Source: Lysobacter antibioticus
GTDB taxonomy: Bacteria > Pseudomonadota > Gammaproteobacteria > Xanthomonadales > Xanthomonadaceae
Assembly (NCBI RefSeq): GCF_000731095.1
Contig: NZ_JMTZ01000028.1
Span: 1-42,317, forward strand
Direction: 5' to 3'
Length of the DNA stretch: 42,317 nucleotides
The notes beneath the pieces were generated by a model, which ran no database searches, was not told the DNA's origin, and saw only the letters and a program-made list of their open reading frames with translations. Within the stretch, counting starts at the first letter, position 1. Each line of letters opens with the position of its first letter. Shown here piece by piece: positions 1-42,317 of the stretch. The translations under genes and the position numbers were made by a program.

Positions 1-105
1 TTTGGGCTTAGCAAAAGAAAGTAACCCGGCCGCGTCAGCGGACGGAAGCTTTAGATTTTGCTTTACGAGTCTGCGGCAGCAAACGCCGCAGCGGGAGACC
101 GCGCA

Positions 106-214
106 GTCGCGACTCGCGTCGCTCCTACCCTGCGATAGTTTCGAGATTTCGATCAGCGGCAACGGCAGTGCGGGTTCTGCGCGTTCCTATCGCGGCTCAC
201 GCCGCTCCTACAGG
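106..214. repeat. Two REP-like palindromic copies at the left edge
   Basis: Two related copies lie at 106-127 and 190-214. Each has a short GC stem (GCGGC-tcac-GCCGC in the second copy) followed by GCTCCTAC. From memory this matches the abundant Xanthomonadaceae intergenic element with TGTAGGAGCGGC at its edge. The rest of positions 1-255 shows no convincing gene. Confidence 0.6.
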
Positions 215-255
215 AGAAGCGACGTACCCATGCCGCTAATCGATACAACGACCGA

Positions 256-2124
256 TCAAGGCTTCGCAGCCGCCGCAGCGGCGGTCTTCGCCCGCTGCGC
301 CGCCTTCGCGCGACTCTCGTCGATGAAACGATCGGCACGCTGCTCCAATACCGGCAACGGCACCGAACCCAGGGCGAGAATCGCATCGTGGAAGGCACGG
401 ATGTCGAAGTCCTGGCCGAGCGCCTGTTCGGCCTTCGCACGCGCGCGCTCGATGCTCATCTGGCCGAGGTAGTACGACAGCGCCTGGCCCGGCCAACCGA
501 TGTAGCGGTCGACCTCGGTCTGGATTTCATGTTCGCTGAGCGCGGTGTTGTCGCGCAGGAAGGCCTGGGCGCGTTCGCGGCTCCAGCCGAGGTGGTGGAT
601 GCCGGTGTCGACCACGAGCCGACTCGCGCGCCACATCTGGTAGGTCAGATAGCCGAAGTAGTCGTAGGGCGTGTCGTACAGGCCCATCTCGATGCCGAGC
701 TTCTCCGAGTACAAGGCCCAACCTTCGCCGTAGGCGGAGATGTAGGTGTAGCGGCGGAAGTCCGGCAGGCCTTCGTGCTCGGCGGCGAGCGAGGTCTGCA
801 GGGAATGCCCGGGCGCGGATTCGTGCAGGGTCAGCGCGGCCAGGTTGAACAGCGGCCGCGACGGCAGGTCGTAGGTGTTGAGCAGGTACACGTCGCGCCC
901 GCCGCGGCCGGCGGTGTAGAACGGCGCCAGGTCCGAGGGCACCGGCCGGATCGCGAAGCGCTGGCGGGGCAGCAGGCCGATGTAGTTGCCGATCTGGCCG
1001 TCGACGCGCTTGGCCAGCCACGAGGCGCGCATCAGCAATTCGTCGCCGGTCTTCGGGTAGAACTTCGGATCGGTGCGCAAGTAGTGCAAAAATTCCGGGA
1101 ACGTGCCCTTGAAGTCGGTCTTAGCGATGGTCTGGTCCATCTGCGCGCGGATCTTCGCCACTTCCTCCAGGCCGATCTTGTGGATCTGCGCCGGCGGCAA
1201 GTCGAGCGTGGTGTATTCGCGGATCTTGGCCCGGTACAGCGCTTCGCCGTCGGGCATGGCCTCGGCCGCCAGCGTGGTGCGAGCCTGCTTCATGTACTCG
1301 TCCTGCATGAAGGCCAGCAGCTTGCGATACGCCGGCAGCACCTGCTCGTCGATCGCCTTGGCGGCCTCGGCGCGCAAGCGGGTCTGTTCGGCCGCCGGCA
1401 TGTTCGCCGGCATCTGCTTGAATGGGGTGTAGAGCAGGTTGTCGTCGAGCTTGGCGTCGACTACTTCCTTGATCGAGGCGTCGCGCCCGGTCAGGGTCAC
1501 GCGCGGCACGCTGTAGCCGCGCACCAGACCGGCGCGCATGTTGTCGATCTGTTCGTCGAAATAACGCGGGATGTCGCGCAGCTGGCCGAGGTAACGGCGA
1601 TAGCCTTCGGCGTCGCGGATCGGACGGCGCGCGGTGAAACCCAGGTTGGTCCAGAACGCGCTGTCGCTGTTGAACGGCATCTCCCAACCGCGCAGGCGCT
1701 GGTTGGCGAGCAGGCTCTGGATCTGCTGGCGGAACACCTCGTAGTTGACCGGGTCTTCGCCGCGCAGCTGCGCCTTGTCGATCGCGTCGAGTTCCTTCAG
1801 CACCTGCGCCCAATAACGCTCGCGCTCGGCCTGAGTGGCGAGGTCGACCTTGGGCAGACGGCTCGAGGCCTGGCCCTGCACGTCTTCGTCGTCGCCGCCG
1901 GCGAACTGCGCCTGCCGCCATTTCCATTCGCGCGTGTACAGCGCCTTGAAACGCACGCCGGCTTCGCTGTCGCGCGCACTCGCCTCATCGGCCGCGGACG
2001 CGGACGGCGCCGCGGTGGCGGGCGGTTCGGCGGCGAAAGCCGGTGCCAGGCTCAGGCCGAGCAACAAGGCGGCAGTCAGAGCGGCCAGGGGCGCGCGCGG
2101 CGGAGCAGTTCGGATCGAAATCAT
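256..2124 (-). CDS. Exported DUF885-family metallopeptidase-like protein
   Basis: A 622-residue protein with a Sec-type signal peptide: arginines near the start, a hydrophobic stretch over about residues 9-30, then an AFA-A cleavage site. The C-terminal half carries HESAPGH at about 434-440 and EGWALYSEK about 30 residues later, the conserved motifs of DUF885 (gluzincin-like) proteins. The family is thought to contain zinc peptidases of the cell envelope, but substrates are poorly known. The start at 2124 is chosen because the signal peptide begins there; the open frame continues upstream without a plausible start. It lies 211 nt downstream of the M24 peptidase gene on the same strand, so it may be cotranscribed and help cut proline- or hydroxyproline-rich peptides; that role is inference. 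The C-terminus is an Ala/Lys-rich tail. Confidence 0.85.
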   Translation of the reverse strand: MISIRTAPPRAPLAALTAALLLGLSLAPAFAAEPPATAAPSASAADEASARDSEAGVRFKALYTREWKWRQAQFAGGDDEDVQGQASSRLPKVDLATQAERERYWAQVLKELDAIDKAQLRGEDPVNYEVFRQQIQSLLANQRLRGWEMPFNSDSAFWTNLGFTARRPIRDAEGYRRYLGQLRDIPRYFDEQIDNMRAGLVRGYSVPRVTLTGRDASIKEVVDAKLDDNLLYTPFKQMPANMPAAEQTRLRAEAAKAIDEQVLPAYRKLLAFMQDEYMKQARTTLAAEAMPDGEALYRAKIREYTTLDLPPAQIHKIGLEEVAKIRAQMDQTIAKTDFKGTFPEFLHYLRTDPKFYPKTGDELLMRASWLAKRVDGQIGNYIGLLPRQRFAIRPVPSDLAPFYTAGRGGRDVYLLNTYDLPSRPLFNLAALTLHESAPGHSLQTSLAAEHEGLPDFRRYTYISAYGEGWALYSEKLGIEMGLYDTPYDYFGYLTYQMWRASRLVVDTGIHHLGWSRERAQAFLRDNTALSEHEIQTEVDRYIGWPGQALSYYLGQMSIERARAKAEQALGQDFDIRAFHDAILALGSVPLPVLEQRADRFIDESRAKAAQRAKTAAAAAAKP

Positions 2125-2240
2125 CGCGGGACTCGTTCGGGATTCGGACGGATGCGGGCCATCATGCGGCAATCCGCGCGAACGCGGATGTGCCTGAAGT
2201 GTCTGCCGATGCCGATCCGCGCCATGGCTTCCCCCTCTGA

Positions 2241-2288
2241 ACGGGCCGCCCGGGGGGACCGCCGATACCGGCGCGGCAGGCGGCCCGT
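2241..2288. terminator. GC-rich hairpin between M24 and DUF885 genes
   Basis: Perfect 10-bp arms ACGGGCCGCC (2241-2250) and GGCGGCCCGT (2279-2288) enclose a 28-nt GC-rich loop in the 211-nt gap. There is no T-tract, so it may be an attenuator, mRNA-end stabiliser or weak terminator rather than a classical rho-independent terminator. Confidence 0.35.
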
Positions 2289-2335
2289 GCAGAGGAAGCC
2301 CGGTGGTCGCCAGCGGACTCAACGCCGCCGGCGAC

Positions 2336-3538
2336 TCAATCGGCGAACGGCCGGTCGATCGCCAGCGACGGCGGGGTGAACCAGGCCGCGCCGTTCTCGG
2401 TCACGTAGAAGTGATCCTCCAACCGCACCCCGAACTGGCCGGGCACCACGATCATCGGCTCGTTCGAGCAGCAGTTGCCGGGCTCCAGCCCGACCCGGTT
2501 GCCGCGGACCAGATACGGCGTCTCGTGCACGCTCATGCCGCAGCCGTGCCCGGTGCGGTGCGGCAAGCCGGGCAGACGATAGTCCGGGCCCAGGCCACCG
2601 CGTTCGAGCACCGTGCGCGCGGCCTGATCGACCGCTTCGCCGCTGACGCCGGGGCGCACCGCATCGAACGCGGCCCGTTGCGCGGCGAGTTCGAGGTCCC
2701 AGATCCGCTTTTGCTCGGCGCCGGCACGGCCGCAGATGTAGGTGCGGGTGATGTCGGACTGATAGCCCTGCACCGCGCAGCCGGTGTCGATCAACACCAG
2801 TTCGCCTTCGCGCAGGGTCTGCTCGCCGGGAATGCCGTGCGGGTACGCGGTCGCTTCGCCGAACTGGACGATGCAGAAGGTCGAACCGTTGTCGGCACCG
2901 AACGCGCGATGCGCCTCGTCGATGAAACGGCGCAAGGTCGCCGTGCTCACGCCCTCGTCGGCCAGGCCGGCGGCGAGCCGGTGCACCTGCAGGGTCATCG
3001 CCGTGGCCTGCTTCATCAACGCCAGTTCGGCCTCGGTCTTGCGTGCCCTGCAACCGTCGACGATGGCGCTCGCATCGACGATGTCGAGCGTCGGCGCCAG
3101 CGCGCGCAAGGCGGTGAACACCGCATACGGCGCGCCCGGGTCGAGCGCCAGCCGGGCGGCGCCGCGCGCGCGCATCGTGTCGAGGACGAGTGCGCAGGGG
3201 TCTTCGTGTTCTTCCCACAGGCGCAATTGGCCCGGGATCTTGAGCACGTGCGAAAGCGAGCCGGATTCGAAGCCCGGGCAGATCACCGCCGGGTCGCCGT
3301 CGAGGGTCAGCAGCATCGCCACCAGGCGCTCGCTGGCGCCCCAGGGCACCCCGGTGAAATAACGCAGCGAGGTGCCGGCGGTGATCAGCAAGGCCTCGCA
3401 GCCCTCGCGCCGCATCAGCTCGCGCGCACGCTCGATGCGTTGCGCGTACTCGTGGGCGCCGATCGCCGGTGCGCGCTCACTCCACGGTTGCAGGCCGGCA
3501 CGCGCCTGCTCGAGGGTCAAACCACCGATCTGATTCAA
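2336..3538 (-). CDS. M24-family Xaa-Pro-type peptidase
   Basis: A 400-residue cytoplasmic creatinase/prolidase-fold metallopeptidase. The five metal ligands expected for M24 are all visible: Asp251, Asp262, His331 (in HRTGHG), Glu360 (NEPM) and Glu374 (LEDHFYVT). The N-terminal half is the creatinase-N domain. The start is a TTG whose last two bases overlap the upstream ALDH stop (TTGA), with GGAG about seven bases ahead; the long open frame upstream antisense-overlaps nothing real and simply runs through the ALDH gene in another frame. Being translationally coupled to the hydroxyproline operon, it plausibly cleaves imported Xaa-Pro or Xaa-Hyp di- or tripeptides to feed the pathway. The family is known for proline-specific cleavage; activity on hydroxyproline peptides is inference. 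Confidence 0.88.
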   Translation of the reverse strand: MNQIGGLTLEQARAGLQPWSERAPAIGAHEYAQRIERARELMRREGCEALLITAGTSLRYFTGVPWGASERLVAMLLTLDGDPAVICPGFESGSLSHVLKIPGQLRLWEEHEDPCALVLDTMRARGAARLALDPGAPYAVFTALRALAPTLDIVDASAIVDGCRARKTEAELALMKQATAMTLQVHRLAAGLADEGVSTATLRRFIDEAHRAFGADNGSTFCIVQFGEATAYPHGIPGEQTLREGELVLIDTGCAVQGYQSDITRTYICGRAGAEQKRIWDLELAAQRAAFDAVRPGVSGEAVDQAARTVLERGGLGPDYRLPGLPHRTGHGCGMSVHETPYLVRGNRVGLEPGNCCSNEPMIVVPGQFGVRLEDHFYVTENGAAWFTPPSLAIDRPFAD

Positions 3539-5121
3539 GGCGCAGCTCCAAGGTCGTCGTAGGTCCAGCGGCCGTCGACCTGACGCGCGATGCCGCCGGG
3601 ATTGCGGTCGCGCAACTCCAGCGGCAGCAATTCGTCGCGCACGTGGTCGTAGCAATGCAAGGCGGCGAAGCGGCGAATCGCCGCCGGCAACCCGACCGCA
3701 GTGAAGCCGGGATGGCCGGTGCTCGGGTAGGGCCCGCCATGGTGCATGGCCGGACTCACTGCGACGCCGGTCGGCATGCGGCTGGCGATCAGGCGGCCGA
3801 CGCGCGGGCGCAGGCTCGCCGCCAGGCGGGCCTCGTCGGCGGCGTCGGGTTCGCCGGCATAGATGGTGCCGGTCAGATTGCCTTCGAGCCCCTGCGCGAT
3901 CGCTACCGCCTGTTCGATACCGTCGACGCGCACGACCAGGCTCACCGGCCCGAAGGCCTCGCTCTGCAAGCGCCGGTCGGCGAGGAACGTCGCCGCATCG
4001 ACGCTGAGCAGCGCCGGTTGCACGCGATACCCCTCGCCTTCTGCGGTGGCGCCGCCGGCGACGAGTTCCGCGCCGGCCTCGCGCCAATCGCTGAGCCCTT
4101 GCTGCAGATGATCGAGCACGCCGCGCGAGAACATCACCCCGGACGGGGCCTGCGCGAACGAAGCCGCGGCTGCGGCGACGAAGCCATCGCCGTCGGCGCC
4201 GCGCGGCAGCACCACGATGCCGGGATGGGTGCAGAACTGACCGGTGCCCATGGTGCAGGACGCGAAGAACTCCTGCGCCAACGCGTCGCCGCGCTCGCGC
4301 AGCGCGCCTTCGAGCAAGAACACCGGATTGACGCTGGACAGTTCCAGATAGGCCGGCACGCCCGCCGCGTCGGCCCGCGCCTTCAGCGCCAGGCCGGCGT
4401 TGCGGCTGCCGGTGAAGGCGAGCGCACCGAGCCGCGCATCGCCGGCCAGGGCCAGCCCGTGCGCGGGGTCGAGGTGATACAGCACCTGCAAGGCCGCGGC
4501 CGGCAAGCCGGCCTCGACCAGGGCGCGGTGGGCGAGTTCGGCCAGACGCTGGCTGGTCGCCGGGTGCGAGGGATGCACTTTGGCGATGACCGGGTTGCGG
4601 GCGGCGATGGCCGAAGCGAAATCGCTGCCGGCCACCGCGTTGAAGGCGAACGGGAAATTGTTCGGCCCGAAGATCAGCACCGGTTTGTGCAGCGGCGCGA
4701 GATGACTGCGCAGACCGGCCGCGGTGTCGATGATCGGCTGGGTCCACGAACGCTCGCGCACCGCCCGCGCGGCCTGGCGCAACTGCCCGGTGGTGCGCGG
4801 CAATTCGACCTTGGCCAGACGCGGTTCGATCGGCAGCGCCGTTTCCAGATGCGCGAGCGCGACCAGGTCCGGCCCGTCGTGTTCGATGCCGAGCGCATAC
4901 GCCTCGAGGAAATCGGCGATGCGTTCGGGATCGGCCGCGGCCAGTTCGTCGGCGACGGCGCAGGCCGAGGCCAGCGCGGCCTCGGCGTCGGCCGCGCCGG
5001 ACACCGGGAACGCCGGTCCGAACGGCGTGCCGCGGGTCGGATCGAAGGCGCGGAAATCGCCGCCGGCATCGCGCGAGGCCTGCCAGCGCCCTTCGATCAG
5101 TACCGGTTCGCGCGCGCCCAT
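3535..5121 (-). CDS. Alpha-ketoglutaric semialdehyde dehydrogenase (2,5-dioxovalerate dehydrogenase)
   Basis: A 528-residue NAD(P)-dependent aldehyde dehydrogenase. Catalytic residues are visible: oxyanion Asn in FGPNNFPF (about 154-155), Glu260 in YLELSSVNP and nucleophile Cys297 in GTGQFCTHPG. The extended length and the GQFCTHPG signature match the KGSADH family of hydroxyproline and sugar-acid pathways. It oxidises 2-oxoglutarate semialdehyde to 2-oxoglutarate, the last step of trans-4-hydroxyproline breakdown. The start at 5121 follows the upstream deaminase stop by one base (TGAGATG), and the 3-prime end overlaps the M24 start, so it is inside a tightly coupled operon. Confidence 0.93.
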   Translation of the reverse strand: MGAREPVLIEGRWQASRDAGGDFRAFDPTRGTPFGPAFPVSGAADAEAALASACAVADELAAADPERIADFLEAYALGIEHDGPDLVALAHLETALPIEPRLAKVELPRTTGQLRQAARAVRERSWTQPIIDTAAGLRSHLAPLHKPVLIFGPNNFPFAFNAVAGSDFASAIAARNPVIAKVHPSHPATSQRLAELAHRALVEAGLPAAALQVLYHLDPAHGLALAGDARLGALAFTGSRNAGLALKARADAAGVPAYLELSSVNPVFLLEGALRERGDALAQEFFASCTMGTGQFCTHPGIVVLPRGADGDGFVAAAAASFAQAPSGVMFSRGVLDHLQQGLSDWREAGAELVAGGATAEGEGYRVQPALLSVDAATFLADRRLQSEAFGPVSLVVRVDGIEQAVAIAQGLEGNLTGTIYAGEPDAADEARLAASLRPRVGRLIASRMPTGVAVSPAMHHGGPYPSTGHPGFTAVGLPAAIRRFAALHCYDHVRDELLPLELRDRNPGGIARQVDGRWTYDDLGAAP

Positions 5122-5122
5122 C

Positions 5123-6028
5123 TCAGCGGCCCGGATGCGCGGCGATGGCGCGCTCGATCACGGCGAGCGCGGCGTCGCGCTCGGCACCGACCAGGACCAT
5201 GCGCGGCGCGCGCACGTGCTCACTGCCCAGGCCGACGCGCTCCTGCACCAGCTTGATCAGTTGGACGAACTTCGGCACGGTGTCCAGGCGCAACAGCGGC
5301 AGGAACCAGGCGTAGAGATCGGCCGCGGCGCGCGCACCGCCGTCGCGGGCGAGTTCGAACAACTGCACCGATTCTTTCGGATAGGCGTTGACCAGGCCGG
5401 CGATCCAGCCGGTCGCGCCCATCGCCACGCCCTCGACCACCGCATCGTCCATGCCGACCAGCAGGTCGAGGCGCTCGCCCAGCAGCGAACGGATCGCGGC
5501 AAAGCGGCGCACATCGGTCGAGGATTCCTTGACCGCCTGCAGGTTCGGCAGTTCGGCGGCGAGTTCGGCGATCTGCTCGGGCACGAAATCGGTCTTATAG
5601 GCGATCGGATTGTTGTAGAGCATGCACGGCAGCGGGGTCGCTTCGATCACTGCGCGCACATGCGCCTTCATTTCGCGCCAGTCGCTCGAATACACGTACG
5701 GCGGCAGCACCATCAGGCCGGCACAGCCGATCGCCGCGGCCTCGCGCGCCAAGCGCACGGCTTCGTCGGTCGACAACGCGGCGATGCCGGGGATCACCGG
5801 CGCGCGGCCGTCGAGCGCCTGCACCAGGGTGCGCAGGATCGCCAGCTTGTCCTCGAAGCTCAGCGTCGCCGCTTCGCCGAGCGAACCCAGCGGCACGATG
5901 CCGACGCAGCCGGCATCGATCAAGGTGCGCGCGTGTTCGGCGAGGAAGGCGTGATCGATCGCACCGTCGGCGCGGAACGGGGTGGTGATCGCGGGGATGA
6001 CGCCACGCCAGAACGAAGCATTGCTCAT
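5123..6028 (-). CDS. lhpC: 1-pyrroline-4-hydroxy-2-carboxylate deaminase
   Basis: A 301-residue member of the DapA/N-acetylneuraminate lyase TIM-barrel family. The Schiff-base lysine is Lys167 in VKESS and the proton-relay tyrosine is Tyr138 in LYNNP; GSLGE (48-52) replaces the GTTGE of true dihydrodipicolinate synthases. Within this operon the function follows closely: it converts 1-pyrroline-4-hydroxy-2-carboxylate, made by D-hydroxyproline dehydrogenase, to 2-oxoglutarate semialdehyde plus ammonia. The ATG overlaps the preceding TAA by one base (TAATG). DapA itself is unlikely given the motif change and context. Confidence 0.92.
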   Translation of the reverse strand: MSNASFWRGVIPAITTPFRADGAIDHAFLAEHARTLIDAGCVGIVPLGSLGEAATLSFEDKLAILRTLVQALDGRAPVIPGIAALSTDEAVRLAREAAAIGCAGLMVLPPYVYSSDWREMKAHVRAVIEATPLPCMLYNNPIAYKTDFVPEQIAELAAELPNLQAVKESSTDVRRFAAIRSLLGERLDLLVGMDDAVVEGVAMGATGWIAGLVNAYPKESVQLFELARDGGARAAADLYAWFLPLLRLDTVPKFVQLIKLVQERVGLGSEHVRAPRMVLVGAERDAALAVIERAIAAHPGR

Positions 6029-7347
6029 TAGACAGACCCTTTGGATTCGGTAAGGAAAGTACGATCGGAACAAGAACCGGCTGCGGCCAAACTGGCCAGC
6101 CGGGTGGGAAAAACCGGCGGCCGCGCGGCATGCGCACGCGTCGCCGGCACCAGCAGACCCAACTCGGTCAGCGCCGTGCCGCAGATGCGGCCCTGGCAAC
6201 TGCCCATGCCGCAACGCGTGGCCAGCTTGGCCGCGCGCGCGTCGGAATATCCTTGCAACTGCGCCAACGCCACGTCCTCGCAGCGGCATACCAGCGTGGC
6301 CGGCTCGGCGAGCTTGCGCACGTCGTCGCGCAGGTCGAAGTAACGCGGCAACAGAGCGGCGAAGGCGCGTGCGTGGCGACGGCGCGGACGCAGCGCACGC
6401 GCGGCATCGTCTGCGCCGGCGGCGGCGTGACCGGCCATCGCGCCTTCGACACGCGCGACATCGACGCCGCCGATGCCGCAGGCTTCGCCGGCTGCGTACA
6501 CGCCGTCGACGCTGGTCATCAGCCGCTCGTCGACGCGCACGCGCGGATGGCGACCGTCGAGTTCGAGCGCGCAGCCCAGCTGCGCGGCGAGTTCGGTGTT
6601 CGGCACCAGGCCGTAGCCGACCGCGACCTGGTCGCAGGCGATGCGTTCGACTCCGCGCGCGCTTGCGATCTCGACTTCGCGCACCCGCTCGTCGCCGTGC
6701 ACGGCGCGTACCCAGCTCGCGCGCCGATAGGCCACACCGGCCAGGCGCGTGCGCAACGCCGCGGCCTGCAGCAACTTGCCCGGCCAGCGCCACAACTGCG
6801 AGGCGAACGCCATCAGCGCCGCGTCCGGCGCCTGTTCGCAGATCGCCAGCACCTGCGCGCCGTGTCGGCGCAAGGTCGCGGCCGAGGCCAACAGCAGCGG
6901 GCCGCTGCCGGCGAGGAGCACGCGCTTGCCGGCGATCGGCCAGCCTTGTTTGACCAGGGCCTGCAGGGCGCCGGCGCCGGTGACGCCGGGCAAGGTCCAG
7001 CCCGGGAACGGCAATAACAGTTCGCGCGCGCCGGTGGCCAGCACCAGGGCGCCGTATTCGATTTCGCGCACCAGGCCGGCTTCTTCGATCAGCACCCGGC
7101 CAGGCGCGGTCGCAACGACCTGCGCCTGCGGCAGCCAATGCAGATTGCTGCGCGCGCGCATCTCCGCCACTGCGAGGCGCGCGGCGGCCGGTGCGGATTT
7201 GCGCACGTCGTGGCGCCAGACCTGCCCGCCCGGATTCGCCTGCAGATCGACCAGCACGACGTTGACGCCGTGGCTCGCCGCGGCGCGCGCCGCCGCCAGC
7301 CCGGCCGGGCCGGCGCCAATCACCAGCACGTCGCAGGGCTCAGTCAT
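6028..7347 (-). CDS. D-hydroxyproline dehydrogenase, alpha-type FAD/NAD(P)-binding subunit
   Basis: A 439-residue pyridine-nucleotide-disulfide-fold flavoprotein. The N-terminus has the dinucleotide motif VIGAGPAGLAAA, a second GSGPLL motif lies mid-protein, and the C-terminus has a BFD-like iron-sulfur domain with Cys354-x-Cys356 and Cys379-x4-Cys384 (CGMGSCQGRIC). This architecture matches the alpha subunits of multi-subunit opine, octopine and D-hydroxyproline dehydrogenases (HcnB/OoxA/LhpE type). It forms an operon with a small 2Fe-2S protein and a DadA-like subunit, the usual heteromer that feeds electrons from D-hydroxyproline to the respiratory chain. Its ATG overlaps the end of the 2Fe-2S gene by 8 nt. 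Confidence 0.88.
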   Translation of the reverse strand: MTEPCDVLVIGAGPAGLAAARAAASHGVNVVLVDLQANPGGQVWRHDVRKSAPAAARLAVAEMRARSNLHWLPQAQVVATAPGRVLIEEAGLVREIEYGALVLATGARELLLPFPGWTLPGVTGAGALQALVKQGWPIAGKRVLLAGSGPLLLASAATLRRHGAQVLAICEQAPDAALMAFASQLWRWPGKLLQAAALRTRLAGVAYRRASWVRAVHGDERVREVEIASARGVERIACDQVAVGYGLVPNTELAAQLGCALELDGRHPRVRVDERLMTSVDGVYAAGEACGIGGVDVARVEGAMAGHAAAGADDAARALRPRRRHARAFAALLPRYFDLRDDVRKLAEPATLVCRCEDVALAQLQGYSDARAAKLATRCGMGSCQGRICGTALTELGLLVPATRAHAARPPVFPTRLASLAAAGSCSDRTFLTESKGSV

Positions 7348-7588
7348 CGCGCTGCACCTGCATGCCGTCGCGCGCCACCACTACGCAGGCGCGTTGATGG
7401 GCGACGCCGTCGATGCTGACCCGGCATTCGAAACACAGGCCCATGCCGCACAGCGGCGCACGCGTCTCGCCGCTGCGCGAGCGGCGAAAACGCAGACCGA
7501 GTTGGGCCACGGCCGCGGCGACATTGGCCCCGACCGGCACTTCGACGGCGATGCCGTCGATCGACAACTGCACGCTCGGACGTTTCAT
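7340..7588 (-). CDS. Small (2Fe-2S) subunit of D-hydroxyproline dehydrogenase
   Basis: An 82-residue plant-type ferredoxin-like protein of the HcnA/LhpF class. Cysteines at 47, 52, 55 and 68 (LCGMGLCFECRV, then RACVV) give the C-x4-C-x2-C-x12-C pattern of a 2Fe-2S site. It lies between the two flavoprotein genes, overlapping the upstream one by four bases (ATGA) and the downstream one by eight. Its likely role is electron transfer between the subunits of the membrane-associated dehydrogenase. It is short but intact for the family. Confidence 0.88.
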   Translation of the reverse strand: MKRPSVQLSIDGIAVEVPVGANVAAAVAQLGLRFRRSRSGETRAPLCGMGLCFECRVSIDGVAHQRACVVVARDGMQVQRDD

Positions 7589-8715
7589 CGCAGCGCACGC
7601 TCCTGCAGGACACGCTCCGGCAAGAAAGGCGCAGGATCGATCGCCGGCGCGCGGCCGAGCATCTGGTCGAGCAACAGCTGCGCCGTACCCAGCGCGGTGG
7701 TCACACCGAGCCCTTCGTGACCGGCCGCGACCCAGGTGCGCGGCCGGTCGGCGACCGCGCCGATGTAGGGCCGGCCGTCGGGCGTGGTCGGCCGGAAACC
7801 GGTCCACACCCGCAGCGCCTGCAACTCGCGCAACATCGGCAGGAACGCGAAAGCGCGGTCGAGCATGCGCCGCAGCATCGGCAGCGACACCGCGCGATCC
7901 TCGACACCGAACTCGCGCGAGGAGCCGATCAGGATCTGCCCGGTCGGACGCGGCTGCACGTTGAAGGCGACGCTGCTGTCGGCATCGCCGTGGGCGCTGT
8001 CGGCATAGCCGAGTTCGAGCAATTGATGGCGCACCCGCCCGGGGTAGCGCTCGGTGATGACCAGATGCCCTTTGCGTGCGCGCATCGGCAACTGCGGCAA
8101 CAATTCGGGCACGGCGCAACCGGTCGCGACCAGGACCGGACCGACCAATTCGCTGCCGTCGTCCAGGCGCGCACCGTTGGCGCTCAGCTCGACGGCACGA
8201 CGCCCCAGGAACCCCGTAGCGCCGGCCTGCAGGGCGCGCTCGAACAGATGCTGGGCGACGCGCGGCGGATATACCACCGCCTCGTCGGCGACCAACATGC
8301 CGCCGCACAGCCCCGGGGTGAGGCCGGGTTCGAGTCGGTATAACTCGTCGGCGCCGATTCGCTGCGCGCGAACGCCGGACGCGGCCAGGCGCGCGATCTT
8401 CGCGGCGACGCCGTCGAACTCGCGCGCCTCGCGCGCGACCCACAAGGTGCCGCAACGGCTGAATTCGGCTTCGGGCAGATCGGCGAAGCGTTCCCACAGC
8501 GCCAGCGAATACCGCGACAAGGCCAACTCGGCCGGGTCGTCGTCCATCGCCACCAGATGCCCCATCGCCGCCGCGGTGGCACCGCCGCCGACCGGGCCGG
8601 GCTCGACCACGGCGACCCGCAGCCCTTCCTGCACGGCACGCTCGGCGCAGGCGCTGCCGACGATGCCGGCACCGACCACGATCAGGTCGTAGCTGTTGGA
8701 AGGCGCTGCGCTCAT
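7585..8715 (-). CDS. D-hydroxyproline dehydrogenase, beta-type DadA-like FAD subunit
   Basis: A 376-residue DAO/DadA-fold FAD oxidoreductase. The FAD-binding motif VVGAGIVGSACAE is at about 13-25 and the conserved C-terminal FRPTTPDGRPYIG segment of D-amino-acid dehydrogenases is present. As the substrate-oxidising subunit (LhpB-type) it turns cis-4-hydroxy-D-proline into 1-pyrroline-4-hydroxy-2-carboxylate. The gene follows the epimerase by 5 nt and overlaps the 2Fe-2S gene by ATGA. Alternatives such as D-proline or sarcosine oxidation are less likely given the epimerase and deaminase neighbours. Confidence 0.9.
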   Translation of the reverse strand: MSAAPSNSYDLIVVGAGIVGSACAERAVQEGLRVAVVEPGPVGGGATAAAMGHLVAMDDDPAELALSRYSLALWERFADLPEAEFSRCGTLWVAREAREFDGVAAKIARLAASGVRAQRIGADELYRLEPGLTPGLCGGMLVADEAVVYPPRVAQHLFERALQAGATGFLGRRAVELSANGARLDDGSELVGPVLVATGCAVPELLPQLPMRARKGHLVITERYPGRVRHQLLELGYADSAHGDADSSVAFNVQPRPTGQILIGSSREFGVEDRAVSLPMLRRMLDRAFAFLPMLRELQALRVWTGFRPTTPDGRPYIGAVADRPRTWVAAGHEGLGVTTALGTAQLLLDQMLGRAPAIDPAPFLPERVLQERALR

Positions 8716-8720
8716 GCCGG

Positions 8721-9659
8721 TCACTTCGCCGCGATGCCCCAGGCGAAGGGGTCGGCTTCGTCGATCAACAACTGCGCGTGTGCGGTGATGTGGGCGCTGC
8801 CGGTGATGGTCGGCAGGACGCCGCGCGGGCCCGGGCGATAGCGCCCTTCGAACACGCTGCCGAGCACGCTCTCCTGGCGCCACACCGCATCCGCCGCGAG
8901 CTTGCCTTCGGCGGCGAGGCAGGCCAGCTTGGCGCTGGTGCCGGTGCCGCACGGCGAACGGTCGTAGGCCAGCCCCGGGCACAGGACGAAGTTGCGCGCG
9001 TCGACACCGGGCGTGGTCGACGGCGTTTCCAGTTCGATGTGGTCGATGGGCGCGCCGTCGGCGCCGGTCACGCCCGCCGCTTCGAGCGCATGCCGGATCG
9101 CTTCGGAATAATCGCTGAGCTCGCGCTGGTGCAGCAGCGAGATCACCCGCGCGACGCGGGCGATGAAGAACCAGTTACCGCCCCAGGCGACATCGCCGAC
9201 TACCTCGCCGTAGCCCGGCACCTGCACGCGTACGCCGGCCAGATGGCGCCAGCTTTCTACGTTGTCGACCGAGACCCGGCCGTCCTCGTGCAACTCCGCA
9301 CCGACGGTGCCGACCGGCGTCTCGATGCGGTGCCGGCCCGGCTGAATCCGGCCGAGGTGTTGCAGGGTGCGCACCAGGCCGATGGTGCCGTGGCCGCACA
9401 TGCCCAGGTACCCGACGTTGTTGAAGAAAATCACTCCGGCGGCGGCTTCGGGCTCGCTCGGCGGCAGCAGCAAGGCGCCGACCACCGTGTCGGAACCGCG
9501 CGGCTCGCAGGCGATGGCCTGGCGCCAGTGGTCGAATTCGGCACGGAAGCGCTCGCGCTTGTCGGCCAGGCTGCCGGCGCCCAGATCGGGGAAGCCGGCA
9601 ACCACGACCCGGGTCGGTTCGCCGCCGGTGTGGGAGTCGATGATGTCTAGGCTGTGCAT
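8721..9659 (-). CDS. lhpA: 4-hydroxyproline 2-epimerase
   Basis: A 312-residue proline-racemase-fold enzyme, cofactor-independent. The two catalytic cysteines are visible, Cys88 in MCGHG and Cys237 in [10 protein letters not shown], as expected for a true racemase or epimerase rather than a dehydratase (which has Thr at the second site). It interconverts trans-4-hydroxy-L-proline and cis-4-hydroxy-D-proline, the first pathway step. As the first gene of the operon it faces the divergent AraC-type regulator; its ATG is at 9659, about 110 bp from the regulator start. Confidence 0.93.
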
Positions 9660-9770
9660 GCCGCCATGCTCGCGTCGGCGGCCTCGCGCGTCTAGGAATC
9701 CTTGCCGGCCATGGATGCGGAATTCGGCATAATCGGGCTATCGTTGTGGAACCGCCCGGAGCAGGCCGCC
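9660..9770. promoter_or_regulatory. Divergent promoter region, hydroxyproline operon / AraC regulator
   Basis: This 111-bp region separates the leftward epimerase and the rightward regulator. CATAAT (9728-9733) is a good -10 candidate for the regulator; it would put the transcript start near 9740 and supports translation from 9771, preceded by GGAGCAGG. I see no convincing -35 at normal spacing, which is common for activated promoters. AraC-type regulators usually bind direct repeats in such gaps, but I could not define one. Confidence 0.45.
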
Positions 9771-10505
9771 ATGTCCCTACAGATTCCCGCCGACCTCATG
9801 CAGACCCTGTGCGACGCCCTGCCCGACGTGGTGTTCTTCGCCAAGGACGCGTCCGGCCGCTACAGCCACGCCAACCTGACCCTGGTGCGCCGGCTCGGCC
9901 TGAAGCGGCGCGAGGACGTGATCGGCCGCGACGTCACCGAGCTGTTTCCAGCCCGCCTCGGCGGCCGCTATGCGATCCAGGACCGGCGCGTGCTCGATGG
10001 CGAGACCATCGAGAACCAGCTCGAAGTGCATTTGTTCCCGAACCGGCAACCGGGCTGGTGCCTGACCGGCAAGCGCCCGTTGCCTTTGGCCGACGGCCGC
10101 ACAGGCCTGGTCGGCCTGTCGCGCGACCTCGGCGCGCCCGACGGCCATCACCCGACCTACGAACGCCTGCGCCGGGTCACCGAACACATGCAGGCGCATT
10201 TCGCCGGCGCGCTGCGCGTGACCGCGCTGGCCGAACTGGCCAAGCTGTCGGTCGCGCAGTTGGAACGCCATTTCCAGCGCGTGTTCCAGCTGACCCCACA
10301 ACAGGCCCTGACCAAGATCCGCATCGAAGCGGCAATGAGGTTGCTGCAGGAAGAGGCGAGCATCGCCGAGGTCGGCCAGTCCTGCGGCTTCTCCGACCAG
10401 AGCGCGTTCGCGCGCCAGTTCAAGGCCACCGTGGGCATGGCGCCGCGCGAGTACCGCGCCTTGCAGCGCAGCGGTCGTTGGAGCGCGGGCGGCGAAGACG
10501 CCTGA
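9771..10505 (+). CDS. PAS-domain AraC-family transcriptional regulator
   Basis: A 244-residue protein with an N-terminal PAS domain (about 10-110, with PDVVFFAKDASGRYSHAN and DVTELFP) and a C-terminal AraC/XylS double helix-turn-helix (about 145-240, ending GFSDQSAFARQFKATVGMAPREYR). It is divergent from the hydroxyproline operon, the usual position for its activator, so it probably senses hydroxyproline or a pathway intermediate through the PAS domain; the ligand is inference. The start at 9771 is preferred over an in-frame ATG at 9711, because the longer form lacks a ribosome-binding site and would cover the -10-like box. It converges on the next gene with 18 nt between stops. Confidence 0.85.
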   Translation: MSLQIPADLMQTLCDALPDVVFFAKDASGRYSHANLTLVRRLGLKRREDVIGRDVTELFPARLGGRYAIQDRRVLDGETIENQLEVHLFPNRQPGWCLTGKRPLPLADGRTGLVGLSRDLGAPDGHHPTYERLRRVTEHMQAHFAGALRVTALAELAKLSVAQLERHFQRVFQLTPQQALTKIRIEAAMRLLQEEASIAEVGQSCGFSDQSAFARQFKATVGMAPREYRALQRSGRWSAGGEDA

Positions 10506-10523
10506 TCGACGCCGCTGGCGTGT

Positions 10524-11003
10524 TCAGGCTAGCGCGATCGCCTCGATCTCGATGCGCCAGGCTTCGTCGTAGATACCGGTCACCACCACGCTGACCGCGG
10601 GATCGGCACGGCCGGCCAACAGGCGGCGGCGAATCTCGCGTTCGCGCTTGCGGTCGCTGGCGCGGGCGAGGAAGACGGTCAGCTTCGCCAGGTGCTGCAG
10701 GTCCATGTCGGCCGCGCGCAGCTGCGTCTCGAGGTTGGCCCAAGCGAGAGCGTATTGTCCGGAAAAATCCTGCGGCGCCTCGCCCTGCGCGTCGACCGGG
10801 ATCTGGCCGCTGACGAACAGCAGCCGGGTCGCGGCAGCGATGGGGTGCGGTTGTGCGGCGCGGATCGATTCGCCGTCGGACGCGGTCGGCGAACCCGGCG
10901 CGGTTTCATCGACGACTTTGCCTCCCGGCATCGGCGCTGCGGCAGGCCCCGACAACCAGGTCATCGCGGCGGCACTGGTCAGCAGGAAGCTGCGTCGCTG
11001 CAC
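10524..11003 (-). CDS. Exported RidA/YjgF-family protein lacking the catalytic Arg
   Basis: A 159-residue protein with a twin-arginine-like signal (QRRSFLLTSAAA) and a C-terminal RidA domain ending RIEIEAIALA. RidA enzymes hydrolyse reactive 2-imino acids in the cytosol using an Arg in the P-x-R-S segment. Here that segment reads DPAVSVVV, with Val replacing Arg, so imine deaminase activity is doubtful and it may belong to a divergent Rid subgroup. The start is GTG at 11003. It follows the exported arginase-family gene by 9 nt, so the two are probably cotranscribed and function together in the periplasm. Its role is unknown. Confidence 0.78.
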   Translation of the reverse strand: MQRRSFLLTSAAAMTWLSGPAAAPMPGGKVVDETAPGSPTASDGESIRAAQPHPIAAATRLLFVSGQIPVDAQGEAPQDFSGQYALAWANLETQLRAADMDLQHLAKLTVFLARASDRKREREIRRRLLAGRADPAVSVVVTGIYDEAWRIEIEAIALA

Positions 11004-11012
11004 GGTGACGCC

Positions 11013-12089
11013 TCAGCGTGCCGGCGCGGACGATGCGGTGGCTGCAGCGCCTTGCCGCGGCCAACGGCCGCTGTCTTCGAACGCGCTCGCGACGGTGTCG
11101 GCCAGGCGCCGCGCGAGGCGCCCGTCGGGGTCGAGGTCGGGATCGAAGATCGTCAGCTCCATACCGACCGCTTTCGGGCTGGCGAGCAATCGGGCGAGCA
11201 CGGCGCGCAACTGATCGAAGTCGAGGCCGCCGGGGTTCGGCGAGTCGACCGCCGGCATCACCCGTTCGGCCAGCACATCGGCATCGAGGTGAATCCAGTA
11301 ACCGTCGGTCGGCATCGCCTCCAGCCGCGCGCGCGCCTCGCGGCCGGCGCGTTCGGCGCCGAGACGGCGGATCGCCTCGGCGTCGATGGCATGAATGCCG
11401 GAACGCTCGAAACTCTCGACCTCGTAGTCGATGCGGTCCTGGTCGGCCACCACCCGCCCCAGGTGGACGACGTCGTCGGTACGGAAGTACGGCGAGCGGC
11501 CGCGCAGATCGGACAGCGCCGCCGGGCCATGCCCGGTCGCCAGGCCGAGATCGAGACCGGCCGCGGTCAACAAGCCGTGGTAACGGCGGCGGTCGCGGAT
11601 GAAGGAAAAATCGTCGTGAGCATCGATGAAGGCCAGGCCGTAGCGGCCGCGCTGCTTGAGGGCCAGACCGCTGCCGATCAGCACGCTGCAATCGCCGCCG
11701 AGCACCAGCACGAACCGGTCCTGGGCCAGCAGCGGCATCAGGCGGTCGGCCAGGGTCTGACTGTAGTCGCGCAGGGCGGCGCCGTTGCGAAAGCCAATCG
11801 CGGGATCGGCAGCGGGCGAATAAGGCGGCGCATCGACGTGGCCGCCATCGTGGGCACGCAGGCGCTGCAACAGCCCGGTCGCGCGCAGGGCCTCGGGCAA
11901 TTTACGCACGCCCGGCTCGACACCCGGCGCCGGCGGGCGCAAGCCCAGGTTGCTGGGCGCATCGATGACGACGATGGCGGCTGGGTCCGACTTGAAGGCT
12001 GCAGGCGTCGCGGCGGGAGGCTGCGCGCAGGCCGGCAGCAGCGAAGACAAGGCCGCGCCGAGCACGGCAGGTCCGATCGCGAGGCGCAT
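11013..12089 (-). CDS. Exported arginase/ureohydrolase-family protein
   Basis: A 358-residue ureohydrolase-fold protein with an N-terminal signal; SLLPACAQ could be a lipobox with Cys near residue 21. Metal-site motifs are visible: GGDCS (His of the usual GGDHS replaced by Cys), DAHDDF and HLDADVL. Family members hydrolyse guanidino groups (arginase, agmatinase, formiminoglutamase), normally in the cytosol, so export is unusual. It is the first gene of a two-gene unit with the exported RidA-like protein, behind two palindromes. Substrate cannot be assigned. The Cys may still ligate metal; I recall other family members with GGDCS. Confidence 0.82.
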   Translation of the reverse strand: MRLAIGPAVLGAALSSLLPACAQPPAATPAAFKSDPAAIVVIDAPSNLGLRPPAPGVEPGVRKLPEALRATGLLQRLRAHDGGHVDAPPYSPAADPAIGFRNGAALRDYSQTLADRLMPLLAQDRFVLVLGGDCSVLIGSGLALKQRGRYGLAFIDAHDDFSFIRDRRRYHGLLTAAGLDLGLATGHGPAALSDLRGRSPYFRTDDVVHLGRVVADQDRIDYEVESFERSGIHAIDAEAIRRLGAERAGREARARLEAMPTDGYWIHLDADVLAERVMPAVDSPNPGGLDFDQLRAVLARLLASPKAVGMELTIFDPDLDPDGRLARRLADTVASAFEDSGRWPRQGAAATASSAPAR

Positions 12090-12093
12090 GCGA

Positions 12094-12123
12094 ATAACCT
12101 CTGAATGTGTTTTTAGAGGTTAT
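12094..12123. promoter_or_regulatory. Palindrome directly upstream of the arginase-family start
   Basis: ATAACCTCT (12094-12102) and AGAGGTTAT (12115-12123) form a perfect 9-bp inverted repeat with a 12-nt spacer, starting 5 bp upstream of the ATG. It could be an operator or a translation-controlling hairpin in the leader. A T-run (12110-12114) in the spacer is AT-rich relative to the surroundings. Confidence 0.5.
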
Positions 12124-12147
12124 GCGCGCCCTATCGAACCTGTCAAC

Positions 12148-12161
12148 ACCGTTTTAACGGT
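12148..12161. promoter_or_regulatory. 14-bp palindrome ACCGTTTTAACGGT
   Basis: Perfect inverted repeat (6-bp arms, TT centre) about 60 bp upstream of the arginase-family start, in the likely promoter. Candidate operator; the regulator is not identifiable from the window. Confidence 0.45.
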
Positions 12162-12261
12162 TACAGACAGACGGCGTCGCCTGCCCGCCCATTCATGGCC
12201 GTGGTCTTAGCTTTCCGATCCGCCGCCCCTGCTCTTGCAGCGCTGCGACCGGGAACGCAGC

Positions 12262-12285
12262 AAAAAAACCCGGCTTGCGCCGGGT
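12262..12285 (-). terminator. Rho-independent terminator of the GH109 gene
   Basis: Read on the minus strand: ACCCGGC, loop GCAA, GCCGGGT, then seven T residues. A perfect 7-bp stem followed by a U-tract lies about 105 nt after the GH109 stop and before the arginase-family promoter. Confidence 0.9.
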
Positions 12286-12389
12286 GGAGGTCGGAAACGG
12301 AGAGAGCGTTACACGACGATGCCATGCCTCGCTTGACGACCGCCCGCCGGAGCAACGGCGAGCGGCGTATTGCGTGGCCAGGCAGGATC

Positions 12390-13745
12390 TCAGTAGCGGT
12401 CGTTCAAGGCGAAGATCGGCTTGCGGTTCTTCCACTTGCCTTCGGTGAAGTCCGGGAACTCCACGGTCTTGTGCTCGGCGATGGACTGCTCCGACAAGGG
12501 GGTGATCGCGCTCCAGGCCACCGCGTCGTAGATGTCGATCGGCATCGGCGCATCGGCCTTGAGCGCCTCGATGAAGGCGTGCACGACGAAGTAGTCCATG
12601 CCGCCATGGCCCGCGCCGGCCGCGGTCTCGGCGAACCGCTGCCACAGCGGATGGTCGTACTTCTCCAGCCAGGCCTCGGCCTTGTCCCACTCGTGCGGCG
12701 TGGTCTTGCCTTCGATGTGGATCGAATCGTTGATGTCCATCCACAGGCCGTCGGTGCCCTGCACGCGGAAGCCGAGCGAGTACGGACGCGGCAGCGAGGT
12801 GTCGTGCTGCAGCAGGATGGTCTCGCCGTTCTCGCAGGCGATCTGGGTAGTGACCAGGTCGCCGAGCTTGAACTTGACCTTGGCGTTCGGATGGTCCGGG
12901 CCGGCCTGCTTGACGATGTAGTCGTGCAGGCCGCGCGCCTTGCTCGAGAACGAGCTGAGGTAGGTGAAGCGATTGCCGCGATGGATGTTGGCGACCATCG
13001 CGCAGGGGCCGATGCCGTGGCTCGGGTACAGCTCGCCGTCGCGCTGGACCGAATGTTCGGTGCGCCAACGCGCCTCCGACCAGCCCTTGGCACCGAACTC
13101 GACGCCGCCGCCGGTGGCGCGCTCGGGGTTGCCGCTGTTGAGTTTCACCGCGCGCAGGTCGTGCTGGTAGCCGCCCTGCAGATGCACGATCTCGCCGAAC
13201 AGGCCCTGCCGCACCATGTTCAGCACCGCCAGCACGTCGCGGCGATAGCACACGTTCTCCAGCAGCATGTAGGGCGTGCCGGTCTTCTGCTGGGTGCGCA
13301 ACACCTGCCAATGGTCGTCGAGGGTGATGCCGGCGACCACTTCGCAGGCGACCGCGATGCGCGCCTGCATCGCCGCGATCGCCATCGGCGCATGGAACTC
13401 CCAGGGCGTGGCGATGATCACGCCGTCGAGGCCGCCCTTGTCGAGCATCTTGCGGTAGGCGTCGTTGTCGCCGCCTTCGCCGTAGGTCGTCGGCTTGGGC
13501 CGGCCGGCCTTCTCGATCATCTTCAGCGCGCGGCCGAGCATGATCGGCTCGACGTCGCACAGCGCGACGACCTCGACGTCGTCGCGACGCACCAGTTCCT
13601 TGAGCAGCACCTGGCCGCGCATGCCGGTGCCGATCAGGCCCAGACGCAACTTCGAGCGTTTGCGGGCGAAGGCCGGCGTGAACGCGGTGCTGGCCAATAC
13701 GGTGCCCGCGGTCGCGGAAGTAGCGAGGAAGTCGCGTCGGTTCAT
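12390..13745 (-). CDS. Tat-exported GH109-type glycosidase (Gfo/Idh/MocA fold)
   Basis: A 451-residue protein with a twin-arginine signal (NRRDFLATSATAG) followed by a Rossmann dinucleotide motif LGLIGTGMRG and a Gfo/Idh/MocA body. The segments GGYQHDLR, SHGIGPCA and IHRGNRF resemble GH109 alpha-N-acetylgalactosaminidases, which use a tightly bound NAD for a redox-assisted hydrolysis and are typically Tat-exported with folded cofactor. Predicted role: periplasmic release of GalNAc from alpha-linked glycans. It follows ridA on the same strand across a repeat-rich gap and ends at a strong terminator, so it is the last gene of the leftward arm of the amino-sugar cluster. Other Gfo/Idh/MocA redox functions cannot be excluded. 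Confidence 0.82.
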   Translation of the reverse strand: MNRRDFLATSATAGTVLASTAFTPAFARKRSKLRLGLIGTGMRGQVLLKELVRRDDVEVVALCDVEPIMLGRALKMIEKAGRPKPTTYGEGGDNDAYRKMLDKGGLDGVIIATPWEFHAPMAIAAMQARIAVACEVVAGITLDDHWQVLRTQQKTGTPYMLLENVCYRRDVLAVLNMVRQGLFGEIVHLQGGYQHDLRAVKLNSGNPERATGGGVEFGAKGWSEARWRTEHSVQRDGELYPSHGIGPCAMVANIHRGNRFTYLSSFSSKARGLHDYIVKQAGPDHPNAKVKFKLGDLVTTQIACENGETILLQHDTSLPRPYSLGFRVQGTDGLWMDINDSIHIEGKTTPHEWDKAEAWLEKYDHPLWQRFAETAAGAGHGGMDYFVVHAFIEALKADAPMPIDIYDAVAWSAITPLSEQSIAEHKTVEFPDFTEGKWKNRKPIFALNDRY

Positions 13746-13771
13746 GCAGGTGCCTCGGTGGGTAGGGGGCG

Positions 13772-13985
13772 GGTGAGGAGTGAGGAGTGAGGAGTGAGGA
13801 GCGAGTAATAGCGAGGAGTGAGGAACGAGGACTGAGAAGTGAGAAGTGAGAAGTGAAAGGTGAGGCACTGGGAACGAGTCGAGACCATGCGAACTGCGGC
13901 AGCATCCGCCGCTCGCCCTCTTTACTCACTCCTCGCTATTACTCGCTCCTCGCTCCTCGCTCCTCGCCCCTCGCCCCTCGCCCCT
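13772..13985. repeat. Facing arrays of degenerate 8-mers with a 27-bp perfect inverted repeat
   Basis: From 13772 to about 13862 the plus strand carries back-to-back units of GTGAGGAG, GCGAGTAA and GTGAGAAG type. From 13921 to 13985 the complementary type (CTCCTCGC, CTCGCCCC) appears. Positions 13796-13822 and 13925-13951 are perfect inverted copies of 27 bp, 102 bp apart, and the outer units extend the pairing with scattered T/C changes. The right array touches the stop codon of ridA. A transcript from ridA into GH109 would contain a long hairpin. Confidence 0.85.
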
Positions 13986-14391
13986 ACGCGCCCCTCAGCG
14001 GGTGATACGCGATGGCTTCGATCTCGATCTTGCAATCGACCATCATTTGCGAGCGCACGCACGAACGCGCCGGCGGCTGCTCGCCGAAGTACTCGCGGTA
14101 GACGCGGTTGAAGCTCCAGAAGTCGCGGGTGTCGTCCAGCCAGACGGTGATCTTGACCACGTGGCTCAAGTCGCAGCCGGCCAGGCCAAGCACTTTCTTG
14201 ACGTTCTCCATGGTCCGGCGCGTCTGCGCCTCGATGCCGCCCTGTTCGATTTCGCCGCGCTCGTTCATGGCGACCTGGCCGGAGATGTAGACGAAGTCGC
14301 CGGCGCGCACCGCCGGCGAGAACGGCAGTTGTTGGCCGCCGGCGCCGCTGGGCTCCAGGCCGTAACGGACGATGGAATTGGAATCGCTCAT
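13984..14391 (-). CDS. RidA-family enamine/imine deaminase
   Basis: A 135-residue cytosolic RidA protein with no signal. The catalytic Arg is kept in PPARSCVRS, and the family ending KIEIEAIAYHP is present, unlike the exported paralogue at 10.5 kb. RidA hydrolyses 2-imino or enamine products of PLP-dependent dehydratases to ketoacid plus ammonia. It sits opposite a PLP-dependent deaminase operon, so it probably finishes that enzyme's reaction. It is the first gene leftward from the palindrome at 14534-14560. The stop codon is TAG, directly next to the repeat array. Confidence 0.9.
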   Translation of the reverse strand: MSDSNSIVRYGLEPSGAGGQQLPFSPAVRAGDFVYISGQVAMNERGEIEQGGIEAQTRRTMENVKKVLGLAGCDLSHVVKITVWLDDTRDFWSFNRVYREYFGEQPPARSCVRSQMMVDCKIEIEAIAYHPLRGA

Positions 14392-14533
14392 GGATGGACT
14401 CTCTGCATAGGGAGGAACGGGAAGAGCGAAGCTACGACGACCGGCGTGCTCCGCCGCGCCACTCGCAGATCGCGGGCAGCATGGCGGCGGCGCTCGGATT
14501 CGGATGGCACATTCAAGGCCTTCCCGTTGCCGA

Positions 14534-14560
14534 CGTGAAAGTATCTTACAAACTTTCACG
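14534..14560. promoter_or_regulatory. Operator-like palindrome, candidate RpiR site
   Basis: CGTGAAAGT (14534-14542) and ACTTTCACG (14552-14560) are perfect 9-bp inverted repeats around a 9-nt AT-rich spacer. It lies about 145 bp upstream of ridA and about 470 bp upstream of the SDR gene, so one dimeric regulator could control both arms. The RpiR protein encoded at 17193 is the obvious candidate; binding is inferred. Confidence 0.65.
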
Positions 14561-14885
14561 ATGCATTTTGCACTGCACCATGGCGGTTTATCAGGGCCTC
14601 TGCTACATTTCCATTGCCCATCAAGCCATCTGTGTTTGAAATTTACAGGAATGATCGGATGACCAGGGGAACCGCGCTGTGATCCATTCGCCGCACCCCG
14701 CTCCTGGGAGTCCGGCCGTGCGCCGGAGCTACGCGACCGGCACGCGACCGGCACGCAATCGGGCCCGTGCCTGCGCCGTTTCACCGTCGAACTGCGACCG
14801 AAATCCTGCGCAACGATCACGCCTTCGCCGCGCGGCCGCCACGACGGGGACACATGGATTCGCACGATCCCGCCTCGCGCAGAGA

Positions 14886-14911
14886 GTGTGCCGACGCCTC
14901 GCTCGGCACAC
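14886..14911 (+). other. Leader hairpin ahead of the SDR operon
   Basis: GTGTGCCGA, an 8-nt loop, then TCGGCACAC: a perfect 9-bp stem about 120 nt before the SDR start. No U-tract follows. Possible RNA stabiliser or attenuator. Confidence 0.35.
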
Positions 14912-15028
14912 CCAAAACCTCCGCTATCGGCGATATTCCGGTCTACCGTCATCACCCGCTGGTTCCCGATCGCCTCGTTGCGCTCGGTCCGACGCTGCGG
15001 GCGCCCCCATTGAAGGAATGATCCGTCC

Positions 15029-15805
15029 ATGAGCCAAAGCCGTTTGACCTTGATCACCGGAGCCGCGGGCGGCATCGGCCGAGGATTGCTCACCCGTTTC
15101 GTCGTCGGCGGCGATCGTGTGCTCGCCCACGATCGCGATGCCGATGCGCTGGCCGCGCTGGCCGCGAGTTTCGCGCCCGGGCAGGTGCTGACCGCGGCGT
15201 CCGAGTTGTCCGATCTCGACGCCTTGCGCGCCGCACTCGCGCCGGTCACCCAGGCGCACGGCCCGATCGGCGCGGTCATCGCCAACGCCGGCAGCGCCGA
15301 AGGACTGAGCCTGGCCGGCACCGCGCCGGGCGCGTGGCAGCGCGACGTCGATGTGAACTTGAACGCCGGCTACTGCACGGTGGAAGCGGCGCTCGACGGG
15401 CTCAAACGTACCCGCGGCAACATCGTCTTCATCGGCTCGGTCAACGGCCTCGCCGCACTCGGCCATCCGGCCTACAGCGCGGCCAAGGCCGGCTTGATCA
15501 GCTACGCAAAATCGATCGCGATCGAATACGGCCGGCTCGGCCTGCGCGCCAACGTGATCTGCCCGGGCACGGTCAAGACCCAGGCCTGGCAGGCGCGCGC
15601 CGACAAGCATCCGCAAGTGTTCGAGGACTTGAAGAAGTGGTATCCGCTCGGCGACTTCGCCACGCCCGAGGACATCGCCGAAGCCGCCTGGTTCCTCGCC
15701 TCGCCGCAGGCGCGCATGATCAGCGGCGCGGTGCTGCCGGTCGACGGCGGCCTGATGGCCGGCAACCGGGTGATGGCTTCGGAACTCACCCTGGAGCCGT
15801 ACTGA
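15029..15805 (+). CDS. SDR-family dehydrogenase, candidate amino-sugar 1-dehydrogenase
   Basis: A 258-residue classical short-chain dehydrogenase: cofactor motif TGAAGGIG (10-17), NAG (86-88), catalytic Ser137, Tyr149 and Lys153 (YSAAK). Asp35 after the second strand suggests NAD. It is the first gene of the rightward operon and overlaps the deaminase start (TGATG). In context its best role is oxidation of N-acetylgalactosamine or a related sugar at C1 to the lactone or aldonate, the entry step of an oxidative route. Family membership is certain and substrate is inferred; an alternative is a later sugar-acid hydroxyl oxidation. Confidence 0.85.
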   Translation: MSQSRLTLITGAAGGIGRGLLTRFVVGGDRVLAHDRDADALAALAASFAPGQVLTAASELSDLDALRAALAPVTQAHGPIGAVIANAGSAEGLSLAGTAPGAWQRDVDVNLNAGYCTVEAALDGLKRTRGNIVFIGSVNGLAALGHPAYSAAKAGLISYAKSIAIEYGRLGLRANVICPGTVKTQAWQARADKHPQVFEDLKKWYPLGDFATPEDIAEAAWFLASPQARMISGAVLPVDGGLMAGNRVMASELTLEPY

Positions 15806-15826
15806 TGACTGGGGCCGTACCTATGA
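15791..15826 (+). repeat. Tandem 18-bp duplication of a start region
   Basis: Positions 15791-15808 and 15809-15826 match at 15 of 18 bases. Each copy holds a purine-rich GGAG or GGGG box and an ATGA. Both ATGs are in the deaminase frame (residues 1 and 7), so the duplication may give two alternative starts; the first also contains the SDR stop. Confidence 0.7.
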
Positions 15827-17112
15827 ACGCGGCACTGCGCGAGCTCGGACAGAACCTGTTGCTGCCCGGCGTCAAGGGATTGCCGTTGCAACAGGCCACG
15901 CGCCAGGACGCGATCGGCGGGCTCGGCCTGCATGTTCTCGACGGCAGCCTGTCGTATCCGGTCGCGGTGCTGCGCGAGTCCACCCTCGCCCACAACATCG
16001 CCTGGATGCGCGATTTCGTCGAACGCGCCGGCGCCCTGCTCGCGCCGCACGGCAAGACCACGATGAGCCCGCAGTTGTTCCAGGCCCAACTCGATGCCGG
16101 CGCCTGGGCGATCACCCTGGCGACGGTCCCGCAGTTGCGCATCGCTCATCGGTTCGGCGTGCGCCGGGTGCTGCTGGCCAATCAGCCGGTCGCGATCGCC
16201 GACATCGAAAGCCTGGCCGCGCTGCTGCGCGACGACCCCGGTTTCGAGGCCTGGGTCCTGGTCGATTCCTCGGCCGGCGCCCGACGCCTCGCCGAGGTGA
16301 TGCAGCGGCTCGCACCGCAACGTCGATTGCCGGTATTGGTCGAGCTCGGCGCCGAAGGCGGCCGCACCGGCGTGCGCGGCCTCGACGCCGCGCTGGCGCT
16401 CGCGCGCGAAGTCGCCGCGAGCCCCGCGCTGCGCCTGGCCGGCATCGAAGGCTACGAAGGCCTGTGGGTCGGCGCCGATCGCGACAGCGACCTGGCACGC
16501 GTGCGCGGCCTGCTCGCCGAGCTGGTCGAGCTGACCCGCCGCTGCGATGGCGAGGGCCTGTTCGACGGCGAGGAGATTTTGATCAGCGCCGGCGGCTCGG
16601 CGTATTTCGATTTCGTCGCCGACGCCTTCGCCACGGTCGGCGCGACCACGCGCCCCCTGCGACGCGTGCTGCGCTCGGGGTGTTACCTCACCTCCGACCA
16701 CGGCTTCTATCACGGCCTGCAACAGGAAATGCGCACCCGCCACGACGCCAGCTTCCGCCACGGCCTGCAACCGGCGCTGGAAGTGTGGGCGGCGGTGCAG
16801 TCGCGCCCGGAGCCGGGTCTGGCCCTGCTCACCCTCGGCAAGCGCGATGCGTCCTACGACATCGACCTGCCCAAGCCCCTGTGCTGGCACCGCCCCGGCG
16901 AGCCGGCGCCGGCGCCCATGCGCGATGCGCGCATCGCCAAGATGAACGACCAGCATGCCTATCTCGAACTGCCGCACGATCATCCGCTGCAGGTCGGCGA
17001 TCTCGTCGCCACCGGCATTTCGCACCCTTGCACCACGTTCGACAAATGGCAGGTGCTGCTGACGGTCGACGACGGTTATCGCGTCACCGGCGCCATCAAT
17101 ACTTTCTTCTGA
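15805..17112 (+). CDS. PLP-dependent D-amino-acid-type deaminase (DSD1/D-threonine aldolase-like)
   Basis: A 435-residue protein with an alanine-racemase-like PLP barrel; the Schiff-base lysine is Lys84 in PHGKTTMSP. The C-terminal D-serine-dehydratase-like domain ends with the metal-site pair His407 and Cys409 (ISHPCTTFDKW). The family covers D-threonine aldolases and metal-assisted D-serine dehydratases. Next to a D-aminoacylase-type enzyme it is usually called amino acid deaminase. With dgoK and dgoA following, a better-fitting substrate is an aminosugar acid such as D-galactosaminate, giving 2-keto-3-deoxygalactonate plus ammonia with RidA help. That substrate is inference. Start 15805 is preferred; 15823 is possible. 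Confidence 0.85.
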   Translation: MTGAVPMNAALRELGQNLLLPGVKGLPLQQATRQDAIGGLGLHVLDGSLSYPVAVLRESTLAHNIAWMRDFVERAGALLAPHGKTTMSPQLFQAQLDAGAWAITLATVPQLRIAHRFGVRRVLLANQPVAIADIESLAALLRDDPGFEAWVLVDSSAGARRLAEVMQRLAPQRRLPVLVELGAEGGRTGVRGLDAALALAREVAASPALRLAGIEGYEGLWVGADRDSDLARVRGLLAELVELTRRCDGEGLFDGEEILISAGGSAYFDFVADAFATVGATTRPLRRVLRSGCYLTSDHGFYHGLQQEMRTRHDASFRHGLQPALEVWAAVQSRPEPGLALLTLGKRDASYDIDLPKPLCWHRPGEPAPAPMRDARIAKMNDQHAYLELPHDHPLQVGDLVATGISHPCTTFDKWQVLLTVDDGYRVTGAINTFF

Positions 17113-17192
17113 ACGCGCCACCGACGCGATCGATACCCCCTAATCGCCGCATGATCGGCGCGATCGACAATCTTCCGAGGAACGACCCCATC

Positions 17193-18050
17193 GTGTCCGA
17201 CAACCTCATCCCCAAGATCCGCGGAGCGCTCGACACCTTGCGTCCGGCCGAACGCAAGGTCGCCGAGACCGTGCTGGCCGATCTGGACTTCGCGATCCAC
17301 GCCAGCATCGGCGCGCTGGCGATACGCGCCAATGTTTCCGAGCCCAGCGTGACCCGCTTCTGCCGCGCGATCGGCTGCGAAGGCCTGCGCCAGTTCAAGG
17401 TCCAGCTCGCCCACAGCCTGGCCGTCGGCGTGCCCTACCAGACCGTCACCATCGACAAGGACGACGACGCCGCGACCCTGGTGCACAAGGTCTGCGACAG
17501 CATCTCCGCGGCCCTGCACGATGTACGCGAGCGCACCGACCCGGCCGCGCTCGACGCCGCCGCCGGCTTGATCGCCGGCGCTCGCCGCGTGTGCTGCATC
17601 GGCGTCGGCTCGGGCTCGGGCGTGGTCGCGCAGGACGCCTTCCTGCGCTTCCTGCGCCTGGACATCGCCGCCACCGCCCACAGCGACGGCCATCTGCAGC
17701 GGCTCGCCTCGGGCATGCTCGACGCCAACGACGTGCTGTTCGCGATCTCTCTGTCGGGCCGCAGCCCCGAGGTCAACGACAGCGTGCGCATCGCCAAGCA
17801 GCGCGGCGCGCGCATCATCGCCCTGACCCAGGCCGGCGCGCCGCTGGGTTGGGACGCCGACGTGCCGCTGCTGTTGCCGCCGTCGAGCGCGGCGACGCCG
17901 TACTCGCCCGGCGTGTCGCGGCTGATGCAGTTGGCCGTGATCGACATGCTGGCGATCGCAGTCGCGCTGCGCCAGGAACCGGGCGTGCTGGAGAAGGCGC
18001 GCCGGGCCAAGGCCGAAGTCGAACGCACCCAGGTTCCCGGCCGCTCATGA
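17193..18050 (+). CDS. MurR/RpiR-family transcriptional regulator
   Basis: A 285-residue regulator with an N-terminal RpiR helix-turn-helix domain (about 1-77, with LRPAERKVAETVL and VSEPSVTRFCRAIGCEGLRQFK) and a C-terminal SIS domain (about 120-260, with CIGVGSGSGVVAQDA and SLSGRSPEV) that binds sugar phosphates or sugar acids. The start is taken as GTG at 17193, about nine bases after GAGGAA; an ATG at 17151 would add a 14-residue tail unlike the family. The stop overlaps the deacylase start (ATGA). It probably represses the cluster through the palindrome at 14534-14560. Confidence 0.87.
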   Translation: MSDNLIPKIRGALDTLRPAERKVAETVLADLDFAIHASIGALAIRANVSEPSVTRFCRAIGCEGLRQFKVQLAHSLAVGVPYQTVTIDKDDDAATLVHKVCDSISAALHDVRERTDPAALDAAAGLIAGARRVCCIGVGSGSGVVAQDAFLRFLRLDIAATAHSDGHLQRLASGMLDANDVLFAISLSGRSPEVNDSVRIAKQRGARIIALTQAGAPLGWDADVPLLLPPSSAATPYSPGVSRLMQLAVIDMLAIAVALRQEPGVLEKARRAKAEVERTQVPGRS

Positions 18051-19525
18051 GCGCGAGATTCGCACCGGCGGCAGCCACCTTCGATCTGGTCATCGCCGAC
18101 GCCTGGGTGCTCGACGGCAGCGGCGGCCCCGGCTACCGCGCCGATGTCGCCGTCGACGGCGAGCGCATCGCCGCGATCGGCGCGCCCCACAGCCTGCACG
18201 GACGCAAACGCGAGGACGCATGCGGGCTCGCACTGGCACCGGGCTTCATCGACGTCCACACCCACGACGACCGCGCGGTGCTCGACGACCCCGGCGTGTT
18301 CAACAAGCTCAGCCAGGGCGTGACCACGGTGATCGCCGGCAATTGCGGGATCAGCCTGGCGCCATGGCGCGCCGACCGCGAACCGCCGGCGCCGCTGTCG
18401 TTGATCGGAGGCCAGGCCGATTTCCGTTTCGAACGCTTCCGCGACTACCTCGATGCGGTCGATGCGGCGCGCCCGGCGGTCAACGTCGCGGCGATGGTCG
18501 GTCATTCGACCCTGCGCATCGCCGAGGTCGCCGACCTCGGCCGCGCCGCCGACGATGCCGAGATCGAACGCATGCGCGCGCGCTTGCGCGAGGCGATGCA
18601 GGCCGGCGCGATCGGTTTCTCCAGCGGCCTGTTCTACCAGCCGAGCCGGGCCGCGCCGAACAGCGAAGTGATCGAACTCGTCCGCGAGAGCGGCGCCTAC
18701 GGCGGCGTCTACGCCTCGCACCTGCGCGACGAATACGACGGTGTGCTCGAAGCGATCGACGAAGCCGTCGACGCCGGCGAAGCCGCGCACACCCCGGTCG
18801 TGCTGTCGCATCACAAATGCGCCGGCCCCGCGAACTGGGGCCGCACCGTTGAGACCCTGGCGCGCATCGACGAACGCCGCCGCCGCCATTGGGTCGGCCT
18901 CGACGCCTACCCCTACACGGCCGGCTCGACCGTGCTCGATCCGGACTACGTCGACGGGGCGATCCGGATCCTGGTGAGCTGGTCGACGCCGCACCCCGAA
19001 CAGGCCGGTCGCGACCTGAGCGACATCGCCGCCGATTGGCGGGTCGACCAGAAAGAAGCCGCGCGCCGCCTGCACCCGGCCGGTGCGGTGTATTTCCAGA
19101 TGCGCGAGGACGACGTCCGCCGCGTGCTCAGCCACGACCGCACCATGATCGGTTCCGACGGCCTGCCGCACGACGCCCACCCGCATCCGCGCCTGTGGGG
19201 CGCGTTTCCGCGCGTGCTCGGCCATTACTGCCGCGACCAGGGCTTGTTCCATCTGCCCGAAGCGGTGCGCCGCATGACCTCGCTGTCGGCCGACAGCTTC
19301 GGCCTCAAACGGCGCGGACGCATCGCCCCCGGACTCGCCGCCGATTTGGTTCTGTTCGATCCCGACACCATCGCCGACCGCGCCACCTTCGCCGAACCCA
19401 AGCAAGCGGCCGCGGGCATCCGCGCGGTCTGGGTCGGCGGCGCCTGCGCCTTGCGCGATGCCCACGCCACCGGCGAACGCCGCGGCCGCGTCCTGCGCCG
19501 CGAGGAGGAACGCCATGCTCGATGA
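18047..19525 (+). CDS. D-aminoacylase-type amidohydrolase, candidate N-acetyl-aminosugar-acid deacetylase
   Basis: A 492-residue zinc amidohydrolase. The D-aminoacylase metal and active-site residues can be matched one by one: His71, His73 (HTHDD), Cys100 (GNCGIS), His225 (SHLRDE), His255 (LSHHK) and Asp371 (GSDGLP). The known family reaction is removal of acyl groups from N-acyl-D-amino acids. An aldonic amino sugar has the same N-acyl-2-amino acid head group, so N-acetylgalactosaminate or N-acetylglucosaminate is a natural alternative substrate, which fits the dgoK-dgoA neighbours. It overlaps RpiR by four bases and dgoK by eleven. Confidence 0.87.
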   Translation: MSARFAPAAATFDLVIADAWVLDGSGGPGYRADVAVDGERIAAIGAPHSLHGRKREDACGLALAPGFIDVHTHDDRAVLDDPGVFNKLSQGVTTVIAGNCGISLAPWRADREPPAPLSLIGGQADFRFERFRDYLDAVDAARPAVNVAAMVGHSTLRIAEVADLGRAADDAEIERMRARLREAMQAGAIGFSSGLFYQPSRAAPNSEVIELVRESGAYGGVYASHLRDEYDGVLEAIDEAVDAGEAAHTPVVLSHHKCAGPANWGRTVETLARIDERRRRHWVGLDAYPYTAGSTVLDPDYVDGAIRILVSWSTPHPEQAGRDLSDIAADWRVDQKEAARRLHPAGAVYFQMREDDVRRVLSHDRTMIGSDGLPHDAHPHPRLWGAFPRVLGHYCRDQGLFHLPEAVRRMTSLSADSFGLKRRGRIAPGLAADLVLFDPDTIADRATFAEPKQAAAGIRAVWVGGACALRDAHATGERRGRVLRREEERHAR

Positions 19526-20450
19526 ATCGCTCCACCGCAACGCCCCCAACACCGGCACCGCGATCGCCCTGATCGGCGTCGACTGGGGCTCCACCCATCT
19601 GCGCGTGCACGCCTTCGACGCGCTCGGCGGCATCATCGCCACGCGCCAGAGCGCGCGCGGCATGGCCTCGCTGCATTCGCCCGAGGCCTTCGCCGCCGCG
19701 CTCGACGACCTGCTCAGCGTCGACCTCGACGACGGCGACGCGCCGATCTTGCTGGCCGGCATGGTCGGCGCGCGCAACGGTTGGCAGGAAGCGCCGTACG
19801 CGCCGTTGCCCGCCCATGCCGATGCGCTCGCCTCGGCGTTGCAGCCGCTGACGTTCAAGCAGCGCCGCGCCGCGATCGTGCCCGGCGTCAGCGGCGCCAG
19901 CGATGGCTTCGACGACGTCATGCGCGGCGAAGAGACCCAGGCGCTCGGCGTGCCGCCCGGAACGCGACGCGTAGCCGCACCGGGCACGCACAGCAAATGG
20001 CTGACCCTGGACGGCGGCGGCGTGGTCGGGTTTTCGACCTATCCGACCGGCGAGATTTATTCCCTGTTGCTGCATCACAGCCTGCTCGGGCGCGGCCTGC
20101 CGGCCGAGGCCTGGTCGGAACGCGGCTTCATCAAGGGCCTGGACACCGCGCGCGAACGTCCCGACTGGTTGCACCAGTTGTTCGGCGTGCGCGCACGCAA
20201 CGTCCGCGACGCCGCGCCGGTCGAGGAATTGCCGGCGTTCCTGTCCGGCCTGTTGATCGGCTACGAGTGCCTGGCCGCCAACAACGAACCCGGCGACGGC
20301 GGCGAAGTCGCGGTGATCGGCGGCGCCAAGCTCGCCGCGACCTACGCCCTGGCGCTGCGCCGCTACGGCATCCCCCACTACATCATCGAAGGCGACACCG
20401 CGTTTTGCCGCGGCTTGTGGCGCATCGCAAAGGCAGCCCGATTCGTATGA
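19515..20450 (+). CDS. dgoK: 2-dehydro-3-deoxygalactonokinase
   Basis: A 311-residue DgoK-family kinase, with VDWGSTHLRVHAFD (ASKHA phosphate loop), PGTHSKWL, and the family's SGLLIGYE region. It phosphorylates 2-keto-3-deoxygalactonate at O6. Strong GAGGAGGAA ribosome-binding site, 11-nt overlap with the deacylase and ATGA overlap with dgoA. It is the only KDGal kinase in the window, so it probably serves both this operon and the galactonate operon at 24.6 kb. Confidence 0.92.
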   Translation: MLDESLHRNAPNTGTAIALIGVDWGSTHLRVHAFDALGGIIATRQSARGMASLHSPEAFAAALDDLLSVDLDDGDAPILLAGMVGARNGWQEAPYAPLPAHADALASALQPLTFKQRRAAIVPGVSGASDGFDDVMRGEETQALGVPPGTRRVAAPGTHSKWLTLDGGGVVGFSTYPTGEIYSLLLHHSLLGRGLPAEAWSERGFIKGLDTARERPDWLHQLFGVRARNVRDAAPVEELPAFLSGLLIGYECLAANNEPGDGGEVAVIGGAKLAATYALALRRYGIPHYIIEGDTAFCRGLWRIAKAARFV

Positions 20451-21124
20451 CCCTCGCCACGTCTCTGCCTCTGCCGAGCACGCTGCCGGCCTGGCTCGTC
20501 CAGTCGCCGTTCGTCGCGATCCTGCGCGGCATCACCCCCGACGAGGCCCTGCCGGTCGGCGAAGCGCTGTGGGATGCGGGCTGGCGCATCATCGAAGTGC
20601 CGCTGAATTCGCCGGATGCGTTCGAGAGCATCGCCCGCCTGCAACGGCGTTTCGGCGATGCGATCCTGCTCGGCGCCGGCACCGTGCGCCGCGCCGACGA
20701 AGTCGACACCCTGGTCCGCATCGGCGCGCGCCTGATGGTCTGCCCGCACACCGATCCGGCGCTGATCGGCTACGCCAAGGCCTGCGGCTTGTTCGCCCTG
20801 CCGGGCGCGGCGACCCCGAGCGAATGCCTGGCCGCCCTCGACGCCGGCGCCGACGGGCTCAAGCTGTTTCCGGCCGATGCACTCGGCCCGGCGATGCTGA
20901 GCGCCCTGCGCGCGGTGCTGCCCGCCGGCACCGCGGTGCTGCCGGTCGGCGGCATCCACACCGACCTGCTCGCGATCTGGCGCAAGGCCGGAGCGATCGG
21001 CTTCGGCATCGGCGGCACCTTGTACAAGCCCGGCACGACCGCGCCGCAGGTCGCCTCGACCGCGCAGGCCTTCAACGAAGCGTGGCTGGAATCGGTACCG
21101 ACACCGCGCGGCTTGCGTTCGTAA
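20447..21124 (+). CDS. dgoA: 2-dehydro-3-deoxy-6-phosphogalactonate aldolase (copy 1)
   Basis: A 225-residue KDPG/KDPGal aldolase: Schiff-base Lys139 in DGLKLFPA, catalytic Glu50 in IIEVPLNSP, phosphate-binding GGI and GIGG near the C-terminus. The VPLNSP segment is typical of the galactonate rather than gluconate type. It splits KDPGal into pyruvate and glyceraldehyde 3-phosphate. It is the last gene of the rightward operon, coupled to dgoK. A clearly diverged second copy lies at 23843-24487. Confidence 0.92.
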   Translation: MTLATSLPLPSTLPAWLVQSPFVAILRGITPDEALPVGEALWDAGWRIIEVPLNSPDAFESIARLQRRFGDAILLGAGTVRRADEVDTLVRIGARLMVCPHTDPALIGYAKACGLFALPGAATPSECLAALDAGADGLKLFPADALGPAMLSALRAVLPAGTAVLPVGGIHTDLLAIWRKAGAIGFGIGGTLYKPGTTAPQVASTAQAFNEAWLESVPTPRGLRS

Positions 21125-21262
21125 GCGATCGCCCGGTCACGCCCCCAAGCATCCGGCCGCTGACGACGGGCTAGAAATGGGCAACCCGGGTTTTCTCGAC
21201 AGTCCGGCTGCGGCCGACTCGATGGCCCGGGGGCCAACCGCCTTGGCGAACGCCCTGCAGGT

Positions 21263-21982
21263 TCAGTCGGGCTGCGACCCGCCGGCCGTCGACTCGATCA
21301 ACGCCGTCACCTCGTCGAGCAATCCCCGCATGGCCGACTTGGCTCGCTCGCCATCGCCCGATGCGATCGCTTCGTATACGCGCGCGTGGTCCTCCACGCT
21401 GGCCAGATCGACGCCCTTGGAACGATTGGTGACCCCGATCGAAATCCGCAACGCGGTATCGACCAGGTCGCGCAGGCGCGAATAGAAGCGGTTGCCGCTG
21501 GCTTCCAGCACCGCGACATGGAAGGCGATGTCCGATTCGAGCGCATCCCCTTCGCCCAGCTCGGCGGCGCGCATGCGCTCGATCGCGGCCTCGATCCGGG
21601 CGATGGCTTCGGCATCGCCGCGTTGCGCCGCCAGCATCGCCGCCATCGGCTCGACCGCAAGCCGCACCTGAGTGAACTCGAGCAACAGGCCGATGGAGAA
21701 CTTGCGCTCCAGCAACCAGCGCAAGACGTCCGGATCGAGCAGGTTCCAGTTCGTCTCGGGCTCGATGATGGTGCCGCGCTTCGGCCGCGCACTGAGCAAA
21801 CCCTTGGCCGTGAGCATCTTGACTGCCTCGCGCACGATGCTGCGGCTGGCGCGAAGCTGCACGCACAGTTCGGCCTCGGTCGGGAATGCCTGCTCCGGAC
21901 CGTAGTGACCGGTCACGATCGCCTCGCCCAGAGATTCGACGATTCGCCTGGTCAGGCTTGCGGAACGAGGCAATCGATTCAT
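21263..21982 (-). CDS. FadR-subfamily GntR regulator (FCD domain), copy 1
   Basis: A 239-residue regulator: winged helix (about 10-75, with RRIVESLGEAIVTG and RASRSIVREAVKMLTAKGLL) and an FCD ligand domain (about 90-225, with DIAFHVAVLEASGN and DHARVYEAI, the metal-binding Asp/His positions). FCD regulators respond to small organic acids; in galactonate loci the DgoR type senses galactonate. It lies downstream of the symporter gene on the same strand, separated by 268 bp, and converges with dgoA copy 1. It probably controls the galactonate or amino-sugar genes. Confidence 0.87.
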   Translation of the reverse strand: MNRLPRSASLTRRIVESLGEAIVTGHYGPEQAFPTEAELCVQLRASRSIVREAVKMLTAKGLLSARPKRGTIIEPETNWNLLDPDVLRWLLERKFSIGLLLEFTQVRLAVEPMAAMLAAQRGDAEAIARIEAAIERMRAAELGEGDALESDIAFHVAVLEASGNRFYSRLRDLVDTALRISIGVTNRSKGVDLASVEDHARVYEAIASGDGERAKSAMRGLLDEVTALIESTAGGSQPD

Positions 21983-22250
21983 ACGGTCAGCTCCGGTAAT
22001 GGCTCTCGCGACAGGGCCTGCGTGCCATCGAAGAGGCGAGGCCCGGCCAACCCGATAAGGCCGCGGCCTGTCATGCCTGCAAACTCGGAGCCTTCCGCCA
22101 TGCCGGAGCATTATCGCGGAGGCCTGCGGCAATAGCCACGCAAGCCGGCAAGCGGGCATCGCTGCGCGGTATCAAAACAGGGCCGGGCAAGCGCCCCAAG
22201 CGCGGCCGATCCGCTGCAATCGGCGCGGCGCCGCAGGAACCGACCGCGGC
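21983..22250. other. Gap between GntR copy 1 and the symporter
   Basis: 268 bp holding the presumptive promoter of the regulator. I see no gene or terminator with a T-tract and no copy of the 20-bp element found near 24.6 and 27.7 kb. Confidence 0.4.
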
Positions 22251-23846
22251 TCACCACCACGTGGCATAGAGCGCCACGAGTATCGCGACCACCGCCAGGG
22301 CCGCGATGTTGAAGCCCGCGCTGGTGCGGAAGCTGACGCCCTCGACCTCGATGCGGTTCACCCCGGCCCGCGACGGGACGAGCAGCGACACCGCCATCGC
22401 CAGCAGTCCGGTGACCAGAAACACCAGGCTCATGCGATCCAGGAACGGCAGCGACGGCCATACCATCTTGAACAGATAAGAGAACGCGACCGAGCCCGTC
22501 GCCGCGGCGATCGCGCCTGCCTCGTTCGCACGCTTCCAGAACAAGCCCAGCAGGAAGATCACGGTGATGCCCGGCGTGAAGAATCCGGTGAACTCCTGAA
22601 TGAACTGGAACGCTTGATCCGACTTGCCCAACAAGGGGCGGGCGGTCATCGCCGCGATGACGACCGCCACCGTCGCGACGATTCTTCCGACCCTGACCAG
22701 GCGGCGTTGGCGCACGGGGTCATCGTCCGAATCGGAGCCGCGGCGTGCGCCCGCCGCATACTTGTCAAACAGGTCCAGGGTGAAGATGGTCGCTATCGAA
22801 TTGATCTTGGAAGCCATGCTGGAAATGACGGCGGCGATCAATGCCGAGAACACCAGGCCGAGCACTCCGGGCGGCAGCAGGCGCATCATCGTCGGGTAGG
22901 CCTCGTCCGGCTTGGACAGATCCGGGGCCAGCACGACCGCGGCGATGCCCGGCAGCACGATGATGATGGGCATCAACAGCTTCAGGAACGCGGCGAATAT
23001 CACCCCTTTCTGCGCCTGATCCAGATCGCGCGCGGCCAGCGCGCGTTGAATGATGTACTGATTGAAGCCCCAGTAACTCAAGTTGGCCAGCCACATCCCG
23101 CCTATCAGCACCGACAACCCCGGCAGGTCCCGATAGAAGGGATTGTCCGGCTTCAGGATCATGTGGAAATGATCGGGAGCGCGCTCGACCAGCACCCGGA
23201 AACCGGCGCCGATGCCGGCCCCGTCGCCGATCTTGTCGAGGGTCAGCCCGGACACCAACAGGCCTCCCAACACCAGCAGCGCCACTTGCACGATGTCGGT
23301 CAACGCCACCGCTTTCAAGCCGCCGTACAACTGATACAACAGCGCGAACGCGGCAAGCAGATACAGCGCCGTGCCCTGGTCGATACCGGCGATCTGGTTC
23401 ACGGCGATCGAGCCGAGCCAGGCGATCGAGGTCAGGTTCACGAACACGTACAACGCGAGCCAGAACACCGTCATGAGGTTGCGGATGCCGGTCCCGTAGC
23501 GTTGCTCCAGGAACTGCGGCATCGTGACGATGCGGTTGTGCAGAAAGATCGGCAGTATCCACTTGCCCACGATCAGCAAGGTCGCGGCCGCCATCCATTC
23601 GTAGGATGCGATGGCGAGCCCCAGCGCATACCCGGAACCGGACATGCCGATGATTTGCTCGGCGGAGATGTTCGCGGCGATCAGAGAGGTCCCGATCGCC
23701 CACCACGGTAGCGATCGCGAGGCGAGAAAGTAGTCGTTGCTGTTTTTCTTGCGTCCGTGTTTCTCCCGCGCGACCCAATGCGCCAGGCCGAAGATCGCGA
23801 CGGCGTAGACGCCGATGATGACCAGATCGAGCGTCGACAATGTCAT
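22251..23846 (-). CDS. Sodium:solute symporter (SSS family), likely sugar transporter
   Basis: A 531-residue membrane protein with about 13-14 hydrophobic segments and SSS signatures: ANISAEQIIGMSGSGYALG near the start, GGLKAVALTDIVQ in the middle (the segment corresponding to the GG-x-AV-TD family motif), and SSMASKINSIATIFTLDLF. This resembles SGLT-like galactose/glucose symporters. It is translationally coupled to the second dgoA (ATGA overlap) and divergent from dgoD, so galactose, galactonate or a close relative is the probable substrate. It would import what the GH35 enzyme releases in the periplasm. Confidence 0.87.
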   Translation of the reverse strand: MTLSTLDLVIIGVYAVAIFGLAHWVAREKHGRKKNSNDYFLASRSLPWWAIGTSLIAANISAEQIIGMSGSGYALGLAIASYEWMAAATLLIVGKWILPIFLHNRIVTMPQFLEQRYGTGIRNLMTVFWLALYVFVNLTSIAWLGSIAVNQIAGIDQGTALYLLAAFALLYQLYGGLKAVALTDIVQVALLVLGGLLVSGLTLDKIGDGAGIGAGFRVLVERAPDHFHMILKPDNPFYRDLPGLSVLIGGMWLANLSYWGFNQYIIQRALAARDLDQAQKGVIFAAFLKLLMPIIIVLPGIAAVVLAPDLSKPDEAYPTMMRLLPPGVLGLVFSALIAAVISSMASKINSIATIFTLDLFDKYAAGARRGSDSDDDPVRQRRLVRVGRIVATVAVVIAAMTARPLLGKSDQAFQFIQEFTGFFTPGITVIFLLGLFWKRANEAGAIAAATGSVAFSYLFKMVWPSLPFLDRMSLVFLVTGLLAMAVSLLVPSRAGVNRIEVEGVSFRTSAGFNIAALAVVAILVALYATWW

Positions 23847-24487
23847 GCATCCACCGCGCTTGCGTCTTTGCGGTATGCCGCGACGACCGCCATGAAGGCA
23901 TCGGCACGGGCGGCGACCTCGGCCGCGGTCATCCCGGGCCGATACAGGCTGTTTCCGAGGCCATAACCATCGACCCCGGCACGAAGCCAATGCGCCGCGT
24001 TGTGCTCGTCCACGCCGCCGACGGCGCAGACGCTCACCCCGGCCGGGAGCACGGCTCGCAGCGCGCGCAAATGGGCGGGGCCATAGGTCGAAGCCGGGAA
24101 CAGTTTGAGCCGGGTCGCTCCCGCAGCGATCGCGTCGAAAGCCTCGCTGGCGGTGCCCACGCCCGGCATCGGCACCATGCCCAGTTCCAGGGCGCGCCGT
24201 ATGACCGCGGCGTCGGTGTTGGGCGCCACCAGCAGGCGCCCTCCGGTCTCGTGCAACTGCTCGACCTGGCGCAGGTCGAGCACGGTGCCGGCGCCGCACA
24301 GGCAATCGCGACCGAAAGCCCGCTGCAGCAGCCCGATGCTGACGAAGGGATCGGGCGAGTTGAGCGGAATCTCGATTCCGCCCACGCCGCGCTCGACGAG
24401 CGCCTCGGCGATGCGAAGCACTTCGCCCGGGGTAATTCCGCGCAGGATCGCTATGACGAACGGCGTTGCGTGACTTTGGGACGGCAT
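23843..24487 (-). CDS. dgoA: 2-dehydro-3-deoxy-6-phosphogalactonate aldolase (copy 2)
   Basis: A 214-residue KDPGal aldolase with Glu39 (GIEIPLNSP) and Schiff-base Lys128 (TRLKLFPAS). It is clearly diverged from copy 1 but keeps the galactonate-type NSP motif. It begins the leftward operon with the symporter and is divergent from dgoD across a promoter region with the 20-bp element. No kinase accompanies it. Confidence 0.92.
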   Translation of the reverse strand: MPSQSHATPFVIAILRGITPGEVLRIAEALVERGVGGIEIPLNSPDPFVSIGLLQRAFGRDCLCGAGTVLDLRQVEQLHETGGRLLVAPNTDAAVIRRALELGMVPMPGVGTASEAFDAIAAGATRLKLFPASTYGPAHLRALRAVLPAGVSVCAVGGVDEHNAAHWLRAGVDGYGLGNSLYRPGMTAAEVAARADAFMAVVAAYRKDASAVDA

Positions 24488-24599
24488 CTGATCGCTGCTC
24501 CAGCCTGCATGGTCGAGCGGGTACTGCGCCTGGGAATACTCATCCCCGGCTCATCCGGCGGCGTCATGGCGCCTCTGTCGCCTGCCGGACGATGGTTTA

Positions 24600-24619
24600 A
24601 AGTACTTATATATGATAAA
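24600..24619 (+). promoter_or_regulatory. 20-bp shared element upstream of dgoD
   Basis: AAGTACTTATATATGATAAA, identical to 27705-27724 upstream of the TonB receptor. It contains the palindrome AAGTACTT, a TTAT-N5-ATAA dyad and -10-like hexamers (TATATA, TATGAT). It lies 40 bp before the dgoD start and 113 bp from the dgoA copy 2 start. Likely a joint promoter/operator bound by one of the two GntR proteins. Confidence 0.7.
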
Positions 24620-24658
24620 AGTGCAGCCTGTCCATCGCCATCATTTCGCCGACTGCCT

Positions 24659-25804
24659 ATGAGCCTCATTGCCCGGATAGAAACCTTCCGCGTGCCGCCG
24701 CGCTGGCTGTTCGTGCGTGTCGAAACGACCGATGGCGCGGTAGGTTGGGGAGAAGCCAGTCTGGAGGGGCATGTCGAGGCCGTCGATGGCGCTTATGAAG
24801 CGCTGCGCGATCGCTTCGTCGGCGCCGACGCGGATCGGATCGAAGACATATGGCAGGTCGCCTATCGCCTGGGTTTCTACCGCGGCGGGCCGGTGCTGAT
24901 GTCGGCGCTGGCCGGCCTGGATCACGCTCTGTGGGACTTGTTGGCCAGGCGTCTGGGGCTTCCCGTGTGGCAACTGCTGGGAGGCAAGGTGCGCGACCGC
25001 ATCGCCGTCTATGCCTGGGTCGGCGGCGATCGCCCCGGCGAGGTCGAACAGGCCAGCCGAGTCCGCCAGCAACAGGGCTTCACCGCCGTCAAGATGAATG
25101 CCACCGAGGACCTGGACTGGCTGGCCCGTCCGCGCGACCTGGACCCGGTGCTCGAACGCGTTGCGGCGGTGCGGGCGCTCGGGCTGGACGTCGGCCTGGA
25201 TTTCCACGGCCGCGTGCACAGGCCGATGGTGCGCTCGCTGATCAGCGCATTGGAACCGCTGAGCCCGCTCTTCATCGAAGAACCCGTCCTGTCGGAGCAT
25301 CCCGAGGCGCTCGCGCAACTGGCGCAGTTCACCAAGTTGCCGATCGCGATAGGCGAGCGGCTGTACAGCCGATGGGACTTCAAGCCGTTCCTGCAGGCGG
25401 CGGCGGTCGATATCCTGCAACCGGACTTGAGTCATGCCGGCGGAATTTCCGAATGCCGGCGCATCGCCGCCATGGCCGAAGCCTACGATGTCGCCATCGC
25501 ACCGCACTGCCCGCTCGGCCCCCTGGCCCTCGCCGCCTGCCTGCAGTTGGCCGCCGCCACGCCCAACTTCGTGATTCAGGAAATGTCGCTGGGCATCCAC
25601 TACAACAGCGCCGAGTACGACTTGCTGACCTACCTGAGCAATCCGCAGGTGTTCGACATCCGTGCGGGCTATGTCGATGTGCCCTCCGGCCCGGGCCTGG
25701 GCATCGAGATCGACGAGGCCAGGGTGCGCGAGGCCGCGCGCATACCGCACACTTGGCGCAACCCGGTCTGGCGCGGCGCCGATGGGAGCATTCGCGAATG
25801 GTGA
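24659..25804 (+). CDS. dgoD: D-galactonate dehydratase
   Basis: A 381-residue enolase-superfamily enzyme. The residues known for DgoD can be matched: metal ligands Asp181, Glu207 (EEPV) and Glu233 (GER), catalytic His183 (DFHGRVH) and His283 (PHCPLGPLALAA), and KMNA near 145. These are offset by about two from the E. coli enzyme as I recall it. It dehydrates D-galactonate to 2-keto-3-deoxygalactonate. The start at 24659 follows the 20-bp element. It overlaps the SDR gene by 7 nt. A kinase is absent nearby; dgoK at 19515 would complete the De Ley-Doudoroff route. Confidence 0.93.
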   Translation: MSLIARIETFRVPPRWLFVRVETTDGAVGWGEASLEGHVEAVDGAYEALRDRFVGADADRIEDIWQVAYRLGFYRGGPVLMSALAGLDHALWDLLARRLGLPVWQLLGGKVRDRIAVYAWVGGDRPGEVEQASRVRQQQGFTAVKMNATEDLDWLARPRDLDPVLERVAAVRALGLDVGLDFHGRVHRPMVRSLISALEPLSPLFIEEPVLSEHPEALAQLAQFTKLPIAIGERLYSRWDFKPFLQAAAVDILQPDLSHAGGISECRRIAAMAEAYDVAIAPHCPLGPLALAACLQLAAATPNFVIQEMSLGIHYNSAEYDLLTYLSNPQVFDIRAGYVDVPSGPGLGIEIDEARVREAARIPHTWRNPVWRGADGSIREW

Positions 25805-26550
25805 GTTCCGCACGACGTTTCGAAGGCCGCACCGTGCTGATCACCGGCGGCCTCGGGGGCATCGGCCTGGCGTGCGCGAAGCGCTTCGCCGCGGAAGGCG
25901 CGAGCCTCGCCCTGATCGACTTTCGCCAGGATCGTCACAGCAAAGCGACCGAGGCCTGCCGCGCCGCCGGAGCGGCGCATGTCGTCGTGCTGTCCTGCGA
26001 CGTATCCGATGAAGGCCAGGTCGATGCCGCTTGTGGCGCCGTGCGCGAGCGCCTCGGCGGCCACGACATCGTCGTCAACACCGCCGGGCTGATGCTGTTC
26101 AAGCCGCTGGAAGACTTCAGCAGCGACGAGTGGCGGCGACTGCTCGGCGTCAACCTGCTCGGGCCGGTGCATTTCACCCGCGAATGGCTGCGTCATGCCG
26201 CGCCCGGCGGCGCGATGGTCAATATCGCCAGCGTGCACGCCTCGATGACGACACCGATGGTGGCGCCGTATGCCGCGGCCAAGGCCGCCCTGCTGTCGCT
26301 GACCCGCAGCGCCGCGATCGAGGGCGCCGCGAAGGGCCTGCGCGCGAACGCGGTGGTGCCCGGCGCGATCGACACCCCGATGTTATGGTCCAACCCGAAT
26401 CTGCAATCGGGCGCCGAAGTCATCTCCGCCGAAGACATCGGCACGCCGGACGACGTCGCCGGGGCGGTCCTGTTTTTGGCCTGCGACGAAGCGCGGTTCG
26501 TGACCGGCGCGAGCCTGGAAGTCAGCGGCGGGCGTCTGGCGAGACTGTAA
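25798..26550 (+). CDS. SDR-family dehydrogenase, candidate D-galactose 1-dehydrogenase
   Basis: A 250-residue classical SDR: TGGLGGIG (16-23), Asp41 after the second strand (NAD preference), NTAG instead of NNAG, Ser145, Tyr158 and Lys162. It overlaps dgoD by 7 nt. Being coupled to galactonate dehydratase, its likely reaction is oxidation of galactose to galactonolactone. No lactonase gene is visible in the window; the lactone may open spontaneously or elsewhere. Oxidation of a galactonate isomer is an alternative. Confidence 0.82.
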   Translation: MVSSARRFEGRTVLITGGLGGIGLACAKRFAAEGASLALIDFRQDRHSKATEACRAAGAAHVVVLSCDVSDEGQVDAACGAVRERLGGHDIVVNTAGLMLFKPLEDFSSDEWRRLLGVNLLGPVHFTREWLRHAAPGGAMVNIASVHASMTTPMVAPYAAAKAALLSLTRSAAIEGAAKGLRANAVVPGAIDTPMLWSNPNLQSGAEVISAEDIGTPDDVAGAVLFLACDEARFVTGASLEVSGGRLARL

Positions 26551-26631
26551 CGCGACGCGCTCCCTTCATCGCCGATACGAGCGCTATTTCGCGCACTCCA
26601 GCGCAGTGCCCCTATCTTGCCGGCAAAGCGC

Positions 26632-27330
26632 TCAGCGCTTGATGCGGCCGATGTTCGCGCGCGAATCCACGACGATACCGAGCATCGCCTCGCGCGCCGC
26701 GACCGGCCGTTGCAGCCGGATCGCCTCGAGCACGGCGAAATGCCGCGGCAGCGAGTACTTGAAGTCGACCACCTTGCTCGCCGACAGGGAAAAGTAGGTC
26801 GCCAACGCGGTCTCGACGACCGAGAACAGCGACACCATCAACTCGTTGTTGGTCGCTTCCAGCACGCTTTGATGGAACTCGAGATCGGCCTGGGTCCAGG
26901 CTTTCAGATCCTGCGCCGCATCCATGGCGCCGTACGCACTCTTGATTCGCGCCAGTTGCTTCCGGTCGCGCCGCTTCGCCGCGGCGGCAGCGGCGGCCGG
27001 CTCGATGATCTCGCGCATCTCCGACAGCTTCTCGACGAAGTCGTCGGTAGGCATCGTCTCGCATCGCCACGCCAGCACATCGGCATCGAGTTGGTTCCAA
27101 TACTGCTTTTCGCGCACGCGGGTGCCGGTCTTCTGCCGCGTCTCGATCAGGCCTTTCGAGGTAAGCACCTTCAAGGACTCGCGCAACGCGGTCCGACTGA
27201 TGGCCATGCGCTCTGCAAGGGTTTCCTCGCGCGGCAGCAGTTCGCCCGGTTTCAGCGTGCCGCCGACGATCTGCCTGCCCAATTCCTGGACCACCTGGCT
27301 GTGCAAGTTGCGAATGGAAACAGGCTTCAA
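26632..27330 (-). CDS. FadR-subfamily GntR regulator (FCD domain), copy 2
   Basis: A 232-residue regulator with the winged helix at about 5-70 (LHSQVVQELGRQIVGG and MAISRTALRESLKVLTSKGLI) and an FCD domain (DLEFHQSVLEATNNE, HFAVLEAI). It converges with the dgoD-SDR operon and is divergent from the TonB receptor gene. Its own upstream palindrome (27390-27403) suggests autoregulation, and the TonB receptor promoter element is about 375 bp upstream. A galactonate- or galactoside-responsive repressor is the most likely role. It is not a close duplicate of copy 1. Confidence 0.88.
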   Translation of the reverse strand: MKPVSIRNLHSQVVQELGRQIVGGTLKPGELLPREETLAERMAISRTALRESLKVLTSKGLIETRQKTGTRVREKQYWNQLDADVLAWRCETMPTDDFVEKLSEMREIIEPAAAAAAAKRRDRKQLARIKSAYGAMDAAQDLKAWTQADLEFHQSVLEATNNELMVSLFSVVETALATYFSLSASKVVDFKYSLPRHFAVLEAIRLQRPVAAREAMLGIVVDSRANIGRIKR

Positions 27331-27389
27331 CGGAGAGCATCCCTTGCATTCGGTCGCGCAACAGCGGCGTCGCGCGTATGAGTTTCTAT

Positions 27390-27403
27390 TGTTACATCTA
27401 ACA
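27390..27403 (-). promoter_or_regulatory. GntR-type operator TGTTACATCTAACA
   Basis: Perfect 5-bp inverted arms (TGTTA, TAACA) around CATC, 60 bp upstream of the GntR copy 2 start. TGT...ACA spacing is typical of FadR-like operators, so autoregulation is plausible. Confidence 0.5.
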
Positions 27404-27687
27404 CACTAGTCGACGACGCAACGCAGCGCATCCGTCGGGCACCGCCCCATGGCGTCGAACACCTGAAACGCTCGGCATCATGCGAACGAGCGCGCGTTTT
27501 CGGCGACCGACGCATCGCGTCTGCACTCGCCGCAGCGCCGACGACTCTCGCTCGAACAGTACTTCGTGCCGTCCCTTGAACGCACGACATGGATGTTGCC
27601 GCGCAACATCGAATCGTTCCAGTGCTGCCGTAATGCGCCACGACACTCACTCAGTGACAGACGGATCGAAGGATCGATAAGCGGTAC

Positions 27688-27724
27688 TTGACTCAAAAAA
27701 GAATAAGTACTTATATATGATAAA
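27688..27724 (+). promoter_or_regulatory. Sigma-70-like promoter with the shared 20-bp element, TonB receptor gene
   Basis: TTGACT (27688-27693), 18-nt spacer, TATATA (27712-27717), then start of transcription near 27724 and ATG at 27767 behind AGGGGGAGGG. The exact copy of the dgoD-upstream 20-mer covers 27705-27724, so a repressor bound there would block the -10 region. Confidence 0.75.
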
Positions 27725-27766
27725 TAGAACTAGATCCGATCAGCAGTCAGCAAGGGGGAGGGCGTA

Positions 27767-30700
27767 ATGAAGTTGCAGCAGCAAGCGAACAAGCGGCGCG
27801 TGCAGATCGAGCGGTCCCGGCTCGCGTGGAGCCTCATGGCCGTGATGGCCTGCGCCGGTACCGCGCAGGCCCAATCGATCACCGGCGGCCTGTACGGATA
27901 CGCGCCGACGCAGGGCCAGGTGAGCGTGTTGGTCGAAAACCCGGAAACGGGCTTCCGCAGAGAACTCAAAGTCGATGCGAACGGCCGCTACACCGCCTCC
28001 GGCCTCAACCCCGGCGGCTACACGGTAAAAATCAGCCGCGATGGGCAGTTGCTTTCCGAGAACCGGATCAGCGTGCGGCCGAACAGCGACACCGCCGTCG
28101 CCGCGGCGAGTGCGCAGAACGCGGCCACCGAGCTCGATACCGTCGTCGTGACCGGTACCTCGATGGCGACCGAAGTCACGCCGATCGACGTGTCGACCCC
28201 GGAACTTACCAATCATTACAGCCGCGAACTGATCAACGGCCTACCCCTGCCTCCGTCGGCGACTCCCGAACGCATCGCGCTGTTGCGCTCGAACGCACGC
28301 CACGACTCCAACACCACCGGTCTGGTGCAGCTCGGCGGCGCCTCGCCGGCCGAGAATCGTTATTACTTGAACGAGTTCGATACGACCAACGACCGAACCT
28401 CGCTCGGCTCCAACCGCCTGCCGCGGGAAGCCATCCAGGACACCGAAGTGCTAGCGGGCAGCTTCGGCGCCTCATGGACCAACGCCACCGGCGGCATCAT
28501 GGCGCAGACGGTGCGCCAGGGCAGCAACAGCTTTCGCGCGGGCTATTCGCTGTACCTGACGCCGCCGACGTCGCGCCTGCTGAACCCGCGCGAGAAGGAC
28601 ATCTACGGCGGCGACGACTCCTACTACAAGTACGTGTCCAACAATCACCGCGATTCGAGCGCGACGCAGTATGCCTGGGGCTCGGGCGCGCTGATCAAGG
28701 ACAAGTTGTTCGCGTTCGTCCTGTTGGGCAAGACCTCGCCCTGGAAGAGCTACCGCTACACCATCAACCGCGCAACGACCACGACCAGCAGCAACAAGAA
28801 CGCGCTGGTGAACCTGACCTGGAACATCAACGACGATCAGACCTTCAACCTGATCGGTTCGCGCGACTGGAACGAGTCGGATACGGACACGTACTTGCTG
28901 AAAGGCAACTACACGACCGAGCGGGGCGCGTTTTCGCAGACCTCGCATTCCCCGGCCCGCCAGCGGATGCTGATCGGCAACTACCACTGGAACATCACCG
29001 ACGACCTGCAACTGCGGCTGATGGGCGGCTACCTGGGCCAGATCAACGATCGCGCCCACGGCTCCGAGGACATTCCCTATGTCGACGAGTACAACAGCGC
29101 CACCCAGAAGACGGTCAACATCGGCGTGAACGAGCGCACCGTCAATTTCCGTCCCGACGACTATTGGCGCCGCGGCTACAAAGGCGATCTGACCTGGAAC
29201 CTCCAGGACCACAAGATCGTGTTCGGCCTGGAGCATTACGTGCACTACCTCGGCCAGGACTGGCATACGCCGTTCGCCGGCTGGTACACCTATTACGACC
29301 GGCCGAACACCGTGCAGTTGCAGAACGGCGAGCGGGTCAACGGCAAGTACGTGCAGCATTTCCTCAATCGCGAGTTCGGCCGGATGTTCTCGGTCAACCA
29401 GGCGGCCTATATCGAGGACTACTGGCAGCTGAGCGATCGCGTCATGGTCTACGCAGGCCTGCGCTACGACAAGTACGTCAACAAGGATGCCCTGGAACGG
29501 CGCTTGTTCTCGTTCCCGATGTACTCGCCGCGACTGGGCCTGTCCTGGGACGTCAACAGCGACTCCAGCCTCAAGGTCGGCGCGAACCTGGGCAGGTACT
29601 CGCTGTCGATGCCGTCCAACTTCAGCTTCGGCGTGGCGCAGGCGCGTTCGACCACCACCAAGTGGTACCGCTACACCGGCATCGACCCGGTCACCAAGGC
29701 GCCGACCGGCCTCACCCAGATAGGCCCGGCCTATGTTCCTCCCGGGCGCGACGGCAATCCGCCGCAGACGCACGAGGTGTCCGCGACCAACCTGAAGGCG
29801 CCTTACAAGGACGAGTTCCAGGCCTACGTGCAGAAGGAACTGCCGGGCAACTGGATCGGGCAAGTCGATTTCGGCTACTCGACGCTGAAGCGCGTCATCA
29901 ATCAGACCTGTTACAACCAGGGCATCGTCGACTGGGCGAATGCGCACGGCTATCCGGACTACGAAGCGGACGATATCGCCTGTTTCGAGGTGAATCCTGG
30001 CGAAGACGTCACCGTGCTGCGCGATTTTGCCGGCAACGGCAAACTGCAATCGCTGCGGGTGCCCGCCTCGGCCTTCGGCCTGCCGAAGCCCAAGAACAAA
30101 TACATCCACCTGACCTTCGACCTCAATCACCATCGCAGCGACGACGAACCCTATTACCTCGGCCTGAGCTACACCTGGTCGCGTTCGTTCGGCAACGACA
30201 ACGGGTTTCTCGACCTGGAAGGCCATAACGCGGGCTACATCGGGCAAACCGGCCGCTACGACTTCCCCGAGATCACCCTCGGCGCCAACGGCAACCTGAT
30301 CAACGATGTGCGCCACAAGCTCACAGCGTCCGGCGTCTACTACTTCAAGAACGGCCTGCGCGTGGGCGGCATCCTCAACGTGCAATCCGGGCAACCGGTC
30401 ACCTGCTTCGGCCTGAAGCCCGATGTCGACAGCCTGTCGTACAACTGGGGCAGTTGGGGACATTACTGCGACACGAAGACCGACCCGGTCGGCGTCACCC
30501 CGGCGGGCACCATGGGACGGCTGCCCTGGTTCTGGCAGTTGGATTTGAATGTCGGCTACGACCTGAGCGTCGGCGAACACCACAAGCTCAGCCTCGACCT
30601 CGGCATACAAAACCTCACCAACCGCCGCGGCATTACCGACCGCTACAACACCTTCAGCGCCGACATCAACGCCGACAACACGGTCGTACCCGATATCAAT

Positions 30701-30769
30701 TTCCTGATTCCGAGCCAATACCAGGCGCCGCGGACGACCTCGCTGGTGCTGCGTTACGAGTTCAAGTAG
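27767..30769 (+). CDS. OAR-type TonB-dependent receptor
   Basis: A 1000-residue outer-membrane receptor. Signal peptide to about residue 36 (ACAGTAQAQ), carboxypeptidase-regulatory-like beta-sandwich at about 38-110 (GRYTASGLNPGGYTVKI), a TonB-box-like ELDTVVVTG at about 122-130, plug to about 240 (GGIMAQTVRQG) and a large beta-barrel ending LVLRYEFK. Such long receptors in Xanthomonadaceae import glycans or oligopeptides. Position and promoter sharing with dgoD point to galactose-containing oligosaccharides. The downstream gene follows after 64 nt, so receptor and secreted proteins form an operon-like PUL. No SusD partner, as normal outside Bacteroidota. Confidence 0.92.
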   Translation: MKLQQQANKRRVQIERSRLAWSLMAVMACAGTAQAQSITGGLYGYAPTQGQVSVLVENPETGFRRELKVDANGRYTASGLNPGGYTVKISRDGQLLSENRISVRPNSDTAVAAASAQNAATELDTVVVTGTSMATEVTPIDVSTPELTNHYSRELINGLPLPPSATPERIALLRSNARHDSNTTGLVQLGGASPAENRYYLNEFDTTNDRTSLGSNRLPREAIQDTEVLAGSFGASWTNATGGIMAQTVRQGSNSFRAGYSLYLTPPTSRLLNPREKDIYGGDDSYYKYVSNNHRDSSATQYAWGSGALIKDKLFAFVLLGKTSPWKSYRYTINRATTTTSSNKNALVNLTWNINDDQTFNLIGSRDWNESDTDTYLLKGNYTTERGAFSQTSHSPARQRMLIGNYHWNITDDLQLRLMGGYLGQINDRAHGSEDIPYVDEYNSATQKTVNIGVNERTVNFRPDDYWRRGYKGDLTWNLQDHKIVFGLEHYVHYLGQDWHTPFAGWYTYYDRPNTVQLQNGERVNGKYVQHFLNREFGRMFSVNQAAYIEDYWQLSDRVMVYAGLRYDKYVNKDALERRLFSFPMYSPRLGLSWDVNSDSSLKVGANLGRYSLSMPSNFSFGVAQARSTTTKWYRYTGIDPVTKAPTGLTQIGPAYVPPGRDGNPPQTHEVSATNLKAPYKDEFQAYVQKELPGNWIGQVDFGYSTLKRVINQTCYNQGIVDWANAHGYPDYEADDIACFEVNPGEDVTVLRDFAGNGKLQSLRVPASAFGLPKPKNKYIHLTFDLNHHRSDDEPYYLGLSYTWSRSFGNDNGFLDLEGHNAGYIGQTGRYDFPEITLGANGNLINDVRHKLTASGVYYFKNGLRVGGILNVQSGQPVTCFGLKPDVDSLSYNWGSWGHYCDTKTDPVGVTPAGTMGRLPWFWQLDLNVGYDLSVGEHHKLSLDLGIQNLTNRRGITDRYNTFSADINADNTVVPDINFLIPSQYQAPRTTSLVLRYEFK

Positions 30770-30833
30770 CACCCGGCCCGGCGCAGCTTGCACCCATCCC
30801 ATTCTTCGAACACCGAATCATGAGGACACCCGC

Positions 30834-32204
30834 ATGGCTAACTTTTCCGTGTACACCGCATCGGCCCTGGCCGGTCTGTTGCTTGCCGCGGCGCCCCCGC
30901 CGGCAGCGGCGACCACTCCGGCCGGCACCTGGGTGTTGGCGAATCCCTCCCCGCAAGTGAAGGATTACTTCCTGCGTATCGACGTGGATCCGGGCGAGCA
31001 ATACCCCGAGCACACCGACTCCGCCTCGAACGTCTACTTCGCGCAGTACATCAAGTTCAACAACGCGAACGGCGGCTACTGGGGCATGCAGCGCGCGAGC
31101 GGAGAAAAGCGCGCGCTGGTATCGATCTGGAACGGCACCGGCGCGATGGGCGATCGCCTTCCGCCGGTGGATTGTTACGAGTTCGGCGCGTGCTCCAGCA
31201 TCAAGGGGCAATACACCTGGAAAGTCGGGCACCAGTACAGGATGCGGGCAGAGGCCAGTCCGCGTTACGGCGGCGACTGGTGGCAGATGACGCTGTACGA
31301 CCTGACGCTCGGCACCGCCGAGGTGCTGGGGCAGATCAGCGTGCCCTCCAACTGGGGTGGCTTGCACAAGGAAAATGGAATGTTCCTTGAGTATTTCTAT
31401 GCCGACCCTTACCAGTGTTATTCGCTCCGACACGCCCGGGCCACCATTGCGCCGGTACGCGGCAACTGGGGCCAGGACACGGCCCTGGCCAGTTTCAACG
31501 GCACCGCCTACGGCAGCCCGCACCCTTGCGACTCGTCGTGGCTGCTGCCGGGCATGACGCATGCCGGCTACGGCTCGATCTCGTGGGCGGAAAGCGACGG
31601 CACCGTCAATGCGGTAGGCAATCAGTACCGCGGGCTGTACGAGTGGGGCCAGTACAACAAGCAGGCCACCGCCGGCATGTACTTCGCGGCCGACCTCTCC
31701 GTCGACTACCCCTACCTGTACCGCGCGAAACACAACGGCGCCTACGGCCCGTTCCCGCCGCAAGGGCAGTCGAATGCGGATTGGCAGTCGATCGGCCGGG
31801 GCTATCCCGTCATCAACGATCTCTACCATCGAAACCAACCGCTGAGGAGCTGGGCCGAACGCAACGAAGCCTACGTCGCGGTCGGCGACTATTTCTACTA
31901 CGACAACCCCAATACCGGCGATCTCGAATATTTCACCCTGGTCAAGAAAGGGGCGCAGTACTTCCCTGTCGACAAGACCAGCAACGAGTTCTGGACCTAC
32001 AAGGGCCGCCACTACCGCAAGACCGAAACCGTTCCCGAGATGGCCATTCACCAATGGGGCGAGAACAACCGTTACGGCCGCGTGGGGTCGGTGTTCAAGT
32101 CGGGCGACAAGTATTTCCGGCTGAAGACCAGCAGCCAGTACTGGTACTTCCCGACCACGGCCACCGACAACAACCAGTGGCAGTTCATCGGTTATCACCC
32201 GTGA
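30834..32204 (+). CDS. Secreted DUF3472-like protein with C-terminal aromatic repeats
   Basis: A 456-residue Sec-exported protein (signal to about residue 26, PAAATTPAG). The N-terminal 230 residues match the pattern of DUF3472 (GGYWGMQ, ALVSIWNGT, YTWKVGHQYRMR, FLEYFY) and are paralogous to the protein at 34849. The C-terminal about 190 residues contain three units rich in Tyr, Trp and Phe, ending in DWQSIGRGYP, EFWTYKGRHY and QWQFIGYHP. These look like sugar-binding repeats, but I cannot name the family. It lies in tandem after the TonB receptor (GAGGA ribosome-binding site). Probable role: extracellular glycan binding or processing; no catalytic residues can be assigned. Confidence 0.75.
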   Translation: MANFSVYTASALAGLLLAAAPPPAAATTPAGTWVLANPSPQVKDYFLRIDVDPGEQYPEHTDSASNVYFAQYIKFNNANGGYWGMQRASGEKRALVSIWNGTGAMGDRLPPVDCYEFGACSSIKGQYTWKVGHQYRMRAEASPRYGGDWWQMTLYDLTLGTAEVLGQISVPSNWGGLHKENGMFLEYFYADPYQCYSLRHARATIAPVRGNWGQDTALASFNGTAYGSPHPCDSSWLLPGMTHAGYGSISWAESDGTVNAVGNQYRGLYEWGQYNKQATAGMYFAADLSVDYPYLYRAKHNGAYGPFPPQGQSNADWQSIGRGYPVINDLYHRNQPLRSWAERNEAYVAVGDYFYYDNPNTGDLEYFTLVKKGAQYFPVDKTSNEFWTYKGRHYRKTETVPEMAIHQWGENNRYGRVGSVFKSGDKYFRLKTSSQYWYFPTTATDNNQWQFIGYHP

Positions 32205-32229
32205 CAGCGGCTGCCTAGTCAATAATCCC

Positions 32230-32259
32230 GGCCTGCCCGTTGCAACAAACGGGCGGGCC
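32230..32259 (+). terminator. Hairpin after the DUF3472-like gene
   Basis: GGCCTGCCCGTT and AACGGGCGGGCC (one mismatch, 12-bp arms) around a 6-nt loop, 25 nt after the stop. No T-tract follows, so termination strength is uncertain. Confidence 0.5.
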
Positions 32260-32347
32260 AGCGCGGCCTTGCCGATAGGCTTCGATTGCCCCCCAACCAC
32301 ACCGGCACGCAGATCATTCCGCAGAGCGAGCCCGAAGGAGGCGCTCA

Positions 32348-32632
32348 ATGCGCAAGAGTCGATTCACCCAGGCGCAGATCGTGGAGATTCTCAAGGAGAC
32401 CGACAGCGGCATCGCGATCAAGGACCTGGCCCGCAAGCACGGAGTCAGCGTGCCGACGTACTACTACTGGAGATCGAGGTACGGCGGCATGGACGTCGCC
32501 GAAACGGCCAGGGTTCGCGAACTGCAGGCCGAGAACAACGAGCTCAAGCGCCTGTATGCCGAGCAGGCGCTGGAGATTCATGCACTGAAGGAGGTCATCG
32601 CAAAACTGCCGGCTCATGCCGTGCACCCGTAA
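32348..32632 (+). CDS. Lone IS3-family OrfA-like transposase protein
   Basis: A 94-residue HTH_Tnp_1-type protein: helix-turn-helix over 1-55 (FTQAQIVEILKE, DLARKHGVSVPTYYYW) and a leucine-zipper-like tail (RELQAENNELKRLYAEQALEIHALKEVI). It is about full length for OrfA and has a strong AAGGAGG ribosome-binding site. No orfB (DDE domain) follows, and I find no terminal inverted repeats, so it is either an IS3 remnant or a domesticated DNA-binding protein. It interrupts the row of secreted-protein genes. Confidence 0.8.
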   Translation: MRKSRFTQAQIVEILKETDSGIAIKDLARKHGVSVPTYYYWRSRYGGMDVAETARVRELQAENNELKRLYAEQALEIHALKEVIAKLPAHAVHP

Positions 32633-32717
32633 GGCAACATCCATCGCATCGCTCATCCTTCGCCGATAACGCGGGTCGCTTCCTGCCCGCGCGGCGGCCG
32701 ACCTACGGAACCCGATC

Positions 32718-34598
32718 ATGATCCAACGCGCACGTCGTCACCGCATCGCCGCCGCCCTGCTCGGCCTGGGACTCGCCTTCGCTTCGCTGGGAAGTTTCGC
32801 CGCGCCGCGTTTCGCCATCGAAGGCGACCGTTTCCTGCTCGACGGCAAGCCGCACATGATCCGTTCCGGCGAAATGCATTACCCGCGCATTCCGCGCGAG
32901 TTCTGGCGCGAGCGCCTGCGCCAGGCGCGTGCGATGGGCCTCAACACGGTCACCACCTACGTGTTCTGGAACCTGCACGAACCCGAGCCGGGTCGGTTCG
33001 ATTTCAGCGGCAATCTCGACGTCGCCGCGTTCGTCCGCACCGCGAAAGAGGAAGGCCTGGACGTGATCGTGCGCCCCGGCCCCTACATCTGCACCGAACT
33101 GGAATTCGGCGGCTTTCCCGCCTGGCTGCTGCGCACCCCCGGCCTGCGCGTGCGCAGCATGGACCCGCGCTTTCTCACCGCGGTCGAACGCTACCTGCGC
33201 CGCACCCATGAAGAACTCGGACCTCTGTTGAGCACGCGCGGCGGGCCGATCCTGATGATGCAGGTCGAGAACGAGTATGGCTCCTACGGCCGCGACCGCG
33301 ATTACATGGAAACGATCAAGCGGCAGATGATCGGCGCCGGTTTCGACCTGCCCTTGTTCACCTCCGACGGCGCCGGCCCGCATTATTTCGAGGGCGGGCC
33401 GCTGCCGGGCGTCACCGCGGTGATCAACTTCGACGGCGATGTCGCCGACGCCAAGGCCTCGTTCGAGCACCTCAAGGCCTTCCGCCCGCAGGGGCCGCGC
33501 ATGGTCGGCGAATACTGGGCCGGCTGGTTCGACCATTGGGGCGAGCAGCACCACACCACGCCGCCCGAGCGTGCGGCGAGCACGGTCGATTGGTTCCTCG
33601 GCCAGGGCATCTCGTTCAACCTGTACATGTTCCATGGCGGCACCAGCTTCGGCTGGATGGCGGGCGCGAACTACAGCCGCGACATGCCGTATCAACCCGA
33701 CACCACCAGCTACGACTACGACGCGCCGGTCGACGAAGCCGGCCGCATCACGCCGAAATACCGCGCCTTGCGCGAGGTCATCGGGCGTCATCTCGAAGCC
33801 GGCGAAAGTCTGCCGCCGATTCCCGAGTCTGCCACGCCGACCATCGCGATCGCGCCGTTCGTGCTGCGCGAATCGGTAAGCGTGCTCGACGCGCTGCCGG
33901 TGCTGAGCCGGCCGGTGCGTGCGCAACTGCCGCGGACCATGGAAGCGCTCGACCAGAACTACGGCTTCGTGCTCTATCGCAACACCGTGCCGCAGGGCGC
34001 CAGCGGCAAGCTGGTCGTCGACGAAGTGCGCGACTACGCGGTCGCGCTGGCCGACGGCAAGCCGGTGGGCACCCTGGACCGGCGCTTCGGCGAACGCGAG
34101 CTGGCGACCGACCTGAAGCCGGGGGAGCGGCTCGACTTGCTCGTCGAGAACATGGGCCGGATCAACTTCGGAACACACCTGGATGAAGAGCGCAAGGGCA
34201 TCACCCGCTCGGTGACGGTTGGCAAGCAGGAACTGTTCGACTGGACCATGCACCCGCTGCCGCTGAGCGACCTGAGCGGCCTGCGTTATTCAAGCAAGAC
34301 CGCACCGACCGGCCCGGCGTTCTGGCGCGGCAGCTTCGAACTCGACCGTGTTGGCAGCACCTTCCTCGACACCCGCGGTTGGGGCAAGGGCCATGTCTGG
34401 ATCAACGGCCGTCACCTCGGCCGCTACTGGAAGATCGGCCCGCAGCAGACCCTGTTCGTGCCCGCTCCCTGGTTGCGCAAAGGCCGCAACGAAGTGGTCG
34501 TGCTCGACGTCGAAGGCGGCGGCGCGCGCAGCCTGCAGGGCCTGACCGACCCGGTCTACGAGACCGCGCCGGATGCCTTGAAACCGCGCACGAAGTAA
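32718..34598 (+). CDS. Exported GH35 beta-galactosidase
   Basis: A 626-residue glycoside hydrolase with a Sec signal (to about 29, LGSFAAP). GH35 hallmarks: GEMHYPRIPREFW near 51-63, acid/base Glu186 in VENEYGS and nucleophile Glu265 in VGEYWAGWFDHWG. C-terminal beta-sandwich domains (about 400-610, with WGKGHVWINGRHLGRYW) are normal for the family. It releases terminal beta-galactose from oligosaccharides or glycoproteins in the periplasm, supplying galactose to the symporter and the galactose-dehydrogenase/DgoD route. It follows orfA by 85 nt. Confidence 0.93.
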   Translation: MIQRARRHRIAAALLGLGLAFASLGSFAAPRFAIEGDRFLLDGKPHMIRSGEMHYPRIPREFWRERLRQARAMGLNTVTTYVFWNLHEPEPGRFDFSGNLDVAAFVRTAKEEGLDVIVRPGPYICTELEFGGFPAWLLRTPGLRVRSMDPRFLTAVERYLRRTHEELGPLLSTRGGPILMMQVENEYGSYGRDRDYMETIKRQMIGAGFDLPLFTSDGAGPHYFEGGPLPGVTAVINFDGDVADAKASFEHLKAFRPQGPRMVGEYWAGWFDHWGEQHHTTPPERAASTVDWFLGQGISFNLYMFHGGTSFGWMAGANYSRDMPYQPDTTSYDYDAPVDEAGRITPKYRALREVIGRHLEAGESLPPIPESATPTIAIAPFVLRESVSVLDALPVLSRPVRAQLPRTMEALDQNYGFVLYRNTVPQGASGKLVVDEVRDYAVALADGKPVGTLDRRFGERELATDLKPGERLDLLVENMGRINFGTHLDEERKGITRSVTVGKQELFDWTMHPLPLSDLSGLRYSSKTAPTGPAFWRGSFELDRVGSTFLDTRGWGKGHVWINGRHLGRYWKIGPQQTLFVPAPWLRKGRNEVVVLDVEGGGARSLQGLTDPVYETAPDALKPRTK

Positions 34599-34621
34599 GC
34601 GCCCGACGCGCAGCGCCGGCA

Positions 34622-34657
34622 GGCGAATCCTCCGCGACGACGATCGCGGGATTCGCC
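34622..34657 (+). terminator. Hairpin after the GH35 gene
   Basis: GGCGAATCC-tc-CGCGA pairs with TCGCG-GGATTCGCC around a 6-nt loop, 23 nt after the stop. Strong stem, no U-tract. The remaining 190 bp before the next gene show nothing else clear. Confidence 0.5.
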
Positions 34658-34848
34658 GTCCCGGCGCCGCGGCGAAGCCGCCGTTCCTAGCCTCATCGCC
34701 GGCCGAACACGCCGGCACGGCTGCGACGGCCGCCACGCTCCTCGCTAACGGAAACACCGACCGCCACCTCGGGTCGGCTGCCGGCGCAAGGCGATGGAGC
34801 TGCACGAACGCCGTTCATCCGGACGGCGAACCCACCACGGAGACCATC

Positions 34849-35967
34849 ATGAAGATAGTGCGATCGATCCAACGCTGGGGCAGCCTGCTGCTGTTGTCGT
34901 TCCTCTCGCTAGGCGCTGCGGCCGGCGATACGCCGGGCACCTACACCAACTACGCCTTCGACCCCGCCATCGCCGGGCTCGACTCGGTGGATTTCGGCAT
35001 CACCGTCGAAACCGATCCCGGCTATCGCGCCAACGTCTATTGGAGCAATCAATTCGCTTTCGTTGGAACGCCCTCCGGCGGCTACACCGGCATGCAGAGC
35101 AACGGCGGCAAGTCGCGCATGTTCCTGTTCTCGGTATGGGACGCGACCGAGGCCAAGGCCGGCAGCGCGGGCAGCTATTGTCTGAACTTCGACGGCGAAG
35201 GCGTCGGCAAGAGCTGTCGCATGGCCCATGAGTGGACAGCCGGCCATACCTACCGTTTCCGCGTCGCCCACGAAGGCAACCGCTGGTTCGGCGTGACCGT
35301 GACCGACCTGACCGGCGGCGGCTCGTTCAAGCTCGGCAGCATCCGCAGCGCGTCCACGCAGCTCTCTCCGAAGGGCATGGTCAACTGGACCGAATACTTC
35401 GAATGGAGTTCGCCTAAGTCGAACTGCTACAACCAACCGTACTCGGACGCGGAGTTCCTGCTCCCCATCGGCAATGGCGGCACCACGGTCGCCAGCGTTT
35501 CGAGCACCAAGATCAGCGCGCCCTGCGCAAGCCGCGTCGACAAGACCGCGGTCGGAAGCGTCCAGGTCAACGCCATCGGCAACTCGCTGCGCGGCACGGT
35601 GGTCAGCGGCAACAACCTGTGCATCGACGCCAAGGGCGGCGCGACGACGAGCAACGTGCCCGCACTGGGTTACGGCTGCCATACCGGCGAAAACCAGGCC
35701 TGGGTGCACGGCGTCGACCGCAGTCTGCGCCTGCAGGCCGATCTTTGCCTGGATGTCGAACAGCACCGCACCACCCCCGGCTCGCCGGTCATCGTCTACG
35801 CCTGCAACGGCGGCCGCAACCAGTTGTGGAACCAGGTCGGCAACCAACTGCGCAGCGATTTGTCGGGGTTGTGCCTGACCTCGTCGACCGCCGGCGCGCA
35901 ACTGACCATCCAGACCTGCGGCACGCAGTCCACCCAGAACTGGACGGTGCGCAGGCCCGCACCCTGA
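34849..35967 (+). CDS. Secreted DUF3472-like protein with ricin-B lectin domain
   Basis: A 372-residue Sec-exported protein (signal to about 25, LGAAAGD). Residues 28-230 are paralogous to the N-terminus of the 30834 protein (GGYTGMQ, LFSVWDAT, EWTAGHTYRFR, NWTEYFEW). Residues 245-370 form a ricin-type beta-trefoil with three QxW motifs (QAW, QLW, QNW) and CLDVEQ/CIDAKG segments, a galactose- or xylose-binding fold. Together with GH35 it suggests recognition of galactosylated material outside the cell. The DUF3472-like name is from motif pattern only. Confidence 0.82.
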   Translation: MKIVRSIQRWGSLLLLSFLSLGAAAGDTPGTYTNYAFDPAIAGLDSVDFGITVETDPGYRANVYWSNQFAFVGTPSGGYTGMQSNGGKSRMFLFSVWDATEAKAGSAGSYCLNFDGEGVGKSCRMAHEWTAGHTYRFRVAHEGNRWFGVTVTDLTGGGSFKLGSIRSASTQLSPKGMVNWTEYFEWSSPKSNCYNQPYSDAEFLLPIGNGGTTVASVSSTKISAPCASRVDKTAVGSVQVNAIGNSLRGTVVSGNNLCIDAKGGATTSNVPALGYGCHTGENQAWVHGVDRSLRLQADLCLDVEQHRTTPGSPVIVYACNGGRNQLWNQVGNQLRSDLSGLCLTSSTAGAQLTIQTCGTQSTQNWTVRRPAP

Positions 35968-35999
35968 AGTCCCCACGCGAAGAAGCGTGCGCTGCCTCG

Positions 36000-36028
36000 C
36001 GATGTCGCCGGCCATCCCGGCGACATCG
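36000..36028. terminator. Perfect 12-bp stem between convergent genes
   Basis: CGATGTCGCCGG and CCGGCGACATCG around a 5-nt loop, 33 nt after the lectin gene stop and before the convergent MNT gene. Symmetric, so it could serve both directions; no T-tracts. Confidence 0.5.
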
Positions 36029-36066
36029 CTCAGGCGGCACTTCCGGGCAGCGTCGTCCGCCGGCGG

Positions 36067-36405
36067 TCAAACCCGCTTGTCGTAGATCAGCCGGCTCGAA
36101 CGTTGCAAGCCGGCATGCAAGGTGGGCGTGTGCTTGGCACCGGCGTAGAAATCCAGATCCACGGACATAGGCAGGAGTTCGGCCAGCTGTGCGTTCCAGC
36201 GTTTGGACCGGGAATTGAACGTCGCGAAGCCACCGCTAAAGTCCGCTCCAGGGGCGGCTTCGAGATCCAACTCGACGACCACGTCGATATCGCTGTCGGG
36301 TCGATGTTCGCCCCGAACGCGGCTGCCGAAGACGTGGACTCTTTCGATGATGGGTTCGCTTCGGGCCCATTCGATCAGGCGCTCTTCGATAGCGGATAGA
36401 TCCAT
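36067..36405 (-). CDS. MNT-type minimal nucleotidyltransferase
   Basis: A 112-residue protein with the nucleotidyltransferase motif VFGSRVRGEHRPDSDIDVVVEL (about 25-46: GSR...G, then Asp-x-Asp) and a later acidic strand SVDLDFY. Such proteins are usually the antitoxin half of HEPN-MNT pairs that AMPylate the HEPN toxin. No HEPN gene with R-x4-6-H lies on either side, so it appears to be an orphan. Standalone function is unknown. Confidence 0.8.
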   Translation of the reverse strand: MDLSAIEERLIEWARSEPIIERVHVFGSRVRGEHRPDSDIDVVVELDLEAAPGADFSGGFATFNSRSKRWNAQLAELLPMSVDLDFYAGAKHTPTLHAGLQRSSRLIYDKRV

Positions 36406-36527
36406 GGTTTTTATTCGTTCAACGGGTCATAGGACAAGCTAAGCACGGAGTCTAGTACCCGCTTCGCGATTTCCGACTCATCCGCGACCAAGCCAGTGCA
36501 ATTGGAAGAACGAGTTGCCTGGGCCTT

Positions 36528-37463
36528 TCAAGCCTGAACCTCCGTTTCCGCCAAATCCAACAGTGCCAGCGCCATCGCCGCGATCTCTTCGCGCATGGTC
36601 AGCCGTTCGAGCCAGCGCGGCGGGATCGCGTCGATGCCGTAGAACGCGCCGGCGAGTTGGCCGCAGATCGCCGCGGTGGTGTCGGCGTCGTCGCCCAGGT
36701 TGGCCGCGCGCAGCACCGCGGTTTCGTAGTCGTCGCTGTGCAGGAAACACCACAGCGCGGCCTCCAGCGATTCGACGCTGTAGCCGGAGCCGACGATCGC
36801 GTCCTCGCGCTTGCCGGCGTATTCGCGGGCGTGGATGGCCGCCACCTTGGGGCTCGCCGGCGGCGGCATCGCCGGGGTCAGCACCGCTTCCTTGCCGGCG
36901 CCCATCAGCGCGGCGCGCAACTGCATCGCGAACAAACGCGAGCAGTCCAGGGCCTCGGCGGCGCCATGGGTGGTGCGGGTGGATTCGGCCGCATAGTGCT
37001 GGGCCGCCTCGGCATGCCGGCGCCACAGCATCGGCACCGGCGCCAGCCGCATCAGTGCGCCGTTGCCGGCCGCGCGCGGGCCGGTGTCGCCGGCGAAGGG
37101 ATCGCCGCTGCCGAGATAGCGGGTCAGCGCCGCACTCACGGTCGTGCCGATGTCGAAGCACTCGCCGTTGCTGCTCATGTAGCCGACTTCGCGCCAGTTG
37201 CAGTAGCGGTTCATCTGGTCGCGCGCGTCGAAACCGCGTCGGTAGATCAGGCTCGCGGCCAGGCACAGGGCCATCGAAGTGTCGTCGGTCCACTGCCCCG
37301 CGCGCAGGTCGAACGGCCCGCCGCCGACCATGTCGGTCAGCGGCGCGAAGCTGCCGCGCGCGCTGAACTCGACGGTGGTGCCGACCGCATCGCCGCAGGC
37401 CAGGCCCAGCAGACAGCCCAGGTAGCGTTCGCGCAGACCGAGCGTCGGCACCGTCGTGCTCAT
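36528..37463 (-). CDS. ADP-ribosylglycohydrolase-family protein
   Basis: A 311-residue ARH/DraG-fold protein with magnesium-site motifs GDAVGTTVEF (about 24-33), WTDDTSMA and LGDDADTTAAI near 260. The family removes ADP-ribose from proteins or hydrolyses related N- or O-glycosides. It is coupled to a cupin gene by ATGA overlap. Substrate is unknown. The upstream longer frame is rejected because it is the shadow of the cupin gene. Confidence 0.88.
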   Translation of the reverse strand: MSTTVPTLGLRERYLGCLLGLACGDAVGTTVEFSARGSFAPLTDMVGGGPFDLRAGQWTDDTSMALCLAASLIYRRGFDARDQMNRYCNWREVGYMSSNGECFDIGTTVSAALTRYLGSGDPFAGDTGPRAAGNGALMRLAPVPMLWRRHAEAAQHYAAESTRTTHGAAEALDCSRLFAMQLRAALMGAGKEAVLTPAMPPPASPKVAAIHAREYAGKREDAIVGSGYSVESLEAALWCFLHSDDYETAVLRAANLGDDADTTAAICGQLAGAFYGIDAIPPRWLERLTMREEIAAMALALLDLAETEVQA

Positions 37464-37840
37464 GCGGCCTCCGGATCGATGTCTTCGTAGTTGGCCGGCT
37501 CGAAACGCGGCGTGCAGATCGCCAGGAACAGCAGATCGCCATCGCCGAGGTTGGCGATGCGTTGCGCCACGCCCGGCGGAATCACCACGACGTCGCCGGG
37601 GCCGACGATGCTCGGCGGCAAGTCGCCGACCTCGACCCGGCCGCGGCCTTCGAGCACGACGTAGCGCTCGCTGGTGCCGCGCAGGCGGTGCAGGCGGGTG
37701 GTAACGCCGGGCTCGACGCGGGCGCGCGCGATCGAAGCCTGCGGGTCGTCGCTGGAATTCCACCACTCGATGATGTGGCAGCGTTCTTCGAAGTAGTACT
37801 CGGCGGTGTCGGCGTTGGAAACGATGCGGGCCTGGGTCAT
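37460..37840 (-). CDS. Cupin-domain protein
   Basis: A 126-residue single-domain cupin: RLHRLRGTSERYVVLEGRGRVEVG (motif 1 type) and PGDVVVIPPGVAQRIANLG (motif 2 type). The first motif keeps one His and a Glu, so metal binding is possible but not assured. It is coupled to the ADP-ribosylglycohydrolase gene. It may be a small-molecule epimerase, sensor or sugar-binding protein; no function can be assigned. Confidence 0.85.
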   Translation of the reverse strand: MTQARIVSNADTAEYYFEERCHIIEWWNSSDDPQASIARARVEPGVTTRLHRLRGTSERYVVLEGRGRVEVGDLPPSIVGPGDVVVIPPGVAQRIANLGDGDLLFLAICTPRFEPANYEDIDPEAA

Positions 37841-37894
37841 TGCGCGGGCTTCGGCGGCGTGATGCCGCCAGCTTAGCCTGCGCCGGCGCCGGGC

Positions 37895-38101
37895 TTAAAC
37901 GCCGACGCCGTGCGGCTCGACCACGCCGGTGGCGATGCCGGCCACGACCAGGCCGATCAATACGATCGAGAAGACGATGCGGCGCGTCAGGGCGTTGACG
38001 GTGCGCTTGCTGGTGCCTTTGTCGACCAGCATGTAGTACAGGCCGGCGCCGAGGTTGTAGAGGATCACCGCGAGAAAGGCGGCGACGAACAGGATCTTCA
38101 T
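37895..38101 (-). CDS. Small twin-transmembrane protein (DUF2909-like)
   Basis: A 68-residue protein with two hydrophobic helices (about 3-27 and 43-62) separated by a basic loop (KGTSKRTVNALTRR). The layout resembles DUF2909 twin-helix proteins, often found near cytochrome oxidase assembly genes. ATGA overlap with the upstream membrane-protein gene. Function unknown. Confidence 0.75.
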   Translation of the reverse strand: MKILFVAAFLAVILYNLGAGLYYMLVDKGTSKRTVNALTRRIVFSIVLIGLVVAGIATGVVEPHGVGV

Positions 38102-38490
38102 GATTCGGCCTTGCCCGCGAGCGGGCGGGTGCTGTTTCGGTGAGAGTCCGCTTGAGCGGCCGGCTCAGCGGTAGAGGTCGCGCGGCGAGCGCGCAACCAG
38201 CGCCAGCGAACGACGATGGCCAGGGTCATGACCAGCAGGAACAGGCCGTAGGCGACCGAACTGGCCAGCACCTGTTTCCAGATGGCGCCGGCGTTGGGGT
38301 CGGCGTTGTGCATGCTCCAGTGCATGCCCCAGCCGGCCAGCACGGTCGCGAGGATCAGGCTGGCGCTGTCGAAGACGGTGCGGGCGCCGCCGCGCGGCTG
38401 GCGCGGATAGGCCCAGAACAGCCAGGCCAGGATCGAAAACCACGGCACGAACAGGATCAGGGCCAGGTTGAGTTCGACTTGCGGATTCAT
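38098..38490 (-). CDS. Small membrane protein of unknown function
   Basis: A 130-residue protein with three hydrophobic helices (about 8-26, 39-57 and 70-92) and a hydrophilic Arg/Ser-rich tail. I recognise no family. The start at 38490 (MNPQVELN) is preferred; the frame extends 14 codons upstream with no membrane or signal features. Coupled to the DUF2909-like gene, so both probably act together in the inner membrane. Confidence 0.7.
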   Translation of the reverse strand: MNPQVELNLALILFVPWFSILAWLFWAYPRQPRGGARTVFDSASLILATVLAGWGMHWSMHNADPNAGAIWKQVLASSVAYGLFLLVMTLAIVVRWRWLRARRATSTAEPAAQADSHRNSTRPLAGKAES

Positions 38491-38883
38491 GGCAGGGGGA
38501 CTTCCGGAGGGGGCTCTTGCTACGGGAACCATTCTGCCCGGACCGGATCAGAAGACGTAGAATCAGATTTCGGATAAAAAACCATGTCAGTTGCGTCCCG
38601 GCTGAAACCGTCGCATGGCTCCAGACGGGACGAGGGGGCAGCTTGCGGAAGTGTTGCGGTGCGCATGGGTTTGACGGGACTCAGCGGTACCAAGGGTCCC
38701 TTGATGTTGTGGATTGGCCGGCGATGGCCCTCATCCGGCCCTCGGCCACCTTCTCCCGCGAAGCGGGAGAAGGGATAAAGCGCGCCCTCCCGCGGAGCGG
38801 GAGAAGGGAAAGGCATGCCCTCCCCGCAAAGCGGGAAAGGGAAACAGCAGCTTCGACCAGCCTCCACTTTCTTCGGACCCCAC
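38491..38883. other. 393-bp gap upstream of the MocR gene
   Basis: Positions 38491-38748 show no gene I can support; from 38749 a triple REP hairpin occupies the sequence up to about 40 bp before the MocR start. Confidence 0.5.
38749..38841. repeat. Three tandem REP-type hairpins
   Basis: Palindromes at 38749-38773, 38785-38808 and 38818-38841, each of the form CC(T)TCTCCCGC...GCGGGAGAAGG with small changes, preceded by CCCTCATCCGGCCCTCGG. This matches, from memory, a common Xanthomonadaceae intergenic palindrome. The third copy has the most changes. Confidence 0.85.
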
Positions 38884-40308
38884 ATGAAGCGTTATCAGGC
38901 CCTCGCCGACGACATCGCCCGTTCGATCCGCCAGGGGCTGCTGTCGCCCGGGCAGCGGCTGCCGTCGGTGCGCCAGGCCAGCGCGGCGCGGCAGCTCAGT
39001 CCGTCCACCGTGTTCCAGGCCTATTACCTGCTGGAGGCGCAGGGGCTGGTGCAGTCGCGGGCGCGCTCGGGCTATTACGTCAGCGAGCAGGCCCGAACGC
39101 TGCCACCGGAACCCGATGCGGCCTCGCAGCCGGACGGCGAGTCGCGGCCCGTCGACGTCAGCGAGTTGGTGTTCGAAGTGCTGGAGTCGGCGATGGCCCA
39201 CGACATCGTGCCGCTGGGCTCGGCCTTCATGAGCCCGGCGCTGTTCCCGCTCGCCAGGCTGGGGCGGGCGATGGCGCACGAGGCCGTGCACCTGGACCCG
39301 CGCAGCACGGTCGACGACCTGACCCCGGGCAACGCCGAACTGCGCCGCCATATCGCCTTGCGCTATCGCATCGGCGGGGTCGAGCTCGGTGCCAACGATC
39401 TGGTCGTGTGCAACGGCGCGATCGAGGCCTTGAACCTGTGCATCGCCGCGGTGACCCGGCCCGGCGATGCGGTGCTGGTCGAGTCGCCGTGCTTCTACGC
39501 CGCCCTGCAGGTGCTCGAACGCCACGGCCTGCATGCGATCGAAGTGCCGACCCATCCGCGCGACGGAATCGAGCTCGGCGCGCTGGCCACCGCGATCGCA
39601 CGCCACGCGCCGAAGGCCTGCTGGCTGATGACGAATTTCCAGAACCCGCTCGGCAGCACGATGCCGGACGAGAAGAAACGCGAACTGGTCGAACTGCTGG
39701 CGCGCCACGAACTGCCCTTGATCGAGGACGACGTCTACGGCGAGCTGCACTTCGGCACGCACCGGCCGGCGCCGGCCAAGGCCTACGACCGGCGCGGACT
39801 GGTGCTGCATTGCTCGTCGTTCTCGAAAACGCTGGCGCCGGGTTACCGCATCGGTTGGGCCGCGGCCGGCCGTTACACGCAGCAGGTGGCGCGGCTCAAG
39901 CTCACCAACACCCTGGCGACCTGCGTGCCGGCGCAGTTGGCGATCGCGCGCTATCTGCAGCGCGGCAGCTACGAGCGCCACCTGCGGCGGCTGCGCACGA
40001 CCCTCGCCGCGCAGCAGAGCGCCTACCTGGCCGCGGTCGCCGAGCATTTCCCGCCGGGCACGCGCGTGACCCGTCCCGACGGCGGCTATTTCCTCTGGAT
40101 CGAACTGCCCGAGGACCGCGATGCCTTACGCGTGCATCGCGAGGCGGCGCGCCGCGGCATCAGCATCGCGCCGGGGCCGATCTTCTCGGCGCATCGCGGC
40201 CACGCCCACTGCCTGCGGCTCAACTACGGCCATCCGCTCGATGCCCGCGTCGCGGCAGCGTTACGAGTCTTGGGCCAGCTTTCGTCGGCGCGATCGGCGC
40301 CAGCCTGA
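38884..40308 (+). CDS. MocR-family (GntR HTH plus aminotransferase domain) regulator
   Basis: A 474-residue fusion: GntR winged helix at 1-70 (ALADDIARSIRQG, LPSVRQASAARQLSPSTVFQAYYLLEAQGL) and a class-I aminotransferase domain (about 110-460) with the PLP lysine in SSFSKTLAPGYRIGW. MocR regulators sense PLP-bound amines or vitamin B6 and activate nearby genes; no PLP-synthesis or GABA gene is adjacent here, so the target is unknown. The start ATG at 38884 follows the REP array. The 3-prime end overlaps the convergent MmcQ gene by 89 bp. Confidence 0.9.
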   Translation: MKRYQALADDIARSIRQGLLSPGQRLPSVRQASAARQLSPSTVFQAYYLLEAQGLVQSRARSGYYVSEQARTLPPEPDAASQPDGESRPVDVSELVFEVLESAMAHDIVPLGSAFMSPALFPLARLGRAMAHEAVHLDPRSTVDDLTPGNAELRRHIALRYRIGGVELGANDLVVCNGAIEALNLCIAAVTRPGDAVLVESPCFYAALQVLERHGLHAIEVPTHPRDGIELGALATAIARHAPKACWLMTNFQNPLGSTMPDEKKRELVELLARHELPLIEDDVYGELHFGTHRPAPAKAYDRRGLVLHCSSFSKTLAPGYRIGWAAAGRYTQQVARLKLTNTLATCVPAQLAIARYLQRGSYERHLRRLRTTLAAQQSAYLAAVAEHFPPGTRVTRPDGGYFLWIELPEDRDALRVHREAARRGISIAPGPIFSAHRGHAHCLRLNYGHPLDARVAAALRVLGQLSSARSAPA

Positions 40309-40684
40309 GGCGTTGCGCTTCGTCGGCATCGGCCAGCATCTCGGCCTGGCGCTTGCGGCTGAGCCCGCCGAGCGCCTTGCGGTACGACCAATCGACCAGT
40401 TCGCGCAAGTAGTCGTCGGGCAGACGGCGCACGTCGACGATAGTGACCCAGTGATAACGGCCCATGAAACGCGCCGGCTTGGCGCCGGGCATGTCGGTCA
40501 GTTCGACGAAGCGGTCCGGCGTGACCTTGAGGCTGAAACGCCAGCGCTCGGGCTCGCTGGTCTTGAAGTAGGCGAAGAACTTCTTGCCCACGCTGTAGAC
40601 CAGGATGTTCGACGGCGCCGGATGCAAGACCTCGTCCGCGCCCGGGTAGGCACGGCACCACTGCTTGAGTCGCTCGGTATCCAT
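40220..40684 (-). CDS. MmcQ/YjbR-family protein
   Basis: A 154-residue protein of the MmcQ/YjbR fold (DNA-binding-like double-wing): EVLHPAPSNILVYSVGKKFFAYF and RFMGRYHWVTIVDV, LVDWSYRKALGGLSRK. The family's function is unclear. The last 89 bp are antisense to the end of the MocR coding sequence, and the C-terminal residues (about 130-154) are Arg/Pro-rich and may be poorly conserved. Confidence 0.85.
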   Translation of the reverse strand: MDTERLKQWCRAYPGADEVLHPAPSNILVYSVGKKFFAYFKTSEPERWRFSLKVTPDRFVELTDMPGAKPARFMGRYHWVTIVDVRRLPDDYLRELVDWSYRKALGGLSRKRQAEMLADADEAQRLRLAPIAPTKAGPRLVTLPRRGHRADGRS

Positions 40685-40754
40685 CGCGTCGGCTTCGCTG
40701 CGGTCGGGCCGTGCATCCTCGCACAGCCGCGCCGCAGCGTTCGCAGCCGCCGGT

Positions 40755-41162
40755 TCAAAGATGGCTGGTCACCGCCGGCACTTCGAACCAGTTATTGTGG
40801 CGGCCGTCGAAATAGGTCACCGGCACCTCGGCGAGCTCGGCGTGTTCGATGTTGTCGATGCAGGCCAGGTTGACCGAGTAATAGTCGCCGCCGATCTCCT
40901 CGACGTAGCCCTTGCCGAACACGTGCACGCCGCAGTGCTTGCAGAATTGATGATGGGCGACGAAACCGCCGAACTGATAATTGTTGAGGGCGTCCTCGCC
41001 CGACAGCAGGCGGAACGCGCTCGGCCGGATCACCGCGCCCCACTTGCGCAACTTGGCGCAGATCGAACAATTGCAGCGTCCGCTGCCTTCGGCCAGGTCG
41101 ACCTCGGCTTCGCAGCGCACGGCGCCGCAGTGGCAGCTCAACTGATAGGTCTGGACGGTCAT
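40755..41162 (-). CDS. GFA/CENP-V-family zinc protein
   Basis: A 135-residue protein with the glutathione-dependent formaldehyde-activating-enzyme-like fold. Zinc cysteines are visible: CHCG (10-13), RCNCSIC (29-35) and FCKHCGVHVFG. Members are candidate glutathione adduct handlers, but most are uncharacterised. It is divergent from the WYL regulator across the 41214-41249 dyad, which suggests control by that regulator. Confidence 0.88.
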   Translation of the reverse strand: MTVQTYQLSCHCGAVRCEAEVDLAEGSGRCNCSICAKLRKWGAVIRPSAFRLLSGEDALNNYQFGGFVAHHQFCKHCGVHVFGKGYVEEIGGDYYSVNLACIDNIEHAELAEVPVTYFDGRHNNWFEVPAVTSHL

Positions 41163-41213
41163 AAGGGCATTCCTGGTCGAAGGGCGGGCGTACCGCGGGA
41201 CAGGCTTAGGATA

Positions 41214-41249
41214 CGACTAATAGCGGACAGGATATGTCCTAAATAGTCG
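41214..41249. promoter_or_regulatory. Nested dyad between GFA and WYL-regulator genes
   Basis: Outer arms CGACTA (41214-41219) and TAGTCG (41244-41249) enclose inner arms GGACA (41225-41229) and TGTCC (41235-41239) around GGATA. The element ends 13 bp before the regulator ATG and lies about 50 bp from the GFA start. Likely operator of the WYL regulator. Confidence 0.6.
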
Positions 41250-41262
41250 CTAGACTGGGCCC

Positions 41263-42210
41263 ATGCTCAAGACCTCTACCCGATTGCTGCGCCTGCTGTC
41301 GTTGTTGCAACAGCGGCGCCACTGGACCGGCGCGGAACTGTGCGAACGCCTGGAAGTGGAGGCGCGCACGGTCCGCCGCGACGTCGAACGCCTGCGCGAG
41401 TTGGGCTACCCCATCCAGGCCTCGGTCGGGGTCGGGGGCGGCTACCAATTGTCCGCCGGCACCTCGCTGCCGCCGCTGTTGCTCGACGACGACGAGGCGG
41501 TCGCCGTCGCCGTGGCCCTACGCAGCGCCACCGGCAGCGTGTCGCGGATGGAGGACACCGCACTCGGCCTGCTCAGCAAACTCGACCAGCTGATGCCGGC
41601 GCGCCTGCGGCGCCGGGTCAGCGCGCTGTATTCGGTGACCGTGTCGCTCAGCCACAACAACGCCACGCCCGACGTCGATACCCTGACCCACCTGGCCACC
41701 GCCTGCCGCGATCATCTGGTGCTCAAGCTCGGCTATCGCGACCGCACCGGCAAGCCGAGCACCCGCAACGTCGAGCCGCTGCGCATGGCGCATACCGGCC
41801 AGCGTTGGTACCTGGTCGCCTGGGATCGCCAGCGCGAGGACTGGCGCACCTTCCGCATCGACCGCATCGCCCAGGTGCAGACGCCGGGGCCGAGCTTCGT
41901 GCCGCGCACCCTGCCCGAGGACGTCGCCACCTATGTCGAGCGCTCCATCCGGCAACCCTCGCAGTCGCATCGCCTGCGCGCGCGCCTGCAAGGCTCGGCC
42001 GAAGCGCTCGCTACCCGCATCCCGAGCTGGTGCGGGGTGCTCGAGGCCGTCGACGACCATTACTGCCTGCTGCACGTCGGCGCCGACTCGGTCGACCAGG
42101 CGGTCGCACTGCTGGCCATGACCGGCGTGGAGTTCGAGATTCTCGATGCGCCGGAATGGCTGCCGCAGTTGCGCGAAGTCGTCGCCCGCCTGCAGCGGGC
42201 GATGCAATGA
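41263..42210 (+). CDS. WYL-domain HTH transcriptional regulator
   Basis: A 315-residue YafY-type regulator: DeoR-like winged helix (about 1-60, LLRLLSLLQQRRHWTGAELCERL and VRRDVERLRELGYPI), central WYL domain (about 140-210, with RMAHTGQRWYLVAWD, carrying the WYL core) and a C-terminal WCX-type extension. WYL proteins sense nucleic-acid or small ligands. It is divergent from the GFA gene with the dyad between; autoregulation is likely. Intact and full length. Confidence 0.9.
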   Translation: MLKTSTRLLRLLSLLQQRRHWTGAELCERLEVEARTVRRDVERLRELGYPIQASVGVGGGYQLSAGTSLPPLLLDDDEAVAVAVALRSATGSVSRMEDTALGLLSKLDQLMPARLRRRVSALYSVTVSLSHNNATPDVDTLTHLATACRDHLVLKLGYRDRTGKPSTRNVEPLRMAHTGQRWYLVAWDRQREDWRTFRIDRIAQVQTPGPSFVPRTLPEDVATYVERSIRQPSQSHRLRARLQGSAEALATRIPSWCGVLEAVDDHYCLLHVGADSVDQAVALLAMTGVEFEILDAPEWLPQLREVVARLQRAMQ

Positions 42211-42317
42211 AGCCGTGGCGCCGAGGCTGAGCGCCCGGCATCCACGCTGAGGCAATGGCGGGTCGAACGGCGGCGGCATGAGCGAGACAAGGCGATGCCC
42301 GCCGTATCGGCGGGGAC
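42211..42317. other. Right edge, no gene seen
   Basis: 107 bp after the WYL regulator with no supported gene, terminator or repeat. Confidence 0.5.

Follow-up and report, generated by a model that had tools for sequence, protein, structure and literature searches.

The window analysed, a 42,317-nucleotide stretch of Lysobacter antibioticus DNA (contig NZ_JMTZ01000028.1), contains a divergent unit of eight genes followed by a galactonate cluster (Table 1). Pfam and NCBIfam profile searches recovered all of the genes named in the first-pass annotation, in the same order and at the same coordinates. The six plus-strand genes of the unit form a tight operon (15029-21124), with four overlapping junctions (-1, -4, -11 and -4 bases) and one gap of 38 bases. 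All eight genes are also found together in three relatives of the same genus (L018, L021 and L022; 72-92% identity). Among 80 deaminase loci retained from a scan of GTDB genomes, some of them truncated by contig ends, the SDR gene (at least 45% identity) was present in 10, and was accompanied by the deacetylase gene in 9 of these versus 6 of the other 70 (Fisher p 2e-7). This association, and the recurrence in the three relatives, indicate that the grouping exceeds chance.

Table 1. Features of the amino-sugar unit and of its surroundings in the window.
Feature	Coordinates	Strand	Evidence
GH109 glycosidase	12390..13745	-	PF21252, 286 bits
RidA (enamine/imine deaminase family)	13984..14391	-	PF01042; TIGR00004, 108 bits (cut-off 106)
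Perfect inverted repeat, RidA-operon gap	14534..14560		palindrome
Putative C-terminal remnant of the orphan protein	14896..15003	+	tblastn and DNA comparison
SDR dehydrogenase	15029..15805	+	PF13561/PF00106
DSD1/D-threonine-aldolase-type PLP enzyme (alternative start 15823)	15805..17112	+	PF14031
RpiR-family regulator (alternative start GTG 17193)	17151..18050	+	PF01418 and SIS
D-aminoacylase-type amidohydrolase	18047..19525	+	514 bits to D-aminoacylase 1m7j
DgoK, 2-keto-3-deoxygalactonate kinase family	19515..20450	+	PF05035, 267 bits
DgoA, KDPGal aldolase	20447..21124	+	PRK09140, 260 bits (cut-off 207)
GntR/FCD regulator, galactonate cluster	21263..21982	-	PF07729, PF00392
Sodium:solute symporter (SSS), galactonate cluster	22251..23846	-	PF00474, TIGR00813
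Second KDPGal-type aldolase (DgoA2)	23843..24487	-	PRK09140, 270 bits (cut-off 207)
DgoD, galactonate dehydratase	24659..25804	+	NF010624, 567 bits (cut-off 311)
Second SDR	25798..26550	+	SDR family
GH35 beta-galactosidase family	32718..34598	+	PF01301, 392 bits

Among described systems, the ong cluster of Pseudoalteromonas prydzensis is closest to the operon. It serves oxidative chitin utilisation (PMC9537276; structure of its deacetylase OngB in PMC12017989), and is the marine route to which the first-pass annotation had pointed. Both systems share RidA (the counterpart of OngD), a DSD1-type deaminase, an RpiR regulator and a D-aminoacylase-type deacetylase, the gene order C-R-B, and late phosphorylation, with the kinase and aldolase following the 2-keto-3-deoxy acid. 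The window operon differs in having its own SDR, DgoK and a KDPGal aldolase instead of KdgK, and a deacetylase of another clade (F193, T292, Y298, Q348); furthermore, its glycosidases are of alpha-GalNAcase type, no GH20 (OngA type) was found at 12.4-26.5 kb, and relatives of the operon carry an extra orphan gene of predicted glycosidase fold.

The DgoK gene is the sole PF05035 match in the genome, and the adjoining DgoD galactonate cluster lacks a DgoK of its own. Alignment with DgoA and Eda of E. coli revealed that the operon aldolase carries all three KDPGal positions (A11, I12 and V154, E. coli DgoA numbering), which, according to PMC4915726, stand in place of P19, V20 and T161. The A, I, V signature is also present in DgoA2, and Eda of this genome has P, V and T at these positions. 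The operon aldolase of Pseudoduganella violacea has a mixed signature (A, I, T) and by score belongs to the KDPG/KHG type, which weighs against the galacto reading preferred below. Within the galactonate cluster, the second SDR is, from its context, likely a galactose dehydrogenase; the SSS gene there overlaps that of DgoA2 and is directed away from the six-gene operon.

For the operon SDR we propose the function of a GalNAc 1-dehydrogenase. In an alignment of 13 operon SDRs, Y149, K153 and D35 are invariant and S137 is nearly so; Asp35 presumably denotes an NAD type. The closest PDB entry (5tt0, 304 bits) states no function. The DSD1-type PLP enzyme, a proposed D-galactosaminate ammonia-lyase, scored 316 bits against 3gwq, annotated as a D-serine deaminase. 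It is homologous to the deaminases of nine ong-type loci, yet lies outside their group (100/100) in the tree. No single clade of all operon deaminases was found: those of L075, L080 and L084 are not part of the main operon groups, L075 and L084 being nearer the ong rows (85/63) and L080 lying elsewhere in the tree. Many relatives retain the deaminase alone, and since a deacetylase (E up to 1e-100) was found in none of the 12 deaminase-only genomes tested, the deaminase by itself is not diagnostic. The homologous OngC also accepts D-Ser and D-Thr (PMC9537276).

In the amidohydrolase, the metal ligands Cys97, His222 and His252 and the catalytic base Asp368 (PpOngB numbering) are all conserved, which by sequence places it in the D-aminoacylase/subtype V group of amidohydrolases. 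Ser292 and Gln298, diagnostic of OngB (PMC12017989), are present in nine ong-type loci (L023-L031), PpOngB and 9g5m, whereas the window deacetylase has Thr292 and Tyr298. It belongs to a separate clade of 12 rows (support 100/100), apart from the OngB rows, and orthology to OngB was rejected; the deacetylases of L075 and L084 fall outside the main operon group. Glu226, which contacts C4 in OngB, is conserved. Two pocket residues of AfDam are replaced, Met254 by Ala and Met346 by Gln (aligned columns 256 and 348), and AfDam Leu298, paired by structure with Gln298 (PMC12017989), falls in column 300, an Asp in the window enzyme, so that the hydrophobic AfDam pocket is not matched. Phe193 and Thr292 are shared with 1m7j, the closest protein by score. 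As aligned, the pocket differs from those of both OngB and AfDam, and the enzyme is proposed to be an N-acetyl-D-galactosaminate deacetylase.

The inverted repeat in the RidA-SDR intergenic region has no other match in the window at up to two mismatches, and its GTGAAAnTAnnnTACA-like half is a possible RpiR operator. A related element, spotted by eye and by pattern, occupies the same place in L018, L021, L022 and Leeia L036; the full palindrome (up to two mismatches) is absent from these four and has scattered matches in L037, L041, L046 and L084. The one shuffle control covered the palindrome and used single-base, not dinucleotide, shuffling.

In relatives, the SDR gene is preceded by a gene for an orphan protein of approx. 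397 aa, a usual member of the operon outside this strain. The orphan is an undescribed protein of predicted glycosidase fold, and a candidate for a new glycosidase family; in the fold searches, the lack of a family from the result lists is not evidence against that family. At the syntenic place in the window, tblastn matched 36 aa to three same-genus orphans (42-53%, E 2e-5 to 3e-3), and the DNA matched L022 (70% over 84 bp, E 7e-6) and L021 (72% over 148 bp, a stretch that takes in the initial 32 bases of the SDR gene). The weakest protein match (E 0.003) does not exceed in significance a minus-strand hit of the L049 orphan elsewhere that resembles chance (E 0.001); the identification depends on the place, the other two protein matches and the DNA comparison. 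On these grounds, this strain appears to keep the orphan gene as a remnant only.

The GH109 protein is the only PF21252 match in the genome. It scored 522 bits against the alpha-N-acetylgalactosaminidase 2ixa (the next, Akkermansia-type 6t2b, 257 bits), and this closeness and its C-terminal domain assign it to GH109, with a predicted alpha-N-acetylgalactosaminidase activity; its N-terminus, read by eye, resembles a twin-arginine leader. In P. violacea, the operon is preceded by a GH31 gene; the PDB entry closest to its product is a GH31 alpha-N-acetylgalactosaminidase (413 bits versus 193 for the next enzyme). In a non-random sample of 12 GH31 copies with inspected surroundings, seven lie beside an aga operon (L115, L127, L128, L133-L136), four beside the oxidative operon (L021, L033, L037, L049) and one beside neither (L137). 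The presence of GH31 somewhere in a genome was rejected as an indicator of the operon (4/10 operon genomes versus 4/12 deaminase-only genomes); GH31 is informative by position only. The operon-side GH31 of genome G190 is read in two frames meeting near residue 442, and this copy may therefore be broken or misassembled. Relatives of GH31 and GH109 are likewise found next to canonical aga operons, which is suggestive of a single uptake kit shared by the two pathways. Elsewhere, the operon contains a NagP-like MFS transporter (508 bits, below the 625 cut-off) or a UgpC/MalK-type ABC ATPase; in some Betaproteobacteria it lies next to GH31 or to neutral-sugar transporters, and in L018 a GH35 orthologue (84%) is located directly behind dgoA. 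Galactosaminogalactan, the fungal Gal/GalNAc polymer, is unsupported as a natural substrate, since a search of the genome gave no GH114.

The first-pass annotation had envisaged that the genes co-occur without GalNAc kinase or GlcNAc-6-P deacetylase, which does not apply to this genome. The aga cluster on one contig (C26) is complete (AgaS family, ROK kinase, AgaZ, AgaR, AgaA, GH31 and a TonB receptor) and another (C117) carries nag genes, with NagA over the cut-off and a NagB-II-like isomerase below it. Profile searches found no GalNAc kinase, GalNAc-6-P deacetylase, AgaS or AgaZ within the six-gene operon. Since the aga cluster is complete, GalNAc use here would not require the oxidative route, and the idea that the operon makes up for the lack of a GalNAc kinase in this strain was rejected. 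AgaZ was found in none of the 10 operon carriers outside the genus (three of which are MAGs of uncertain completeness) versus 8 of 12 sampled deaminase-only Oxalobacteraceae (p 0.0017). Within the genus it is present in 9/9 genomes (in one at only 52%), and once the genus is included and at least 60% identity is required, the anticorrelation fails to reach significance (p 0.14).

From the observed gene content, operon layout, families, key residues, conservation and single DgoK match we infer the substrates, reaction order and operator of an oxidation-first catabolism, GalNAc to N-acetylgalactosaminate, galactosaminate, KDGal and KDPGal, which we regard as the probable role of the operon. GH109 would release GalNAc from alpha-linked glycans outside the cytoplasm. 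The neutral sugar would be imported, as the NagP-like and maltose/UgpC-type transporters in the operon elsewhere suggest, and then oxidised inside by the SDR. The D-aminoacylase-type enzyme would deacetylate N-acetylgalactosaminate, the DSD1-type enzyme would remove ammonia from galactosaminate to give KDGal, and DgoK would phosphorylate this to KDPGal, the substrate of DgoA; RpiR may act as its repressor, bound between the RidA and SDR genes. The adjoining DgoD cluster would feed oxidised galactose into this scheme at KDGal and share DgoK. A gene for a lactonase was not identified, which weighs against the scheme. The galacto rather than gluco assignment of the first-pass annotation is supported by the KDPGal-type aldolase, the single DgoK and the GH109 and GH31 alpha-GalNAcase relatives; its label "non-phosphorylative" is not strictly correct, as DgoK acts late.

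GalNAc and GlcNAc differ at C4, and GalN1A and GlcN1A are identical at C2/C3, so the deacetylase and deaminase may not discriminate between the two series. This leaves room, with low probability, for a terrestrial ong-like unit for oxidised chitin, in which an LPMO would supply N-acetylglucosaminate and its deacetylation and deamination would yield KDG, to be phosphorylated and then split; the SDR would be incidental or would oxidise GlcNAc. The enzyme types and C-R-B order match ongCRBD (PMC9537276), the genome encodes one AA10 LPMO, the Undibacterium transporter is nearest to the GlcNAc permease model, and the C4 contact Glu226 is retained. However, the deacetylase lacks both OngB-diagnostic residues and lies in its own fully supported clade, the aldolase is of KDPGal type and the kinase is DgoK, the flanking glycosidases are alpha-GalNAcase relatives, scans of the genes at 12.4-26.5 kb gave no GH20, and GlcNAc is already served by the nag genes of C117.

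It is similarly improbable that the deacylase, PLP deaminase and RidA scavenge N-acyl-D-amino acids, with dgoK and dgoA serving the galactonate cluster only. The closeness of the deacetylase to 1m7j and of the deaminase to an annotated D-serine deaminase, the existence of deaminase-only genomes, and the deaminase-deacetylase pairs of L076 and L077, which adjoin ABC transporter genes that look peptide-type from their sequence, are consistent with such a role. Against it, dgoK overlaps the deacetylase gene and dgoA overlaps dgoK, both recur in the operon of L018, L021, L022 and Leeia, loci in which no dgoD was found, the hydrophobic AfDam pocket is replaced, and the operon is accompanied by sugar transporters, GH31, GH35 and GH109. 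A route for another acetamido sugar, or for N-acetylgalactosaminate imported already oxidised, is very unlikely: in the ong pathway the acid is transported by OngIT, a protein of the SSS family (PMC9537276), and a gene of this family is present nearby, but this gene overlaps DgoA2 and points away from the operon, the SDR is conserved in all 13 aligned operons, and the transporters found elsewhere favour a neutral sugar and intracellular oxidation.

The oxidative GalNAc reading may be compared with other known systems. The Aga pathway (AgaK, AgaA, AgaS, AgaZ/Y) begins with phosphorylation and ends in tagatose phosphates; it shares with the operon the presumed sugar and, across species, the GH31, GH109 and TonB receptor neighbours, but none of its genes, which in this genome lie elsewhere. 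De Ley-Doudoroff galactose oxidation (galactose dehydrogenase, DgoD, DgoK, DgoA) likewise proceeds by C1 oxidation to KDGal, then DgoK and DgoA; DgoD eliminates water from galactonate, whereas the window route would eliminate ammonia from a deacetylated amino-aldonate. The Natrarchaeobius route from GlcN to D-glucosaminate, presented as a prediction in PMC12343721, also places a sugar dehydrogenase before amino-aldonate deamination, but differs in its gluco series, deacetylation first, phosphorylated intermediate and other lyase. Searches of open PMC papers listed no oxidative GalNAc route, and passages of PMC5507952 and PMC11653859 describe none.

More tentatively, and with somewhat less than even confidence, we envisage a complete oxidative GalNAc pathway that in Lysobacter and Oxalobacteraceae is swapped with the phosphorylative aga pathway behind a common alpha-GalNAc uptake kit (GH31, GH109, TonB receptor). 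In its ancestral form, the orphan would be a new cytoplasmic glycosidase family opening an imported GalNAc-containing saccharide, and in Lysobacter the pathway would have joined that of galactose oxidation at the level of KDGal, with one kinase and the KDPGal aldolases being fed by Gal-GalNAc glycans.

Phosphorylation is described as the first step in the catabolism of GlcNAc, GalNAc, ManNAc and MurNAc (PMC9537276), and an oxidation-first GalNAc route, if true, would be an exception to this rule. It would explain possible GalNAc use by bacteria without a detected aga aldolase gene, and would add a GalNAc dehydrogenase and a new candidate glycosidase family. As the window deacetylase is not an OngB, it would also point to more than one recruitment of D-amino-acid enzymes into amino-sugar metabolism.

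Family scans confirmed that all eight genes named in the first-pass annotation are present. The SDR, PLP deaminase, RpiR, D-aminoacylase-type deacetylase, dgoK and dgoA genes lie on the plus strand, and we read them as a single operon, because four of the five junctions overlap and the one gap is only 38 bases; RidA and GH109 are oppositely oriented. The conserved positions of the SDR, taken from alignment A3, are presumably catalytic, and by rule we take Asp35 to indicate NAD. To the left lies an unrelated hydroxyproline-type cluster (4-hydroxyproline epimerase above the cut-off). To the right, family scans identified GntR, SSS, a second KDPGal aldolase (DgoA2), DgoD, a second SDR, GntR, a TonB receptor-like protein and GH35; this group is a galactose-oxidation cluster.

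Coordinates of the features discussed (in the window or in a locus of another genome)
Feature	Locus	Position	Remark
Eight named genes	window	12390-21124	
Perfect palindrome	window	14534-14560	CGTGAAAGTATCTTACAAACTTTCACG; between RidA and operon
Remnant of ~397-aa family	window	14896-15003	
Galactonate cluster	window	21263-27330	DgoD, second DgoA, SSS, SDR
DUF3472 protein	window	34849-35967	ricin-type lectin domain
~397-aa family	L018	11310-12500	
~397-aa family	L021	11798-12991	
~397-aa family	L022	7490-8686	
~397-aa family	L033	6908-8164	
~397-aa family	L036	6796-8004	
~397-aa family	L039	8790-9995	Rugamonas
GH35	L018	3351-5228	
GH31 of G190	L021	15366-18663	two frames
aga-like cluster of G190	L125	5211-12656	
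DUF3472 protein	L133	14609-15895	DUF5077

The palindrome is a plausible candidate operator. A GTGAAA...TACA element occupies the equivalent place in Leeia and in the same-genus relatives with the full operon (L018, L021, L022), and all four have the RpiR gene. An undescribed family with a predicted glycosidase-like TIM barrel also belongs to the operon (in L018, L021, L022, L033, L036 and others). In Rugamonas (L039), a member adjoins a deaminase without SDR or deacetylase.

The oxidised-chitin route of marine Pseudoalteromonas mentioned in the first-pass annotation does exist, as the ong cluster (Jiang et al. 2022, PMC9537276). That paper describes import of oxidised chitin, deacetylation of N-acetylglucosaminate by OngB, deamination by OngC to give KDG and phosphorylation by KdgK; OngD, a RidA protein, is essential but of unknown role, and OngR is an RpiR repressor of the cluster. 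The order ongC-R-B is the same as that of deaminase, RpiR and deacetylase in the window, whose operon probably encodes a variant of this kind of pathway.

According to Wang et al. (2025, PMC12017989), the acetamido and carboxylate ligands of OngB are common to D-aminoacylases, and Ser292 and Gln298 are its carbohydrate-specific residues. In an alignment of 32 sequences, the window deacetylase retains the metal ligands, catalytic Asp and carboxylate-binding residues, and has Phe193, Ala256, Thr292, Tyr298 and Gln348; the PpOngB counterparts are Ala, Ala, Ser, Gln and Gly. Ser292 and Gln298 occur in all nine ong-type loci from the family and the class (L023-L031). The tree, which is unrooted, places it in a 12-row clade (100/100) with L018, L021, L022, L033, L036, L037, L041, L045, L046, L049 and L050 (a cut contig). 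Together with AfDam and others, this clade belongs to a group of 20 rows (97/100), which also holds, outside the clade, the L075 and L084 deacetylases (both from SDR loci); PpOngB, 9g5m and the ong-type rows fall apart from that group. With Thr292/Tyr298 and a separate clade, the enzyme is not OngB. Met254 and Met346 of AfDam are replaced, and the pocket is more polar than AfDam's. On this unrooted tree, a D-aminoacylase seems to have been recruited for a second time.

GalNAc and GlcNAc differ at C4. The aldolases of the two series are distinguished by A11/I12 and V154 (KDPGal) versus P19/V20 and T161 (KDPG), as stated in PMC4915726. In alignment A4, DgoA and DgoA2 of the window and the aldolases encoded in the L022, L036 and L049 operons all have A, I and V; E. 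coli Eda and the genome's own Eda (contig C117) have P, V and T. The aldolase of Pseudoduganella violacea (L033) has A, I and T, and by score it is of the KDPG/KHG type, which counts against a uniform galacto reading. Since the 5.53-Mb genome has no PF05035 match other than DgoK and the adjacent DgoD makes KDGal, the galactonate and GalNAc routes should share this kinase, unless an unrelated one serves. The galactonate cluster has no kinase of its own and seems dependent on the neighbouring operon's DgoK.

The window GH109, the single match in its genome, scored 522 bits to alpha-N-acetylgalactosaminidase 2ixa, and the GH31 of L033 scored 413 bits to a GH31 alpha-N-acetylgalactosaminidase (next enzyme 193). 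The MFS protein of the Undibacterium operon (508 bits to NagP, cut-off 625) exceeds the glucose/galactose cut-off, as does another MFS in the L075 operon; that of L033 encodes a UgpC-type ABC ATPase (above cut-off), a permease weakly matching MalG and a binding protein weakly matching GanS. In L018, GH35 follows dgoA immediately in the same orientation, which links a beta-galactosidase to the operon, and L075 has GH35 (52%) nearby. DUF3472 proteins possibly take part in GalNAc glycan capture: the window has one close to GH35 and the TonB receptor-like gene, and in a Massilia-type aga locus one lies with GH109 on one side and a TonB receptor-like gene on the other.

Deaminase searches gave 13 matches in 198 family genomes (six in the genus) and five in 369 class genomes, each count including the window's own. 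Three of the five genus relatives that have the deaminase carry the full operon; the other two (G090, G138) have GH109 and deaminase only, and no deacetylase at E 1e-100 anywhere in their genomes. A GTDB genome scan with alignment A1 confirmed 578 loci. Among the 80 listed, at an identity of at least 45%, ten have the SDR (P. violacea L033, Leeia oryzae L036, Undibacterium L037/L041/L045/L046, Sapientia aquatica L049, Rhodanobacter MAG L075, Inquilinus MAG L080, whose contig ends early, and alphaproteobacterial MAG L084), 15 the deacetylase and 13 RidA. No deacetylase was seen in the other 65 of these 80, nor, genome-wide at E 1e-100, in any of ten deaminase-only Oxalobacteraceae searched. Because the deaminase is found without the deacetylase, and deaminases from such loci nest among operon deaminases in the tree, the deaminase alone is not diagnostic. 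In Variovorax (L107), DgoK (36%), an aldolase nearest DgoA2 (49%), RidA, deaminase, RpiR (31%) and a deacetylase with another pocket type (Leu298) occur together, and no SDR was found in the locus; these genes may serve to use aldosaminic acids taken up from outside. In L076 and L077, deaminase and deacetylase adjoin apparent peptide-type ABC transporter genes, a hint of a version acting on D-amino acids or muropeptides.

A role purely in N-acyl-D-amino-acid breakdown would accord with the deaminase-only genomes, but not with the kinase, aldolase and sugar transporters. N-acetylglucosaminate from chitin is a possible substrate, given the AA10 LPMO in the window's genome and a deacetylase and deaminase that may not tell galactosaminate from glucosaminate; the aldolase type, the glycosidases and the absence of Ser292 and Gln298 oppose it. 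The operon is probably an oxidation-first GalNAc route, of which a literature search (most subscription journals lying outside its scope) found no published description.

The Aga route begins with phosphorylation and leads to tagatose phosphates, and the De Ley-Doudoroff route oxidises galactose by way of galactose dehydrogenase, DgoD, DgoK and DgoA. AgaZ was found in none of ten operon carriers outside the genus, in eight of the 12 deaminase-only Oxalobacteraceae sampled (identity 62-64% in four, 52-54% in the other four) and in all nine genus genomes. For these 22 outside-genus genomes, a non-random set hand-chosen from the 80 listed loci and including three MAGs, Fisher's p was 0.0017; with the genus included it was 0.012, and 0.14 when only homologues of at least 60% were counted. 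Genomes without AgaZ may still have another aldolase for tagatose phosphates.

Contig C26 of the window's genome carries a GH31 orthologue with a NagA-type deacetylase (above cut-off), AgaR (330 bits vs 260) and AgaZ (605 vs 569); the group also includes a TonB receptor-like gene and, scoring below their cut-offs, a ROK kinase and an AgaS-family isomerase. In G190, the genome of L021, GH31 (91-94%) and the TonB receptor gene (88-89%) adjoin the oxidative operon and GH109 instead; there the orthologous aga cluster is absent, and a divergent AgaZ (52%) belongs to an aga-like cluster that also has AgaR (43%), AgaS (43%) and a possible BadF-type kinase. The GH31 of G190 is split between two frames near residue 442, reflecting a frameshift either in the gene itself or in the assembly. 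Four Massilia-type genomes have GH31 and GH109 (71-76%) together beside an aga operon. Among the 12 GH31 copies whose surroundings were read, seven neighbour aga, four the oxidative operon and one neither. The case that the two pathways would serve one and the same sugar rests most strongly on this exchange of GH31.
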